From Pyxidicoccus sp. MSG2 (GTDB taxonomy: Bacteria > Myxococcota > Myxococcia > Myxococcales > Myxococcaceae): 64,000 nt of DNA. Made by a program: the position numbers and the translations under genes. The stretch lies in the NCBI RefSeq assembly GCF_026626705.1, contig NZ_JAPNKC010000001.1, positions 10,440,001 to 10,504,000 on the forward strand, read 5' to 3'. A model generated the notes under the pieces. It saw only the letters and a program-made list of their open reading frames with translations. It was not told the DNA's origin and did no database searches. Below, piece by piece: positions 1 to 64,000 of the stretch (within the stretch, counting starts at the first letter, position 1; the number at the start of each line of letters is the position of its first letter).

Positions 1-2409
1 GGCCACCAGATTCCCGCGTACTACTGCACCTCGTGCAGCCCCCGGCAGGGCGATGACACGGACCTGCCGCTGGACGCGCCCACGGTGAAGGTGGGCGGGG
101 TGGACTTCGCGCGCGCGGAGCCCATCGTCGCTCGCGAGCAGCCGAAGTCCTGCCCGAAGTGCGGCGGCGCGTCCTTCATCCAGGACTCGGACGTGCTGGA
201 CACGTGGTTCTCGTCCGCGCTGTGGCCGTTCTCCACGCTGGGCTGGCCGCGCGAGACGCCCGAGCTGAAGACTTTCTACCCGACGTCCGTCATGGAGACG
301 GGCAGCGACATCATCTTCTTCTGGGTCGCCCGGATGATGATGATGGGCCTGCACTTCATGGGGGATGTGCCCTTCCGCACCGTCTACCTGCACGCGATGG
401 TGCGCGACGAGAAGGGCGAGAAGATGTCCAAGGTGAAGGGGAACGTCATCGATCCCCTGGACATCGTCCTCGGCGCTCCGGCGGACAAGCTCCAGCCGAC
501 GCTGAAGAACAAGTTCCCGCAGGGCATGCCGGCGTTCGGCGCGGACGCGCTGCGCTTCACGCTCGCGACGCTCACCCAGCAGGGCCGGGACATCAAGCTG
601 TCCATGGACCGGCTGGCTGGCTACAAGGCCTTCTGCAACAAGCTGTGGAACGCCAGCCGCTTCGCCCTGATGAACATGGGCGACTTCCAGCTCGACGCGC
701 GCCCGCTGACCGAGCGCAAGCTGACGCTGGCGGACCGGTGGATTCTCTCCCGGCTGCAGCGCGCCACCACCGAGACGCACAAGGCGCTGGAGGAGTTCGG
801 CTTCGCCGAGGCCGCCTCCACGCTGTACCAGTTCCTCTGGGCCGAGTTCTGCGACTGGTACATCGAGCTGGCCAAGGGCTCGCTGTACGGCGAGGACGCG
901 GAGGCCAAGGACTCCACCCGCGCGGTGCTGGTGTTCAGCCTGGACCGCATCCTGCGGCTGCTGCATCCGTTCATGCCGTTCATCACCGAGGAGATCTGGC
1001 AGAAGCTGCCGATGTCCCGGCCGACGGCCAGCATCATGATTGCCCCGTTCCCCACGCCGGAGGCGGCGCTGGTGGACGAGGCGGCCGAAGCGGAGATGGC
1101 GCCCGTCATCGCCGCGATTGAAGGCCTGCGCACCATCCGCGGCGAGAGCAACCTGCCGCCCGCCACGAAGGTGAAGGCGGTGGTGCAGAGCCCGGACGCG
1201 CGCACGCGCGAATTGCTGGAGCGGTGGCGTGGCTACCTCATGCCGCTGGCCGGCCTCTCCGAGGTGCAGGTGGGCGCGCCGGGCGCGAAGCCGCCGCAGG
1301 CCGCCGCCTTCGTGGGCTCGAATCTGGAGATCTACGTCCCGCTGGCGGGCCTCGTCGATTTGGACGCGGAGCGCGAGCGGTTGAAGAAGGAGATTGCCCG
1401 CGCCGAGCAGGAAGTGGCCGGCGTGCTGCGCAAGCTGGAGAACCCCAACTTCGTGGCCAAGGCGCCGCCGGACGTGGTGGTGAAGGACCGTGCCCGCGTC
1501 GAGGAGCTGAACGAGCGCAAGGCCAAGCTTCAGGACCACCTGCAGCGGATTGCCCCGGAGCCCGCCATGCCCGAGAACACGCCGTCTGAGAGCAGCACGT
1601 CGTCGTCCCAGGAGGCCGTCTCCCCCTCCGCCCAGGCCCAGGTGAAGGCCGCCCCGACGCAGGAAGAGAAGGGCGGTGTGGACCTGGGCCGGGAGTTGAA
1701 GGGTGAGATGGGTGACTCGGGCGGCGCGCCCGAGGCCGAGGACTCGCAGGTCCAGGACGCGCTCGCGAAGCTGCGGGAGCGCACCAAGGAGGGCCTGTCC
1801 GCGGCCGACCACCAGGACCTCGGCGTCGCGTACATGAGCATGGGGCTCGTGGACGACGCGATGCGCGAGTTCAACCGGGCCAAGGAGGGCGACGCCGAGG
1901 CGCCGGCCACCGGCACGGACGAGGACTCCGCTTCGGCGAAGGCGCAGGGCGACAAGCTGGCGAAGCAGGTGCCGGCGGCGAAGCCCAAGCGCCCGGCCCC
2001 GGCGAAGAAGACGCCGTCCGCTCCGGCGAAGGTGCAGGGCGACAAGCTGGCGAAGCAGGCTGCCCCCCCGGCGGCGCCCGCGAAGAAGGCGGCTGCTCCC
2101 GCGAAGAAGGCCGCGGCTCCCGCGAAGAAGGCCGTGGCGAAGAAGGCCCCCGTGAAGGCGGCAGCGGCGAAGAAGGCCCCCGCCAAGAAGGCCGCGGGCA
2201 AGGCTCCGGCGAAGAAGGCCGCGGCGAAGAAGGCCCCCGCCAAGAAGGCCGCGGGCAAGGCTCCGGCGAAGAAGGCCCCCGCGAAGAAGGCGGCGGCGAA
2301 GAAGGCGGCGGGTCGGAAGGCTCCCGCGAAGAAGGCCTCCGCGAAGAAGGCGGCGGCGAAGAAGGCCACCCGGGCGAAGCCCACGGCACGGGCGAAGGCC
2401 CGGCGGTAA
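1..2409 (+). CDS. valS: Valyl-tRNA synthetase, 3' part, with a histone H1-like C-terminal tail
   Basis: Class I aminoacyl-tRNA synthetase that charges tRNA(Val) in the cytoplasm. The frame is open from base 1, so the 5' end (Rossmann HIGH region and most of the editing domain) lies outside the window. Visible features are a zinc-type CPKC motif near base 150, the DVLDTWFSS block near 190, KMSKV at 421-435 and the anticodon-binding domain to about 1340. The C-terminal coiled-coil arm (LDAERERLKKEIARAEQEV) runs to about 1560, where a normal ValRS would end. Here about 280 more residues follow: an acidic Ser/Glu-rich linker, one TPR-like unit (GVAYMSMGLVDDAMREF), two KVQGDKLAKQ-like segments and a long run of AKKA/APAKK repeats to the stop. 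nadC follows after 11 bases, probably in the same transcript. The ValRS identity is certain; the role of the tail is unknown. Confidence 0.97.
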   Translation, partial: GHQIPAYYCTSCSPRQGDDTDLPLDAPTVKVGGVDFARAEPIVAREQPKSCPKCGGASFIQDSDVLDTWFSSALWPFSTLGWPRETPELKTFYPTSVMETGSDIIFFWVARMMMMGLHFMGDVPFRTVYLHAMVRDEKGEKMSKVKGNVIDPLDIVLGAPADKLQPTLKNKFPQGMPAFGADALRFTLATLTQQGRDIKLSMDRLAGYKAFCNKLWNASRFALMNMGDFQLDARPLTERKLTLADRWILSRLQRATTETHKALEEFGFAEAASTLYQFLWAEFCDWYIELAKGSLYGEDAEAKDSTRAVLVFSLDRILRLLHPFMPFITEEIWQKLPMSRPTASIMIAPFPTPEAALVDEAAEAEMAPVIAAIEGLRTIRGESNLPPATKVKAVVQSPDARTRELLERWRGYLMPLAGLSEVQVGAPGAKPPQAAAFVGSNLEIYVPLAGLVDLDAERERLKKEIARAEQEVAGVLRKLENPNFVAKAPPDVVVKDRARVEELNERKAKLQDHLQRIAPEPAMPENTPSESSTSSSQEAVSPSAQAQVKAAPTQEEKGGVDLGRELKGEMGDSGGAPEAEDSQVQDALAKLRERTKEGLSAADHQDLGVAYMSMGLVDDAMREFNRAKEGDAEAPATGTDEDSASAKAQGDKLAKQVPAAKPKRPAPAKKTPSAPAKVQGDKLAKQAAPPAAPAKKAAAPAKKAAAPAKKAVAKKAPVKAAAAKKAPAKKAAGKAPAKKAAAKKAPAKKAAGKAPAKKAPAKKAAAKKAAGRKAPAKKASAKKAAAKKATRAKPTARAKARR

Positions 2410-2420
2410 CTGGAGGCGAC

Positions 2421-3293
2421 GTGCAGCAGGATTACCTCGACCGTCTCATCGCGCTCGCCCTCGATGAGGACCTGGGGGCGGCGGGAGACGTCACCTCGCA
2501 GGCCCTCATTCCTCCGGATGCGGAGGGCAGCGCGGAGCTGGTCGCGAAGGAGCAACTGGTGCTCGCGGGGATGGAGGCCTTCATCCGCGTGTTCCACAAG
2601 GTGGACCCCGACGTCGAGGTGGAGCTGATCCGCCGTGACGGCGAGGAGATCAAACCCAAGGTGGTCGCCGCGCGCTGCCACGGGCGGCTGCGCTCGCTGC
2701 TGGTGGCGGAGCGCACCGCGCTCAACCTCGTCCAGCGAGCCGCGGGCATCGCCACCCTGGCGCAGCAGGCGATGACGTCCGTGCGGGGGTCCAAGCTGAA
2801 GGTGCTGGATACCCGCAAGACGCCTCCGGGCATGCGCACGCTGGCCAAGGACGCCGTCCGCATGGGCGGCGCCTCCAACCACCGTTTCGGCCTCTTCGAT
2901 GGCGTCCTCATCAAGGACAATCACATCGCGGCGGTGGGGGGTTCCATCTCCGAGGCCCTCCGCCTCGCGAAGCTGCACGGGCCCCGACTGGCCAAGATTG
3001 AAATCGAGGTCACCAACCTCAAGCAGCTCGCCGAGGCGATTGAGCACGGCGCCGACGTGGTGATGCTCGACAACATGGACGACGCGCAGATTCGCGAGGC
3101 GGTGAAGCTCACGAATGGCCGCGTTCCGCTCGAGGTCTCCGGCGGCGTCACCCTGGACCGGCTGCCCCGCCTGGCGAAGATGGGCGTGGACTTCGTGTCC
3201 ATGGGCGCGCTGACGCACTCCGCGCGGGCCATGGACCTGTCGTTGGAAATCACCGGCACGGCGAAGAAGCCGCGCAAGGCGAAGCCGGCGTAG
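2421..3293 (+). CDS. nadC: Nicotinate-nucleotide pyrophosphorylase (carboxylating)
   Basis: Quinolinate phosphoribosyltransferase of de novo NAD synthesis: quinolinate + PRPP gives nicotinate mononucleotide + CO2 + PPi. The 290-residue length is typical. Family motifs are DEDLGAAGDVTS near the N terminus, ERTALNLVQRAAGIAT, the PRPP/quinolinate-binding DTRKTPPGMR, GGASNHRFGLFDGVLIKDNH, and the C-terminal barrel segments IEIEV, VVMLDNM and LEVSGGV. The start is GTG at 2421, with GGAGG about 7 bases upstream. The last residues are basic (KKPRKAKPA). It lies 11 bases after valS. No nadA or nadB is seen in the window. Confidence 0.96.
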   Translation: MQQDYLDRLIALALDEDLGAAGDVTSQALIPPDAEGSAELVAKEQLVLAGMEAFIRVFHKVDPDVEVELIRRDGEEIKPKVVAARCHGRLRSLLVAERTALNLVQRAAGIATLAQQAMTSVRGSKLKVLDTRKTPPGMRTLAKDAVRMGGASNHRFGLFDGVLIKDNHIAAVGGSISEALRLAKLHGPRLAKIEIEVTNLKQLAEAIEHGADVVMLDNMDDAQIREAVKLTNGRVPLEVSGGVTLDRLPRLAKMGVDFVSMGALTHSARAMDLSLEITGTAKKPRKAKPA

Positions 3294-3300
3294 AGCGCAT

Positions 3301-3336
3301 GCGAGGGCCGGGGCTGACGCGGCCATGGCCCTTCGC
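3301..3336. terminator. Candidate bidirectional hairpin between convergent genes
   Basis: Arms GCGAGGGCC (3301-3309) and GGCCCTTCGC (3327-3336) pair over 9 bp with one bulged T. The hairpin sits in the 91-base gap between the stops of nadC (plus) and the beta-helix gene (minus). There is no clear U-tract, so its use as an intrinsic terminator is inferred from position and pairing. Confidence 0.45.
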
Positions 3337-3384
3337 TGCTTCTCCCGGAGAGGGGCCCGAACTGGCGCCCCCCTCCGGCACGGC

Positions 3385-6303
3385 TCACGGCGAGTAGCGG
3401 CCCAGGAAGAGGTCCTTGCCACCCGCGCTCGTCTGGCCGGGCAGGGTGCCCATGGTGCCGCCCACGAGGTACACGCCGTTGCCGGTCAGTGTCGCCGCAC
3501 CCAGCGCCACCTCGTCCGTGGCGGAGCCCAGGTGCTGTGTCCAGCCCCGGGTGCCATCACCGGCATATTGGGCGAGGTACGCGTCGAAGCCGCCCGCGTA
3601 ACCCGGAGCCAGTGTGCCGGTGCTGGAGCCGGCCAGGTACACGGTGCCGCTGGAGTCGGTGGCCACGCCGTAGCCGAACTCATCCGCGGCGGTGCCGAGC
3701 TGGCGGGCCCACTGGCGGTCCCCCGAGCTCGTCCAGCGCGACACGAAGGCATCCGAGCCACCCTGGTTGTCGAACGCCAGCGCGCCCGTGGTGGACCCGC
3801 CCACGACGATGGCGCCCGTGCCATCCACCTCCACGTCCTGCGCGACGTCGTTGCCAGCGCTGCCCCACTGGCGCACCCACGACAGCGTGCCCGTGGCGCT
3901 GTACTTCGCGAGGAAGACGTCCTGGCCGCCGCTGCTCGCGGCCCCCTGCATGGAGCCGCTGGTGACGCCCGTCACGTAGACGTTGCCGCCGGAGTCCGCC
4001 GCCACGCCGTAGGCGAGGTCGTCCGAGGACGTGCCCAGCATGCGCACCCAGAGGAGGCCGCCCGTCGCGCTGTACTTCGCCACGAAGGCGTCCTTCAGCC
4101 CGGCGTTGGTGCCCTGGAGCGAGCCCGAGGTGTAGCCCGCGACGAAGAAGTTCGTTCCGTCCGTGGCCACCGCCCGCACCGAGTCCTCGGCGGCCGTGCC
4201 CAGCATGCGCACCCACTCGCGTGTCCCCAGCGTGTTGTACTTCGCGACGAAGCCGTCGGAGGTGCCTCCGAGATACGCCTCATCCGCGAGGCCGCTGCTC
4301 GCGTTGCCGCCCATGACGACGGCCGTGGAGGTGGCCGCCACGCCGTAGGCGTGCTCGTCACCCGCGGCGCCCAATTGCCGGCCCCAGTCCCGGCTGCCCG
4401 AGGCGCTGTAGTGCCGCAGCACCGCGTCGCGGCCGCCCTGGTTGTCGTAGTCGAACGCGCCCAGCGAGTAGCCCGCCACGTAGGCGCCCCCGTTCGGGTC
4501 CGCCGCCACCGCATAGCCGTACTCGTCCGAGGACGTGCCGGTCTGCTGCTGCCACAGCAGGTCCCCGCCCGTGGGGGGCGGAGTCGTCGTCGTGCAGCGC
4601 TCCAGCGCGCCCTTGTCCGGCGCGCTCCCGCAGAAGGTGGCGCCCGTGTTGTTCAGCGCGCTGTCCACCGCGGGCGACGTCGACTGGAGCGTCAAATCGC
4701 CCGCGGACTCCTGCGTGAAGGCCGGCGCCGCCACCGCGCTGGTCGGGTCTCTCAGCGTCAGTCCGCCGATGGCGCAGGCGCTGCTGCGCCAGCCGCTCAG
4801 GTCCTTGTCGCCCTGGGCGAAGTCGCAGGCGAGGTGCGCGGCGGAGCCGTCCGCATGGGAGTAGAGATTCCCATCGGACTCGAAGTCCACGAGGTAGTGG
4901 CCGTCCGTCACCAGCCACCGCGAGCCGGCCGCGGACAGCGAGATGACGTTGTTCCAGAAGTCCATGTTGCGCACCGTCCACCCCGCGCCGGAGATGACGA
5001 CGCCCATGCGGCCCGCCTGGGAGATGGTGTTGTGGAAGAAGTCGCCACCATCGAGCTTCTGGACGTACAGGGCGGTGCCCGAGGTGCTGTTGTTGCCGCA
5101 GCCCTTCTCGCCCCAGTACAGGTGGTGGAAGCGGGTGCGGGCCACGACGATGTTTGCCACCGGGTCGGTGGCGCTGTTGCCGACGCCCACGCCCATGCAG
5201 GCGTCGGAGATTTCGGAGTCCTCCACGCGGATGCCCTGGGCGCTGAAGTGGAAGATGGTGGTGCCTCCGCCCCGGAGCGTGCCGCTGGAGTCCTTCGCGG
5301 CGCGGAAGCCGTGGTAGCGCTCGCGGCGCAGCGTGATGAAGTCGCAGTCCTTGATGTCCGCGGCCTCCTCCACCACGCCCTGGTTGGCCGGGCTGGTGAA
5401 CATGTCGTTGTCCTCCAGCGTGATGTCCGCGGGCCGCGCTCCGGGCGTGTAGCCATAGAGCGGGCCGGCGCACTGGAGCCCGTCACCGGTGTTGTCGTGG
5501 ATGGTGTTGCCCTTCACCAGCACGGAGTGCGAGTCGGACAGGACGACGATGGCGTGGCCGTCATCGCGCTCACGGCAGTAGCGGCGCAGGACGTTGGACG
5601 CGTCGTACTCGGGCTTGCAGAAGCTGCCGGCGGAGCAGTCCGCGTGCGTGGTGCAGGCCACGCCCCGGGCGCTGCCCGCGGTGTGCTCGAAGGTGTTGCG
5701 AAGCTCGTTGCCCTGGATGAGGACGTACTGGGCCTGCACGTTGAGCGCGTCCAGCGAGGCGTCGCGCACCAGGCTGTTGCGCAGCGTCAGGTGGTCCGAG
5801 CGGAAGAGCACCACGTGCGTCCGCGCATAGCGGCCGTCCAGCTCCAGCCCGTCGAGAATCCAGTACCGCCGGTTGAGGCGGAAGATGGGCGCGCTGCCGT
5901 TGCTCTTGAGCACCGGCTTCGCTTCGCCGGGCGCACCGCGCACGGTGATGGGCGCAGCGGCCGTGCCGTCGAGGGCCGAAGCGGAGGCCAGGTCCACCTG
6001 CACCGCGTCGTAGGTGCCTGCGTGGACGTAGACGGTGAAGCCGGCGGGCAGGCCGCGCACCGCTCGCACCACCGAACGCCACGGTCTGGCCGCGCTGCCG
6101 TCACCCGTGGAGTCGCTGCCGGTGAGGCTGACGTGAACCACCTTGTCGGCGGGTGACACGTAGCTGGCATAGGCGTTCTGTGACTGCACCGTCGCTGCAC
6201 TGCGACGGTCCCCGGCCACGATGTCCTTGCTCACGGCCGCGGAGGCCTGGCAGGCAAGGGTCAGCACCGCGAGCGCGTAACTCCGCGCCACATTCCCACG
6301 CAT
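3385..6303 (-). CDS. Secreted right-handed beta-helix protein with C-terminal SBBP propeller repeats
   Basis: Predicted exported protein of 972 residues. Residues 1-23 are a signal peptide ending ACQASA. A segment beginning VSLTGSDSTGDGSAARPW and continuing to VYVHAGTYD matches the entry strand of DUF1565/parallel beta-helix proteins. Residues about 110-500 are beta-helix turns rich in Asn ladders and LRNS/VKGNTIHDN-type turns, with several Cys. After a Thr/Pro linker (TTTTPPPTGG, near 550) come about seven repeats of the kind GTSSDEYGYAVAADPNGGAY followed by VAGYS and W-R-LG. These are SBBP (beta-propeller) repeats, about 60 residues each. Helix folds of this type are common in polysaccharide-active or adhesive proteins; no catalytic motif could be assigned. 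The start has GGGAG upstream. It is transcribed towards nadC and is apparently monocistronic. Confidence 0.85.
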   Translation of the reverse strand: MRGNVARSYALAVLTLACQASAAVSKDIVAGDRRSAATVQSQNAYASYVSPADKVVHVSLTGSDSTGDGSAARPWRSVVRAVRGLPAGFTVYVHAGTYDAVQVDLASASALDGTAAAPITVRGAPGEAKPVLKSNGSAPIFRLNRRYWILDGLELDGRYARTHVVLFRSDHLTLRNSLVRDASLDALNVQAQYVLIQGNELRNTFEHTAGSARGVACTTHADCSAGSFCKPEYDASNVLRRYCRERDDGHAIVVLSDSHSVLVKGNTIHDNTGDGLQCAGPLYGYTPGARPADITLEDNDMFTSPANQGVVEEAADIKDCDFITLRRERYHGFRAAKDSSGTLRGGGTTIFHFSAQGIRVEDSEISDACMGVGVGNSATDPVANIVVARTRFHHLYWGEKGCGNNSTSGTALYVQKLDGGDFFHNTISQAGRMGVVISGAGWTVRNMDFWNNVISLSAAGSRWLVTDGHYLVDFESDGNLYSHADGSAAHLACDFAQGDKDLSGWRSSACAIGGLTLRDPTSAVAAPAFTQESAGDLTLQSTSPAVDSALNNTGATFCGSAPDKGALERCTTTTPPPTGGDLLWQQQTGTSSDEYGYAVAADPNGGAYVAGYSLGAFDYDNQGGRDAVLRHYSASGSRDWGRQLGAAGDEHAYGVAATSTAVVMGGNASSGLADEAYLGGTSDGFVAKYNTLGTREWVRMLGTAAEDSVRAVATDGTNFFVAGYTSGSLQGTNAGLKDAFVAKYSATGGLLWVRMLGTSSDDLAYGVAADSGGNVYVTGVTSGSMQGAASSGGQDVFLAKYSATGTLSWVRQWGSAGNDVAQDVEVDGTGAIVVGGSTTGALAFDNQGGSDAFVSRWTSSGDRQWARQLGTAADEFGYGVATDSSGTVYLAGSSTGTLAPGYAGGFDAYLAQYAGDGTRGWTQHLGSATDEVALGAATLTGNGVYLVGGTMGTLPGQTSAGGKDLFLGRYSP

Positions 6304-6432
6304 TCGGAACTCCCGTTCGTTCTGTTAACTGGAGGATGAAGCGCGGCCAGGGTGGCACTGACCCACCCGGAAATTCCATGTAGGGACCGGCGAGGCGGGG
6401 AAGCGCTCGGTGGCCTGTGCGGAGAGGAAGCA

Positions 6433-6483
6433 GCACGCGCACGAGTGGCGTGATCCGCGATCGCGGACCCGCACGCGCACGAG
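6433..6483. repeat. Paired 13-bp direct repeats around a 14-bp palindrome
   Basis: GCACGCGCACGAG occurs at 6433-6445 and again at 6471-6483, 38 bp apart. Between them is the perfect palindrome TCCGCGATCGCGGA (6454-6467). The element lies between the stop of the phosphatase gene and the start of the beta-helix gene, both on the minus strand. It could be an operator for the latter or a structured 3' end of the former. The pairing and repeats are seen directly; function is unknown. Confidence 0.6.
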
Positions 6484-6501
6484 CCAACTACTGCGTGAAG
6501 C

Positions 6502-8118
6502 TCACTTGCCGGTGAGCACTTCGGCGCGCGGCTTGCCTTCCGCCGACGCGGGCATGCCCATCTCCATCAGCGCCGCCAGCGTGGGCGCCACGTCGATGGG
6601 GTCCATCTCTTCCATGTACACGCCCGGCTTGATGCCCTTGCCCGCGAACACCACGGGCACCTGCGAGTCGTACGCGTACGGCGTGCCGTGGCTCGTCCCC
6701 TCCGGGTCCGCATAGAGCAGGGTGAAGGGCTTGAGCATGTACAGCACGTCCCCGCCGCGCTCCGGGTAGTAGCCCTTGCGCAGCGGCGCGAGATGGCCCC
6801 CCACGTCCGGCGCGGTGAACAGGTCGTCCCGTGCCACCGCCGCCACCACCGCCGGCTGCTTCGCCAGCCACGTCGCCGCCGCGCGCCGCACCGCCGCGCC
6901 GTCCGTCTTGCCTCCCTCCAGCGACTTGCCGGAGAGGTACACGTCCAGTTCCTCGATCGTGGCCGTCACGTCGCCGCCGAACTGCTTGCGCAGCTCCTGC
7001 GTCAGCGCCTGGGCCAGCGTCGTCGGGTTGATTCGCTGCGCCGGCAGCCCCTGCGCCGCCCACTGCTCCGGCGGCGCCGCGCCGCCATGGTCCGCCGCCA
7101 GCGCGATGACCAGGTTGGCCCGGCCTCCCGCCGCGCGCTCGGCCGCGGCGATGAGGTCTCCCAGCGCCTTGTCCAGCCGCAGCACCGAGTCCTGCATCTC
7201 CCACGAGTACGGACCGAACTCGTGGAACACCAGGTCCGTCCCGCTGACGCTCACCGCGAGCAGGTCCGGCACTTCGTCCTTGCCCAGCCCCTCGCCGACA
7301 ATCGCCGCCTTCGCCGCCTCCACCAGCACGTCATGGGCGTCGGGAGACACGCCGAACGCCCGGTAGAACGTCAACCCCGGCGACGGGAGCCCCCCGTCGA
7401 GCGGGTGCGGGAAGGTGCGGCCCAGGCCGTACGCATTCACCTCGTAGGGGCGGTCGTCCTCGCCCACGTACTCCGTGCGCGGACGCGACAGCTCCCACTT
7501 CTTCCCGAAGAAGGACTCCGGCAGCTTCCGCGCGTTCAGCTCCTTCACCCACGCGGGGAACTCCTTCGTGTACCAGGTGCCCGTGACGAACTTTCCCACG
7601 CCGTCGTCGAACCACCACGCCTGGCCCAGGCGCCCGGCCAGGGCGATGGCCGCGCGGGACTTGAGCGACACCGCCACCGCCTTGCCGCGCTCCTGCGTCG
7701 CCACCCGGAGCCTGTCCGCCAGCGTCTCCACCATGAGGTTCGCCGGGCTGGCGTCCTGCTCCGGCGCCAGCGGCACCTCCAGCACCGGGTGCGCCGGGTC
7801 CACGAAGGAGTTCACCGGCTTGCCCGTGGCGCGATCCACCCAGCGGTTGTCGACGATGCCGTGACGCCATGGGTTGGCGCCCGTGGAGAGGGTGGTGTGG
7901 CCCGGCGCGGTGCGGCACTCCGCGTAGCCGTAGCGCGCGTACGGGTAGAAGGCACCCGCGTTGAGCAGCTGTCCCAGGCCTCCCTGGAGCCGGGGCCGGT
8001 TGCGCAGCAGCACGTCGCTACCGAGCGCATCCACGGTGATGAACAGCGTGAGCCGCGGCGCACGGGCCGAGGCGGGCAGGGCGGCCAGGGCCGTCATCAA
8101 CAGGAGTGCTCGAATCAT
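6502..8118 (-). CDS. Secreted alkaline-phosphatase-superfamily hydrolase (type I phosphodiesterase/PafA-like)
   Basis: Predicted exported phosphomonoesterase or phosphodiesterase of 538 residues. The signal peptide MIRALLLMTALAALPASARA starts at 8118; an in-frame ATG 39 bases further upstream adds a non-hydrophobic leader and is less likely. Metal-site motifs of the alkaline phosphatase superfamily are FITVDALGSD at the N terminus, the nucleophile region TAPGHTTLSTGANPWRHGI (Thr nucleophile, as in PafA), VSVSGTDLVFHEFGPYS and LAADHGGAAPPEQ. The last part (GTSHGTPYAYDSQVPVVFAG, then DPIDVAPTLAALM) is typical of this family. It is divergent from the thioesterase gene across 97 bases. Substrate unknown. 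Confidence 0.88.
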   Translation of the reverse strand: MIRALLLMTALAALPASARAPRLTLFITVDALGSDVLLRNRPRLQGGLGQLLNAGAFYPYARYGYAECRTAPGHTTLSTGANPWRHGIVDNRWVDRATGKPVNSFVDPAHPVLEVPLAPEQDASPANLMVETLADRLRVATQERGKAVAVSLKSRAAIALAGRLGQAWWFDDGVGKFVTGTWYTKEFPAWVKELNARKLPESFFGKKWELSRPRTEYVGEDDRPYEVNAYGLGRTFPHPLDGGLPSPGLTFYRAFGVSPDAHDVLVEAAKAAIVGEGLGKDEVPDLLAVSVSGTDLVFHEFGPYSWEMQDSVLRLDKALGDLIAAAERAAGGRANLVIALAADHGGAAPPEQWAAQGLPAQRINPTTLAQALTQELRKQFGGDVTATIEELDVYLSGKSLEGGKTDGAAVRRAAATWLAKQPAVVAAVARDDLFTAPDVGGHLAPLRKGYYPERGGDVLYMLKPFTLLYADPEGTSHGTPYAYDSQVPVVFAGKGIKPGVYMEEMDPIDVAPTLAALMEMGMPASAEGKPRAEVLTGK

Positions 8119-8215
8119 ACGTATTAGAAGCTGCCCTGGTGCGGTGGTGGGAAGCAACCAACATCCCGCGCGACTGCTTGGACGCCGAACACCGCCCTGT
8201 TACGGTCGCCGCTTC

Positions 8216-8644
8216 ATGGTCGAGGCCCGGCTTCGCGTCATCTACGGCGACACCGATCAAATGGGTGTCGTCTACTACGCGAACTATTTCCGCTACTTCG
8301 AGTTCGCCCGAAGCGAGTACTTCCGTGCGAAGGGCGGCAGCTATTCCGAGCTGGAGCGCTCCGGCACGCAGCTGCCCGTCGCGGAGGCGAGCTGTCAGTA
8401 CCGCGCCCCCGCCCGTTACGAGGACCTGATTGTCATCCGCGTCACGGTGAGCGAGTTGCGCCGCGCGTCCATCGTGTTCACCTACGAGCTTTTCCGCGAG
8501 GGCGAGCCACGCACGCTGCTGTGCACTGGCCGTACCCTGCATGCCTGCGTGGGGCGCGACGGCAAGCCCGTCCGGATGCCGGACGCCATCGTCCGACTGC
8601 TGAAACCCTCGGAGCCCGAGCCGGGCTCCTCCACTTCCACCTGA
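8216..8644 (+). CDS. Hot-dog acyl-CoA thioesterase (YbgC/4HBT family)
   Basis: A 142-residue single hot-dog domain thioesterase. It opens with RVIYGDTDQMGVVYYANYFRYFEFAR, the 4-hydroxybenzoyl-CoA thioesterase/YbgC signature; the Asp in GDTDQMG is the usual catalytic acid. The likely reaction is hydrolysis of short- or medium-chain acyl-CoA in the cytoplasm. In other proteobacteria ybgC sits with tol-pal genes, but no tol genes are visible here. ATG 8216 is chosen because the domain begins immediately; the upstream in-frame extension overlaps the divergent phosphatase gene and lacks family similarity. glpX follows 29 bases downstream. Confidence 0.9.
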   Translation: MVEARLRVIYGDTDQMGVVYYANYFRYFEFARSEYFRAKGGSYSELERSGTQLPVAEASCQYRAPARYEDLIVIRVTVSELRRASIVFTYELFREGEPRTLLCTGRTLHACVGRDGKPVRMPDAIVRLLKPSEPEPGSSTST

Positions 8645-8673
8645 ACCTTCAGGGACACTCAAGGAGCACACAC

Positions 8674-9639
<966 letters not shown>

Positions 9640-9678
9640 GCCGTTCCCTCACGCCGCTTCCCGGAGACGGAGTCACCC

Positions 9679-10104
9679 ATGCCTGGCGCCACGCGGACCA
9701 TCGTCATCAACGCTCCTGTCGAGAAGGTCTTCGACGTCATCACCCAGTACGACCGCTACCCGGAGTTCCTGCCGGAGGTGAAGGAGGTCCGCGCCGCCAA
9801 CCGGCAGGGCAACACGCTGGAGCTCCACTACAAGGTCGACGTGGTGAAGACGATTCGCTACTCCATCCGCGTCACCGAGGAGCGCCCCCGCCGCATGGCA
9901 TGGTCCTTCATCGAAGGTGAGATGATGAAGGACAACAAGGGCAGCTGGGTGCTGGAGCCCGAGGGCGAGGGCAAGACGCGCGCCACCTACAACGTGGAGA
10001 TGGCCCTGGGCCTGCTGGTGCCCAAGGCCGTCGTCAATGCCCTGGTGGATACCTCGCTCCCCAAGATGCTGGAGGCATTCAAGCGCCGCGCCGAGGGTGC
10101 CTGA
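9679..10104 (+). CDS. SRPBCC/START-like protein (RatA/Coq10-type polyketide cyclase family)
   Basis: A 141-residue protein consisting of one START-like helix-grip domain. The opening ATRTIVINAPVEKVFDVITQY, then DRYPEFLPEVKEVR, is characteristic of the polyketide cyclase/COQ10/RatA family, which binds hydrophobic ligands in a deep cavity. Other family members are quinone-binding (Coq10) or ribosome-associated (RatA); the sequence does not decide between these. No signal peptide is present. CGGAGACGGAG lies just upstream of the ATG. It follows glpX on the same strand, and inverted repeats lie downstream. Confidence 0.85.
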   Translation: MPGATRTIVINAPVEKVFDVITQYDRYPEFLPEVKEVRAANRQGNTLELHYKVDVVKTIRYSIRVTEERPRRMAWSFIEGEMMKDNKGSWVLEPEGEGKTRATYNVEMALGLLVPKAVVNALVDTSLPKMLEAFKRRAEGA

Positions 10105-10481
10105 AGACACCCCAAGGTCCCCAAAGACGTCTGACGCAGGCCGTCATGCCCGTTGGGAGCAGGCGGGCAGACGGCCCCGGCGGGAAGGGGCCTTGCCGCC
10201 CCGAATGCCCCGGGTCTGCCCATGAGTTGGACCGCTTGCGGGCCAGTTCGAGGGCATTAGAATGAACATCGTCCGGGCGGTATTTCGCCATCCCTGACAT
10301 TTGCGCCAGGGTCGCCCTGGCCTGGATGTCGGGTGGCGGACGAGCAACCGTGCGAGATGGCTGCGATGTACCCGTTGAGGAACCGGGGTTCTTAATTTGC
10401 ATCTGAGACTGGTGGAAATGGTATTGGGGCGGGACGGCGGGCGTACATCGGGGTACGTAGGCTGAGGGAGACGGAAGACCC
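10105..10481. other. Structured intergenic region with nested inverted repeats
   Basis: This 377-base gap holds no supported protein gene. It contains a nested fold: GGGCAGAC (10165-10172) pairs with GTCTGCCC (10214-10221) and encloses GGCCCC/GGGGCC (10173-10178 with 10187-10192). A separate perfect hairpin GCCAGGG-TCG-CCCTGGC lies at 10315-10331. Around 10390-10405 the DNA turns unusually A/T-rich (TTCTTAATTTGCATC), which may mark a promoter for the small gene at 10482. The region could be a terminator plus 5' leader, or a small RNA. The pairing is seen directly; function is inferred. Confidence 0.4.
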
Positions 10482-10658
10482 ATGCTCGACGCCTTCATCA
10501 TCGAAGAAATCAAGCGACGTGAGCGCCGCCGGGAGGACCATGAGAGGCCGGTGGTGGAGCTGCCGCTGCCCGCTCCTGATGACCGCCCCCGGCGCCGCAC
10601 CGAGACCGAGGACGAGAAGCCGCAGCGGGGCGTGGTGGTCATCGACCTGCTGTCCTGA
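10482..10658 (+). CDS. Small conserved-looking basic/acidic protein, 58 residues
   Basis: A short gene encoding a soluble peptide beginning MLDAFIIEEIKRRERRRED and ending GVVVIDLLS. It has an amphipathic N-terminal helix with dense Arg/Glu, a Pro-rich middle (VELPLPAPDDRP), a charged RRRTETEDEKPQ segment and a hydrophobic C terminus. AGGGAG lies 11 bases before the ATG, and codons end mostly in G or C as in neighbouring genes. A strong compound hairpin follows 40 bases after the stop. I recall similar small peptides in myxobacteria but cannot assign a function; a binding adaptor is possible. Confidence 0.7.
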   Translation: MLDAFIIEEIKRRERRREDHERPVVELPLPAPDDRPRRRTETEDEKPQRGVVVIDLLS

Positions 10659-10698
10659 TTCCAACGCGCGGCCCGGCGGCCGCGACGTGTGTCACCGA

Positions 10699-10741
10699 GC
10701 CCGCGGTGGGAGTCCTCCCCAGAGGACAGCCCCCCGCGGGC
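10699..10741. terminator. Long compound hairpin after the 58-residue gene
   Basis: The outer arms GCCCGCGG (10699-10706) and CCGCGGGC (10734-10741) pair perfectly. An inner stem GTCCTC/GAGGAC (10712-10717 with 10722-10727) closes a CCCA loop, and GGG/CCC extends the pairing between them. A second small hairpin, GGCCC-TTAC-GGGCC, lies at 10775-10788. The site is between a plus-strand stop and a minus-strand stop, so a bidirectional terminator is likely, although there is no U-tract. Confidence 0.55.
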
Positions 10742-10795
10742 TTCGCGCATCCAGGGGCTGGGGAACTGGCGCCCGGCCCTTACGGGCCCGACCCC

Positions 10796-11896
10796 TCACA
10801 CCGCGGCGAGCGCCAGCAGGTGTCTCGGGTGGTACACGTCCCAGAGGGGGCCCTTCACCGTGGACAGCGCCTCCAGCACGCCCTTGCGCCAGTCGGCTGG
10901 GAGCGCCTCCTCGCCGTGGAAGGCCCCCACCAGCGCCCCCGTAATCGCGGCGTGGGCCTCCGTGTCGCCCCCGCGGTGGACGACGTCGAGCAGCGCGGCC
11001 TCGGCGCTCGGGGCGTGGAGCAGCTCCCAGAAGGCCAGCCGGAAGGCGACGCGCACGGCGTGCAGCGGCCGGTGCAGGTGCAGTTCCGGACCGTAGAGGC
11101 ACGGGTCCTCCTGGCGGGCCAGCACCAGGTCCTCTCGGAGGAGGGCGGAGGCATGCGTCACCTCCTGGACGTAGTCGCTGGCGGAGCGCCCGAGCGCCGC
11201 TCCCGCCACGAGCAGGCCGGACTCCGCGGCGACGAGGAGGTCCTCGGGCTTGAGCTCCGCGCCGCTGGTGACGGCGCGCGCCAGGGCCGCGTTGAAGGCG
11301 GCGCAGGCGAGCTGGCAGCGCGGGTCGAAGTGGGTGAGGGCGGAGTCCTCCAGCGAGGCCTGGGTGCGCGCGGCGGTGTCGCCCGCCAGGTACACGCCCA
11401 GGGGCGCGGTGCGTGCCAGGCTCCCCACCCCCGAGGGCTGACGGTAGGCGCGCAGCCACACGCGGCGGCCGGCGCCCAGCGGCAGGCCCTGCTGGCATTC
11501 CTCCAGCACTTCCTTCATCGGCTCGCTGACGTCGAAGGCGTGGGGCTGCCAGGCGCGGTAGCGGCGGAGCGCGTCCGCGGCGTCATAGCGCCTCAAGTCC
11601 CTGAGGCTGTGTCCGAGGCAGGCCGCCAGCTGCACCTCCTCTGTCACCTGGCCCTTGCGCAGCTCGTGTGGCCCCCCGCCCATCAGCTTGAGGTAGGGGC
11701 CCTCGGCGGGCGTGGGGAAGGACACCGCCATGAGGGGGCGGTGCGCGGTGGGCACGGAGAGGGCGTTGCCCACGGCCAGGCCCAGCAGCGCTCCCCGGCG
11801 TCGCTGGGCAAGGAGGGGGTCAGGCCCCTTGGGGGCATTGCGGCGGTTGGGCGGCATTCGACGGGTGGACACTGTAGCAGTGCCGGATGCGAGCAT
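10796..11896 (-). CDS. ADP-ribosylglycohydrolase-family protein with altered metal site
   Basis: A 366-residue protein with the all-helical DraG/ADP-ribosylglycohydrolase fold, recognised by RRGALLGLAVGNAL near the N terminus and by VVHRGGDTEAHAAITGALVGAF near the C terminus. Family members remove ADP-ribose from proteins or nucleic acids using two Mg ions held by Asp residues in GDA, TDDT and GGDTDT motifs. Here these read GNA, TEEV and GGDTEA, so several Asp ligands are replaced by Asn or Glu. Activity may be changed or lost. The start at 11896 has GGAGCGGG about 9 bases upstream; a later ATG at 11857 is possible. It is divergent from eno with only 40 bases between starts. Confidence 0.8.
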   Translation of the reverse strand: MLASGTATVSTRRMPPNRRNAPKGPDPLLAQRRRGALLGLAVGNALSVPTAHRPLMAVSFPTPAEGPYLKLMGGGPHELRKGQVTEEVQLAACLGHSLRDLRRYDAADALRRYRAWQPHAFDVSEPMKEVLEECQQGLPLGAGRRVWLRAYRQPSGVGSLARTAPLGVYLAGDTAARTQASLEDSALTHFDPRCQLACAAFNAALARAVTSGAELKPEDLLVAAESGLLVAGAALGRSASDYVQEVTHASALLREDLVLARQEDPCLYGPELHLHRPLHAVRVAFRLAFWELLHAPSAEAALLDVVHRGGDTEAHAAITGALVGAFHGEEALPADWRKGVLEALSTVKGPLWDVYHPRHLLALAAV

Positions 11897-11924
11897 GCTT
11901 GCCCGCTCCGGGGCCCTCTTCTAG

Positions 11925-13235
<1,311 letters not shown>

Positions 13236-13239
13236 GCCC

Positions 13240-14028
13240 GTGAGCGACAAGCAACCGCGCATCCTCGTCTCCAACGACGACGGCTACTTCTCCGAGGGCC
13301 TCAAGGCACTCGTGGACGCCGTGACACCGCTGGGCGAGGTGTGGGTGGTGGCGCCAGACCGCGAGCAGAGCGCCGCCTCGCACGCCATCTCCCTGCACCG
13401 GCCGCTGCGCATCAAGGAGGTGCGCGAGCGGTGGTTCGCCATCGACGGCACCCCGGCGGACAGCGCTTATCTGGCGATCAACCACCTCCTGAAGGATGAT
13501 CGCCCGGCTCTCATGGTTTCCGGCATCAATCACGGCGCGAATCTGGCCGAAGACGTCATGTACTCCGGCACGGTGGCGGCGGCGATGGAAGGGGCCATCC
13601 TCGGGGTGCCCGCCATCGCCTTCAGCCTCGTGGCCCGGGGGCAGTTCGACTTCGGTCCGGCGGCCCGCTTCGCCCGCTCGCTGGTGGCGAGCGCGCTGGC
13701 GCGTCCGCTGCCGCCGAGGATGCTCCTCAACGTGAACATCCCCGGTGGGGTGGAGCCGGACGGCTACGTGGTGACGCGCCAGGGCCGGCACACCTACGGG
13801 TACGAGGTGGTGGAGAAGGTGGACCCGCGGGGCCGCAAGTACTACTGGATTGGCGGCAGCGAGTACCAGCACGAGGACATCCCGGGCAGCGACTGCAATG
13901 CGGTGCACCTGGACCGGCGCATCTCCGTGACGCCGCTGCACTTCGAGCTGACGGACCACGGGCGCATGGGTGACCTGGCGGGGTGGCGGCTCGAGGGCTT
14001 CGACCGGCACGAACCGGACGGTGCCTAG
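13240..14028 (+). CDS. surE: 5'/3'-nucleotidase SurE
   Basis: Metal-dependent survival protein that dephosphorylates nucleoside monophosphates (and some polyphosphates) in the cytoplasm. The 262-residue length is typical. The N-terminal ILVSNDDGYFSEGL carries the metal-binding DD pair. VVAPDREQSAASHAISLHRPL, DGTPADSAYLAI and VSGINHGANLAEDVMYSGTVAAAMEG are classic SurE blocks. The start is GTG at 13240, 4 bases after eno. The next gene begins 2 bases after its stop, so eno-surE-LysM/M23 form one unit. Pairing SurE with a LysM/M23 lipoprotein recalls the surE-pcm-nlpD gene order of enterobacteria. Confidence 0.95.
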   Translation: MSDKQPRILVSNDDGYFSEGLKALVDAVTPLGEVWVVAPDREQSAASHAISLHRPLRIKEVRERWFAIDGTPADSAYLAINHLLKDDRPALMVSGINHGANLAEDVMYSGTVAAAMEGAILGVPAIAFSLVARGQFDFGPAARFARSLVASALARPLPPRMLLNVNIPGGVEPDGYVVTRQGRHTYGYEVVEKVDPRGRKYYWIGGSEYQHEDIPGSDCNAVHLDRRISVTPLHFELTDHGRMGDLAGWRLEGFDRHEPDGA

Positions 14029-14030
14029 CG

Positions 14031-14984
14031 TTGAAGTCCTCCGTGTCCAGCCGAGCGGGTGGGGCGCTCCGGGTGTTCCTCGTGGCCGTGCTGTTCGCCG
14101 GCTGCGCGGGAACCCGGGCGGCCGCACCCGGTCCGGACACGGCGTGGGCCCCGGCGGATGACGTGAAGGGCGCGGCGCCCGCCGGGACGTCCTCGGGGAC
14201 GGTGTCCACGGGGAAGGGGAGCCCGTTCCCATTCGCCCTGAGGTCCGCGCACGCGGAGCCGGAGTTGGTGTCCGTGCGCCACCGCGTGGCGGCGGGCGAG
14301 ACGATGTATCGCATCGCGAAGACGTACGGCCTCACGGTGGAGGAGCTGGGGGCGGCCAACGGCATCAAGGCGCCGTGGACGCTCGCGGTGGGACAGGAGC
14401 TGACCGTCCCCGGGGTGGAGCGGAGTGCTCCCTCGGAGGCGCATGAGGTGCTGGCCGAGGCGGACTCGGAGCCGGTGCGGACGTCCCCGGAAGGCGGGCC
14501 CCGGCGCAGTGTGCCGGTGGTGGCGCGCCGCGAGGAGCCGCCGTCGCGCTCGCGTCCGGCGTCGCGTCCGGGTGTGGGCTCGCGGCCGCGAGTGGCCACG
14601 CAGGGCATGTTGGACTGGCCGCTGAAGGGCGTGTTGTACGGGCGGTTCGGGAAGAAGGGCAGGGAGCCGCACGACGGCATCGACCTGGCCGCGCCCGCGG
14701 GGAGCCCGGTGAAGACCGCGCAGGAGGGCACGGTGCTCTACGCGGGCGAGCAGCGTGGCTACGGCAACATCGTCATCGTCGAGCACTCGAGCCAGTTGAT
14801 TACGTTGTACGCGCACAACCGCGATTTGCGCGTGCGCACGGGGCAGCGGGTGCTGGCGGGGCAGGTGATTGCCACGGTGGGCGAGTCCGGGAAGACGTCC
14901 GGCCCGCACCTGCACTTCGAGGTCCGCCTGGACGGCAAGCCGATGGACCCGCTGGACTACCTCGGCCCCATGCCGTCTTCCTGA
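14031..14984 (+). CDS. NlpD-like lipoprotein: LysM plus M23 peptidase domain
   Basis: Predicted envelope lipoprotein (317 residues from TTG 14031) acting on peptidoglycan. The leader ends VLFAGC, a lipobox. A LysM domain follows (SVRHRVAAGETMYRIAKTYG, then ELGAANGI and LAVGQELTVPG). After an Arg/Ser/Pro-rich linker comes an M23 domain: REPHDGIDLAAPAGSPV, ALYAGEQRGYGN-like strands, and GPHLHFEVRLDGKP. The zinc ligands His and Asp of HDGID and the HLHFE motif are present, so the enzyme could be active, unlike E. coli NlpD. TTG is chosen because it gives a compact signal peptide 2 bases after surE; a GTG at 13983 would overlap surE. Confidence 0.88.
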   Translation: MKSSVSSRAGGALRVFLVAVLFAGCAGTRAAAPGPDTAWAPADDVKGAAPAGTSSGTVSTGKGSPFPFALRSAHAEPELVSVRHRVAAGETMYRIAKTYGLTVEELGAANGIKAPWTLAVGQELTVPGVERSAPSEAHEVLAEADSEPVRTSPEGGPRRSVPVVARREEPPSRSRPASRPGVGSRPRVATQGMLDWPLKGVLYGRFGKKGREPHDGIDLAAPAGSPVKTAQEGTVLYAGEQRGYGNIVIVEHSSQLITLYAHNRDLRVRTGQRVLAGQVIATVGESGKTSGPHLHFEVRLDGKPMDPLDYLGPMPSS

Positions 14985-15049
14985 GTCCGCGGCGGGCGCC
15001 TGTCTGGAGCACTTCTCCCGCTCACCCGATGCCTTGTGATGGAGTTCAC

Positions 15050-15508
15050 ATGAGGGGATGCGCGCTGCTGGTCGCCCTGGCGCTCTGCACGGGTTGTGGC
15101 CACGCGCAGCGTCCGGTGCATGCGCGGACCTATGTCATCTCCGAGGATGCACAGGGAGTCGGCGGCTCTGGCACTCGGGACTGCCATCAAGAGCAGATCC
15201 AGTGCTTTGACAAGTGCTGGAACTCGACCCCGCCATATCCCCATCGCAAGGGAGATGGTTGGCACCATGCCTACTGCACCCGGACCTGCCTGGCGGACTA
15301 CGTGAAGTGCGTCCAGGAGCAGGAGGAAGAGGAGCGGAACAGGCCTCGTCACACCCTGGAGTTCCCGGATGTAGACAGGGCGCTCTCGTGGTTGGGGGAG
15401 CACAAGGCCGAAGTCGCAGTCGGCACTGTCGTCATCGTTGCGGGTGTCGCCTTCATCGTGGCTACAGGAGGCAGCGGTGCGCTGCTCCTGGTGCCGCTTG
15501 TGCTGTGA
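15050..15508 (+). CDS. Cys-rich lipoprotein resembling the SitA polymorphic-toxin carrier family
   Basis: A 152-residue predicted lipoprotein: MRGCALLVALALCTGC ends in a lipobox. The mature part has paired Cys motifs (DCHQEQIQCFDKCWNS, then HAYCTRTC and YVKCVQEQ), a charged EEEERN stretch, a DRALSWLGEHKAEVAVGT segment, and a Gly/Val/Ala-rich hydrophobic tail ending LLLVPLVL. From memory, the Cys pattern and the hydrophobic AVGTVVIVAGVAFIVATGG block resemble SitA lipoproteins, which myxobacteria exchange by TraA/TraB-dependent outer membrane exchange. No C-terminal nuclease domain is visible, so this may be a carrier-only or degenerate form. GGAG precedes ATG 15050; the gene at 15520 follows after 11 bases. 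Confidence 0.6.
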   Translation: MRGCALLVALALCTGCGHAQRPVHARTYVISEDAQGVGGSGTRDCHQEQIQCFDKCWNSTPPYPHRKGDGWHHAYCTRTCLADYVKCVQEQEEEERNRPRHTLEFPDVDRALSWLGEHKAEVAVGTVVIVAGVAFIVATGGSGALLLVPLVL

Positions 15509-15519
15509 CAGGTGGGAAG

Positions 15520-15897
15520 ATGACTTACGACCCAGACTTCGATGTGGATGCCATCATTCGCATCATCGGCACCATCAACGAGAAGTACCCGGACGGCTCC
15601 TTGGAGGACGAAGCCCTCCACATCGCCGCGGGGGCGCTGGTCTATCTTCGGGAGAGCCAGAAGCTGGGTGAGTACCGGGCGTACTTTCGTAAGTACTTCG
15701 CTCCCGCTACCAGCGCGGCACTCGTCGCTCAGTCCTTCACGTCCCGGACAGAGGCCGATGCCTGGCTTGCGAGCGGCGCGGCTCCGGACGGCGCGCTCGT
15801 GAGCATCGCGGGTGAGGGCTTCACCGTCGTGAGACTGCCTGACCGGTGGGAGTTTCTTAGAACGCCGCTTCCCGAAGAGCTGCGCCCACCTGAATAG
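15520..15897 (+). CDS. Small acidic protein, possible immunity/partner of the upstream lipoprotein
   Basis: A 125-residue soluble protein without signal peptide or membrane segment. The N-terminal half is helical (MTYDPDFDVDAIIRIIGTIN, then EALHIAAGALVYLRE). The second half carries SRTEADAWLASGAAPDGALV and SIAGEGFTVVRLPDRWEF, a beta-rich region. I recall paralogues with EADAWL and a GEPYTV-like segment beside lipoprotein genes in Myxococcus genomes, which would fit an immunity role like SitI; this is memory plus context, not proof. GGTGGGAAG lies just upstream of the ATG, and the lipoprotein stop is 11 bases away, so the two are cotranscribed. Confidence 0.65.
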   Translation: MTYDPDFDVDAIIRIIGTINEKYPDGSLEDEALHIAAGALVYLRESQKLGEYRAYFRKYFAPATSAALVAQSFTSRTEADAWLASGAAPDGALVSIAGEGFTVVRLPDRWEFLRTPLPEELRPPE

Positions 15898-15907
15898 CTC
15901 GGAGTGG

Positions 15908-15928
15908 GCCCACGTAGGTTGCGTGGGC
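15908..15928 (+). terminator. Hairpin after the lipoprotein/partner pair
   Basis: GCCCACG (15908-15914) and CGTGGGC (15922-15928) form a perfect 7-bp stem with a 7-base loop, 10 bases after the stop of the partner gene. There is no U-tract. A terminator role is inferred from position. Confidence 0.45.
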
Positions 15929-16029
15929 GTGCGGACGGCCGCCAGCCTGCCCAGCGATTTTCGGGTACCGGCTGTCGCCCGCTACCTCCCTCTCCGTGGG
16001 AGGCCCGGGTAGGGGTAGAGTCTCGCGCC

Positions 16030-17166
16030 GTGCCGCGCTCCCTCCCGTTGCTTGTCTCCCTCGCCATCCTCCTGACCACGGTCGCTCGTGCGCAGGCTCC
16101 GTCCGCCGAGGGCAGTGCCCCGCCCGCTCCCGCCGCCGAGGCGCCGGCTCCCGCGCCGGCCCCGGTGACGCCGCCCGCCGTGGAGACACCGGCCGCCACT
16201 CCCGCGCCGAAGCCCGAGCAGGAAGCCCTCGTCGTCGCGGTGCTGACGCTCGAGTCCAACGAGTCCGCTCGCGACTCCGCGCCCGGAGTCACGTCCCTCA
16301 TCGCCTCGCGCCTCGCCGAGTCCTCGCGCCTGCGTGTCCTCTCCCAGCGCGACATCGAGACCGTGCTCGACGCGGAGCGCCAGCGGCAGCTCCTCGGCAT
16401 CAAGTCCTGTGACCGTGGCGCGTGCCTCCAGGAGCTGTCCTCCATCACCGGCGCCCGCTACATCATCACCGGCCGCCTGGACCGCTTCGGCGACCAGTAC
16501 CTCCTCACCGCCAGCCTCGTCGACACCATCGGAGGCCGCAGCCTGGCCAAGCCTCGAGCCGAAGCCCCCGAGGCCGACACCCTCCTGCGCACCGCCGAGG
16601 CCGTCGCCGATGAGCTTCTCGCCGCGCTCGTCACTCCCGGGGAGACGGGCTCGGGTCGTCCCCTCCTGGGCGGCCCCAGGACGGGCGGCGGTGGCTTCGT
16701 GCTCGGCCTGCGCATCAACAACAACTTCATCGACAACCTCGCCACCCTCAACCCGGGCGGCGATCTGGAAATCGGCTACTGGTTCCACCCCGAGTGGGTT
16801 GGCTTCGCGCAGATTGGCTTCAACTACGTGCGCTCCAACACCGAGGGCGCCAAGGGCGGACTCAACGTCCTGCCCAGCCTCGTGGGCCTTCGCCACTACC
16901 ACAACCTGGCGAAGCCCCTTCGTCCCTACTGGGGCTTCGGCCTGGGCGTGCAGCTGTCCTTCGGCGACTTCGGCATCTTCCAGTCCACCGGCCCGCTGCC
17001 CACCGTCGTCGGCTTCGGCGGCCTCGAGTACCTCATCGCCGGCCACGTGGGCCTCCAGCTCGAGGTCGGCACCAACGTCGCGCAGGCGGTGATGGGCCTC
17101 GCCGAGTCCAAGCTCGGTGACGGCCTCAACCTGGACCTCAACGCGGGCATCGCCTACCACTTCTGA
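16030..17166 (+). CDS. Outer-membrane protein with N-terminal CsgG/FlgO-like domain
   Basis: A 378-residue exported protein. The signal peptide (PRSLPLLVSLAILLTTVARA) is followed by an Ala/Pro-rich spacer. Then comes a domain with LVVAVLTLESNESARDSAPG, LIASRLAESSRLRVLSQRDIE, SCDRGACLQELSSITGARYI and GRLDRFGDQYLLTASLVDT, the pattern of CsgG/FlgO/TolB-N-like domains of envelope proteins. From about residue 215 it is rich in alternating beta strands (GGGFVLGLRINNN, EIGYWFHPEWVGFAQIGFNYV) and ends LNAGIAYHF, with the terminal Phe typical of outer-membrane barrels. The GTG start at 16030 has AGGGGTAGAG upstream. A TPR lipoprotein follows after 14 bases, suggesting a joint envelope function. Confidence 0.75.
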   Translation: MPRSLPLLVSLAILLTTVARAQAPSAEGSAPPAPAAEAPAPAPAPVTPPAVETPAATPAPKPEQEALVVAVLTLESNESARDSAPGVTSLIASRLAESSRLRVLSQRDIETVLDAERQRQLLGIKSCDRGACLQELSSITGARYIITGRLDRFGDQYLLTASLVDTIGGRSLAKPRAEAPEADTLLRTAEAVADELLAALVTPGETGSGRPLLGGPRTGGGGFVLGLRINNNFIDNLATLNPGGDLEIGYWFHPEWVGFAQIGFNYVRSNTEGAKGGLNVLPSLVGLRHYHNLAKPLRPYWGFGLGVQLSFGDFGIFQSTGPLPTVVGFGGLEYLIAGHVGLQLEVGTNVAQAVMGLAESKLGDGLNLDLNAGIAYHF

Positions 17167-17180
17167 GAGTCGGAGCCTCC

Positions 17181-18314
17181 ATGTCCCCGCGCCTCCTGCC
17201 CCTGCTCCTATTGCTCGCCGCCGCCGCATGTGACGAAGGCCCCCCGCGCGTCAACCCCAAGGACCACGCCGAGGGGCTCTACCTCAAGGGCACCGCCGAG
17301 TACCTCCAGGGACAGTTCGAGGCCTCCCTCGCCTCCTTCGAGGCGATGAGGCAGATCCTCCCCAACGACCCGCGCCTGCCCGCCGCCCGGGGCGAGGTCT
17401 ACCTGTCCATGGGCCGCATCAACGAGGCCTCCGCCGAGTTCGAAGCGGCCATCAAGCTCGACCCCAAGCGCTCCACCAACTGGAGCCGCCTGGGCTTCAT
17501 CCAGGCCCAGCTCGGCAAGGTGCCCGAGGCCCAGAGCTCCCTGCGCAAGGCCGTCGCCCTCTATCCGAACGACTACAACGCGCTCGAGTCCCTCGGCGAG
17601 CTGCACCTCAAGCAGGGCGAGAAGGACGAGGCCGTCCGCCACTTCATGCTCGCCGCCACCGCCGCGTTCGGCGAGACGAAGTCCCTGCTGACGATGCGCG
17701 CGCTGGACGTGCTCACGCAGCAGGGGAAGAACGACGAGGTGCTGGCGCTCGCCAACCGCGCGGTGGGCGAAGGCGTGCGCACGACCGAGGTGCTGTCCAC
17801 GCTGGGGGATGCCCTCGTGCGCGCGGGCAAGCTCCCCGAGGCCGCCATGGCCTACAAGGACGCCGCGAGCCGCTCGCGCATGGACCCGACGCTCTGGGAG
17901 CTCGTGGGGGAAATCCACATGCGACTGGACAAGCCCGGTGACGCCATCGCCGCGTACAAGGAGTCGCTCAAAATCAAGAACCGGGCCGTCGTGCATGTCG
18001 CGCTCGCGCGCATCCACCTCGCCATGCAGGACCGCGAGGGCGCGCTGGACGAGCTCAACGCGGCCCTGGAGTCCGTCTCCGGCAAGGACACCCGCGAGCT
18101 GCGCGAGCTGGCCGACCTGCTCGCGGACCTGGACCGCAAGCCGGACGCGCTGCGCATCCTCGCCAGCCTCAGCGCGGAGCAGGAGCACGTGAAGGACGCC
18201 GAGCTCCAGCTCACCACCGCCCGCCTGGCGCGTGAGCTGAAGGACGCCGCCGTGCTCCAGTCCGCATGCGCTCGCGCCACCGCGGCCGATGCCGGTGTGA
18301 AGAAGTGTCCGTGA
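17181..18314 (+). CDS. TPR-repeat lipoprotein
   Basis: A 377-residue predicted lipoprotein (leader LLPLLLLLAAAAC, lipobox AAAC) made of about nine tetratricopeptide repeats, for example GTAEYLQGQFEASLASFEAM, GEVYLSMGRINEASAEFEAA, GELHLKQGEKDEAVRHFMLA and GEIHMRLDKPGDAIAAYKES. TPR solenoids act as protein-binding scaffolds, so this is probably a periplasmic or outer-membrane assembly factor. It lies 14 bases after the CsgG-like outer-membrane gene and has GGAG upstream. A short hairpin starts immediately after its stop. Confidence 0.85.
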   Translation: MSPRLLPLLLLLAAAACDEGPPRVNPKDHAEGLYLKGTAEYLQGQFEASLASFEAMRQILPNDPRLPAARGEVYLSMGRINEASAEFEAAIKLDPKRSTNWSRLGFIQAQLGKVPEAQSSLRKAVALYPNDYNALESLGELHLKQGEKDEAVRHFMLAATAAFGETKSLLTMRALDVLTQQGKNDEVLALANRAVGEGVRTTEVLSTLGDALVRAGKLPEAAMAYKDAASRSRMDPTLWELVGEIHMRLDKPGDAIAAYKESLKIKNRAVVHVALARIHLAMQDREGALDELNAALESVSGKDTRELRELADLLADLDRKPDALRILASLSAEQEHVKDAELQLTTARLARELKDAAVLQSACARATAADAGVKKCP

Positions 18315-18331
18315 GCCGCGCGACACGCGGC
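18315..18331 (+). terminator. Hairpin directly after the TPR lipoprotein stop
   Basis: GCCGCG (18315-18320) and CGCGGC (18326-18331) pair perfectly around the loop CGACA. A second stem, GGCACG/CGTGCC (18363-18368 with 18376-18381), precedes the ribosome-binding site of the next gene. Either could attenuate read-through into the MBL gene. No U-tract is present. Confidence 0.4.
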
Positions 18332-18396
18332 GCCTGGCCCGGCTCGTCGTTATTGGGACGCCGGCACGTGAAGTCCGTGCCCCAGGAGAACCACTC

Positions 18397-19566
18397 GTGA
18401 AGCCCTCGAATCTTCGTCGCGGCCTTGCCCGCGCGGCCCGCTGGCTGGGGGGGCTGGTGGCCCTCGCGCTCGTGGGCACCCTCGCCAGCGCCTGGACGGC
18501 CTTCGGTGGCCGTGCGGCAGGCGCACGCCGCGAGCGGATGGAGCACTCCCCGCAGTGGCAGGACGGCCACTTCGAGAACCCGCAGCCGCTCTACAACGAC
18601 TTCGGGCGCTCCATCTCGGCCATGTTCAACGCGAGCCCCGTCGCGAGCCCCACCCAGCTTCCGCTCGCCACCGCCTCCGTCGACCCGCGCCTCTGGGAGA
18701 TTCCCCCGGCCACGGGCCTGCGCGTCACCTGGTTCGGACACTCCTCGACGCTCATCGAGGTGGACGGCGCTCGCGTGCTCACGGACCCCATCTGGAGCGA
18801 CCGGGCCTCGCCGCTGACGTGGGCCGGGCCCACGCGGTGGTACGCGCCGCCCGTCGCGCTGGACGCGCTGCCGAAAATCGACGCCGTGGTCATCTCCCAT
18901 GACCACTATGACCACCTGGACCACCGCACCGTCGTGGCCATGAAGGACTGGGACACCACCTTCATCGTCCCGCTTGGCGTCGGCGCGCACCTCGAGTCCT
19001 GGGGCGTGCCGCCCGCGCGCATCGTCGAGCTGGACTGGTGGGAGCGCACGCAGGTGCGTGGGCTCGACATCGTCTGCACGCCGTCACGGCATGCCTCGGG
19101 ACGCACGGGCATCGACAAGGACGCCACGCTGTGGGCCGGCTTCGCGCTGCTCGGCCCGAAGCACCGTGCGTACTACTCGGGGGACACGGGGCTGTTCCCC
19201 GCGATGAAGGACATCGGCGCCCGCCTGGGGCCCTTCGACGTCACGCTCATCGAGGTGGGCCAGTACCACAGCGCCTGGCCGGACTGGCACATCGGTCCCG
19301 AGCAGGCGGTGCTCGCCCACCAGCAACTGCGGGGAAAGGTGCTCCTGCCCGTGCACTGGGGGCTGTTCAGCCTCGCGCCCCACGGCTGGACGGAGCCGAT
19401 GGAGCGCGTGCTCGCGGCCGCCGGGAAGGCCGGTCAGCGCGTGCTCGTCCCGAAGCCGGGGGAGAGCGTCGAGCCGGAAGCTCCTCCGGCCCTGGCGCCC
19501 TGGTGGCCCGCCCTGCCGTGGAACACGGGAGAGCAGGACCCCATCGTCTCCACCAAGCTGGACTGA
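18397..19566 (+). CDS. Membrane-anchored MBL-fold metallohydrolase
   Basis: A 389-residue protein with one N-terminal hydrophobic segment (WLGGLVALALVGTLASAW) and a metallo-beta-lactamase fold of the UlaG/NAPE-PLD-like group. Motifs are VTWFGHSSTLIEVDG, VLTDPIWSDRASP, the zinc signature VVISHDHYDHLD (HxHxDH), TPSRHASGR, YYSGDTGLFPAMKDIG and LLPVHWGLF. Relatives hydrolyse phospholipid-type or lactone substrates; the substrate here is unknown. Loss of signal cleavage would leave the enzyme outside the cytoplasm, attached to the inner membrane. GTG 18397 has AGGAG 8 bases upstream. The gene converges on lexA with 3 bases between stops. Confidence 0.88.
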   Translation: MKPSNLRRGLARAARWLGGLVALALVGTLASAWTAFGGRAAGARRERMEHSPQWQDGHFENPQPLYNDFGRSISAMFNASPVASPTQLPLATASVDPRLWEIPPATGLRVTWFGHSSTLIEVDGARVLTDPIWSDRASPLTWAGPTRWYAPPVALDALPKIDAVVISHDHYDHLDHRTVVAMKDWDTTFIVPLGVGAHLESWGVPPARIVELDWWERTQVRGLDIVCTPSRHASGRTGIDKDATLWAGFALLGPKHRAYYSGDTGLFPAMKDIGARLGPFDVTLIEVGQYHSAWPDWHIGPEQAVLAHQQLRGKVLLPVHWGLFSLAPHGWTEPMERVLAAAGKAGQRVLVPKPGESVEPEAPPALAPWWPALPWNTGEQDPIVSTKLD

Positions 19567-19569
19567 CGC

Positions 19570-20235
19570 CTAGACGCGCCCGCCCTGCAGCTTGCGGTAC
19601 ACGCCCACCACCTGGCCCAGAATCATCGTGGAGCGGAAGTCCGCGCGACTCACGTAGATGGGCTGCATGGTGGCGTTCGCCGGCTGGAAGCGGATGCGAT
19701 CCCCTTCCGGGTAGTAGCGCTTCACCGTGGCCTCGTCCTCGATGAGGGCCACGACGATTTCGCCCGGCTGCGCCGACGGCGTCTTCTTCACGAAGAGGTA
19801 GTCGCCGTCGTGGATGCCGTCGTCGATCATCGACTGGCCCTTCACGCGCAGGGCGAAGACCTCGCGGCCATTCACGCCCCCGAGCAGGAAGCTGTCGATC
19901 TTGACCGAGTCCTCCATGTGCTCCTGCGCGAGCAGGGGCGCGCCGGCGGCGACCTTGCCCAGCAGGGGCACCTCCACCATGCCGGCTTCCTTCTTCGCAC
20001 CCAGGCCGAGCGCCAGCCGCGCCCGCTTGGTGGGCACCAGGGAGCGGCTCTGCTGCTCGCCCCGGTTCAGGTAGCCCTTGCGCTCCAGCGCCTTGAGGTG
20101 GTCGTTCACGCCGTTGGTCGAGCGGATGTCCATCTGCTCGCCGATTTCGCGGATGGTCGGCGGGAAGCCCCGCGTCTCCGTCTCCTTGACGATGAAGCTG
20201 AGAATCTCGCGCTGGCGTTCCGTGAGCTCTTCCAT
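19570..20235 (-). CDS. lexA: LexA repressor
   Basis: SOS-response transcription repressor and self-cleaving protease (221 residues). The N-terminal winged helix-turn-helix has [35 protein letters not shown] and [10 protein letters not shown]. The C-terminal S24 domain contains the Ala-Gly cleavage bond in KVAAGAPL, the catalytic Ser in [11 protein letters not shown] and the catalytic Lys in [14 protein letters not shown] 20235 is preceded by GGAGGGAG. A 17-bp sequence matching the M. xanthus LexA motif lies 74-90 bases upstream, so autoregulation is expected. Confidence 0.96.
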
Positions 20236-20308
20236 GCGCTCCCTCCCTCTGCTGGCGTCCTGCCAGGGGCACGGACGTCCAGGCAACAGGCTTTCAGTAT
20301 CCACTCTC

Positions 20309-20325
20309 CCTGAACATACGTGTAG
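20309..20325 (-). promoter_or_regulatory. Predicted LexA-binding site (SOS box)
   Basis: Read on the minus strand, the 17 bases match 16 of 17 positions of the M. xanthus LexA motif as I recall it (CTRHAMRYBYGTTCAGS). The core is CTGAAC at 20310-20315. A second GTTCAG at 20335-20340 on the plus strand is a weaker match (13 of 17 by my count) in opposite orientation, so the two cores form an inverted pair. The site lies between lexA and the divergent hybrid kinase gene and could regulate both. Confidence 0.75.
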
Positions 20326-20339
20326 AGTCAATTCGTTCA

Positions 20340-23300
20340 GTGTCCCCCTGCGCACCCTCCGTGCGTGCTGAGCAGTCGCCTTTCTCACAACTTGAGGCAG
20401 GACGACGATCTTTGCGTACAATTCCGCCCGCTTTGTCCGAGCCCCGCCACACGTTGCTGTTCGTCGATGACGAGGCCGACGTCCTGGACATCCTCACGCG
20501 GATGTTCCAGCGCCGGTATCGCGTCCTGACCGCGCCCAATGGCGCAGCGGCGCTCGACATCCTGCGTCGTGAAACGGTGGACGTGCTCATCACGGACCAG
20601 CGGATGCCGGAGATGTCGGGCATCGAGCTGGTGGCGACGGTGCGCGCGGAGGGCTTCGACGTCACCGCGCTGCTGCTCACCGGGTACACGGACCCGGAGG
20701 ACATCATCGCGGCCATCAACCGCGGCCAGGTGTACCGGTACATCACCAAGCCGTGGGACGTGAACGACCTGGTCATCACCGTGAAGAACGCGGTGGAGTT
20801 CACGCAGTTGCGGCGCGACAAGGAGCGGCTCATCCGCCAGCTCCACCAGCGCGTGGAGGCCCTCTTCGTCCTCTACGAGGTGAGCCGCGCCTCCGCGAAC
20901 GACCCGGCCAGCTACGACAACATCATCGACCGCGTGCTCATCGCCGTGGCGCGGGTGCTGCCGTACGACTGCGGCGCGGCGCTCATCGCCCCGGACTCGT
21001 CGGGCAGCGTCACGCTGCGGCTGCGCTGCCACGGCACGGTGGGGGAGCAGGCGCTGCTGGGCGTGAAGGAGTCCATGCTCGGCGCGTACCGCAAGAGCAG
21101 CGGCCTGCTGCTGCCGGAGGACCGCGTCATCACCCGCGTGGCCGGCACCACCACGAAGGACGCCGAGGCCACCACCGTCTACCCCAGCCAGCTCACCGTG
21201 AATCTGGTGGCCGGCGGGCGTCCGGTGGGCATGCTGTCGCTGTTCAGCCAGAAGCCGGACGCCTTCACCGAGGACGACGGCGTGCTGCTGGACGTGCTCG
21301 CCAACCAGACGGCGGACGCCATCCAGTCCCTGCGCTCGGCGGAGGAGGAAGCCCGCCACCGCATGGAGCGGATGGTGGAGTCCATGGCGGACGGCGTGGT
21401 CCTCACCGACGAGAAGAACGACATCGTGGTGATGAACCCCGCCGCGCGCCGCCTGCTCCAGGCGGAGGACGACACGGAGGCCCACACCACGCGGATGATG
21501 GAGGAGCGGCTGGGCTTCCAGCCCTTCCACCTGGTGCGCGGCTGGGAGTACAGCGGCAACCAGGTGCTGCGCGAGGAGGTGAAGCTCTTCGACCGCCACG
21601 TGCAGGTGACTGTCACGCCGGTGAGCGACGCGCGCGGCACGCTGCGCGGGGTGTGCGTGGTGCTGCGCGACATCACCGAGCAGAAGAGCCTGGAGGAGCG
21701 CAAGGACGAGTTCGTCTCCATGGTGAGCCACGAGCTGCGCACGCCGCTCACGTCCATGTCCGGCGCGCTGGACCTGGTGCTCAACTTCATGGCCGGCGAC
21801 ATCAACGAGCGGCAGCGCCGCTACCTGTCGCTGGCGAAGGACTCCACCGAAAAGCTCAACTCCATCGTCGACGACCTGCTCGACCTGTCGAAGTTCGCCA
21901 AGGGTCGGCTGCAGATGAACTTCGAGGTGGCGTACCTCGACGAGGTGATTCAGCGGGTGGTGGAGAAGTACCAGCCGGCCTTCGGCGAGAAGCGCATCCT
22001 GGTGAAGTCCATTCTTCCGCGGCACCCCCTGCGGGCGATGGCGGACCCCAACCGGTTGAACCAGGTCCTCAACAACCTGCTCAACAACGCGGTGAAGTTC
22101 ACCCCGGAGGGCGGCGACGTGCGGGTGGAGCTGCACGCCACCTCCAGCCTGCCGGGCTACGTGGTGATTTCCTGCTGGAACAGCGGAGACCCCATCGCCG
22201 AGGAGAGCCTGGAGCGCATCTTCGACCGCTTCGAGCAGGCGCGCACCAAGGCCAACCGCACCGTGCGCGGCACCGGTCTGGGCCTGGCCATCTGCCGCAA
22301 CATCGTGGAGGCCCACGGCGGCCGCGTCTGGTGCGAGCCCTGCGCGGACGGCGTGCGCTTCATGGCGGTGCTGCCCACCGAGCCGCCCCCCGAGCTGCGA
22401 GGCGATGACGGCGCGGAGAGCGTGGCGGTGCAGCCGCGCCGCAAGGAGAGCCGGGGCCGGGTGCTGGTCATCGAGGGCGAGCCCGAGGTGGGCTACATCG
22501 CCAAGGCCCTGATGATGGGGCGCGGCTACGACGTGCGGCTGGCCTTCAATGCCGAGGAGGGCCTGGCCTCCGCGCGCGCCTACCACCCGGACATGCTGAT
22601 CGTCTCCGTGCGGTTGCCGGACGTGGACGGGCTGCGGCTGGCGGAAATCCTCCGGCACGACCCGGAGACGCGCCGCGCGCCGCTGCTGGTGACGTCCGCC
22701 TTCGACGAGCGGCAGCGCGCCTTCCGCGCCGGGGCGGACGCCTTCCTGGTGCGCCCGCTGGCGTCGGACAAGCTGCTGGCCACGGTGGACTCGCTGGTGC
22801 GCGGCCGCTCGGGCCCCGCGCACGGGCGCGTGCTGGTGGTGGACGACGACGCGAAGATTGCCGCCATCTGCCGCGAGGTGCTGGAGAACATCGGCTTCGA
22901 CGTGGCCACCGCGGGCTCCATCGAAGAGGGACGCCGCTCCCTGCGCGAGCGCCGGCCGGACGTTGTCCTGCTGGACGTGACGCTGCCGGACGGTGACGGC
23001 TTCGTCTTCCTGGAGGAGATCAAGGCCGAGCGCGCCAGCGGCCACATCTCCGTCATCTTCATCTCCGCCCGCGCGGAGACGTCCTCCAAGGTGCGCGCCC
23101 TCAAGCTGGGCGGCGACGACTACCTCACCAAGCCCTTCGACGCGCTGGAGCTGGGTGCGCGCGTGGAGAGCGTGATGCGGCGCAAGGAGCAGGAGCTGTC
23201 CGCGTCGCCCACCACGCAGCTGCCGGGCTCCACCGCGATTGAGCGCGAGGTCCAGCGGCGGCTGGTGGCGCGGCGGCCGTTCGCCTTCTGCTACCTCGAC

Positions 23301-23758
23301 CTGGACAACCTCAAGGCCTACAACGACTACTACGGCTTCGCGAAGGCGGACGGTGTCGTGCGCCAGACGGGCGACCTGATGCGCGAAATCTTCGCGCAGG
23401 ACGGCGCGCCCGGGGACTTCCTGGGCCACGTGGCCGGTGACGACTTCGTGTTCATCACCTCCACGGAGTCGGTGGACCGCATCTGCCAGAAGGCGATCGA
23501 GACCTTCGACCGCATCATCCCGCTCTACTACGACCGGCAGGACCGGGAGCGCGGGCACATCGAGGCGGAGGACCGCTTCGGGGAGAAGCGTCACTTCCCC
23601 ATCATGAGCGTGTCCGTGGTGGCGGTGATGACGGACGGCTCGCAGGACCACGCGGAGCTGGCGCGGCGCGCGGCGGACATGAAGAAGCGGGCGAAGGCGA
23701 TTGCCGGCTCCGTCTTCCTGCGCAGCGACAGGGAGCGGGTGGTACGCTCCGTGGCCGG

Positions 23759-23762
<4 letters not shown>
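20340..23762 (+). CDS. Hybrid histidine kinase REC-GAF-PAS-HisKA-HATPase-REC-REC-GGDEF(degenerate)
   Basis: A large cytoplasmic signalling protein (up to 1140 residues, no membrane segment). Domains in order: receiver 1 (about 37-150; [22 protein letters not shown]), GAF (about 175-335), PAS (about 340-450), HisKA ([14 protein letters not shown] near 460), HATPase ([28 protein letters not shown]), receiver 2 (about 707-820), receiver 3 (about 830-945; [24 protein letters not shown]) and a GGDEF-like domain (about 960-1135). Receiver 2 has Ser in place of the phospho-acceptor Asp (IVSVRLPD), and the GGDEF signature reads AGDDF. Both look degenerate. GTG 20340 is the longest start, but it overlaps a LexA half-site and lacks a ribosome site; TTG at 20412 or 20433 may be the true start. 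It overlaps the next kinase gene by ATGA. Confidence 0.9.
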
Positions 23763-25606
<1,844 letters not shown>

Positions 25607-25643
25607 GGCCCCGCATGGGCTGTGATAGCTAGAGAGGCTGCCC

Positions 25644-26633
25644 ATGGCCCAACCCCGCCGCCAGACGCCCTTCCTCGTCGGCCTCGTGCTGATTCTCGCG
25701 GCATTGCCGGTGGGGTGGTTCGTCTTCCTGCGCCAGCCGCCGCCTCCTCCTCCGCGGCCCGCGCCTCCGCCCGTCGCGGTGCCGGCTCCGACCGAGAAGA
25801 AGCCCCTGGAGCTGGAGTTCACCGAGGTGTCCGGCACCGTGGAGGTGCAGCACCCGGACGGCACCTGGCGCCCGGCGACGGTGGGCGCGGCCCTGCGCCG
25901 CAACGAGAAGGTGCGCACCCAGGACGGCTCGTACGCCATGCTCATCGGCGGCGAGGCCGTGGAAGTGCGCATGGACCCCGGCACGGAAATCTCCGTGGAG
26001 GCGCTGACGGAGTCCGTGTCCCGCATCCTCCTCGGCAAGGGTATGGCGACGGCCGTCGTGCGTCCCGGCCAGCGCCACACCTTCGAGGTGAAGGCGGCCA
26101 ACGCGGACGCGGTGGCCACCCTCGAGCAGAGCGGTGCCTTCACCATGAGCAACAACGGCCAGGGCACCGTGGCGGTGGGCACGCGCGAGGGTGAGGTGAC
26201 GCTGCTCGGGCAGGGCAAGGTCGTCATCGTCCGCGCGGGTCAGCAGGCCGTCATCCGCCCCGGCCAGGCGCCGTCCGAGCCCGCGACGGTGCCCAGCAGC
26301 CTCCTGCTCAAGGTGGATTGGCCGGTGGAGCGCACGCGCCGCGAGCGCGAACTGCTCGTGCGTGGACAGACGGTCCCCGGCAGCCGCGTGGAGGTGGACG
26401 GTGTCACGGTGGCGCCGGACGCCCAGGGCCACTTCGAGCGCAAGGTGGTGCTGCGCGAGGGCCGCAACACCGTGGACGTCCGCGCCGTCGGAGTGGGGGC
26501 TGTCGGAGGGGTGGACGGCGGAGTGAAGCGTATTGAACAAAGGGACAAGCAGGACGTGGTCGTCGACACCACGCCGCCCCCTTTGAAGACGGATCCGGAC
26601 ATCTGGAATCAAGCAAACAACGATTCCCGGTAG
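25644..26633 (+). CDS. FecR-domain protein with N-terminal membrane anchor and Ig-like C terminus
   Basis: A 329-residue protein with one N-terminal TM (FLVGLVLILAALPVGWFVFL) and a Pro-rich spacer. It has a FecR-like domain (TEVSGTVEVQHPDGTWRPAT, ALRRNEKVRTQDGSYAMLIG, VRMDPGTEISVEAL) and a C-terminal Ig-like segment (LLVRGQTVPGSRVEVDGVTV, GHFERKVVLREGRNTVDVRA) of the type found in glucodextranase B-like domains. FecR domains in myxobacteria occur in envelope proteins without any link to iron. It ends 240 bases before the riboswitch-controlled operon. Its Ig-like segment resembles one in the large barrel protein at 30514 (VTVAGVAAEVDAQGAW), which suggests a functional link. Confidence 0.82.
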   Translation: MAQPRRQTPFLVGLVLILAALPVGWFVFLRQPPPPPPRPAPPPVAVPAPTEKKPLELEFTEVSGTVEVQHPDGTWRPATVGAALRRNEKVRTQDGSYAMLIGGEAVEVRMDPGTEISVEALTESVSRILLGKGMATAVVRPGQRHTFEVKAANADAVATLEQSGAFTMSNNGQGTVAVGTREGEVTLLGQGKVVIVRAGQQAVIRPGQAPSEPATVPSSLLLKVDWPVERTRRERELLVRGQTVPGSRVEVDGVTVAPDAQGHFERKVVLREGRNTVDVRAVGVGAVGGVDGGVKRIEQRDKQDVVVDTTPPPLKTDPDIWNQANNDSR

Positions 26634-26662
26634 AAGACCGTGCGGGCAGACGGCCGATCGCC

Positions 26663-26692
26663 TTGACCCCTGGTCCAAGGGCTCCCTAGACT
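26663..26692 (+). promoter_or_regulatory. Sigma70-like promoter upstream of the riboswitch
   Basis: TTGACC (26663-26668) and TAGACT (26687-26692) are separated by 18 bases, a good match to the -35/-10 arrangement. The predicted transcript start near 26699-26700 falls just before the aptamer, as expected for a riboswitch leader. No other promoter-like pair is as clear in this gap. Confidence 0.55.
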
Positions 26693-26700
26693 CCTCCGCA

Positions 26701-26806
26701 GTCGTTCCTGTTCAAGGGCAATCCTGGACGAAAGTCCTGGTGCGCAAAGCCGCGGGGCCTGAAGTCCGGCCGGCCGTGACCGCCGTGGGAAGCCAGTACC
26801 GGATAT
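26701..26806 (+). ncRNA. GEMM-class cyclic-dinucleotide riboswitch aptamer (c-di-GMP-I type)
   Basis: The conserved landmarks of the GEMM-I aptamer occur in order and with appropriate spacing. They are AAGGGCAA (26714-26721); a stem GGAC-GAAA-GTCC with a GAAA tetraloop (26726-26737); the hallmark CGCAAAGCC (26743-26751); GGCCTGAAG (26756-26764), like the tetraloop-receptor strand; and GAAGCCAGTACCGG (26789-26802), like the UAGCC-GGGUUACCG end. The GGG of GGGCAA keeps the G that in Vc2-type aptamers contacts c-di-GMP; cGAMP-sensing relatives have A there. The closing P1 helix is weak by eye. The predicted target is the operon starting at 26873, 67 bases downstream, whose ribosome site GGGAGG is at 26858-26863. 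Confidence 0.75.
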
Positions 26807-26872
26807 GCCGGGTCCCGTGTGCCTTGTGCAGGCTTGGGTCGTCGTCTCGGTCTCTCCGGGAGGTCGTTTCCG

Positions 26873-28576
26873 ATGCTGCGGACACTGGCCCTGGTTTCCT
26901 CGCTGCTCCCCGCGCTGTCTCCCGCCTTCGCGCAGATGCAGGCGCGCCCCATCACCGGCACGGCGAAGGTCGTCAACGGTGGACCGGGAGACCAGACGGA
27001 CCCCCACGTCAGCGGCCCGCTGGTCGCCTATACGAACGAGGTCCGCGGCACGAGCGAGATTCGCTACCACGACCTGGTGACGGAGCACGACGCGGCCATC
27101 CCCAATGGGGGCGCCTTCGACTTCGTGTCGGACGTGAGCGGCGACACGGTGGTGTTCACCCGCGTCGGCGCCTCCAGCTCCATCTACACCTTCGACGTGG
27201 TGGCCCCGGGCTCCACGCCGGTGGAGCTGGCGCCCGAGCAGGGCAGCAGCCGGCGCGCGGCGGTGATTGGCGGCCGCACGGTGGCGTGGCAGGACTTCGG
27301 CTTCACTGGCAACACGCTGCAGCCGGAGATTGCCGCGTTCGACCTGGACACCGGCACACTCACCCGGCTCACCGAGGATGCGCTGCAGGACCGCACGCCG
27401 GCGGTGGCGCCCGATGGAAAGACGGTGGTCTGGGCCAAGTGCAACACGCAGAGCCAGGCGTGCGACATCTGGGAGGCGCGGTGGAACGGCGCGGGCTTCA
27501 CCACGCAGGCACTCACCGGCACCGAGGGTGAGGAGTCGCAGCCGGACACCAACGGCGAGGTGGTGGTCTACGCCAGCACGCGCATGGTGGACGGTGTCTC
27601 GGACCGGGACATCTACTGGAAGCCGGTGGGCGGCGGCGTCGAGCAACGGCTGGCACTGCCAGGGCTGGACGCCAATCCGAGCATCAGCGGCTCGCTGGTG
27701 GCCTTCGAGCGCAGGGCGCCGGAGAAGAACGACTTCGACATCGCGCTCTACGACTTGAAGTCGCAGACCCTCTACGTGCTGACGAGCGGGCCGGAGAACG
27801 AGAACCTCAACGACTTGAGCATGAGCGGGGACGGCACGGTGCGCGTGGTGTGGACGGCGCCGGCCAACGGCGACTTCAACGTGCACTCCTTCACCTTCCA
27901 GCTTCCGTCGGAGCGCCCGTGCCGGCCTTTCGAGGAGGTGGACCGGCTCCCCATCGACGTCTGCTACACGCCGGACGACTGGCCGCTGCTGACCACGCTG
28001 GAGGTGACGCGAACCACCGGTGCCCCCAACGGCGCCGAGCTTGATTTCGCCGGAAAGGGCGTGGGCGTCATCTGTGTGGACAACGGCTTCAGCGGCCTGC
28101 CGGCCACCTCCGGCTGGGTGTGGCTCAATGGCCACGTGAAGGTGTCACCCGACCAGTTCCAGAAAGACGTGTCCCTCATCGCCAAGGGCATGGTGATGGC
28201 CACGGACGGCCACAACACGCTGACCGCTCAGATCTCCGGAAAGCCCGGAACTACGTTCCGCGTCCGCGTCCATGGAATGCCTCCGGTCTGCGAGGACGAG
28301 GACGAGGCGTCCGAGCCCCTGGCGCCCGACGCGCAGGTCATCCCCGGGCAGCTTGTTTCGCCCATGTCGCTCGAGGCCAAGGCGGTGTCACCCCTGACCT
28401 TTGTGCCCGACGGTGCGGTGCGTGGCGCGGGGCCGATTCCCGGTGGCTGCAGCACGGGTGGCGGCTCGCTGGCGCTGATGGGGATGATGCTCACGGCGGT
28501 GTGGCTGCTGGGCCCCCGGCGCGCGTTCGTGGCGATGCGACGGAAGGAACTTCGGCGCGGAGGCCGTGCCCTGTAG
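26873..28576 (+). CDS. Secreted beta-propeller protein with MYXO-CTERM tail
   Basis: First gene of the riboswitch-controlled unit; 567 residues. The signal peptide MLRTLALVSSLLPALSPAFA is followed by repeated TolB/WD-like strands (DPHVSGPLVAYTNEVRGTSE, DRTPAVAPDGKTVVWAK, ANPSISGSLVAFERR), giving a six- to eight-bladed propeller to about residue 340. A beta-rich region with Cys pairs follows. The C terminus has PGGCSTGGG, a hydrophobic stretch and an Arg-rich end, the MYXO-CTERM pattern that directs Cys-dependent sorting to the cell surface in myxobacteria. ATG 26873 is chosen for the signal peptide and the GGGAGG site. The next gene begins 12 bases after the stop. Confidence 0.85.
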   Translation: MLRTLALVSSLLPALSPAFAQMQARPITGTAKVVNGGPGDQTDPHVSGPLVAYTNEVRGTSEIRYHDLVTEHDAAIPNGGAFDFVSDVSGDTVVFTRVGASSSIYTFDVVAPGSTPVELAPEQGSSRRAAVIGGRTVAWQDFGFTGNTLQPEIAAFDLDTGTLTRLTEDALQDRTPAVAPDGKTVVWAKCNTQSQACDIWEARWNGAGFTTQALTGTEGEESQPDTNGEVVVYASTRMVDGVSDRDIYWKPVGGGVEQRLALPGLDANPSISGSLVAFERRAPEKNDFDIALYDLKSQTLYVLTSGPENENLNDLSMSGDGTVRVVWTAPANGDFNVHSFTFQLPSERPCRPFEEVDRLPIDVCYTPDDWPLLTTLEVTRTTGAPNGAELDFAGKGVGVICVDNGFSGLPATSGWVWLNGHVKVSPDQFQKDVSLIAKGMVMATDGHNTLTAQISGKPGTTFRVRVHGMPPVCEDEDEASEPLAPDAQVIPGQLVSPMSLEAKAVSPLTFVPDGAVRGAGPIPGGCSTGGGSLALMGMMLTAVWLLGPRRAFVAMRRKELRRGGRAL

Positions 28577-28588
28577 ACTTGGAGCCGC

Positions 28589-30517
28589 CTGAACCGGTTC
28601 CTCCACGTCGCCCTGCTACTGCTGTGCGCCCCGGCCTGGGCGGACACGCTCGAGCTCCTCGGGCCTTTGTCCGCCGTGGCGCCGGATGGATTCCCCGTGG
28701 CGCTGGTACGGAGGGACGCGTCGGGCGCGCCGGTTCCGTTGGTCGCGCCGTCGGTGGTGGCGGAGGGCGCGGAGTTGCGCGACGGCCCCGAGCAACCGCC
28801 GCTGCGCACCTTCGTGGTGGTGCCGCAGCCGGGCGCGCGCGAGGTGGTGGTGCGCGCCCGCGTGGACGGACTGGAGGCGCAGGCGCGCTACGGGGTGGGC
28901 CCGCCGGCCACCGAGGTGCGGCTGGCGCTGGAGCCCGCCGCGCCGGTGAAGGGCAAGGACAAGGAAGCGGTGCTCACCGTGCGCATGCAGCGCCCGGACG
29001 GCACCGCGGATGACAGCGGCGCGCCGCCGGTGGTGCGCGCGAGCATCGGCCGCGTGGAGGGACTGGAGCGGACGGGGCCGGGCACCTACCGCGCCCGCTA
29101 CGTGCTGCCGGACACGCGCTACCCGGAGGTGGCCATCCTGGTGGCGTTCTCCGCGTGGCCCCACCCGCAGTCCATCCAGGGCGCCTACGGCCGCGTGCTG
29201 GTGCCGCTCGCCGCGGCGGTGACGCTGCCGGGCACCACGGAGCCGGACGCGCAGATTTCCATCGACATCGCGGGCACGTCCTTCGGCCCGGTGGCGGCGG
29301 GGTCGGATGGTCGCTTCCGCCTGCCCATCATCGTCCCGCCGGGGCACCGCATGGGCGAGGGCCGCGTCGTGGACCGGGTGGGCAACGTGCGGCGGATGCC
29401 CATCGACCTGATGCTGCCGCCCACCGACGGGCTGGCGTGCGTGCTGCAACCGCAGCGGCTGCCGGCGGACGGTGCGTCGCAGGCGCGGCTGGTGTGCGCG
29501 ACGAGCGACCCGCTCGGCCAGCCGGTGGCGGACGCGCGGGTGACGGCCCAGGCGCGGCACGGAACCTTGAGCGGCCCGGTGCGCGCGGAAGGTGGCCTGC
29601 TGGAGTGGCGCTACACCTCGCCCCGCGCGCTGGCCGAGGACGAGCGCATCACCGCCGCGTGGCCCCAGCGCGGCGCCGGCTCGCGCGAGGAGCTGGCGCT
29701 GCAACTGGTGCAGGGTCCGGTGGCGGAGGTGGGGCTGTCCGTGTCGGAGGCGCTGGTGCACCACGGTGCGAGCGCGGAAGTGCGGGTGACGGCGCGCGAT
29801 GCGTTTGGCCGCCCGCGGCCTGGAGCGGTGGTGGAGCCGCGGGCTCCGGTGGGCCGCTTCTCGCCGCCAGTGGAGTCGCCGCCGGGCACCTTCTCCAGCA
29901 CGTGGACGCCGCCTCTGTCGGGCGACGCGGCGGAGGTGGCCGTGGGCGCACGCGCCTGGGGGCCCGCGGGGAGCGAGCCCGCGCGCATCTCCGTGTGGAG
30001 GGACGGCGGCGCGCTCTACGCGGGCGTATCGGACCTGGCGGGACTGCCCGTGCCGGCGCAACCGCTGCGCGTGGACGGCCAGCTGGTGGTGACGGGCGCG
30101 GACGGCACGGTGCGCCTGGGGCCGCCGCGGACCGGGACGTTGCAGGTGTCGCACGGGGTGTGGCCGGGACTGGCGCGCACCGTCTACGTGCTCGGCGCGG
30201 AGGGGCCGGTGTATCCGCTGGAATCCCCGCTCGTGCCGCCCGCCGTGTCGCAGACCGTGCGGCTGGCGCCCGAGGTCCCCGTCAATGTGCGGCTGAAGGT
30301 GGAGGGCACCCGTGTGACGTACTGGGTGGAGGATTCGCGCGGGCAGGTCCTGGAGGGCCGTCAGGTGCACGTGGCGCTGTCCGGCGGTGAGCGCGTGGCG
30401 GAAGAGGTCCACGACGGGCGCACCTCCTTCACCGTGCGGGGGGCCCCGGGCCCCATCGGTGTCTCCGTGGCGGATGTGAGCACGGGCGTGACGGCACTGG
30501 CCGAGGTGCGGCCATGA
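28589..30517 (+). CDS. Exported Ig-like multidomain protein, probable CTG start
   Basis: A 642-residue protein built of repeated Ig-like beta domains (for example VRARVDGLEAQARYGVGPPA, VVRASIGRVEGLERTGPGTY, VSEALVHHGASAEVRVTARD, VNVRLKVEGTRVTYWVEDSR), as in invasin/BIG-type or carboxypeptidase-regulatory-like proteins. No ATG, GTG or TTG gives an N-terminal signal. The frame directly after the preceding stop encodes LNRFLHVALLLLCAPAWA, a clear signal peptide, beginning with CTG at 28589 and preceded by GGAG at 28581-28584. The first conventional start, TTG 28667, would remove the export signal. It overlaps the barrel gene by ATGA. A periplasmic or surface partner of the barrel is inferred. 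Confidence 0.8.
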   Translation: MNRFLHVALLLLCAPAWADTLELLGPLSAVAPDGFPVALVRRDASGAPVPLVAPSVVAEGAELRDGPEQPPLRTFVVVPQPGAREVVVRARVDGLEAQARYGVGPPATEVRLALEPAAPVKGKDKEAVLTVRMQRPDGTADDSGAPPVVRASIGRVEGLERTGPGTYRARYVLPDTRYPEVAILVAFSAWPHPQSIQGAYGRVLVPLAAAVTLPGTTEPDAQISIDIAGTSFGPVAAGSDGRFRLPIIVPPGHRMGEGRVVDRVGNVRRMPIDLMLPPTDGLACVLQPQRLPADGASQARLVCATSDPLGQPVADARVTAQARHGTLSGPVRAEGGLLEWRYTSPRALAEDERITAAWPQRGAGSREELALQLVQGPVAEVGLSVSEALVHHGASAEVRVTARDAFGRPRPGAVVEPRAPVGRFSPPVESPPGTFSSTWTPPLSGDAAEVAVGARAWGPAGSEPARISVWRDGGALYAGVSDLAGLPVPAQPLRVDGQLVVTGADGTVRLGPPRTGTLQVSHGVWPGLARTVYVLGAEGPVYPLESPLVPPAVSQTVRLAPEVPVNVRLKVEGTRVTYWVEDSRGQVLEGRQVHVALSGGERVAEEVHDGRTSFTVRGAPGPIGVSVADVSTGVTALAEVRP

Positions 30518-33500
30518 GGCATGGGCTGATGCTGCTTGCGGCCGCGCTGCTCCTGCCCCTCGTGTCGGCGGCGCAGGGACTGTCGTCGGACACGGCGTCG
30601 CTGGCGTCCACCATCGCCGGCCGGGTGTGCCAGGACGTGAACGGCGACGGGCGCTGTGGCACCGACGAGCCGGGCCTGCCGGACGTGCGGCTGGTGCTCA
30701 CCACCGGCCGCGAGGTGCGCACGGATGCGCATGGGCGCTACCACGTCAACGGCGTGGACTCGCGGATGCCGGATGCGACGGGTGGGCTGCACCTGCGTCC
30801 GGGCCGCCAGCGGCTGAAGGTGGACCCGCGCTCGCTGCCGGCCGCCAGCCGGGTGCGTCCGGAGGCCGCCACGGTGGAGGTGCCGTGGGGTGCCGCCCTC
30901 CTCCAGGACTTCGCCGTGCGCAACGTGGCCACGCAGGCGCCGCCGCTGGTGCTCTCCTACGCGGCCGCGCCGCCAGTGGCCGAATTGGTGGCGGGCGAGG
31001 GCGCCGTCCGCTTCCGCGTGGCCGGCAAGGCGGCGCCGGGCGACCGCGTCACCGTGGCGGGCGTGGCGGCGGAGGTGGACGCGCAGGGCGCGTGGAGCGC
31101 GCTCGTCCCTCTGGTGGTGGGGGCGAACACGCTGGCGATTACCGCCACCGCTCCCGACGGCGCGGTGCGCCTCTTCCGCCAGCGCGTGGACGTGGTGCGC
31201 CGCGATGACGGATGGCTGGTGGCGCCACGTGCCGTGGAGCCCGCGGGCTCGCTCCAGCTTCCGGCCGGACGCGATGAGCAGGTGGCCAGCGGCACCACCC
31301 GGCTGCGCCTGGAGGCCCCGGAAGGCACCCGCGTGCGCACGCCGAAGGGCGAACAGGTCGTGGGGCCGGACGGCAGCGTGGAGGTGCTGGTGACGCTGGA
31401 GCCGGGCCACAACGCGGTGCCGCTCCACCTGGAGGTGCCGGGCGAGCCGCCACGCGACGAGACGCTGGAGATTGCCGCCGCCGCGAGGCCCTTCGCGGTG
31501 GGCCTCCTGGACGTGGAGGCCACCTGGGCCCCCGCGGACGGAGACGTGCAGCTGCGTGGCCGCGGCTCCGCCCACGCCGAGTTGCGGCTGGCCGACGTGG
31601 AGCTCGTGGGCGAGCTGGACCTGCGCGACACCGACGGCCGCACGCTGAACGGTGCCAGCCTGCCGGACTGGCTGCGCCCGCGCCTGCCCGAGCGCTTCGA
31701 GCGCGTGCCGGACATCGACCTCACGCCCGTCGAGTGGGGCGACGACTCGGTGGCGCTGACGCCGAATGCTCCAGAGGGACGCCTGCGGCTGGAGGCCCGG
31801 CATGAGGACTACGGCCGCGCCGGCCTGGGCACGTACCGGGCACTGCTGCAGGACGGTGAGGTGGGTCGCTACCACCGGCCGCTCTTCGGCCCGTACGCGG
31901 AGCTGAAGACGAAGTTGCTCCAGGACTCGACGGCGCGCGCGGGCGTGGACGTGTTCGGCGGGAGCCTCTCGGACCCGAGCCGCCTGCTGACGGCGGTGCC
32001 CGCGCACGAGGAGCTGCGCGCCACCGGCGGCAGCCTCTACTACCTGGGCGCGGTGTCGATATCGGAGGGCTCCGAGCTGGTGCGCCTGGAGGTGCGCGAC
32101 GGCGTCACCGGCCTGCCGCTGGCGGAGCGCCACCTGGTGCGCGGGCGCGACTACGACATCGACTACTTCTCCGGCCGCATCCTACTGGCGCGGCCGCTGT
32201 CCTTCATCGCGGGCGAGTCCTGGCTGCGCACGGACTCGCCCACCGAGTCACCCGAGCCGGTGCTGGTGGTGGACTACGCGGCGCTGCGGCCGGCGGACGC
32301 GCAGGACACGGCTGGCGGCGAGCTGTGGGGCGAGTGGCGCGGCGCGCGCCTGGGGCTCGCGGCGGTGCGCGAGGGACGCGAGGGCAAGCCCTACACGCTG
32401 TACACCGGCCGGGCGCGGGCGACGGTCGGCGCGTACACGCTGACGGCGGAGGTGGCCTCCAGCCGGGGCACGGCGGTGGAGTCCGGCCGCTTCGGCGTGT
32501 CGGACGACGGCGGCCTCAGCTTCCTCCGGCCCTCAGCGGGAGTCGGCACGGAGGGTGGGGCGCTGGGCCTGCGGGTGCGCGGGCCGGGGCCGCTGGGCGG
32601 CGGAGGCTCGGTGGACGCGGCCTTCCGCCTGCGCGCGAAGGGCTACTCGGACGGTGCGCACACGGAAGCGGCCCTGTTCCGGCAGACCTCGCTGCGCCTG
32701 CGCCAGCCCGTGGCCCGTCACCTGGAGCTGACGCTGCTGGCGGATGAGCGGCGCTCGGCCGACCCTCGCGAGCCCTTCGCGGACACGCCCTTCACCGCGC
32801 GGACGGTGGGCGCGGCCGTGGGCTGGGAGGAGGTGCTCTGGAGCGCGCGGCTGGAGGTGCGTGACTCGCGGCTGGGCGCGGCGGAGGTGGCGGGCGTGGG
32901 GCCGGCCCTCTTCGGAGGCCGGACCTCCGCGGGCATCGCGGGCTCCCTGCGCCTCTTCGGGCGCATGGAGCTGAGCGCGGCGCACCGGCAGATGCTCGCG
33001 CTGCACGGCGAGGGGCCGGGGCGGATGGACGACACCTTCACCTCGGCGGGCGTGGACGTGGATGTGGCGAAGGACACCCGCGTGGGCGTGCACGGCGGCT
33101 GGGGCCCCGAACTGGGCCCGCGCGCGTGGGCCAACGTGGAGTCCCGGAGCGGGCAGGAGGTGTACTACGGCGGCTACTCGGTGGATGTGGACGGGCCGGA
33201 CTTCGGCGCGGGCCGCACGCTGACGGGCGCGCGCACCGAGCTGCCGGACAGCGGCACCGCGCTCTTCGTCGAGGACGTGGGCGCGCATGACGCCACCTCC
33301 GTGCGGCTGGCTCGCGCGGTGGGACTCCAGCAGCAGGTGACGGGCGGCTTCAGCGTGGGCGCGCGGTACGAGCGCGGCGTGCGCAGCCTGCTCGACGTGG
33401 ACACCGCGCTGAAGCGCGACGCGGCCGGTGTTTTCGGCCAGCTCGTGCTGGAGCGCCTCCGCGTGGAGGGCCGGGTGGAGCTGCGCCGGGAGGAGGGCAC

Positions 33501-34122
33501 GCCGGAGCGCGGGGACCCGACGCCGGTGGACCGGTTGCAGACGGTGGTTGCGCTGGCCGCACAGGCGGAGCTGCGCGAGGACGTGACGGCCTCGGGCCGC
33601 GTGGATTTTGCCCGCACCGTGGATGTGGAGGCGCTGGAGGCGAGGTTCGTCGAGGGCTACGCGGCGGTTGCCTGGCGGCCCGGGCCGTGGCTGGTGGTGG
33701 CGCGCTACGGCCTCACCCGCGAGCTGCTGCCCGGCGCACGCGCCGCATTTGGCGAGCGGGCGTTGCAGCTCTTCTCACTGTTGCCGGCCGTCAAGCTGGG
33801 AGACCGGCTCTCCGTGGCGGCGGGCCTGCACGCGGGCCGCTCCAGCCTCGAGGACTCCGTGCGCTGGGTGTGGACCGGCACGGTGCGCCCCGCGGTGCGG
33901 GTGGTGGGAGGACTGGAAGTAGGCGCGGAGCTCGCACGCAGGACGGCATCCCCGGAAGGTGAGCGATTGACGGCGGTGAGGGCGGAAGTGGCATACCGGG
34001 TCGATGAGCGGCTGCGATTGGCTGCCGGGTACACACTCCTGGGCTTCAGCGGCTTGGGGCTGACGGCCGACTCGACGGAGAATCAGGATCGGCTCTACCT
34101 GCGAGCCGAAGTGGCCTACTAG
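30514..34122 (+). CDS. Large outer-membrane beta-barrel protein with SdrD-B-like and Ig-like domains
   Basis: A 1202-residue protein. The signal peptide is MRHGLMLLAAALLLPLVSAA. Residues about 33-75 (IAGRVCQDVNGDGRCGTDEP, then GLPDVRLVLTTGREVRTDAHGRYHV) resemble a Ca-binding SdrD_B/Cna-B domain with a DVNGDG loop. An Ig-like domain (PGDRVTVAGVAAEVDAQGAW) follows at about 175-230. From about residue 330 to the end the protein is dominated by long amphipathic beta strands with alternating charged and aromatic residues (AELRLADVELVGELDLRD, RVEGRVELRREEGTPERG, LAAGYTLLGFSGLGL, LYLRAEVAY), and a C-terminal Tyr suits an outer-membrane barrel. A translocon, adhesin anchor or channel role is possible. 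Its start overlaps the upstream stop. Confidence 0.82.
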   Translation: MRHGLMLLAAALLLPLVSAAQGLSSDTASLASTIAGRVCQDVNGDGRCGTDEPGLPDVRLVLTTGREVRTDAHGRYHVNGVDSRMPDATGGLHLRPGRQRLKVDPRSLPAASRVRPEAATVEVPWGAALLQDFAVRNVATQAPPLVLSYAAAPPVAELVAGEGAVRFRVAGKAAPGDRVTVAGVAAEVDAQGAWSALVPLVVGANTLAITATAPDGAVRLFRQRVDVVRRDDGWLVAPRAVEPAGSLQLPAGRDEQVASGTTRLRLEAPEGTRVRTPKGEQVVGPDGSVEVLVTLEPGHNAVPLHLEVPGEPPRDETLEIAAAARPFAVGLLDVEATWAPADGDVQLRGRGSAHAELRLADVELVGELDLRDTDGRTLNGASLPDWLRPRLPERFERVPDIDLTPVEWGDDSVALTPNAPEGRLRLEARHEDYGRAGLGTYRALLQDGEVGRYHRPLFGPYAELKTKLLQDSTARAGVDVFGGSLSDPSRLLTAVPAHEELRATGGSLYYLGAVSISEGSELVRLEVRDGVTGLPLAERHLVRGRDYDIDYFSGRILLARPLSFIAGESWLRTDSPTESPEPVLVVDYAALRPADAQDTAGGELWGEWRGARLGLAAVREGREGKPYTLYTGRARATVGAYTLTAEVASSRGTAVESGRFGVSDDGGLSFLRPSAGVGTEGGALGLRVRGPGPLGGGGSVDAAFRLRAKGYSDGAHTEAALFRQTSLRLRQPVARHLELTLLADERRSADPREPFADTPFTARTVGAAVGWEEVLWSARLEVRDSRLGAAEVAGVGPALFGGRTSAGIAGSLRLFGRMELSAAHRQMLALHGEGPGRMDDTFTSAGVDVDVAKDTRVGVHGGWGPELGPRAWANVESRSGQEVYYGGYSVDVDGPDFGAGRTLTGARTELPDSGTALFVEDVGAHDATSVRLARAVGLQQQVTGGFSVGARYERGVRSLLDVDTALKRDAAGVFGQLVLERLRVEGRVELRREEGTPERGDPTPVDRLQTVVALAAQAELREDVTASGRVDFARTVDVEALEARFVEGYAAVAWRPGPWLVVARYGLTRELLPGARAAFGERALQLFSLLPAVKLGDRLSVAAGLHAGRSSLEDSVRWVWTGTVRPAVRVVGGLEVGAELARRTASPEGERLTAVRAEVAYRVDERLRLAAGYTLLGFSGLGLTADSTENQDRLYLRAEVAY

Positions 34123-34132
34123 GAGCCAACCC

Positions 34133-37100
34133 GTGCGCGCCGCCATCGTCTTCATCTTCTGCATGGGTATGGCCACGGCGGCATCCGCCGGGGTGGAGAT
34201 CGCCGACGTCGCGGGCTTCCCCCGGTACGTGGATGTCTGGCGGCCCGGCGTCTACTCGGTGTCCTCGACCCAGAAGGTGGAACTCTGGAACAACGGCGCC
34301 GTGGACGCGGAGTTCTTCGAAGCGGACGTGTTCGGCACCTTCCTGTCCCCCTCCGGCTGCTTCGCCGCCGTGAAGCTCGAAGGCACGCTGGTCAGCAACG
34401 GCAACTGCCTGCCGTCCGGGACCATCATCCCTCCAGGCGAGAGCATTGCACCCCAGGTACGGCGAGTGCGCTTCACGCCCTCCGGGACTGGCTATGCCAC
34501 GGTGAAGCCCAACACCACCGACCTCCAGTTGCTGACCACGCTCCCGGCGAACACGGGCGGGCCGGAATGGAACACGCTGACCATCCCCGGCGGGTCATTC
34601 AGCCCCACGAGCGTGATGGGGGTGACAGATACGGATGGCGGTGTCCCCCACGTTCTCTTCTACGTCGTCACGACGACGACGGATTTCCTCTGGTATCGGG
34701 GGCGTGACTTCGTGGCCGAGGTCGACCTCCCCGCCAACCTGCTGCAGGAGAAGCCCACGACGGTGGACCTCATTGCCACGGAAGGGCCCGACCCCGTCGC
34801 CATCTTCGGGAGCGACGCGGGCCTCTTCCGGGGACAGCTCACGCCGCCAACAGGGCCCGGACACCTCGCCCCGTTCCTCCCCGTGACGATTCTCGACGGC
34901 GGGACCGCGGTGCGCATCGTCTCGGTGGACGTGAACACCGGCCAGGGCAGCGCACGCGGCGAGGGCTACGGCGTCGCGGTGGGCCTGGGAGACAGCGACG
35001 AGTTCGTGCTGCTGGGCGCCGTGCCCACCGACAGCGCGGCCGATGCGGGCACGCTCTGGCGCGTCAACCCCAAGGTGGACACTTCGTCGCTGCCGAAACC
35101 GCTGGAAGTGGCCTGCGCGGGCTCCGCCTTCTGTGTCATCAGCCTGGACAGTCCGGGCGAGGGCTCGGGCAACCTCCGCCTCTACACCAACGAGGCGGCG
35201 CCCGGCTTCGTGTCGGGGACGCAGTCGTTGGAAATCTACGAGGCGGGGGGCGCCGTGCAGAGGCGGATCACCGCGACGGATGATGACGGAGACGCGGTGC
35301 GTGTCTCGGTGGATTCAGCGGCGGCGGCGGGCCTGTTCAACGTGCGCGCTGGGTTGCAGCCGGACACGCTGGACCTGGAAGTCACGCCGCTAGGAGACGT
35401 CTGCAAGACGGAGACGCGGGAGCTGGATGTCTTCGCCTCGGATGGCCTCGCGTCCCACGACCAGTCCGTGAAGGTGCGCGTCACCCTCAACAACGTGCGA
35501 GGCCCCGAGGTGCCCGGCGTGACGCCCACGAATGCCGCGGTCGTCGCGGGCGGAGCGCCGCGAGTCTTCACGGCCACGCCGCCCGGAAGCGGGCCGTGCG
35601 CCACGGTGGGCTACCGCTGGACGTCGACGTCGACGACGCAGCCGGAGCTCGCCGTGTCGCCGGACGGGACGGCCACCTTCACGCCGCCGGACACCCTGTG
35701 CGTCCAACAGGGCGAGCGGTACACGTACACCGTGCAGGGCCTGGACGAGGGCGGACTGGCGTCCCCTCTCACGAGCTTCTCGGTGGACGTGGCGCCCTGG
35801 GGACCTCCGCTGGCGCCCTTCGGGCCGGGCGCGGTGCGGGCGCTGGCCTCGGGACCGGGCTCGGGAACCGACGTGACGGCCGAGGCTCCCCTGCATACGT
35901 GTACCGGCACGCCGGGCCTGCCTGGAGTGCAGACGGTGTGGCGGCTGAGCGACTCCAGTGCGGGAGTGCCCCCGGCCTTCACGGTGAGAGCCGCCGACGG
36001 CGGCACCGTCTCGCTGGAGTCCCCGGTGGAGAGCCCGCGGCTCCGGGTGGAGGCCGTCGCGTGCACGCGCGCGAGCCTGTCGTTCACCGCCTTCAACCGC
36101 ATCCAGACCGACGCCGGTGGCGTGCAGGACGGCCCCGAGGCGACGGTGCGGGTGGACGCGGTGCCGGCGGTAGAGGACATCACCGCCGCCCAGCTCCAGC
36201 TGACGGCGGTGCCCGCGGAGCAGGGACAGGTGGACATCCAGCTGGGCACGTCCGTGCTGTGCCCGGCCGAGTACGCGCTGAAGGCACAGATGTCCCTACG
36301 AAACCTGGACGGCGGGACGCTGGCCGGCGCGGTGGTGGACGTCCCGGGAAGCTGGAGGCCGCCGCTGCCGGACGACTGCTCGGCTCGGGACTACATCGTC
36401 CATGGTCAGCTCTTCGACGAAAGCACCGGCACCCGGCTCAATGGCGGCACGGCGCAGACGCTGGTGTCCGCGCAGGCGCTTCCGGCCGCGCTGGGCGCGC
36501 TGGAGGGCGAGGCGCTGGTGGCCCACTGTGGTGAGCGCGCGACGGCCACGCTGACGCAGACGATTCCCTCCAACGCATGCCAGGCGGTGGACATCACCTG
36601 GACGCAGGTGGGCGGGCCCGCGCTCGCGGAGGCGGAGCTGGGCGGCGCGCAGGTCACCGTGGCCACGCGCGACACGGGCCTGGAGGGACTGGTGGGCGAG
36701 TCCGTCGTGCTGAGCGTCACCGCGGACGCGGGCGGCGGCAACAGCACGACGACGCAGCACGTGGTGCCCATCACCACGGCGCCCTTCGTGGACGTGACGC
36801 ACGAGACGGAGTCGCAGATTGGCGCGGAGAAGTCCCTGGTGGGCGTGGTGGTGCAGCTGCGCAACGACTCCGGGTGCCAGGTGGGAAGCCTGCGCCACGT
36901 CGAGCACGTGGACGGCGTGGACTGGGTGCCCGGCAGCGTGAAGGTGGACGGAAGGACGGTGGCGGAGCAGGCGGTGGAGGGCGGCTTCGTGGTGGACGGC
37001 GTGACGCTGCCCGCTGGTGGCACCAGCGCGCTCACCTACGTGGCGCGTCCCCGGCTGCTGGCCTCGCCGCGTTTCGGTGGAGAGGTGTTCCTCAATGGCG

Positions 37101-37237
37101 TGCAGGTCTCCGGCCCGCTTCCGCCCGTGCCGTCTTCCGGGTGCGGGTGCTCGAGCGGAGACGCGGGCTCGGCCCTGCTCGGACTGCTGGCGCTGGCGCG
37201 GCTGCTGCGCCGCCGTCGCGACGGCGCGGCGGGCTAG
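34133..37237 (+). CDS. Large secreted protein with canonical MYXO-CTERM sorting tail
   Basis: A 1034-residue protein that ends the riboswitch-controlled unit. Signal peptide (AAIVFIFCMGMATAASA). The N-terminal region has VDVWRPGVYSVSSTQKVELW and propeller-like strands. A middle part carries cadherin-like or Ig-like units (EIYEAGGAVQRRITATDDDG, ELDVFASDGLASHDQSVKVR) and many paired Cys. The C terminus reads SSGCGCSSGDAGSALLGLL followed by LARLLRRRRD, a textbook MYXO-CTERM signal. The start is GTG 34133 with AGGAGCC upstream, 10 bases after the barrel gene. It converges on the minus-strand receiver gene with a 4-base overlap of stops. Confidence 0.86.
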   Translation: MRAAIVFIFCMGMATAASAGVEIADVAGFPRYVDVWRPGVYSVSSTQKVELWNNGAVDAEFFEADVFGTFLSPSGCFAAVKLEGTLVSNGNCLPSGTIIPPGESIAPQVRRVRFTPSGTGYATVKPNTTDLQLLTTLPANTGGPEWNTLTIPGGSFSPTSVMGVTDTDGGVPHVLFYVVTTTTDFLWYRGRDFVAEVDLPANLLQEKPTTVDLIATEGPDPVAIFGSDAGLFRGQLTPPTGPGHLAPFLPVTILDGGTAVRIVSVDVNTGQGSARGEGYGVAVGLGDSDEFVLLGAVPTDSAADAGTLWRVNPKVDTSSLPKPLEVACAGSAFCVISLDSPGEGSGNLRLYTNEAAPGFVSGTQSLEIYEAGGAVQRRITATDDDGDAVRVSVDSAAAAGLFNVRAGLQPDTLDLEVTPLGDVCKTETRELDVFASDGLASHDQSVKVRVTLNNVRGPEVPGVTPTNAAVVAGGAPRVFTATPPGSGPCATVGYRWTSTSTTQPELAVSPDGTATFTPPDTLCVQQGERYTYTVQGLDEGGLASPLTSFSVDVAPWGPPLAPFGPGAVRALASGPGSGTDVTAEAPLHTCTGTPGLPGVQTVWRLSDSSAGVPPAFTVRAADGGTVSLESPVESPRLRVEAVACTRASLSFTAFNRIQTDAGGVQDGPEATVRVDAVPAVEDITAAQLQLTAVPAEQGQVDIQLGTSVLCPAEYALKAQMSLRNLDGGTLAGAVVDVPGSWRPPLPDDCSARDYIVHGQLFDESTGTRLNGGTAQTLVSAQALPAALGALEGEALVAHCGERATATLTQTIPSNACQAVDITWTQVGGPALAEAELGGAQVTVATRDTGLEGLVGESVVLSVTADAGGGNSTTTQHVVPITTAPFVDVTHETESQIGAEKSLVGVVVQLRNDSGCQVGSLRHVEHVDGVDWVPGSVKVDGRTVAEQAVEGGFVVDGVTLPAGGTSALTYVARPRLLASPRFGGEVFLNGVQVSGPLPPVPSSGCGCSSGDAGSALLGLLALARLLRRRRDGAAG

Positions 37238-38601
37238 AGGCCGAAGGTGATGCGGTGGCGGCGGCTCGGTGCCTCGGGCCGCTCCTCCAGCACGCCGAGC
37301 AATTCCAGCCCGCGCAGCGTGGCAAGGGCCTGGCGCTCGGACAAATCGGTGAGGGCCAGCAGGTCCTCCACCGTCTTGCTGCCATCCGCGTACGCGAGCA
37401 GCAGCGCCTGTGGCCCCTGAAGCTTCAATTCGTGCAGGCCGTACGGCGGGTCCGCGGTGGGGAACAGCCGGCGCGAGGGCGGCATGCGCTGGCGCAGGGC
37501 CACCAGCGTCTCCGTCTTCTCCACGCCCTCCAGCACCAGGTCGCCGGGGAAGACGGACAGCTTCACCAGGTCCGCGCGCTGGGGCCGCATGGCGCTGAAG
37601 CCATACTGGCCCTCCGTCCACGTGAAGGTGGACCAGAGGATTTCCTTCACCTGCTCCTCCAGCAACTGCCGGCGCCGCGCGGCGTCCATGAGGCCCAGGC
37701 GGAGCATGGCCTCGCCGGTGCGCAGGCCGTGCTCCTTCGCGTACGCGGCCACCTCCACCAGGCGGGACTCGGGCAGCACGCCCCGGCGGACGCAGAAGCG
37801 GCCGAAGCGCTCCTGCGCCAGGTTGGAGGCGGCGTACACGATGCGGCCGGACTCGAAGTAGACGACCTTGAGGACGGAGCCCTGCTTGAGCTTCAGCTCC
37901 CCGTGGTGGCGCGCCTCGTAGTACGCGTTGAGCAGCCGCGCGACGGAGGTGTCCTTGAGCTCTCCCGCGAGCGTCCACTCGGGCAGCGAGCCGCGCGGGG
38001 CGGCGGACGGGGACGCGGCGTTGCTCCACACCTTCTCGCGCCGCTGGAAGGGCAGGGGGAGGGCATGGTGCCCGTCGTCGGGCACGGGCAGCGCCTCCGT
38101 CTCCTCCACGGAATGCAGGGGGGCGGAGGTGTCGCCGGAGTCGGGTACGACCTCCTCCAGCACGATGAGGTCCTCGTCGTCGAGCAATTCGTCCGGGGGC
38201 GCGGCCTCCGGCACGGGCGGAGGGGCACGGGGGGCGGGGGCGATGCCGCCCGCCTCCTCCAGCGAGTCCATGACGGCGTTCAGCTCGAAGGGCTTGGCGA
38301 AGAAGGCGCGCGCGCCGTGGACCTGGACGGCCTCCTGGGCGAAGCGGTCCCCCTTGTAGACGCCGCTGACGGCGATGGCGGGGATGCCGTGGGCGCGCAG
38401 GGCGCTCAGCACCTCGCTGCCGCGGATGTCGGGCAGGAGCAGGTCCACGAGGGCGACGTCCCATTTCGAGCCGGGGCCGAGCGCCTCCAGGGCCGCCTCG
38501 CCGGTGTACGCCGCCCGCGCCTCGTGACCGCGGCTCTGGGCCGCGGCGACGATGAGGGAGGCCAACTCGTGGTTGTCTTCGACGATGAGCAGTCGCGCCA
38601 T
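37234..38601 (-). CDS. Response regulator with DUF4388 (PATAN) domain
   Basis: A 455-residue cytoplasmic protein. The receiver domain (about 1-120) has VEDN, the phospho-acceptor Asp in ALVDLLLPDIRG, and FFAKPFE. An acidic Pro-rich linker (about 125-200) follows. A DUF4388/PATAN domain begins at SLPEWTLAGELKDTSVARLL and continues through GELKLKQGSVLKVVYFESGR; PATAN domains in myxobacteria and cyanobacteria are linked to signalling in motility or development. The C-terminal helical part ends with a winged-helix-like module (TVEDLLALTDLSERQALATL). The start at 38601 gives a compact receiver N terminus (MARLLIVEDN). It is divergent from the VOC gene across 27 bases. Confidence 0.88.
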   Translation of the reverse strand: MARLLIVEDNHELASLIVAAAQSRGHEARAAYTGEAALEALGPGSKWDVALVDLLLPDIRGSEVLSALRAHGIPAIAVSGVYKGDRFAQEAVQVHGARAFFAKPFELNAVMDSLEEAGGIAPAPRAPPPVPEAAPPDELLDDEDLIVLEEVVPDSGDTSAPLHSVEETEALPVPDDGHHALPLPFQRREKVWSNAASPSAAPRGSLPEWTLAGELKDTSVARLLNAYYEARHHGELKLKQGSVLKVVYFESGRIVYAASNLAQERFGRFCVRRGVLPESRLVEVAAYAKEHGLRTGEAMLRLGLMDAARRRQLLEEQVKEILWSTFTWTEGQYGFSAMRPQRADLVKLSVFPGDLVLEGVEKTETLVALRQRMPPSRRLFPTADPPYGLHELKLQGPQALLLAYADGSKTVEDLLALTDLSERQALATLRGLELLGVLEERPEAPSRRHRITFGL

Positions 38602-38628
38602 GGGCGCGCAGACCATAGCATCCGCGCC

Positions 38629-39015
38629 ATGGACGTTCAGGGCTTCCACCATGTTGCAATCCAGGCGAAGGACCTCGAGCGGGTGACGGCCTTCTACCGG
38701 GACCTGCTCGGCTTCCCGGAACTGACCCGGCACCTGAGGCCGGACGGCTCCCTGAGGAGCATCTGGGTGGGCGTGCCAGGAGGCGGCTTCCTGGCCATCG
38801 AGGCGGCGGGCTCGGACCCGGAGTCCCTCCCGTTCCGCCACGAGCGGCCGGGCCTGCTGCTGTTGGCCTTCCGGATTCCGAAGGCGGCCCGGGCTGGGGT
38901 GGTGGAGACCTTCGCCCGGGCGGGGGTGCCGCTGGAGCACGAGACGCGCTGGTCCGTGTACGTAAGGGACCCGGAGGGCAACCGGGTGGCGCTCAGCCAC
39001 CACCCGGAGGACTAG
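38629..39015 (+). CDS. VOC-family (glyoxalase/dioxygenase fold) protein
   Basis: A 128-residue two-module vicinal-oxygen-chelate protein: FHHVAIQAKDLERVTAFYRD, LLGFPELTRHL, LLAFRIPKAARAGVVETFAR and YVRDPEGNRVALSHHPED. The first His of HHVAI and an acidic residue in the last strand (DPEGNRVAL) are in metal-ligand positions typical of glyoxalase I-like proteins. The substrate cannot be told from sequence. ATG 38629 is divergent from the receiver gene; the MshEN gene follows after 66 bases. Confidence 0.88.
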   Translation: MDVQGFHHVAIQAKDLERVTAFYRDLLGFPELTRHLRPDGSLRSIWVGVPGGGFLAIEAAGSDPESLPFRHERPGLLLLAFRIPKAARAGVVETFARAGVPLEHETRWSVYVRDPEGNRVALSHHPED

Positions 39016-39081
39016 CGACGCCCGCACCCGGCGGCGTGCGTGCTTGCGGAGCGGGACGGGGCACGGCTACAAGCGAAGGCC

Positions 39082-40416
39082 ATGCGCCTGGGTGAACTGC
39101 TCGTGAAGGAAGGCCTCGTCACGCCCGAGGGAATCGAGGAGGCACTCGAGGCGCAGGTCGTGCACGGCGGGCGGCTCGGGACGAACCTGCTGGAGCTGGG
39201 ACTGCTGTCCGAGCAGGACCTGGCGAAGTCGCTCGGTCAGCTGCACAACACTGCCTTTGCCTCCGGGGAGCTGGTGCCGGACCCGAAGGCGCTGGCGATG
39301 GTGTCGGCGAACCACGCGGACGACAAGGAATACCTGCCCATGCGGGTGGACGCGACGCGCCTGAGCGTCGCCGTGCTCAACCCGCACGACTTCGAGACGC
39401 TCGACAAGATTGCCTTCAAGACGGGCAAGCGCGTGGTGCCGGTGGTCATCCCCGAGTTCCGGATGAACCAGATGCTGCGGCGCTACTGCAAGGCGTTCCG
39501 CTCTCTGCGCGCCATCGACATGAATGCCATCCGCGCGAGGCCCGCGCCGGGCGCGCAGGCGGAACTGGCGAAGGCGGCCGAGAAGGCGCCGGATTTGATG
39601 AGCGAGGAGGAGTTCCAGTCCGTCTACGCGCAGGCGCTGCGCGGTGGGGCGGACTACGAGGGCGACATGGGCGGGGCGGAGGAGGTCATCACCGGTGTGG
39701 AGGTGATGGAGCCCTTGCCTGTACCGGAGCTGCCCGTGGCGCCCCAGGCACCCGTGACGCAGCGGCCCGTGGCGCCCCAGGTGCCGGCGCAGCCGCAGCG
39801 GCCGGTGGTGCCCGCGCAGCCGTTCCCGATGACGCCGCCTCCGGTGACGGTGGTGCCGCAGCGGCCGGCCGCGCCGGTGGCGGTGGCGCCGCCGCAAGCG
39901 GTGCAGCGGCCTCCGGAGCCGCCGCCGACGCCGCTCACGTTCGCCGAGGCTCAGGCGGAGCTGGCGCGCAGCTCGGACCGCGAGGACGTGGCGCGCACGG
40001 TGCTGCGCTTCGCGCTGGGCAAGTGGAAGCGGAACCTGTTGCTGTCGGTGCAGGGCAGCCTGGTGACGGGCTGGCACGGCATGGGGGCCGGTGTGCGCGA
40101 GGCGGCGGTGCACCGCATCGGCGTTGCGCTGAGGGAGCAGAGCACCTTCCGGCTCGTGAGGGACACGCGCTCGCACTACATCGGCCCGGTGAAGCGGGAC
40201 GCGGCGATGGGCGTGTTCTACAAGCTGCTGGGCGGGGGCTTCCCGACGACGGCCGTCATCCTGCCGCTGCTGGTGCGCGGCAAGGTGGTGCACCTCTTGT
40301 ACGTGGACAACGGGCCGGACCAGCTCACCCCGCCGGACGTGGGCGAGCTGCTCATCCTCTCGCAGAGCGTGGGTCGCTCGTACGAGGCGATGATGCGGCG
40401 CCGCAAGAGCGCGTAG
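39082..40416 (+). CDS. MshEN-domain (predicted c-di-GMP-binding) protein without ATPase
   Basis: A 444-residue cytoplasmic protein. Residues 2-52 hold two tandem MshEN motifs, RLGELLVKEGLVTPEGIEEA and then RLGTNLLELGLLSEQDLAKS, separated by five residues after the first motif's final Gln. This matches the c-di-GMP-binding consensus of the MshE N-terminal (GspE_N) domain at every conserved position of the first motif and almost all of the second. The rest of GspE_N follows to about 150. There is no GspE ATPase: instead there is a Pro/Gln/Val-rich linker (about 225-300) and a C-terminal GAF-like domain with TVLRFALGKWKRNLLLSVQG and VVHLLYVDNGPDQLTPPDVG. A c-di-GMP effector role is inferred. ATG 39082 fits the domain start. 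Confidence 0.85.
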   Translation: MRLGELLVKEGLVTPEGIEEALEAQVVHGGRLGTNLLELGLLSEQDLAKSLGQLHNTAFASGELVPDPKALAMVSANHADDKEYLPMRVDATRLSVAVLNPHDFETLDKIAFKTGKRVVPVVIPEFRMNQMLRRYCKAFRSLRAIDMNAIRARPAPGAQAELAKAAEKAPDLMSEEEFQSVYAQALRGGADYEGDMGGAEEVITGVEVMEPLPVPELPVAPQAPVTQRPVAPQVPAQPQRPVVPAQPFPMTPPPVTVVPQRPAAPVAVAPPQAVQRPPEPPPTPLTFAEAQAELARSSDREDVARTVLRFALGKWKRNLLLSVQGSLVTGWHGMGAGVREAAVHRIGVALREQSTFRLVRDTRSHYIGPVKRDAAMGVFYKLLGGGFPTTAVILPLLVRGKVVHLLYVDNGPDQLTPPDVGELLILSQSVGRSYEAMMRRRKSA

Positions 40417-40465
40417 GCCCCCGTGACATAGGCCTGCGCCCATCGCAGTCGCACGAGGAGCCTCC

Positions 40466-42274
<1,809 letters not shown>

Positions 42275-42301
42275 CCCCGCGCCATATGTCACGGCGCGGG
42301 G
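42275..42301. terminator. Perfect 9-bp hairpin between convergent genes
   Basis: CCCCGCGCC (42275-42283) and GGCGCGGGG (42293-42301) pair perfectly around a 9-base loop, directly after the hybrid kinase stop and 15 bases before the end of the minus-strand gene. It is probably a shared terminator; there is no U-tract on either side. Confidence 0.65.
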
Positions 42302-42316
42302 CCTAGTGGACGCGCA

Positions 42317-44512
42317 CTACTCCTCGGCGGGCGCCTCGAAGTCCACGTCGAAGGCGACGCGCTGACCGGCCTCCACCTTGAACGTCCGCTGCCAGCGCGA
42401 GTTGTTCACGACGACGAGGAGCTGGTGCGTGCCCTCGTAGAGGTCCAGCTCTTCCACGGGAGCGGCGCCCACGAGGCGGCCGTCGACGGTGACGATGGCT
42501 CCCTTCGGTGCGCGCACGGTGGCGAAGCCCTTGTTGAGGAAGTACTGCAGCGCGGTGCGGCCACCCGCCGGCACGGTGATGGTGCGCGTCACCTGGATGC
42601 CGAGCACCGGGTTGCTGAACGTCAGCACGTGCCGGCCCGCGGGCACGGACGCGGAGAGCGGCGTACGTCCCAGGTACTGCCCGGGGATGGACGCTTCCAC
42701 GCGCGGCTCGACGGTGAGGTCCAGCATGCCCATCGGGATGCCCGCGTCCACGACGGCCACCTTGGTCACCGCTCCCGCGTCAGCGACGGCCTCCATCGGC
42801 GTCACGGACGCGGCACCCGCGTCGACCTCCGCCTCGATGTTGGAGGGCAGCCGCTGGAGCACGACCGCCGCCGCGCCGAGCGTCAGCACCAGGCCGGCGA
42901 CCACCAGGCCCACCCAGGCGCGAGACGGCTTCGCCGAAGCAGCCGCGGCCGCGGGGGGAACGGGAGTCGCGGACGGGCCGCCCACCGGCAGTCCGCCAGC
43001 AGCAGGCGTCGAGCCCGAGCTGGCCGGAGCCACCGTTGCATTCGCACCCGTCGAGCCAGTTGAAGACGCAGCACCCCCAGAGACCTGGGCATGCGACCCA
43101 CTGACCGGGCCCTGTGCGGAGGTACTCGCGGGCTGCGCGGTCGCGGCGCTCCCCGACAGCTGAGCATGAGACCCACTGGCCGGACCCTGCGCGGACGTCG
43201 CGGCAGGCACCACCTGGGCATGAGACCCACTGGCCGGACCCTGCGCGGACGTCGCGGCAGGCACCACCTGGGCATGAGACCCACTGGCCGGACCCTGCGC
43301 GGCCTCTGCACCACTCGGAACCTGCGCATGAGAGCCACTGGCGGGGCCCTGCGCGGACGTCGCGGCAGGAGCCACCTGTGCCTGCGAGCCCGTCGACGGA
43401 CCCGAAGCCGTGGCCTCCGTGGAAGCACCAGGCTCGGAGCCCGCGCCCAGATTCACCGGCCCCGAAACAGAGAGCTGCCCCGGCAGCGCCGGCCACTTCG
43501 CGGGCAACACCCCTGGAGCCAGCGTCCCGCGAGCGAGGAACTCCGCCACCGCCGGAGGCGATACGCCCGCCTTCTGCATCACGTCCGCGATGCCGGCCTC
43601 AATCACCCTGCGCCGGGCCGCCCGCGCCTCGTGCTCGGGCGGGAAGTACTTCGACATGAACTCCGCGAACTGCGCATGCGTGGGCAGCGTGCCCACCGCC
43701 TCCACCAGCGCCTCGCGGAACGCGAGCGCCGACGGATACCGGTCATACGCGCGCTTCGTCGTGGCCTTGCGCACCACCGCGTCAATCTTCAGCGGCACGT
43801 CCTGCGGCAGCGGCGGCAGCGAGCGGTTCAGCACGGCCTTGTCCGGGTCCGCCGTCTCCTTGAACGGCATCTTCCCCGACAGGCTCTCGTGCAGCACGAG
43901 CCCCAGCAGGAACACGTCCGACTGCACGTTGACGGCCTCGCGGCCACCGAGCAGCTGCTCCGGAGCGCTGTACTTGCGCCGGTTCTTCACGCGCTTGCCG
44001 TCGCGCTCGCGCGGGGCCACACCGAGGGCGCCGTAGCCCGTCACCTTCGTCACGCCGCCGAAGGAGATCATCAGCGTCTCCGGGCGGATGTCGCCGTGCA
44101 CCAGCGGCGTGCCGTCGTCATTGCCGGCGACGTGCGCGTAGTGCAGGCCCATGGCCGCGTCCGCGACGACGAGCGCGGCGAACTGCGGCGGCAGGCGGGG
44201 GTGGGCCTCCAGCAGGCGGCGCAGGGGCTCGCCGTCGGCGAACTCGGTGACGCGCGCCACGCCGCCGTCCTGCACGGCGAGGCCGTGGACGCGGAGGATG
44301 TTGGGGTGCTCGAAGACGAGCGCGCGCGACGTCTCACGCGTCAGCCGCGCCGTCATCTCCGGGTTCTGGGCAATCTCCTGCGGCGCCCAGATGAGCACCA
44401 CGGAGCGGGGGGGCGCGCCGTCCTCCAGGGCAAGCCCGAGGAAGGCACGCGAGCCTTCCCCGGCCAGCAGGGGACCGAGGGACTGGTAACGGACGGAACT
44501 CATACGCCCCAT
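42317..44512 (-). CDS. Membrane-bound pseudokinase of the Ser/Thr kinase family with PEGA-type C terminus
   Basis: A 731-residue protein with a bacterial Ser/Thr kinase fold (about 10-280). The VAIK Lys position reads VVLIWA, HRD reads HGD (VHGDIRPETLMI) and DFG reads TGYG, so the ATP/Mg-binding Lys and Asp are missing; KYSAPEQL (APE) is intact. A low-complexity region (about 375-480) contains near-identical 18-residue repeats (QGPASGSHAQVVPAATSA). One TM (WVGLVVAGLVLTLGAAAVVL) and PEGA-like beta domains follow (IPGQYLGRTPLSASVPAGRH, APKGAIVTVDGRLVGAAPVE). It probably acts as a scaffold or sensor. The start is 44512, or 44503, which has GGGG upstream. Confidence 0.85.
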   Translation of the reverse strand: MGRMSSVRYQSLGPLLAGEGSRAFLGLALEDGAPPRSVVLIWAPQEIAQNPEMTARLTRETSRALVFEHPNILRVHGLAVQDGGVARVTEFADGEPLRRLLEAHPRLPPQFAALVVADAAMGLHYAHVAGNDDGTPLVHGDIRPETLMISFGGVTKVTGYGALGVAPRERDGKRVKNRRKYSAPEQLLGGREAVNVQSDVFLLGLVLHESLSGKMPFKETADPDKAVLNRSLPPLPQDVPLKIDAVVRKATTKRAYDRYPSALAFREALVEAVGTLPTHAQFAEFMSKYFPPEHEARAARRRVIEAGIADVMQKAGVSPPAVAEFLARGTLAPGVLPAKWPALPGQLSVSGPVNLGAGSEPGASTEATASGPSTGSQAQVAPAATSAQGPASGSHAQVPSGAEAAQGPASGSHAQVVPAATSAQGPASGSHAQVVPAATSAQGPASGSHAQLSGSAATAQPASTSAQGPVSGSHAQVSGGAASSTGSTGANATVAPASSGSTPAAGGLPVGGPSATPVPPAAAAASAKPSRAWVGLVVAGLVLTLGAAAVVLQRLPSNIEAEVDAGAASVTPMEAVADAGAVTKVAVVDAGIPMGMLDLTVEPRVEASIPGQYLGRTPLSASVPAGRHVLTFSNPVLGIQVTRTITVPAGGRTALQYFLNKGFATVRAPKGAIVTVDGRLVGAAPVEELDLYEGTHQLLVVVNNSRWQRTFKVEAGQRVAFDVDFEAPAEE
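43090..43380. repeat. 54-bp in-frame minisatellite inside the pseudokinase gene
   Basis: Four units of 54 bp run in phase from 43165 to 43380. The first two (43165-43218 and 43219-43272) look identical; the third and fourth diverge in part. A further diverged unit with an insertion starts at 43090. Each encodes 18 residues rich in Ala, Ser, Gly and Gln in the linker between kinase fold and membrane segment. Such arrays change copy number by slippage or recombination, so linker length may vary between strains. Confidence 0.85.
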
Positions 44513-44572
44513 CGTAGTGCGAGACGCGCTGGTCCAGAAATCCCGGACGACCCACCCCGGTTCCGAAACGCC

Positions 44573-45919
44573 CTAGAGGCCCTGTCCCTGCTGCTCGAAG
44601 GGCAGCGTGATGTGATAGCCGTACCGGCCCCGGCGCACGAGCAGCAACACGCTCCGTCCGCGTCGCGCCGTCAGCAGCGCCTCCCGGAACGCATCCGCCG
44701 TGGGCACCGGCTGGTTGTTCACCCGCAGGATGATGTCCCCTGGCTCCAGCCCCACCTCGGCCGCGCCCGAGTCCTGCCGCACGCCGGACACCGCCAGCAC
44801 GCCCTTCACCTCCTTCACTCGCAGTCCCAGCCGCTCCCATGCCAGCCCCTCGACCATGCGAGCGGGGAACTCCAACGGCGTCACCTGGAGCGTGCGCGTG
44901 CCGCCGTCCCGGAAGAGGATCATGGGGAAGGGCGAGCGGGCAGGGTAGCCACGCACGCGGGTGTCGAAGTCCTCGGCGTCCTGGATGCGCGAGCCGCCCA
45001 ACTCCGCCACCACGTCCCCGCGCTTCACGCCGGCCTGGGCCGCGGGGCTGCCGGGCTCCACGGTCGTCACCAGCGCCCCGTAGGCGCGGTCCCACCCGAG
45101 CTGCCGGGCCACGCGAGGCGGCAGGTCCACCGCGTCGATGCCCACCCACGCCGGGCGCACCTTCCCGAAGCGCGTCAGCTCATCGACGATGCGCCGCACC
45201 TTGTCCGCGGGAATCGCGAAGCCGATGCCCTGCGCACCGCCGCCGAAGATGGCGGTGTTGATTCCGATGATTTCCCCGTCCACGTTGAGCAGCGGGCCGC
45301 CCGAGTTGCCGGGGTTGATGGCCGCGTCCGTCTGGATGAAGTCGTTGTAGACGCGGTCGTCCGCGCGGAACGTGCGCCCCACCGCGGACACCACGCCGGC
45401 CGTCACCGTCTTGCTCAGGCCGAAGGGGCTGCCGATGGCCACCACCGTCTCGCCAATCATAAGGTCCGAGCTGGTGCCCAGCTTCGCGGTGGGCAGCGGC
45501 TCGCGCGCATTCACCTTCAGCACGGCGAGGTCATTGGCCGCGTCGCTGCCAATGACTTCCGCGTCGAACGAGCGCCCATCCGCCAGCACCACGTGGATGG
45601 CCGAGGCGCCGCGGATGACGTGGTCATTGGTGACGATGGTGCCGGACGCGTCGATGATGGCGCCGCTGCCCAGGCCCTCGATTTTCTGCCGCTCCTGCTC
45701 GCCGCCGCCCATGCCGCCGAAGAACTCCTCCAGCGGGGAGCGCCGGCCGCGGAAGCGCGACTCCACCTCCTGCTCGGTGCCGATGTAGACGACGGCCGGG
45801 GAGACCTTCTGCACCACCTCGACGATGGCGTCCCGGCGCCGGGCCAGGTCCGCGCTCGCGCTTCCCGAGACCAGCAGGACCACCCACAGCAGGCTCCACC
45901 TCATGACTCCAGGCTTCAT
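44573..45919 (-). CDS. HtrA/DegP-family periplasmic serine protease with two PDZ domains
   Basis: A 448-residue exported protease/chaperone. The signal peptide starts MKPGVMRWSLLWVVLLVSGS. The trypsin-like domain has the catalytic His in IVTNDHVIRG, Asp in AANDLAVLKV and Ser in NPGNSGGPLLNVDG. Residues before it (SRFRGRRSPLEEFFGGMGG) form an LA-loop-like insertion. Two PDZ domains follow (VEPGSPAAQAGVKRGDVVAE, and SGAAEVGLEPGDIILRVNNQ). The usual role is degradation of misfolded envelope proteins. ATG 45919 has GGAGGG 7 bases upstream. It is divergent from the REC-HATPase gene across about 250 bases. Confidence 0.95.
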   Translation of the reverse strand: MKPGVMRWSLLWVVLLVSGSASADLARRRDAIVEVVQKVSPAVVYIGTEQEVESRFRGRRSPLEEFFGGMGGGEQERQKIEGLGSGAIIDASGTIVTNDHVIRGASAIHVVLADGRSFDAEVIGSDAANDLAVLKVNAREPLPTAKLGTSSDLMIGETVVAIGSPFGLSKTVTAGVVSAVGRTFRADDRVYNDFIQTDAAINPGNSGGPLLNVDGEIIGINTAIFGGGAQGIGFAIPADKVRRIVDELTRFGKVRPAWVGIDAVDLPPRVARQLGWDRAYGALVTTVEPGSPAAQAGVKRGDVVAELGGSRIQDAEDFDTRVRGYPARSPFPMILFRDGGTRTLQVTPLEFPARMVEGLAWERLGLRVKEVKGVLAVSGVRQDSGAAEVGLEPGDIILRVNNQPVPTADAFREALLTARRGRSVLLLVRRGRYGYHITLPFEQQGQGL

Positions 45920-46168
45920 TCCAACCCTCCGTGCGCCACCAGGGAGTGTCCGGGGCAGGACAACCCGACTGTCGGGAAGGCCGCAGCCCATCCCAGCGTC
46001 TCTGGTGGCGGTGCTCCGCTCTTCATAGATCAGTCCGCTCATCCGTGAACGATTGCATCTCCAGGATGCACGCGCTGGCCCCGGTGTCGCTGCGCCGTCG
46101 GGGGAGGCCGTTATCCTGGCAGCGCGCCGTCGAGTCGAGGCGCGCTGTAGCCGAGGGAGTGGAAGAGC

Positions 46169-47182
46169 ATGAGTCTCGTCCTGGTCGCGGACGATGAGCC
46201 GGCGGTGTTGGAGGTCCTCAGCCAGGTGGTGGAGGACCTGGGCCACGACGTGCTGAGGGCCCGGGATGGCGAGGAGGCGCTCGGACTCGCGAGGGCCCGC
46301 CGGCCGCAGCTCGTGGTGACGGACCACATGATGCCGCGCCTGAGCGGTGTGGAATTGTGCCGCCGCCTCAAGCAGGAGGAGCAGCTCAAGGACGTGCCCA
46401 TCATCCTCCTGAGCGCGGTGTTGCCGCAGGGTGCGCCGGAGGCCTCGGCCTTCCTCCACAAGCCCTTCGAAATCACCGACTTCGAGTCGCTCATCCGCCA
46501 GTCGCTCGCCAGCGCGCCGCGCCCGGAGCCCGTGGACGTGGGCTCGCCGGTGGAGGTGTTGGGGCAGTGGGTGGCGCAGACGCTCCAGGGCCCGCTGGAC
46601 GCGGCACGCGCACAGCTCGAGCAACTGGAGGCAGTGCCCGCGGTGGACCGCGCGACACTGGCGTCCCTGGGCGCGCAGCTCCAGTCCCTGGAGGCGCTGG
46701 GGCGCGACCTGAGGGACGTGGCGCGGCTGGCGGCGGGCGGCCTGGCGCTCCAGCCCGTGGAGGCCGACCTGGCGCAGCACCTGCGCGGCGCGGTGGCCAC
46801 GTGGCGGGCTCGCGCGCCGGTGACGTTGGTGGCGCCGTCGGAGCCGGTGTCCGTGCGGTTCGACCCGGAACGCATCCACCAGGTGTTCGACGTGCTGCTG
46901 GCGAACGCGTTGAAGCAGGACGGTGGCAGGGGCGAGGTGATGGTGGAGATGCAGGCCTCGCGCTCGCTGGTGACGGTGCTGGTGAGGGACACGGGGCCCG
47001 GCTTCCCGGAGGAGGAGGTGCCCCGGCTCTTCGCACCCTTCCAGACGGGGCCCGCGGGCGCAGCGGGCCTGGGGTTCTACGTGGCGTCGGAGCTGGCGCG
47101 GCTGCACGGCGGCGCGCTGTCCGCCGTGTCGCGCCCCGGGCATGGCTCCACGTTCAGCCTGCTGCTGCCGCGGGGCGGGTGA
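46169..47182 (+). CDS. Receiver-HATPase protein lacking a phospho-acceptor histidine
   Basis: A 337-residue cytoplasmic signalling protein. The N-terminal receiver has VADDEPAVLE, the Asp in LVVTDHMMPRLSGVEL, and LHKPFE. The helical region that should be HisKA (about 125-190, VLGQWVAQTLQGPLDAARAQ) has no His at the H-box position. The HATPase domain is well formed: IHQVFDVLLANALKQDG, VRDTGPGFPEEEVPRLFAPF and GLGFYVASELARLHGG. It may bind ATP and dimerise with, or dephosphorylate, a partner rather than autophosphorylate. It is convergent with the agmatinase-family gene, stops 9 bases apart. Confidence 0.85.
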   Translation: MSLVLVADDEPAVLEVLSQVVEDLGHDVLRARDGEEALGLARARRPQLVVTDHMMPRLSGVELCRRLKQEEQLKDVPIILLSAVLPQGAPEASAFLHKPFEITDFESLIRQSLASAPRPEPVDVGSPVEVLGQWVAQTLQGPLDAARAQLEQLEAVPAVDRATLASLGAQLQSLEALGRDLRDVARLAAGGLALQPVEADLAQHLRGAVATWRARAPVTLVAPSEPVSVRFDPERIHQVFDVLLANALKQDGGRGEVMVEMQASRSLVTVLVRDTGPGFPEEEVPRLFAPFQTGPAGAAGLGFYVASELARLHGGALSAVSRPGHGSTFSLLLPRGG

Positions 47183-47191
47183 CGCGGGCCC

Positions 47192-48229
47192 TCAGGCCTT
47201 CTGCGACTTCAGCATCCAGCCAATCATCTTGTAGAGCAGGCGGGCGCCGACGTTGCCGTCCCACTCGCCGCCCTCGGGGTCCGGAGACACCTCGGTCAGG
47301 TCGAAGCCGACGATGGTGCGGCCGGAGCGGACGACGCCGGAGATGAGCGCCACCGCCTCGGGGAAGGACAGGCCGCCCGGCACCGGGGTGCCCGTGTGCG
47401 GGCAGAGCGTGGGGTCCAACCCGTCGATGTCGAAGGACAGGTAGACCTGCTGGGGGAGCAGGGCGACCATTTCATCCACCTGGCGGTTCCAGGGGATGCC
47501 GTCGAAGCGCTTGTTCTGGAGGGTGGCGTCGAAGAAGCCGTGGACGCGGCCCTTGGAGTCCTCGATGTAGCGGTGCTCCTCCTGGCTCATGTCGCGCAGG
47601 CCCACCTGGACGAGCGTCTTCACGCCGGGGATGCGCTCGGCGACGTTGTACATGATGGACGCGTGGGACCAGGTGAAGCCCTCGTAGGCCACGCGCAGGT
47701 CGGCGTGCGCGTCCAGGTGGAGCACGCCCAGGCCGGGATACTTCTCCGCATGGGCGCGGATGATGCCGAAGGAGATGGAGTGGTCCCCGCCCACGGCGGC
47801 CACGCGCTTGCCCTGCTCCAACCAGTGCTTCGCGGTGCGGTAGACGTGCTCGTTCATCTGGTCGCAGAGCGCGTTGACGTCGTTGGCGGCCTTGAGCAGC
47901 TCGGCCTCGCCGGAGTGGATGCCGCCGGCCTCGATGACGACCTGGGCGCGCTCCTTGGCGCGGGTGTTCCAGTCGCGCAGCTCCGGGGACTCGTCGAGCA
48001 TGGCGATGCCGCGCTCGTAGGGGCGGCCGGTTTCGACGTCGAAGAGGTCCACCTGGCGGCTGGCGTCGAGCACGGCGGCGGGGCCCTCGGAGGTGCCGCC
48101 GCCGTAGCTGGTGGTGGCCTCGAAGGGCACGGGGATGAGGACGACGTGGGCCTCGTCGGGCGAGTGCGGGAGGCCGAAGACGCCGGAGCCCGGCTGGGCG
48201 GCGGCGCTGGGGTCGAAGTGGGTAGCCAT
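47192..48229 (-). CDS. speB: Agmatinase-type arginase-family ureohydrolase
   Basis: A 345-residue binuclear Mn enzyme of the arginase/agmatinase/formiminoglutamase family. All metal-ligand motifs are present: VAAVGGDHSISFG, LHLDAHADLR and SFDIDGLDPTLCPHTGTPVP; VGFDLTEVSPD near the C terminus is also typical. The N-terminal IPVPFEATTSYGGGTSEGP resembles agmatinases. The likely reaction is agmatine to putrescine + urea, but a guanidino-acid substrate cannot be excluded. ATG 48229 gives MATHFDPSAAAQ; an upstream in-frame ATG lacks support. No other polyamine genes are adjacent. Confidence 0.9.
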   Translation of the reverse strand: MATHFDPSAAAQPGSGVFGLPHSPDEAHVVLIPVPFEATTSYGGGTSEGPAAVLDASRQVDLFDVETGRPYERGIAMLDESPELRDWNTRAKERAQVVIEAGGIHSGEAELLKAANDVNALCDQMNEHVYRTAKHWLEQGKRVAAVGGDHSISFGIIRAHAEKYPGLGVLHLDAHADLRVAYEGFTWSHASIMYNVAERIPGVKTLVQVGLRDMSQEEHRYIEDSKGRVHGFFDATLQNKRFDGIPWNRQVDEMVALLPQQVYLSFDIDGLDPTLCPHTGTPVPGGLSFPEAVALISGVVRSGRTIVGFDLTEVSPDPEGGEWDGNVGARLLYKMIGWMLKSQKA

Positions 48230-48276
48230 GGCCGCGCAGGATAAGGGGACCGGGCGGAGGCGCAACGGTCTTCAGT

Positions 48277-49515
48277 TCACCATGGCTTGGGCCTGCACAT
48301 CTGCCTCTCGGTTTCTGGCACCTCCGGACACCACAGCCCATCCGCGCAGTCATCGTCGATCTTGCACCCTGTTCCCGCCGGGCAGTCTCTGGCGACACCT
48401 CCGCTCATGCCGTCCACCCTCAGGGATCTTTCATCAGAGGACTTGATGATGGGCTGATTCGCGAAGGAGCCATTCCGAGCAGCCTTGAGTTTAATTACAT
48501 TCCATTCGCGCGTGACGATTAAATTAAAATCAGTTTCATCATCAATGGCTTTGGCGATGGCTATGGGGACCGCAAAATCCTTATCGATCTTCGGAATCGC
48601 GAGTCTCACATGGGCGGAGGCGACACCGCCTTCCGTGTTGAACTCAAAGATTTTTTGAATCGGGCCATCACTGATGACGAGGATCTCTCCATCGTGGATT
48701 TCGCCACCGGGCACCACGGTAATGATTCCGGTCGCAGGGCTGCTTCCCTGGACGTGTGAGCAGGAGGCATCACACGTTCCACAGGACAGGGAGTTGCCGT
48801 CATCGCATTCCTCTTTGCGCAGTCCCTGGGTGTTCAAGTCCCCATCACCACAGAATGCGATTTCACACGTGCGCCGACAGTCATCGCCGTCAAGCAGATT
48901 GCCGTCGTCACATTGCTCGCCGGGATCCAGGTAGCCATTTCCGCACTGGCGACCCGAGCTGCAGTCCCACCGGCAGTCATCCCCATCCAGATTGTTGCCG
49001 TCATCGCACCGCTCGTTGAAGTCGATGTATCCGTTTCCGCAGTACTCAGTGGACTTGCAGTCGGCGCTACACCCATCTCCATACTCGGTGTTGCCGTCGT
49101 CGCAGACCTCGTCGAGCACCTCGTCGACAATGGAGTTTCCGCAGTACTCAGTGGACTTGCAGTCGGCGCTACACCCATCTCCACCCTCGGTGTCGCCGTC
49201 ATCGCAGAGCTCGTTCGCGGCGACGTCCATGATGCCGTTGCCGCAGGCCTCGGCGGACTCGCAGTTCCGACTGCAGCCATCGCCATCGATGATGTTTCCG
49301 TCGTCACACGACTCGCCTGTCTGGATGATGCCGTCACCACAGTCATCCTTGATGCACACGGCTTGCTGGGCGGCGCACTTCTGTCCGAAGGGACAGACCA
49401 GCCCCTCGGGACAGAGCGTGCTCTCGGGCTCTATGCAAGCCAGGAGTGTCAGACAGCAGAGTGCGAGCGTGAGGATGCTTCCCGCCCGCGCAGGGAACAG
49501 GGACTTTCGGCTCAT
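48277..49515 (-). CDS. Cysteine-rich DUF4215-repeat lipoprotein
   Basis: A 412-residue predicted lipoprotein (leader [13 protein letters not shown], lipobox LLAC). It carries about six DUF4215 (myxococcus cysteine-rich) repeats of the kind [20 protein letters not shown] plus DDCRWDC, with Asp/Gly-rich loops that probably bind Ca. After the repeats comes a beta-rich domain ([40 protein letters not shown]) and a last Cys-rich module. The part coding for the non-repeat domain (about 48480-48680) is strikingly A/T-rich relative to the surroundings. GAGGAGGT precedes ATG 49515. It is the third gene of the kinase-STAND operon. Confidence 0.87.
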
Positions 49516-49526
49516 GGGTGACCTCC

Positions 49527-50543
49527 TCAGAAACGGAACGCGCCCAGCACACCGCCAGCACCGGTGCCGACGAGCGGCGTGACAACCACTTCCTGCCCAA
49601 CGTCTCGCGGCGAGCGGAGGTGTGGCTGGGCCCGGTTGAAATAGAGCATCAACACGCCGGTGGTCAGCGCCGCCCCGCCAACGGCATACGCGGCCACAGC
49701 GGCCTTCTGCAGGCCGGCGCCCTGGCTGTGCAGCCGCATGAGCTCGGCCTTGGCGATGCAGCCGCCGCACTGGTTGACGCCCTCGTCGAAGGTGTTGAAC
49801 CGCGCCCGTGCCTGCTGATGGAGCAGCCCGCCTCCCGCGGCCACGGCCAGGCCCGACCCCATCACCGTCCAGGGAATCCAGGCCGCCCAGCGCCGCCGGT
49901 ACTCGGTGAGCTCGGACGCGGTGTACACCTTGAGGGCGAACTGCTCCCGCTTGCCCGGCATCAGCGTCGGCGTCTTCTCAGTGGTCATGTACCCCTTCTT
50001 GAGCGCGACGAGGCTGTGCATGCCGGGGCGCATCAGCCCCTGGAAGCGGCCGGGCGCGATGAACAGCAACTGGCCATCCATTGTCACCGTGGTGTCTGCC
50101 TGGTCGCAGGAGACATCCACCCAGGTGAGCTGCTGTTCCAGGAGCTTCCTGTAGTCGAGCGCGTGCTCGAACCTGTTCACGTCCAGGGGCTCCGGCCCGT
50201 GCCGCATCGCCGCCACCAGGTGCTCGTGGACTTCGACGGGCTGGTCCAGGTTCATCAGCGCGAGCGCCAGATTGTAGTGGATGGCCGGGTGGTTCCAGTG
50301 CTGGAGCGCCTGCCGGTAATGCCGGCTGGCCTCGACGAAGAAGGACTCCTTCAGTCGCTCGTTGCCTTCCTGGAACAAGGCCTGCGCTGTCTGCTGATCC
50401 CCCGGAGCGACTCCCAGTGCCCAGGGCCGGTTCTTCCCGACGTCGAGCACGTTCGGCGCATTCTGTGCGAGAGCGGAGGGGGCCCACAGCGCCATCCACG
50501 CCATCGCCACGAAAGACAGGACAGGATTCTTCGTTCCTTTCAC
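49527..50543 (-). CDS. Exported TPR/PEGA-like envelope protein
   Basis: A 338-residue protein with a signal peptide ([14 protein letters not shown]). TPR-like repeats follow ([40 protein letters not shown]). A PEGA-like segment ([20 protein letters not shown], then [19 protein letters not shown]) and two hydrophobic stretches near the C terminus ([36 protein letters not shown]) complete it. Such proteins often accompany myxobacterial Ser/Thr kinases. It starts 7 bases after the kinase-STAND gene and ends 11 bases before the DUF4215 gene, so the three genes form one operon. Confidence 0.8.
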
Positions 50544-50550
50544 GGGAGCC

Positions 50551-53382
<2,832 letters not shown>

Positions 53383-53716
53383 ATCGGGTGGGTCCCCTTC
53401 GGAGCGCACGACGGCTGCAAGGGATTGAGGGTTGTCGGCGCCTCGGCGAGGGGTGCCAAGGCCAGAGGTCATGGGGCTGCGGGGATGACCTGGGAGCTTC
53501 GACGCCCATGATGGCAACGCCTGCTTCCCTGCCTAACTGAACGCAAGGGTGGAGCAGTGTCGCCTGCGTGGCGTCACGGGCGCCGAGGCCCTACCGGCAA
53601 TGACAGACATGGGCGCGCGCCCGTAGGCCGACACTTCGTTGCCCTGGAGGGGGCGTGGCCCCTCGCGCGGCGCATGCGCACTCCTGTGCCTTCTCAACAC
53701 TCACTGAGGGGGACAC
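53383..53716. other. Divergent intergenic region with nested inverted repeats
   Basis: This 334-base gap separates the kinase-STAND operon (minus) from the small needle-like gene (plus). No protein gene is supported. A nested fold is visible: GTGTCG (53557-53562) pairs with CGACAC (53629-53634) and encloses the perfect palindrome GGGCGCGCGCCC (53611-53622). A further hairpin GAGGGG/CCCCTC spans 53647-53664, shortly before the ribosome site of the small gene. These may act in the leader of the small gene or as protein-binding sites. No clear promoter could be assigned. Confidence 0.4.
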
Positions 53717-53935
53717 ATGAATGCTGTCGATGGTGCCGTGCGGAAGGCCCTGAGCACCCTGAACTCGAATACCAGCGCCGAGACCCACTTCCTCAACTCA
53801 CTGAAGCCGGAGGATCGTCCGAAAGCCGAGGCGCAGTTGATGTTGCAGAAGCAGCAGGAGGTGACCGCGTTCATCAGCAACATGCTCAAGAAACTGCATG
53901 AGATATCGATGTCCGTCATCAACAACATCAAGTAG
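53717..53935 (+). CDS. Small helical protein resembling a type III secretion needle subunit
   Basis: A 72-residue protein with no signal peptide, predicted to be two helices joined by a Pro-rich turn (SLKPEDRPKAEAQ). The C-terminal half, ending SNMLKKLHEISMSVINNIK, matches the pattern and length of PrgI/MxiH/YscF needle subunits. In MxiH the same region reads SNTVKVIKDVDAAIIQNFR, also with a Pro/Asp turn (NPSDP) 43-44 residues from the end. Position-by-position similarity is good at hydrophobic and polar sites, but the match is short and from memory. No other type III secretion gene is in the window. The ATG has GAGGGGGAC just upstream. It is convergent with the oxidoreductase gene, 6 bases apart. 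Alternatives are a small secreted helical (WXG-like) protein or a STAND partner. Confidence 0.8.
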   Translation: MNAVDGAVRKALSTLNSNTSAETHFLNSLKPEDRPKAEAQLMLQKQQEVTAFISNMLKKLHEISMSVINNIK

Positions 53936-53941
53936 GCCGGC

Positions 53942-54931
53942 TCACTCCCACTGCACCACGAGCTTGCCCACGGAGTCGTTGCGCTCCATGCGTTCCAAGG
54001 CCTGACGCAGTTCGGCCATGGGCAGCACCGCGTCCACCACCGGCTTCAGCGCGCCGGTGCGGAACAAGGGCAACAGGTGCCGCTCCGCGCTCTGCGTCAG
54101 CGCCATCTTCTCCTCCAGCGGGCGACTGCGGAGCACGGTGCCGGTGACGCGCAGGCGCTTCATCAAGAACATCCCCAGGTTCACCTCCGTGTGGACTCCC
54201 GCCACCAGGCCGACGAGCATCATCCGCCCGCGCGGCGCGAGCGCATTCATCGACTCGGACAGGTAGTCGCCGCCCACCAGGTCCAGGCACAGGTCCGCGC
54301 CCCGGCCGCCCGTCTCCGCGCGCACCGCGTCCGCGAAGCTCGGCGGTGAGGACTGACACAGCACCGTGCGCGTCACGCCCCACTCGGAGGCCCGCGCCAG
54401 CTTGGCCTCGCTGCGCCCCGTGCCCACCACGCGCGCGCCCGCGGCCCGGCACAGCAGCGCCGCCGCCGAGCCCACGCCGCTGGCCACCGCGTGAATCAGC
54501 ACCGTCTCCCCGGGCTTCAATTCCCCCTGGAGCACCAGCGCGTCGTACGCCGTCAGGTACGCCTCCGGCAGCGCCGCCGCATCCGCGAAGTCCATGCCCT
54601 CCGGCATCGGCAGCGCCTCGCGCTCGTGCGTGACGAGCGACTCCGCCCACGCGCCGCCGCCCACCAGCCCCATCACCCGGTCGCCGACCTTGAAGCGCCG
54701 CGTGCGCGGGCCCACGGCCGTCACCTCGCCCGCGTACTCCAGGCCCGGCACGTCCGGTGGCACGTCCGGCGTGGCGGCGTAGAGGCCTCGAATCTGCAGC
54801 AGGTCCGCCCGGTTCAGCGCGGAGGCGCGCACGCGCACGCGCAGCTCGCCGGGGCCGGGCTCGGGCTCGGGGCGCTCCTCCAGGGCAAGCACTTCGGGAC
54901 CACCGGGCTCGGTGATGCGCTGGACCTTCAT
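53942..54931 (-). CDS. NAD(P)H:quinone oxidoreductase (MDR family, zinc-independent)
   Basis: A 329-residue medium-chain dehydrogenase/reductase like QOR/TP53I3 (PIG3). The N-terminal GroES-like part has LRVRVRASALNRADLLQIRG and VPGLEYAGEV; zinc ligands of alcohol dehydrogenases are missing. The Rossmann part has ETVLIHAVASGVGSAAALL, in which the usual GxGxxG reads ASGVGSAA, plus GARVVGTGRSEAKL and DLVGGDYLSESMNAL. The likely reaction is NADPH-dependent reduction of quinones or alkenals. ATG 54931 matches the family start (MKVQRITEPGGPEVL). It is divergent from yacG. Confidence 0.92.
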   Translation of the reverse strand: MKVQRITEPGGPEVLALEERPEPEPGPGELRVRVRASALNRADLLQIRGLYAATPDVPPDVPGLEYAGEVTAVGPRTRRFKVGDRVMGLVGGGAWAESLVTHEREALPMPEGMDFADAAALPEAYLTAYDALVLQGELKPGETVLIHAVASGVGSAAALLCRAAGARVVGTGRSEAKLARASEWGVTRTVLCQSSPPSFADAVRAETGGRGADLCLDLVGGDYLSESMNALAPRGRMMLVGLVAGVHTEVNLGMFLMKRLRVTGTVLRSRPLEEKMALTQSAERHLLPLFRTGALKPVVDAVLPMAELRQALERMERNDSVGKLVVQWE

Positions 54932-55019
54932 GGCGGAGACCTCCTCTGGCGCTGGAGGCCGGGCACGAAACATCCTGGCCCGCGCGAGCGTCAACGCTTA
55001 TCTAGTGAGCACGCCCATC

Positions 55020-55229
55020 ATGCCCGCCACGAAGTGTTCCATCTGCCAGAAGCCCGTTGCTCCCCGCGCGGAGAACGCCTCCTTCCCCTTCTGCTCCCGC
55101 CGCTGCCGCGCCGTGGACCTCGGCCGCTGGCTGGGCGAGGAGTACCGCGTGCCCGACCGCCAGGCGGATGAGCAGGAGGACGAGCTGCCCTCCGCCCATC
55201 ACCCTGACCGGCAGGGCGGAGACGCGTGA
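55020..55229 (+). CDS. yacG: DNA gyrase inhibitor YacG, zinc-ribbon protein
   Basis: A small cytoplasmic zinc protein (69 residues from ATG 55020; GTG 55005 would add five). The four Cys of the YacG zinc site are present as CSICQKPV and FCSRRCRAVDLGRWLGEEYR. E. coli YacG binds GyrB and inhibits gyrase. The C terminus is acidic and His/Asp-rich (DEQEDELPSAHH). Its stop overlaps the GTG of the next gene by 4 bases, so translation is coupled. In other genomes yacG lies with coaE; here it does not. Confidence 0.9.
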   Translation: MPATKCSICQKPVAPRAENASFPFCSRRCRAVDLGRWLGEEYRVPDRQADEQEDELPSAHHPDRQGGDA

Positions 55230-55957
55230 GCGGCTTCGTCGACCTGCACTGCCACCTGCTGCCCGGGGTGGATGACGGCGCCCGCTCCCTCGAGGATGCA
55301 CTGGAGATGGCGCGCGCCCTGGTCGACCTCGGCTTCTCCACCGTCGCCCCCAGCCCCCACGCCCGTCCCGAGTACGCCCCCGTCGACGTGGTGGACGCGA
55401 AGCGCGCGGAGCTGGCCGCCGCCCTGGAGCGAGAGCGCATCCCCCTGACGCTGGGGCGCAACGCGGAGAACGTGCTCGACGATGCCTTCCTGCGCGGCCT
55501 GGGCACCCCGTCCGCGCGCACGCTGGGCCCCGGGCGCTACGCGCTGGTGGAGCTGCCCTACACCGCCCCCGTGCCGGCCCTTCCGGACATCCTCTTCCGC
55601 ATCCGGACCAAGGGCGTGGTGCCGCTGCTGGCGCACCCCGAGCGCTGCCTGGAGTTCGAGCGCAAGGGCCGCGCGGCGGAGGCCGTCCGGGCGGGGGCGC
55701 TGCTCCAGCTCGACGTGGGGGCGCTCACCGGCCGCTATGGCCCCATGCCGAAGAAGCTCGCCCGCGCCTTCCTGGACGACGGCCTGTACGCTGTGGCCGC
55801 CACGGACCTGCACGCCCCGGTGGGAGCCCGGGATTGGGTGGGTCGCTCGCTGGCGGAGCTGCGGAGCAGGGCAGGGGAGCAGGCCTTCGTCCGGCTCATG
55901 CGGGAGCACCCCTCCCGGCTGCTCGCGGGAGAGTCGCTGGAGTCTGACCCGGACTGA
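55226..55957 (+). CDS. PHP-fold protein tyrosine phosphatase, CpsB/YwqE-like
   Basis: A 243-residue metal-dependent phosphatase of the PHP superfamily. Motifs are VDLHCHLLPGVDDGARSLED at the N terminus (family hallmark HCHLLPGxDDG), VAPSPHARPEY, PLLAHPERCLEF and VAATDLHAP, covering the usual His/Asp metal ligands. CpsB-type enzymes dephosphorylate BY-kinases that control capsule or exopolysaccharide synthesis; no kinase or polysaccharide gene is nearby. GTG 55226 overlaps the yacG stop. The LPG_synthase_TM gene follows after 17 bases. Confidence 0.9.
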   Translation: MSGFVDLHCHLLPGVDDGARSLEDALEMARALVDLGFSTVAPSPHARPEYAPVDVVDAKRAELAAALERERIPLTLGRNAENVLDDAFLRGLGTPSARTLGPGRYALVELPYTAPVPALPDILFRIRTKGVVPLLAHPERCLEFERKGRAAEAVRAGALLQLDVGALTGRYGPMPKKLARAFLDDGLYAVAATDLHAPVGARDWVGRSLAELRSRAGEQAFVRLMREHPSRLLAGESLESDPD

Positions 55958-55974
55958 CGGTATACCCGGCCGCC

Positions 55975-57039
55975 GTGAAACGCGCCGTCAAGCTGCTGGC
56001 CAGTCTGCTGGTCACCTTCCTCTTCATGTGGTGGGCCTTCCGTGACACGGACTGGGCCACCCAGGTTGCCAGCCTCAAGGCGGCCAACTACGCGTGGCTG
56101 GTGCCGTACTTCGGCTGCCTCCTCGCCATCCACCTGTTCCGCACGCTGCGGTGGGGGTGCCTGCTGTCGGGCCTGGAGAAGGTGCCCTTCCGCAAGCTCA
56201 ACGAGGCCTCCGGCATCGGCTTCATGATGTTGCTGGTACTGCCCTTCCGTCTGGGCGAGTTCGCACGGCCCTTCCTCATCGCCCAGCGCAGCTCCATCCG
56301 CCGCAGCGCCGCCATGACGTCCGTGGTGCTGGAGCGAATCGTCGACGGCCTCTTCGTCGCGGCGATGATGCGCGGACTGCTCTTCTTCGTCCCCACCGAG
56401 ACGCCCGAGGTCCGCTACGTCAAGTGGGGCTCCTGGGTGCTGTTCGGCGTGTTCGGCGGCGGGCTCGCGTTCCTCCTCTTCGGCCTCTGGCAGCAGGAGC
56501 GCACGGTGCGGCTGGTGCGCGCCACGGTGGGCCGCTTCGCCCCGGGCGTGGCCCACAAGGTGGCGGACATCGTCGATACCTTCGTCGGCGCCATGCGGCA
56601 GCTCCCCGACGGCAAGCACATCGCGCTCTTCTTCCTCTACACGGCGCTGTACTGGGGGGTGAACGGGTTCGGCATGGCCCTGCTCGCCAACGCCTTTGAC
56701 TGTTCGGGCGCGGCGGTGGGCACGGCCTGCCAGCCGATGACCCTGTCCTTCTTCCAGGCCTACGTCGTGCTCGGCGTGCTGGTGGTGGGGCTGATGATTC
56801 CCGCGGCGCCGGGGATGATGGGCACCTTCCAGGCCGCCACCAAGGTGGGCCTCGGCCTCTTCCTCCCGGCGGCGGTGGTGAACGCCAGCGGGCTCGCCTA
56901 CGCCAACGTCATGTGGCTGTGCCAGACGGTGCAGCAGGTGGGGCTGGGCCTCATCCTGCTCTCCGTCGGCCACCTGTCCTTCAAGGACATCGCCGGCAAG
57001 CTGGACAAGGAAGGCGAGGCCGCGGCGCCCTCCGCCTGA
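55975..57039 (+). CDS. Lysylphosphatidylglycerol synthase TM-domain (UPF0104/YbhN-like) membrane protein
   Basis: A 354-residue polytopic inner-membrane protein with about eight TM segments (KLLASLLVTFLFMWWAF at the N terminus, WLVPYFGCLLAIHLFRTLRW, FMMLLVLPFRLGEFARPFLI, VLFGVFGGGLAFLLFGLW and a C-terminal VVLGVLVVGLMIPAAPGMMG). LRWGCLL, LPFRLGEFARP and PAAPGMMGTFQA are the family blocks of the flippase-like domain seen in MprF and YbhN. No aminoacyl-transferase domain is present, so a lipid or polyprenyl transport role is more likely than lysyl-PG synthesis. The start is GTG 55975. A strong hairpin follows the stop. Confidence 0.88.
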   Translation: MKRAVKLLASLLVTFLFMWWAFRDTDWATQVASLKAANYAWLVPYFGCLLAIHLFRTLRWGCLLSGLEKVPFRKLNEASGIGFMMLLVLPFRLGEFARPFLIAQRSSIRRSAAMTSVVLERIVDGLFVAAMMRGLLFFVPTETPEVRYVKWGSWVLFGVFGGGLAFLLFGLWQQERTVRLVRATVGRFAPGVAHKVADIVDTFVGAMRQLPDGKHIALFFLYTALYWGVNGFGMALLANAFDCSGAAVGTACQPMTLSFFQAYVVLGVLVVGLMIPAAPGMMGTFQAATKVGLGLFLPAAVVNASGLAYANVMWLCQTVQQVGLGLILLSVGHLSFKDIAGKLDKEGEAAAPSA

Positions 57040-57059
57040 CGGGGCCCGTGAAACGCCAC

Positions 57060-57090
57060 GGGGCCGCGGCGAACCTTCGCGCGCGGCCCC
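57060..57090. terminator. Strong bidirectional terminator hairpin
   Basis: GGGGCCGCG-GCGAA (57060-57073) pairs with TTCGC-G-CGCGGCCCC (57076-57090), giving 14 bp with one bulged G and a CC loop. It lies between the convergent LPG_synthase_TM and BamE-like lipoprotein genes. There is no clear U-tract, but it is among the strongest stems in the window. Confidence 0.75.
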
Positions 57091-57114
57091 GGGACTGTCG
57101 GAACGGCGGGTGAC

Positions 57115-57582
57115 TCAAGGCGCCGGCGTGGTGGCCTGCTCGGACTTCTCGGGCGCCGCTTCCTTGCCCGTCACCATGCCCTTCACCTTCTTCACGGCGG
57201 AGGACGGGTCGATGTTGCCCTTGTAGGTGCCGAAGGGCGTGTCGATTTCCTGCTCGCGCTTCTCCTTGGACGCGTAGCCCTCGGGCGTGCAGAGCGCCCT
57301 CGAGGTGTCGCGCACGGAGACGATGGGCGTGTCCACCGAGGTGGTGTCCTCGGAGGTGGCCTTGGAGACCACCTTGTCCTCGCGCATGAGCACGCAGCGG
57401 TCCTCGCCGTAGTACCAGGCGGTGGACTTGTCGGGGAACTCCTGCGCGCGCGAGGGGCCGTTCCCCATCGCCTCCACGACCTGCTGGGACGACATGCCGG
57501 GGTAGAGCTTGTCGAAGCCACCCGAGGTCGCACAGCCGGCGGCGGCGAAGGCCAGGGTGGCCGTCAGGAAGGGAAGACGCAT
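57115..57582 (-). CDS. SmpA/BamE-like outer-membrane lipoprotein
   Basis: A 155-residue predicted lipoprotein (leader LPFLTATLAFAAAGC, lipobox AAGC). The segment FDKLYPGMSSQQVVEAMGNG, followed by AWYYGEDRCVLMREDKVV, has the layout of SmpA/OmlA/BamE domains (PGM-x-VxxxMG, then a Y/W strand pair). Such small lipoproteins support barrel assembly or envelope integrity. The C terminus is Lys/Glu-rich and probably disordered. The distance from true BamE is unclear; no other Bam genes are nearby. Confidence 0.75.
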   Translation of the reverse strand: MRLPFLTATLAFAAAGCATSGGFDKLYPGMSSQQVVEAMGNGPSRAQEFPDKSTAWYYGEDRCVLMREDKVVSKATSEDTTSVDTPIVSVRDTSRALCTPEGYASKEKREQEIDTPFGTYKGNIDPSSAVKKVKGMVTGKEAAPEKSEQATTPAP

Positions 57583-57667
57583 GGGGTGTGGGGACTCCTG
57601 TGAGAGGGGAGCCCCCAGCGTACCGCGTCCCGTGGACCGGCCTCCAGGGAGGGGCCGGCCTCGGGGC

Positions 57668-57838
57668 TCACAGCTCCTGGTCGAGCCAGCGGACGATGGC
57701 GTCGCGGATGGAGGCCGGCCGCTCGGAGGCCAGGCGGGTGCGCGGCGTGCGCACGGCGTCCGAGTCGCGCACGAGCGCGGCGGGAGCGGGCTCGCGGGTG
57801 CGCGGGGACGAGCGCGGCGAGAGGGCGACGGCGCTCAT
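57668..57838 (-). CDS. 56-residue protein translationally coupled to an RHH gene
   Basis: A short gene whose ATG overlaps the TGA of the upstream ribbon-helix-helix gene (ATGA at 57835-57838). The product starts MSAVALSPRSSPRTREPAP, is Arg/Ser/Pro-rich, and ends with a predicted helix (ERPASIRDAIVRWLDQEL). The overlap, frame and codon bias favour a real gene. Function is unknown; it is too short for a standard toxin and may be a binding partner of the RHH protein. Confidence 0.6.
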   Translation of the reverse strand: MSAVALSPRSSPRTREPAPAALVRDSDAVRTPRTRLASERPASIRDAIVRWLDQEL

Positions 57839-58092
57839 GACTGGCCTTCCTCCTTGGCGGCGCCGCGGCCGTACTTGCCGAGCAGGTCATCCACGGCTTC
57901 GCGGAGGTACTCGCTCTGGTGGATGCGGGTGCGCCGGGCCAGCTCGCGGAGCTTCTGGACCTGCTCCTCCGGCACCAGGACGTGGGTGGAGACGATGTCG
58001 GCCTCGGGGCCGCGCGCGTCGACTTGCGCCTCGGCGGCCGCCGGCGACGATGGAGCCTCGGGGCTCAGGGGGCTGGCGCTTCCATCCTGCAT
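57835..58092 (-). CDS. Ribbon-helix-helix (CopG/Arc-like) regulator
   Basis: An 85-residue protein with an Ala/Pro/Ser-rich N terminus and a C-terminal RHH domain: VSTHVLVPEEQVQKLRELAR (beta strand and first helix), then RTRIHQSEYLREAVDDLLG. RHH proteins bind DNA as dimers and often act as antitoxins or autoregulators. It overlaps a 56-residue gene at its 3' end, an arrangement like toxin-antitoxin operons, and is divergent from the TonB-dependent receptor gene, so it might regulate it. Confidence 0.82.
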   Translation of the reverse strand: MQDGSASPLSPEAPSSPAAAEAQVDARGPEADIVSTHVLVPEEQVQKLRELARRTRIHQSEYLREAVDDLLGKYGRGAAKEEGQS

Positions 58093-58272
58093 CGGACTTC
58101 CTCCGGGCGTGGCTGCTACAGGCCGCTACCGACCTGTCCGCGGCATTAGGCGGGCGGTCCGGACTTCCGTCAAAAAAAGCGTCGGAAGGCGGACAGGGTG
58201 CGGGTGGGACCGCGGCGTGACGGCGGCGTCTTTCCTTGAGTGGAACCGCTGTAGGAGACTCCCACCCCCTCT

Positions 58273-60522
58273 ATGCACCTTCGTCCCTTCGTCCTGATGG
58301 CGTGCTGTGCCCTGTCCGGCGCGCCCCTTGCCACGGCCCGCGCGCAACAGCCCCCCGCGGTGGAGCCTCCCACCGCGCCGGCTGACACGCAGTCCCCTGG
58401 CACATCGGAGGCCCCCGCGCGGGACGCCGCCACCGAGCCGGAGACGGACGTGGAGCCGGTCATTCCCCAGACGGTGGTGACGGCCACGCGGAGTCCCCAG
58501 TCGACAGCCAGTCAGCCTCGCGCCATGTCGGTCGTGACGCGCGAGGACCTGTCGCACCGGCCCGCCCGCACCACGCCCGAGGCGCTCTTCGAGTCAGAGG
58601 GCGTCTTCCTCCAGAAGACGAACCACGGCGGCGGCGCGCCCATCATCCGCGGCCTGTACGGACAGCACGTGCTGCTGCTGGTGGACGGCGTGCGGCTGAA
58701 CAACGGCACGGTGCGCTCGGGGCCCAACCAGTACCTCAACACGGTGGACCCGTTCCTCGTGGAGCAGTTGGAGGTGGTTCGCGGACCGGGCTCGGTGCTG
58801 TACGGCTCGGACGCGCTGGGCGGCGTCGTCAACGTGCGCACCTTCTGGCCACGCTTCGCGTCGGAGGCCGAGCCCATCGGCGCCGTGCGCGCGATGGCGG
58901 GCAGCGCGGACACGAGCCTCCAGGGACACCTGCGCGCGGGCGTGTCGCTCCAGGACACGGCGGTGGCCGGCGCCCTCTCGCTGCGCGACTTCAACGACTT
59001 GCGCGGCGGAGACCTCGTGGGCGTGCAGCGGTACACGGGCTACCAGGAAGGGGACGCGGCGCTGAAGGTGCGCCAGCGCCTGCGACCGGGGCTCCAGCTG
59101 TACCTCCAGTACCAGGGCGTACGGCAGTCGGACGCGCCGAGGTTGGACCGCTCGGTACCGGGCGACTTCCGGCGCTTCAGCGACCAGGTGCGCGACTTCG
59201 GGCACGCGCGGCTGGAGCAGACGGGCGCGGGCTGGCTGCGGCGCGGCGCGGTGGAGTTCAGCGTGACGCGGCAGGGCGAGCAGGTGGACCGCTTCCGCGT
59301 GTCGCGCGACAGGCTGGAGCGGGACGACGTGGACGTGTGGACGGTGGGCGTGCGCGCGGAGGGCGAGGCGCCTCCGGTGTCCGCGCTGCCCGGCGCGCCG
59401 GTGCCCCTCTTCGGGGCGGAGGTCTTCCACGACAAGGCGTCGAGCTCCTTCGGGCGCAGCGCGCTGTCCGGGGCCGAGCTGGACTTCTCGCCCCGGCCGG
59501 AGGACGCGCGCTACCCGGGGGAGCCCACGGCGCTGGCGGCCGGAGTCTTCGGTCTGCTGTCGAGCGACGTGGCGCGTCCGTTCTCGTACCACGCGGGCCT
59601 GCGGGCGCAGTTGCACCGCGTGTCGCTGCCCGAGGACGGGCGGCTCGCGGCGCTGTTCCCCGACGCGAGCGTCCCGCTGCCGGTGCTGCCCGCAATCACG
59701 CAGAACGCGGTGGGCCTGGCCGGTGAACTGGGCGTGCGGCAGCGGGTGGCGGAGGGCGTCTCGGTGTTGCTCAACCTGGGCTCGGGGTTCCGGGCGCCGA
59801 ACATCGACGACTACCTGCGGCTGGGCGCGGAGGGCCCGGGCTACCTCGTGCCCGGGCGGGATTTGCACCCCGAGCAGTCCTATACGGCCGAGGTGGGCAC
59901 GCGCGTGGACCGGGGCCGGGTGGGCGCGCAGGTCTTCTATGCCTTCACGGTGGTGGACGGGCTGGTGGGCAATGTCCCGACGCTGCTGGACGGGCAGGAG
60001 CTCAATCCGGACGGGTTGCCGTACCTCACGCGGCAGAACCGCGAGCGGGCGGTCATCCACGCGCTGGAGGCCGCGGTGTCCGTGAAGGTGCTGCCTTCGG
60101 TGACGCTGGCGACGCACGCCACGTATACGCACACGCAGCAGAAGCGCAGGGACCTCACGGCGGAGGGCGAGCCGCTCATCCTCGAGCCGCTGTCCCGCAC
60201 GCCACCGCTCAACGGGTTGGTGCGCGCGACATGGGAGCCGGGAGAGGTGCTCTTCCTGGAGGGGTCCGCGCGCTGGGCGCTGGCGCAGGATGACTTCTCC
60301 GCGGCGGACCTGCTGGACATCCGCACCTGCGCGGAGGTGCCGGACTGCGCGCGCACGCCGGGCTTCATCGTCTTCAGCGCGAGGGCGGGGGCGAAGCTGG
60401 GCAAGCGCCTGTCGGCGGCGCTCACGCTGCAGAACCTGTTCGATGCGACGTACCGCACCCATGGCTCCGGCGTGGATGAGCCGGGCCGTTCCGCGGTGCT
60501 CGCCCTGGAGGCCTCGCTGTGA
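58273..60522 (+). CDS. TonB-dependent outer-membrane receptor
   Basis: A 749-residue receptor for energised uptake across the outer membrane. The signal peptide (RPFVLMACCALSGAPLATARA) is followed by a Pro/Thr/Glu-rich stretch. The plug domain begins QTVVTATRSPQS (TonB box-like region) and contains APIIRGLYGQHVLLLVDGVR, QLEVVRGPGSVLYGSDALGG and VVNVRT. The barrel follows with SVLLNLGSGFRAPNIDDYLR and YTAEVGTRVDRGRVGAQVFY, and ends RSAVLALEASL. It resembles the heme/cobalamin-type group, but the substrate is not settled. A Cys-rich lipoprotein gene starts on its stop codon. Confidence 0.93.
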   Translation: MHLRPFVLMACCALSGAPLATARAQQPPAVEPPTAPADTQSPGTSEAPARDAATEPETDVEPVIPQTVVTATRSPQSTASQPRAMSVVTREDLSHRPARTTPEALFESEGVFLQKTNHGGGAPIIRGLYGQHVLLLVDGVRLNNGTVRSGPNQYLNTVDPFLVEQLEVVRGPGSVLYGSDALGGVVNVRTFWPRFASEAEPIGAVRAMAGSADTSLQGHLRAGVSLQDTAVAGALSLRDFNDLRGGDLVGVQRYTGYQEGDAALKVRQRLRPGLQLYLQYQGVRQSDAPRLDRSVPGDFRRFSDQVRDFGHARLEQTGAGWLRRGAVEFSVTRQGEQVDRFRVSRDRLERDDVDVWTVGVRAEGEAPPVSALPGAPVPLFGAEVFHDKASSSFGRSALSGAELDFSPRPEDARYPGEPTALAAGVFGLLSSDVARPFSYHAGLRAQLHRVSLPEDGRLAALFPDASVPLPVLPAITQNAVGLAGELGVRQRVAEGVSVLLNLGSGFRAPNIDDYLRLGAEGPGYLVPGRDLHPEQSYTAEVGTRVDRGRVGAQVFYAFTVVDGLVGNVPTLLDGQELNPDGLPYLTRQNRERAVIHALEAAVSVKVLPSVTLATHATYTHTQQKRRDLTAEGEPLILEPLSRTPPLNGLVRATWEPGEVLFLEGSARWALAQDDFSAADLLDIRTCAEVPDCARTPGFIVFSARAGAKLGKRLSAALTLQNLFDATYRTHGSGVDEPGRSAVLALEASL

Positions 60523-60902
60523 TGCGCCGGATGATGATGTCGTGGCTGTGCGTGGGGGTGCTGAACCTGGGCTGCGCGGAGGGGCTGGGAGATTCGTGCG
60601 ACGCGCAGACGGCGTGCCCGGATGACCTGGTGTGCAGCTTCCCCAGCGGGGACGACGGCCCGGCGCCCCGAGGCATCTGTGACTACCCACTGCGCGCCGA
60701 AGGCGAGGCGTGCACGGTGGCCGCCGAGTGCGAAGAGGCACTGACGTGCTCCAGCCACTTCACCCCGGGGGACCGATACGGGACGTGCGTGAAGCAGCGC
60801 GCGGACGGTGAGGTGTGCTTCGAGGACAGGGACTGCGAGGGCGGCACCTGTGCCGGAGCTTCGGGCACCGCGCTGGACGGCGTCTGCGCGGCGGAGGACT
60901 GA
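60522..60902 (+). CDS. Small Cys-rich lipoprotein coupled to the TonB receptor
   Basis: A 126-residue predicted lipoprotein: MRRMMMSWLCVGVLNLGC ends in a lipobox. The mature part has about a dozen Cys in patterns such as DSCDAQTACPDDLVC, CTVAAECEEALTC and CFEDRDCEGGTC, like the short Dickkopf/EGF-type modules common in myxobacterial lipoproteins. ATG 60522 shares its A with the TGA of the receptor gene (GTG 60519 is also possible), so translation is coupled. A surface accessory of the receptor is inferred. A strong hairpin follows 18 bases after the stop. Confidence 0.82.
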   Translation: MRRMMMSWLCVGVLNLGCAEGLGDSCDAQTACPDDLVCSFPSGDDGPAPRGICDYPLRAEGEACTVAAECEEALTCSSHFTPGDRYGTCVKQRADGEVCFEDRDCEGGTCAGASGTALDGVCAAED

Positions 60903-60920
60903 GCGGCCGGGAAGAAGAAA

Positions 60921-60951
60921 CCCCGCCCCCGACCAGCAGCCGGGGACGGGG
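60921..60951 (-). terminator. Intrinsic-type terminator between convergent genes
   Basis: CCCCGCCCCCG (60921-60931) and CGGGGACGGGG (60941-60951) pair over 11 positions with one C-A mismatch. On the minus strand the hairpin is followed by TTTCTTCTTCC, a U-rich run, so it fits an intrinsic terminator for the dihaem propeller gene. It may also stop transcripts from the receptor/lipoprotein pair. Confidence 0.7.
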
Positions 60952-60998
60952 AAGGGTGCTCGGGAGCGCCGCGAGTGAGGGCCCGCGGCGCGTGCCGG

Positions 60999-63884
60999 CT
61001 ACTGGCCGTCGAGCCTGCCGTCCAGGTTCCGGTCGATGGCGACGCGCGTACCGGAGCCCGGCGGGACGGCGGTGAACGTCACCTCCTGGCCCGCTGTGTT
61101 CGCCAGCGCGCGGAGTGCCGTGGTGGTGATGTTCACGGCGCCGTCGTCCGGCTTCCACGTCCCCGCTGCACGGTCGTACAGGTAGCCCTTCACCCGGCCC
61201 GCCAGCGCCACCTTCGCCACCAGGTCGGCCTCGTACGTCGAGCCGCCGAGGATCTTCGACACGAACGGGGCCCGGGCACGCGCAATCAGCAGGTCGATGC
61301 GCGCGCCGACGGCGGAGGCGTTGGTATTCGTGAGCGTGATCTGCTGGCCGACGATGGGCGCCAGGTCGGTATCGGACGCCAGCATGAAGTCCTCCACGTT
61401 GCGGCGCTGGGTGTCGTTCTGGAAGCCCACCAGCGGTCCACCGATGCTGGTGTTGGTGAACACGACGGCGCTGAAGAAGCGGAACAGCGTGTCCACCGCG
61501 CCGTCGTTCGTGAAGCCGAAGCCGCGAATCTGGTCTCCCATCTGTCCCGACTCGGGGTGCGTGAAGAAGCTGTTGTCCGGGAAGCCGAACATGCCGACCT
61601 TCGTGTACATGTTCCGCGTGTGGGGGATCTTCACGATCTGGGTGATGCCCTCGAAGCTCGACTTTCCGTCCGTGCCGAAGAAGCCCTGCGCCCCGTCGAT
61701 GACATGGCAGCCGTTGCAGTTGAAGCCGTTGTCGGCGCCAATCGCGATGCCATCCACGCGGCGGCTGCCGAAGTAGAAGTCCTTGCCGGCCTGCTGCGCG
61801 GAGGTGAGCGAGTTGTCCAGCTTGCGGATGGGGCTCGGCGGCAGCTGCACCTGGAGCTGGAAGCTGGTGAACTTGTTCATCTCCGCCTCGGTTGGCATGG
61901 ACGCGCGGCCCAGCAGCCCCTCGAAGGCCACGATGAAGTTCTTGAACGACAGCTCCTCGTCGTACGCGTCGGCGCCGAAGAAGCCGTTCGCGCGGTCACC
62001 GCGCCAGTGCATGGCGCCCTGGTGCGTCATGCCGCGAAGGGTCTGCGTCGTCATGGGGCCCTTCATCGGGTGGAAGGTGTTCTGGTCGCCAGTGCCGTTG
62101 ACATCCGAGCCCGGGTGACCGGTGAACGTGCGGAACAGGCCAATCTCGAGGCTGCTCGCGAGACGCTTGTCGATGGGGTTGGCCGTCACGGCGTCATCCG
62201 GGTTGCCCAGGTCCCAGGCCAGCTCGTCCTTGTCGCCGAAGATGTGGCAGCTGGCGCAGGACGACTCGCCGTTGGCCGACGAGAAGGTGGCGTCGTAGAG
62301 GAACGGGCGGCCCTGCACGACGGAGGCGGGCTCCGGGTTGTACAGCGGCGCCGAGGCCACCTGGCCCTTGGTGGCGAGGTCGATGACCTTCACCGCGTTG
62401 TCGAAGCGGGTCATCACGTAGAGGCGGTTGCGCGCCTCGTCCAGCACGAGGCCGCTGGGGCCGCCGCCGCTGACGGGGATGTAGTTGGCGCTCGCGGTGC
62501 GCGGGTCGAAGGCGTTGCTCTCCAGCGCGCCCGTGTCGAAGACGCCGACCTTGCTGGAGCTGAACGCGGCCACGTACAGCTTCGTGCCGTCACTGGAGAC
62601 GACCATCTCCGTCGGCGTGGAGAGGCTGTGGTTCTTCGCCGTGGGGTCGAAGCCGGGCTTCCCGGCCAGCTTCGAGTAGTCGATGTGCTTGTTGAGGTGG
62701 CGCGGGGAGACGGCGCCACCGGAGATGACGGTGATGCGCATCTTCGCGAGGTTGCCCTGCACCGTGCTGCCGCCGAACACACCCGGGCCCTCGAAGCGGA
62801 TCGGGTTGTTGGCGTCGCTGTTGGACGCGTAGAGGGCGCCCGACTTCGGGTTGGTGGCGAGGTTGAAGATGGTGGTGCCCACGCCCGTGTAGAAGGCCTT
62901 CTCCGTCAGGCTGTCCGCGTCGATGGCGAAGACGTCCTTGTCCGGCAGCCGCAGGCGCACGCTGTTGTTGAAGTTGCGGCCGAGCGTGTCCTGCCACTGC
63001 CCGGCGGAGGCGTTCCACTTGACGATGAGGCCGGTCTCCGGCGCCTTCTTGCCCTCGAAGTTCGTGGACGGTCCGGGCAGACCGCCCGGGATGAGGTTGT
63101 TCCCCCAGGGAAGGGTGTCGGGGAAGACGAGACACATGCCCGACTCATTGAAGCCGTTGCATACGCCTTCCAGGTTGACGGTGGTCGTCTGGTTGCCGGA
63201 CTGGGCGATGGCCGCATAGACAGTCTTCTTGTCCGGGCTGACGGCCAGGCCGCGCGGCGTGTCGCCGAAGAGCGTGACGATGCGCAGGGGCGTGCCGCCG
63301 AGCGTCGTCCCCAGGGAGGCCGGGTTGAAGACCCAGACGTCCGCGCGACCCACGCTCGGCGTGGTGAGCTTCGGGTCTCCCGCGCCGGGGACGCTGGAGA
63401 TGGACGCGTCGGTGCGGTGCTGGCCGCGGTGCGCGGTGGTGATGAACGCGTAGCCGTTGGTGCCGGCGAAGACGATGTCGCGCGGCTCATCGCCGACGAG
63501 CAGCGTGCGCACCACGCGCGGCGTGCCGCTCAGGCTCACCACGCTGACGCTGTCCGAGAGGTGGTTGACCACCCAGACTTCCGTGTTGCTGCGCGCGACG
63601 ACCGAGACGGGCTCCAGGCCCACCGGAACTTCCGCGAGGAGCGTGAGTCCGGCGCTGGTGACGGAGAAGACCTCCAGGCGGTTGTCCGGCGTGTTGACGG
63701 CGAACAGCTTCGTCCCGTCCGGAGAGAGGGCCAGCGGGCGGACGTGCGCGCTGTCGAACTCGATGAACGAGGGCGACTGGGCGGCGGCGGTGAATGCGGC
63801 CAACAACGACACCGCGGCGCACAACGAAACAGCGCGAGCGCGCCAGCGGCTCCTGCTCGCGCCCACTTGCTGGGTACCCACCAT
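60999..63884 (-). CDS. Secreted YVTN-type beta-propeller fused to a dihaem cytochrome c domain
   Basis: A 961-residue exported protein. The signal peptide follows a basic start (SRSRWRARAVSLCAAVSLLA). The propeller (about 35-540) has repeats such as VRPLALSPDGTKLFAVNTPD, NTEVWVVNHLSDSVSVVSL, TPRGLAVSPDKKTVYAAIAQ and VVSSDGTKLYVAAFSSSKVG. Two c-type haem motifs follow: CASCH (near 575) and CNGCH (near 755), within a region like the di-haem peroxidase/MauG family (NTFHPMKGPMTTQTLRG, MHWRGDRANGFFG). The C terminus has NITTTALRALANTAGQEVTF and RVAIDRNLDGRLDGQ. A periplasmic redox or modification role is likely. ATG 63884 has GAGGAGGT upstream. Confidence 0.88.
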   Translation of the reverse strand: MVGTQQVGASRSRWRARAVSLCAAVSLLAAFTAAAQSPSFIEFDSAHVRPLALSPDGTKLFAVNTPDNRLEVFSVTSAGLTLLAEVPVGLEPVSVVARSNTEVWVVNHLSDSVSVVSLSGTPRVVRTLLVGDEPRDIVFAGTNGYAFITTAHRGQHRTDASISSVPGAGDPKLTTPSVGRADVWVFNPASLGTTLGGTPLRIVTLFGDTPRGLAVSPDKKTVYAAIAQSGNQTTTVNLEGVCNGFNESGMCLVFPDTLPWGNNLIPGGLPGPSTNFEGKKAPETGLIVKWNASAGQWQDTLGRNFNNSVRLRLPDKDVFAIDADSLTEKAFYTGVGTTIFNLATNPKSGALYASNSDANNPIRFEGPGVFGGSTVQGNLAKMRITVISGGAVSPRHLNKHIDYSKLAGKPGFDPTAKNHSLSTPTEMVVSSDGTKLYVAAFSSSKVGVFDTGALESNAFDPRTASANYIPVSGGGPSGLVLDEARNRLYVMTRFDNAVKVIDLATKGQVASAPLYNPEPASVVQGRPFLYDATFSSANGESSCASCHIFGDKDELAWDLGNPDDAVTANPIDKRLASSLEIGLFRTFTGHPGSDVNGTGDQNTFHPMKGPMTTQTLRGMTHQGAMHWRGDRANGFFGADAYDEELSFKNFIVAFEGLLGRASMPTEAEMNKFTSFQLQVQLPPSPIRKLDNSLTSAQQAGKDFYFGSRRVDGIAIGADNGFNCNGCHVIDGAQGFFGTDGKSSFEGITQIVKIPHTRNMYTKVGMFGFPDNSFFTHPESGQMGDQIRGFGFTNDGAVDTLFRFFSAVVFTNTSIGGPLVGFQNDTQRRNVEDFMLASDTDLAPIVGQQITLTNTNASAVGARIDLLIARARAPFVSKILGGSTYEADLVAKVALAGRVKGYLYDRAAGTWKPDDGAVNITTTALRALANTAGQEVTFTAVPPGSGTRVAIDRNLDGRLDGQ

Positions 63885-64000
63885 ATGGACCTCCTCGGGA
63901 CGGGGAAGCGTTGCAGTCCCGGAATTACCAGGGGGTTCCGCGACATCGCCCCCACCGAAGGGAGGGGAAACGCCCCCCTCCATGCTCAGGGGCCGCTGAC

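Follow-up and report, generated by a model that had tools for sequence, protein, structure and literature searches.

The GEMM-I family of riboswitches (Rfam RF01051, clan CL00126, the c-di-GMP-I class) folds into helices in the order P1-P2-P3, with a GAAA-capped P2, an AAA/GAC internal loop and a GCAAAG core, and lies in 5′ leaders ahead of envelope genes. An 11-nt tetraloop receptor in P3 is common, not universal, in this family. A second Rfam family, RF03167 (c-di-GMP-I-GGC, a name that we take to stand for G20-G47-C92), has a short P3 and a consensus G at the position of A47. According to PMC4744006, c-di-GMP is contacted in the Vc2 RNA by G20, A47 and C92, the interhelical pair is universally conserved, and Vc1 of Vibrio cholerae, which controls GbpA, is a divergent GEMM-I element with its contacts kept. 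The GEMM-Ib (3′,3′-cGAMP) riboswitches of Geobacter have the same fold with A20, and a G20A GEMM-I RNA binds cGAMP (PMC7288161).

Here we describe an element of this kind in Pyxidicoccus sp. MSG2; the window, as used below, is the whole stretch of 64,000 nucleotides that was analysed. Like RF01051 members, the element shows the P1-P2-P3 order, a GAAA-capped P2, the GCAAAG core, equivalents of G20, A47 and C92 and of the C44-G83 pair, and a position in a 5′ leader ahead of envelope genes. It differs from them in its internal loop (AAU/UGC), its RF01051 score (26.4 against 35 bits), A-C mismatches at the base of P3, a wobble-containing bulged P1, and a P3 that ends in an 8-nt loop without what we take to be the partner strand of the tetraloop receptor. 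RF03167 shares the short P3 and its model scores best in the window, but the element has A26746 where that family has its consensus G and misses its gathering score of 59, and it is not placed there. The fold is also that of GEMM-Ib, whose A20 is found in two related loci (L090, L100), whereas the window has G20. Vc1 offers the closest parallel of a divergent GEMM-I RNA with kept contacts; it has another target and lineage and its effect has been tested, whereas the window element is known here from its sequence.

Assignment of the leader to the GEMM-I family

A sequence-only reading of the window had proposed a promoter, a GEMM-I aptamer and a surface-protein operon. This arrangement is backed by orthologues that exceed the Rfam cut-off, by covariation in P2 and P3, by conserved contact positions and by linkage to g1, the first gene of the operon (Table 1). 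It is comparison that identifies the family, the fold, the contact positions, the promoter and the target operon, all as predictions from sequence. The TTGACC-N18-TAGACT promoter was recovered as one sigma-70-type match, the sole one in 26400-27000, against a mean of 0.0 in 50 shuffles. Among 27 genus sequences its -35 hexamer TTGACC is invariant in 6/6 columns and its -10 hexamer is 90% identical, the spacer being only 68% identical.

Table 1. Predicted features of the locus (window coordinates).
Feature	Position	Strand	Basis or remark
Promoter	26663..26692	+	-35 TTGACC 26663-26668, 18-nt spacer, -10 TAGACT 26687-26692
GEMM-I (c-di-GMP-I class) aptamer, P1 + P2 + P3	about 26706..26790	+	covariance models, BLASTN, covariation, conservation
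P1 5′ strand UCCUG	26706..26710	+	proposed partner CGUGGG 26784-26789, U26786 bulged
P2	26718..26745	+	GC/GC 26718-26719 with 26744-26745; internal loop AAU/UGC
P2 upper stem	26723-26729 with 26734-26740	+	GAAA loop 26730-26733
P3	26748..26781	+	26748-26759 with 26768-26771 and 26774-26781; GG bulge 26772-26773
G20 equivalent, ligand contact	G26717	+	G in 42/45 members; A in L090, L100; gap in L102
C44 equivalent	C26743	+	P2-P3 interhelical pair with G26773 (G83 equivalent); C and G in 45/45
A47 equivalent, ligand contact	A26746	+	A in 45/45 members
C92 equivalent, ligand contact	C26783	+	C in 45/45 members
Rest of leader, presumed expression platform	26791..26872	+	ribosome-binding site GGAGG 26859-26863, then g1 ATG 26873
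FecR-domain gene	25644..26633	+	ends about 30 nt 5′ of promoter; many orthologous loci also have it 5′ of the aptamer
g1, secreted TolB-like beta-propeller protein, first operon gene	26873..28576	+	TIGR04275 51.1 bits (cut-off 85), TolB 40.6 (cut-off 343)
g2, Ig-like protein	28667..30517	+	Invasin_D3 and Big_1 domains over cut-offs
g3, predicted outer-membrane beta-barrel	30514..34122	+	moderate-confidence model, residues 331-1202, mean pLDDT 64
g4, MYXO-CTERM protein, last operon gene as read	34133..37237	+	TIGR03901 24.6 bits, cut-off 20

An Rfam scan of the whole window at gathering thresholds reported no RNA family. With relaxed thresholds (cmscan, 501 bp) the best model was RF03167 (28.5 bits, E = 1e-4), matched over model positions 1-80 of 80. 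RF01051 scored the aptamer at 26.4 bits (E = 0.025) in a search of the whole 13.3 Mb genome, where it was the sole match at E <= 1; RF01786 (c-di-GMP-II) gave no match at E <= 1. The gathering scores are 59 for RF03167 and 35 for RF01051, the latter a curation threshold, and the window reaches neither. The search with the c-di-GMP-I model that the sequence-only reading had proposed therefore did return a match at E = 0.025, and not the empty result that would have spoken against the element, but the match stays below the curated cut-off. The low score accompanies changes near the base of P3, where the 3′ strand reads GACC in the window and GGUU in the five within-genus orthologues over the cut-off.

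Homology to RF01051 members over the cut-off was found by BLASTN, by shared gene neighbours and with R1, a covariance model built without P1 from 26 BLASTN-found sequences on a structure supplied by hand. R1 scores the window element at 113.7 bits, the sole strong match; the next reaches 16.6 bits (E = 1.28).

Fold of the aptamer

GGGCAA (26716-26721), the GAAA-capped stem (26723-26740) and CGCAAAGCC (26743-26751), named earlier as aptamer landmarks, are present and form part of the GEMM-I fold. Two further landmarks were reinterpreted. CCTGAAG (26758-26764), taken for a receptor-like strand, is the top and loop of P3: the apex is an 8-nt loop, and the 3′ strand of an 11-nt tetraloop receptor is absent. 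AGCCAGTACCGG (26791-26802) sits 3′ of the aptamer and is variable in relatives; the true 3′ strand of P3 is GGCCGGCCGTGACC (26768-26781).

Pairing was evaluated in 45 aligned members (44 distinct), drawn from R1 source loci chosen by hand with near-duplicates left out, and 93.2% of their P2/P3 cells pair. Among the 44 distinct sequences, 12 of 21 pairs changed on both sides, against 6.9 in shuffles, and 70 covariation cells were counted against 16.4, a number reached in 0/500 shuffles; the alignment was fitted to the structure of R1 and so favours that structure. Both helices contributed, with changes on both sides in 6/7 pairs of the P2 upper stem (94% of cells paired) and in 6/12 pairs of P3 (91.7%). 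When the 3′ strand was slid by 1-3 columns, pairing went down to 26-42%, with at most 12 double-change cells. When 26 genus-level and near sequences were aligned with MAFFT and scored with P1 included in a contiguous register, the outcome pointed in the same sense, more weakly: five double-change pairs were reached in 15/500 shuffles, and 13 double-change cells stood against 4.2 in shuffles (0/500).

P1 had been named as the main doubt, and it is indeed weak: of its five pairs two are U-G, two are C-G and one is G-C, and one U is bulged out. Its best register joins G26710-C26784, U26709-G26785, C26708-G26787, C26707-G26788 and U26706-G26789 around the bulged U26786. With the bulge optional, this canonical register gave 4.43 of 5 pairs over 23 hand-picked divergent rows, compared with 4.16 for swapped strands (10/1000 swaps as good). 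P1 is nearly invariant within the genus, and the divergent relatives lend some support to the predicted helix. A contiguous register (UCCUGU with GUGGGA) was dropped, 507/1000 swaps being as good.

The energy-model result counts against the GEMM fold and was weighed less than covariation. Folded alone as a single sequence, the aptamer shows no gain in stability over shuffles (z +0.82), and the structure of lowest energy differs from the GEMM fold; locking that fold in the full leader costs 13.6-22.3 kcal/mol relative to the free ensemble among 27 sequences, and 18.1 in the window. At the base of P3 the window carries two A-C mismatches. The 3′ strand there (26778-26781, columns 73-76 of alignment A1) reads GACC, GGUU, GACU, GGCU and others among lineages. 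Its partner AGCC hardly varies, so that most members of the genus have A-C mismatches there, which might be protonated A-C wobbles.

These disfavouring energies, together with the score below the curated cut-off, are what could be said for a chance resemblance, in a sequence kept for something else, for instance a small ORF or DNA binding. We regard this as hardly credible: orthologues exceed the cut-off, there are double compensatory changes around a GAAA loop that most members keep, and the collapse of pairing upon sliding of the strand, like the covariation test, already contradicts it.

Contact positions and predicted ligand

We mapped the numbering of Vc2 onto the window using position numbers, including C44-G83 for the interhelical pair, that we take to be the accepted ones. 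The three ligand contacts of GEMM-I (G20, A47, C92) and the interhelical pair are all present. Because position 20 is a G, c-di-GMP is the predicted ligand; if the element is a riboswitch, this is probably what it binds, rather than 3′,3′-cGAMP.

A GEMM riboswitch with cGAMP, or both dinucleotides, as physiological ligand appears unlikely and is nonetheless a live rival. Among 18 GGDEF matches in the genome itself, 11 are readable, and two of these (L221, L227) carry GHxxGS, which we take to be a Hypr-type serine motif. Since the genome encodes such GGDEFs, cGAMP is probably also present in the cell. Hypr GGDEFs have Ser in place of the canonical Asp (PMC6456294), and GacA and GacB of M. xanthus synthesize cGAMP in vitro (PMC8844925). 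Two orthologues of the element 5′ of g1 (L090, L100) have A20. Against this stands the c-di-GMP-type G20 of the window and of 42/45 members; the A20 of GEMM-Ib is found in L090 and L100 only, of 45, and the window has G26717.

The two A20 elements lie 5′ of g1 at L090:1495-1581 (-) and L100:5526-5613 (-), in G057 and G038, genomes of one family. Both genomes also encode GGDEF proteins with GHxxGS (L216, L225; L220). The G057 assembly is fragmented and 6% contaminated.

The predicted target operon and its surroundings

The operon had been described as encoding MYXO-CTERM and outer-membrane proteins. This holds: the MYXO-CTERM signal of g4 is over its cut-off, g3 is a predicted barrel, and g2 carries Invasin_D3 and Big_1 domains, so that the label surface operon for g1-g4 is supported. 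The assignment of g1 as a TolB-like propeller comes from matches below curated cut-offs, and no Pfam family was found in it at E <= 0.01. The true start of g2 is probably a little 5′ of the listed TTG, in an open frame of 646 aa. The g3 model consists almost entirely of beta structure; past model residue 250 it has about 33 strands, each 9-17 residues long. Its best Foldseek matches are mostly outer-membrane barrels (LptD, BtuB, FepA; best E 8.4e-6, low TM). The ORF that follows (37237-39015, +) and the MshEN gene behind it were considered as operon members and rejected; the ORF gave only a C-terminal glyoxalase domain (Pfam), and the end of the operon was therefore set at g4.

g1 lies downstream of the aptamer in 46/57 loci (42/45 R1 loci and 4/12 further RF01051 loci), some of them in other families of the phylum. 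The distance from aptamer to g1 is 24-122 nt, and 64-99 nt in 42/46, with g1 starts at orthologous loci extrapolated from tblastn. The 11/57 loci without g1 are L084, L105 and L106 (family f5), L062-L066, L069, L081 and L085.

Good GEMM matches without g1 downstream are seen in family f5 (L105, L106, L084). The next ORF in L105 and L106 contains GGICGCCG and RRGFLKAGG stretches, and from these two loci the GEMM element may also serve other targets.

Two neighbouring genes deserve mention in their own right. In the MshEN protein (39040-40416, +), five spacer residues separate RLGELLVKEGLVTPEGIEEALEAQ from a second RLG motif minus its final Q, an arrangement that matches the c-di-GMP-binding motif of PMC5013675. 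A short distance 5′ of the riboswitch candidate, 20340-23762 (+) encodes a hybrid histidine kinase with three receiver domains, GAF and PAS, ending in a C-terminal degenerate GGDEF (AGDDF).

Distribution among relatives

BLASTN with 26640-26875 against 61 genomes (its own and 60 relatives) found one copy each in 33/61, including 27/27 genus genomes examined; the closest leader outside the genome itself is that of G022 (98% identity). Over the 27 genus genomes the aptamer has 93.9% mean pairwise identity with 69/85 columns invariant, compared with 59% identity in the stretch upstream and 77% in the downstream leader. R1 matched 63/145 order genomes at E <= 0.1 and scored at least 40 bits in 53, 27 of them outside the model-building set.

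RF01051 matched 65/195 phylum genomes at E <= 0.1 and exceeded its gathering score in 27/195. In 18 of these 27 the match over the cut-off lies just 5′ of g1 (G003, G008, G009, G013, G014, G033, G036, G087, G089, G092, G094, G096, G127, G129, G138, G147, G149, G150); the other nine are G046, G068, G071, G145, G153, G157, G163, G190 and G193. Within the genus the cut-off is passed by only 5/27 genomes (G003, G008, G009, G013, G014). The element is also present in a record of M. xanthus AM003 (L167). In G023 the RF01051 score is 26.3 bits, below the cut-off, and a score of about this size would explain why cut-off-based annotation misses the M. xanthus element.

Some matches stand apart. In G036 (genus g11 of the window's family) RF01051 matches six times at E <= 0.1, against once in each of the family's other matching genomes. 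GEMM elements with the AAU/UGC loop and R1 scores of 43-44 bits occur in L174, L172 and L180, in records labelled Planctomycetota, Acidimicrobiia and Ardenticatenaceae. L190 (BNCN01000007.1) contains the Myxococcus leader and operon under the label Comamonas sp. KCTC 72670, and the record is probably mislabelled.

Loss and decay of the element

Matches to g2 at E <= 1e-10 were found in 123/195 phylum genomes; a large share of these matches are weak or incomplete. We inspected 20 regions 5′ of g2, in genomes picked mainly for the absence of R1 and RF01051 matches. Seven (L140-L142, L149, L150, L153, L154) gave no g1 match, and R1 run on them with filters off gave nothing above 13.5 bits. Eight others (L143-L148, L151, L152) have g1 and no intact aptamer; weak g1 matches were found in L155, L156 and L159 and none in L157 and L158. 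In these regions, then, loss of g1 went together with loss of the aptamer (7/7), and the converse does not hold. Relatives that keep g1 with the aptamer absent or decayed count against the riboswitch reading.

In L143 and L144 (genus g32) the TTGACC promoter is kept 5′ of g1, together with an apparent decayed aptamer. L144 aligns over 47 nt to the window leader, with the GCAAAG core altered (2/300 shuffles as good), and L143 over 20 nt (5/300). L145 resembles the window leader no more than by chance (46/300 shuffles), and L146-L148, L151 and L152 show no similarity to it. R1 scores of 16.9 and 16.0 bits for L143 and L144 are hardly above an unrelated match in L155 at 16.0, so the reading of remnants rests on the alignments; L143 and L144 are possible fossil riboswitches.

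The decayed copies in this related genus also bear on whether ligand control persists in the window. A GEMM-derived structured leader that has lost it, and that is kept for example for mRNA stability or as a protein site, would be in keeping with them, with the sub-threshold score and the A-C mismatches in P3, and with the weak P1 and poor stability in energy models. We consider it improbable: the contacts are invariant or nearly so over deep divergence, whereas the decayed L144 copy has an altered GCAAAG core. The leader RNA 5′ of the surface operon is, in our judgement, very probably a functional GEMM riboswitch, be its ligand c-di-GMP or cGAMP and be it an ON or an OFF switch.

The leader and the predicted mode of control

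The leader is about 175 nt long, its start being placed from the promoter. RNA polymerase would begin at the conserved promoter just 5′ of the aptamer, and the nascent leader would fold P2 and P3, which would dock. c-di-GMP would then be bound at the junction of P2/P3 with P1 via G26717, A26746 and C26783. Binding would close the otherwise weak P1 and capture the GUGGG strand (26785-26789), which would alter folding of the next 80 nt around the AUG of g1 and its ribosome-binding site, and in this way set expression of the g1-g4 surface operon. A terminator scan found no intrinsic terminator in the leader, and for this reason control is guessed to be translational rather than terminator-based.

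The direction of such control was approached with energy models. Mean openness of the AUG in 27 leaders is 0.73 with the aptamer locked versus 0.46 with P1 blocked; in the window the values are 0.63 and 0.64, and openness of the ribosome site barely changes (0.21 versus 0.24). Unconstrained, constrained and alignment folding, a column-pair screen and duplex-swap tests of the platform revealed no convincing switch. Seven segment pairs were compared with 5000 swaps each, of which the following were as good as native: X:b 2988, b:c 4996, X:c 4999, d5:Y 1614, b:Y 14, X:Y 0 and d5:d3 0. For X:Y, which joins the P1 3′ strand and the following nucleotides with the start region, 28/400 column-permuted controls were as good, and with four narrower choices of the start region the counts were 15, 76, 27 and 23 of 200 permuted controls; the complementarity between leader and start is only suggestive.

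An ON switch, in which the ligand frees the start region, is slightly favoured and would be close to an even call. An OFF switch, in which closure of P1 lets the long downstream hairpin d5:d3 form and hide the ribosome-binding site, is possible and rather doubtful. It would agree with the d5:d3 complementarity, native over swapped in all comparisons (0/5000), and with a ribosome-binding site predicted to be mostly paired; this pairing is predicted in both states, though, and the d5:d3 test was run without a column-permutation control.

Discussion

According to PMC4877007, c-di-GMP is essential for M. xanthus development. The receptors of M. xanthus named in the literature consulted are proteins, and the word riboswitch is absent from the main text of PMC8844925; seven riboswitches are annotated in M. 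xanthus DK1050 (PMC10019317). No title on GEMM in Myxococcus was found in a literature search with thin coverage of subscription papers, which is not proof of absence. The kind of riboswitch is known, and the Myxococcus member appears to be unreported within the literature searched. No earlier cyclic-dinucleotide receptor made of nucleic acid is known to us from Myxococcus.

One reading of the distribution is that GEMM and g1 form an ancient pair in Myxococcota and that the signal to which this pair responds was changed at the locus itself, with G20 (c-di-GMP type) in most lineages, M. xanthus among them, A20 (cGAMP type) in one family, and decay or loss elsewhere. We hold it as a serious yet tentative possibility. 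If it is true, the element would be the first nucleic-acid cyclic-dinucleotide receptor in Myxococcus known to us, in organisms that apparently make both dinucleotides. The A20/G20 split at one locus offers a natural experiment in ligand switching.

The survey also indicates that Rfam cut-offs hide GEMM RNAs in this high-GC lineage, as 27/27 genus genomes carry the element and 5/27 pass RF01051. If it is a riboswitch, the leader would provide a new, testable link between c-di-GMP and the cell surface, and in M. xanthus it would name a direct c-di-GMP target, a surface-protein operon, in a genetically tractable model.
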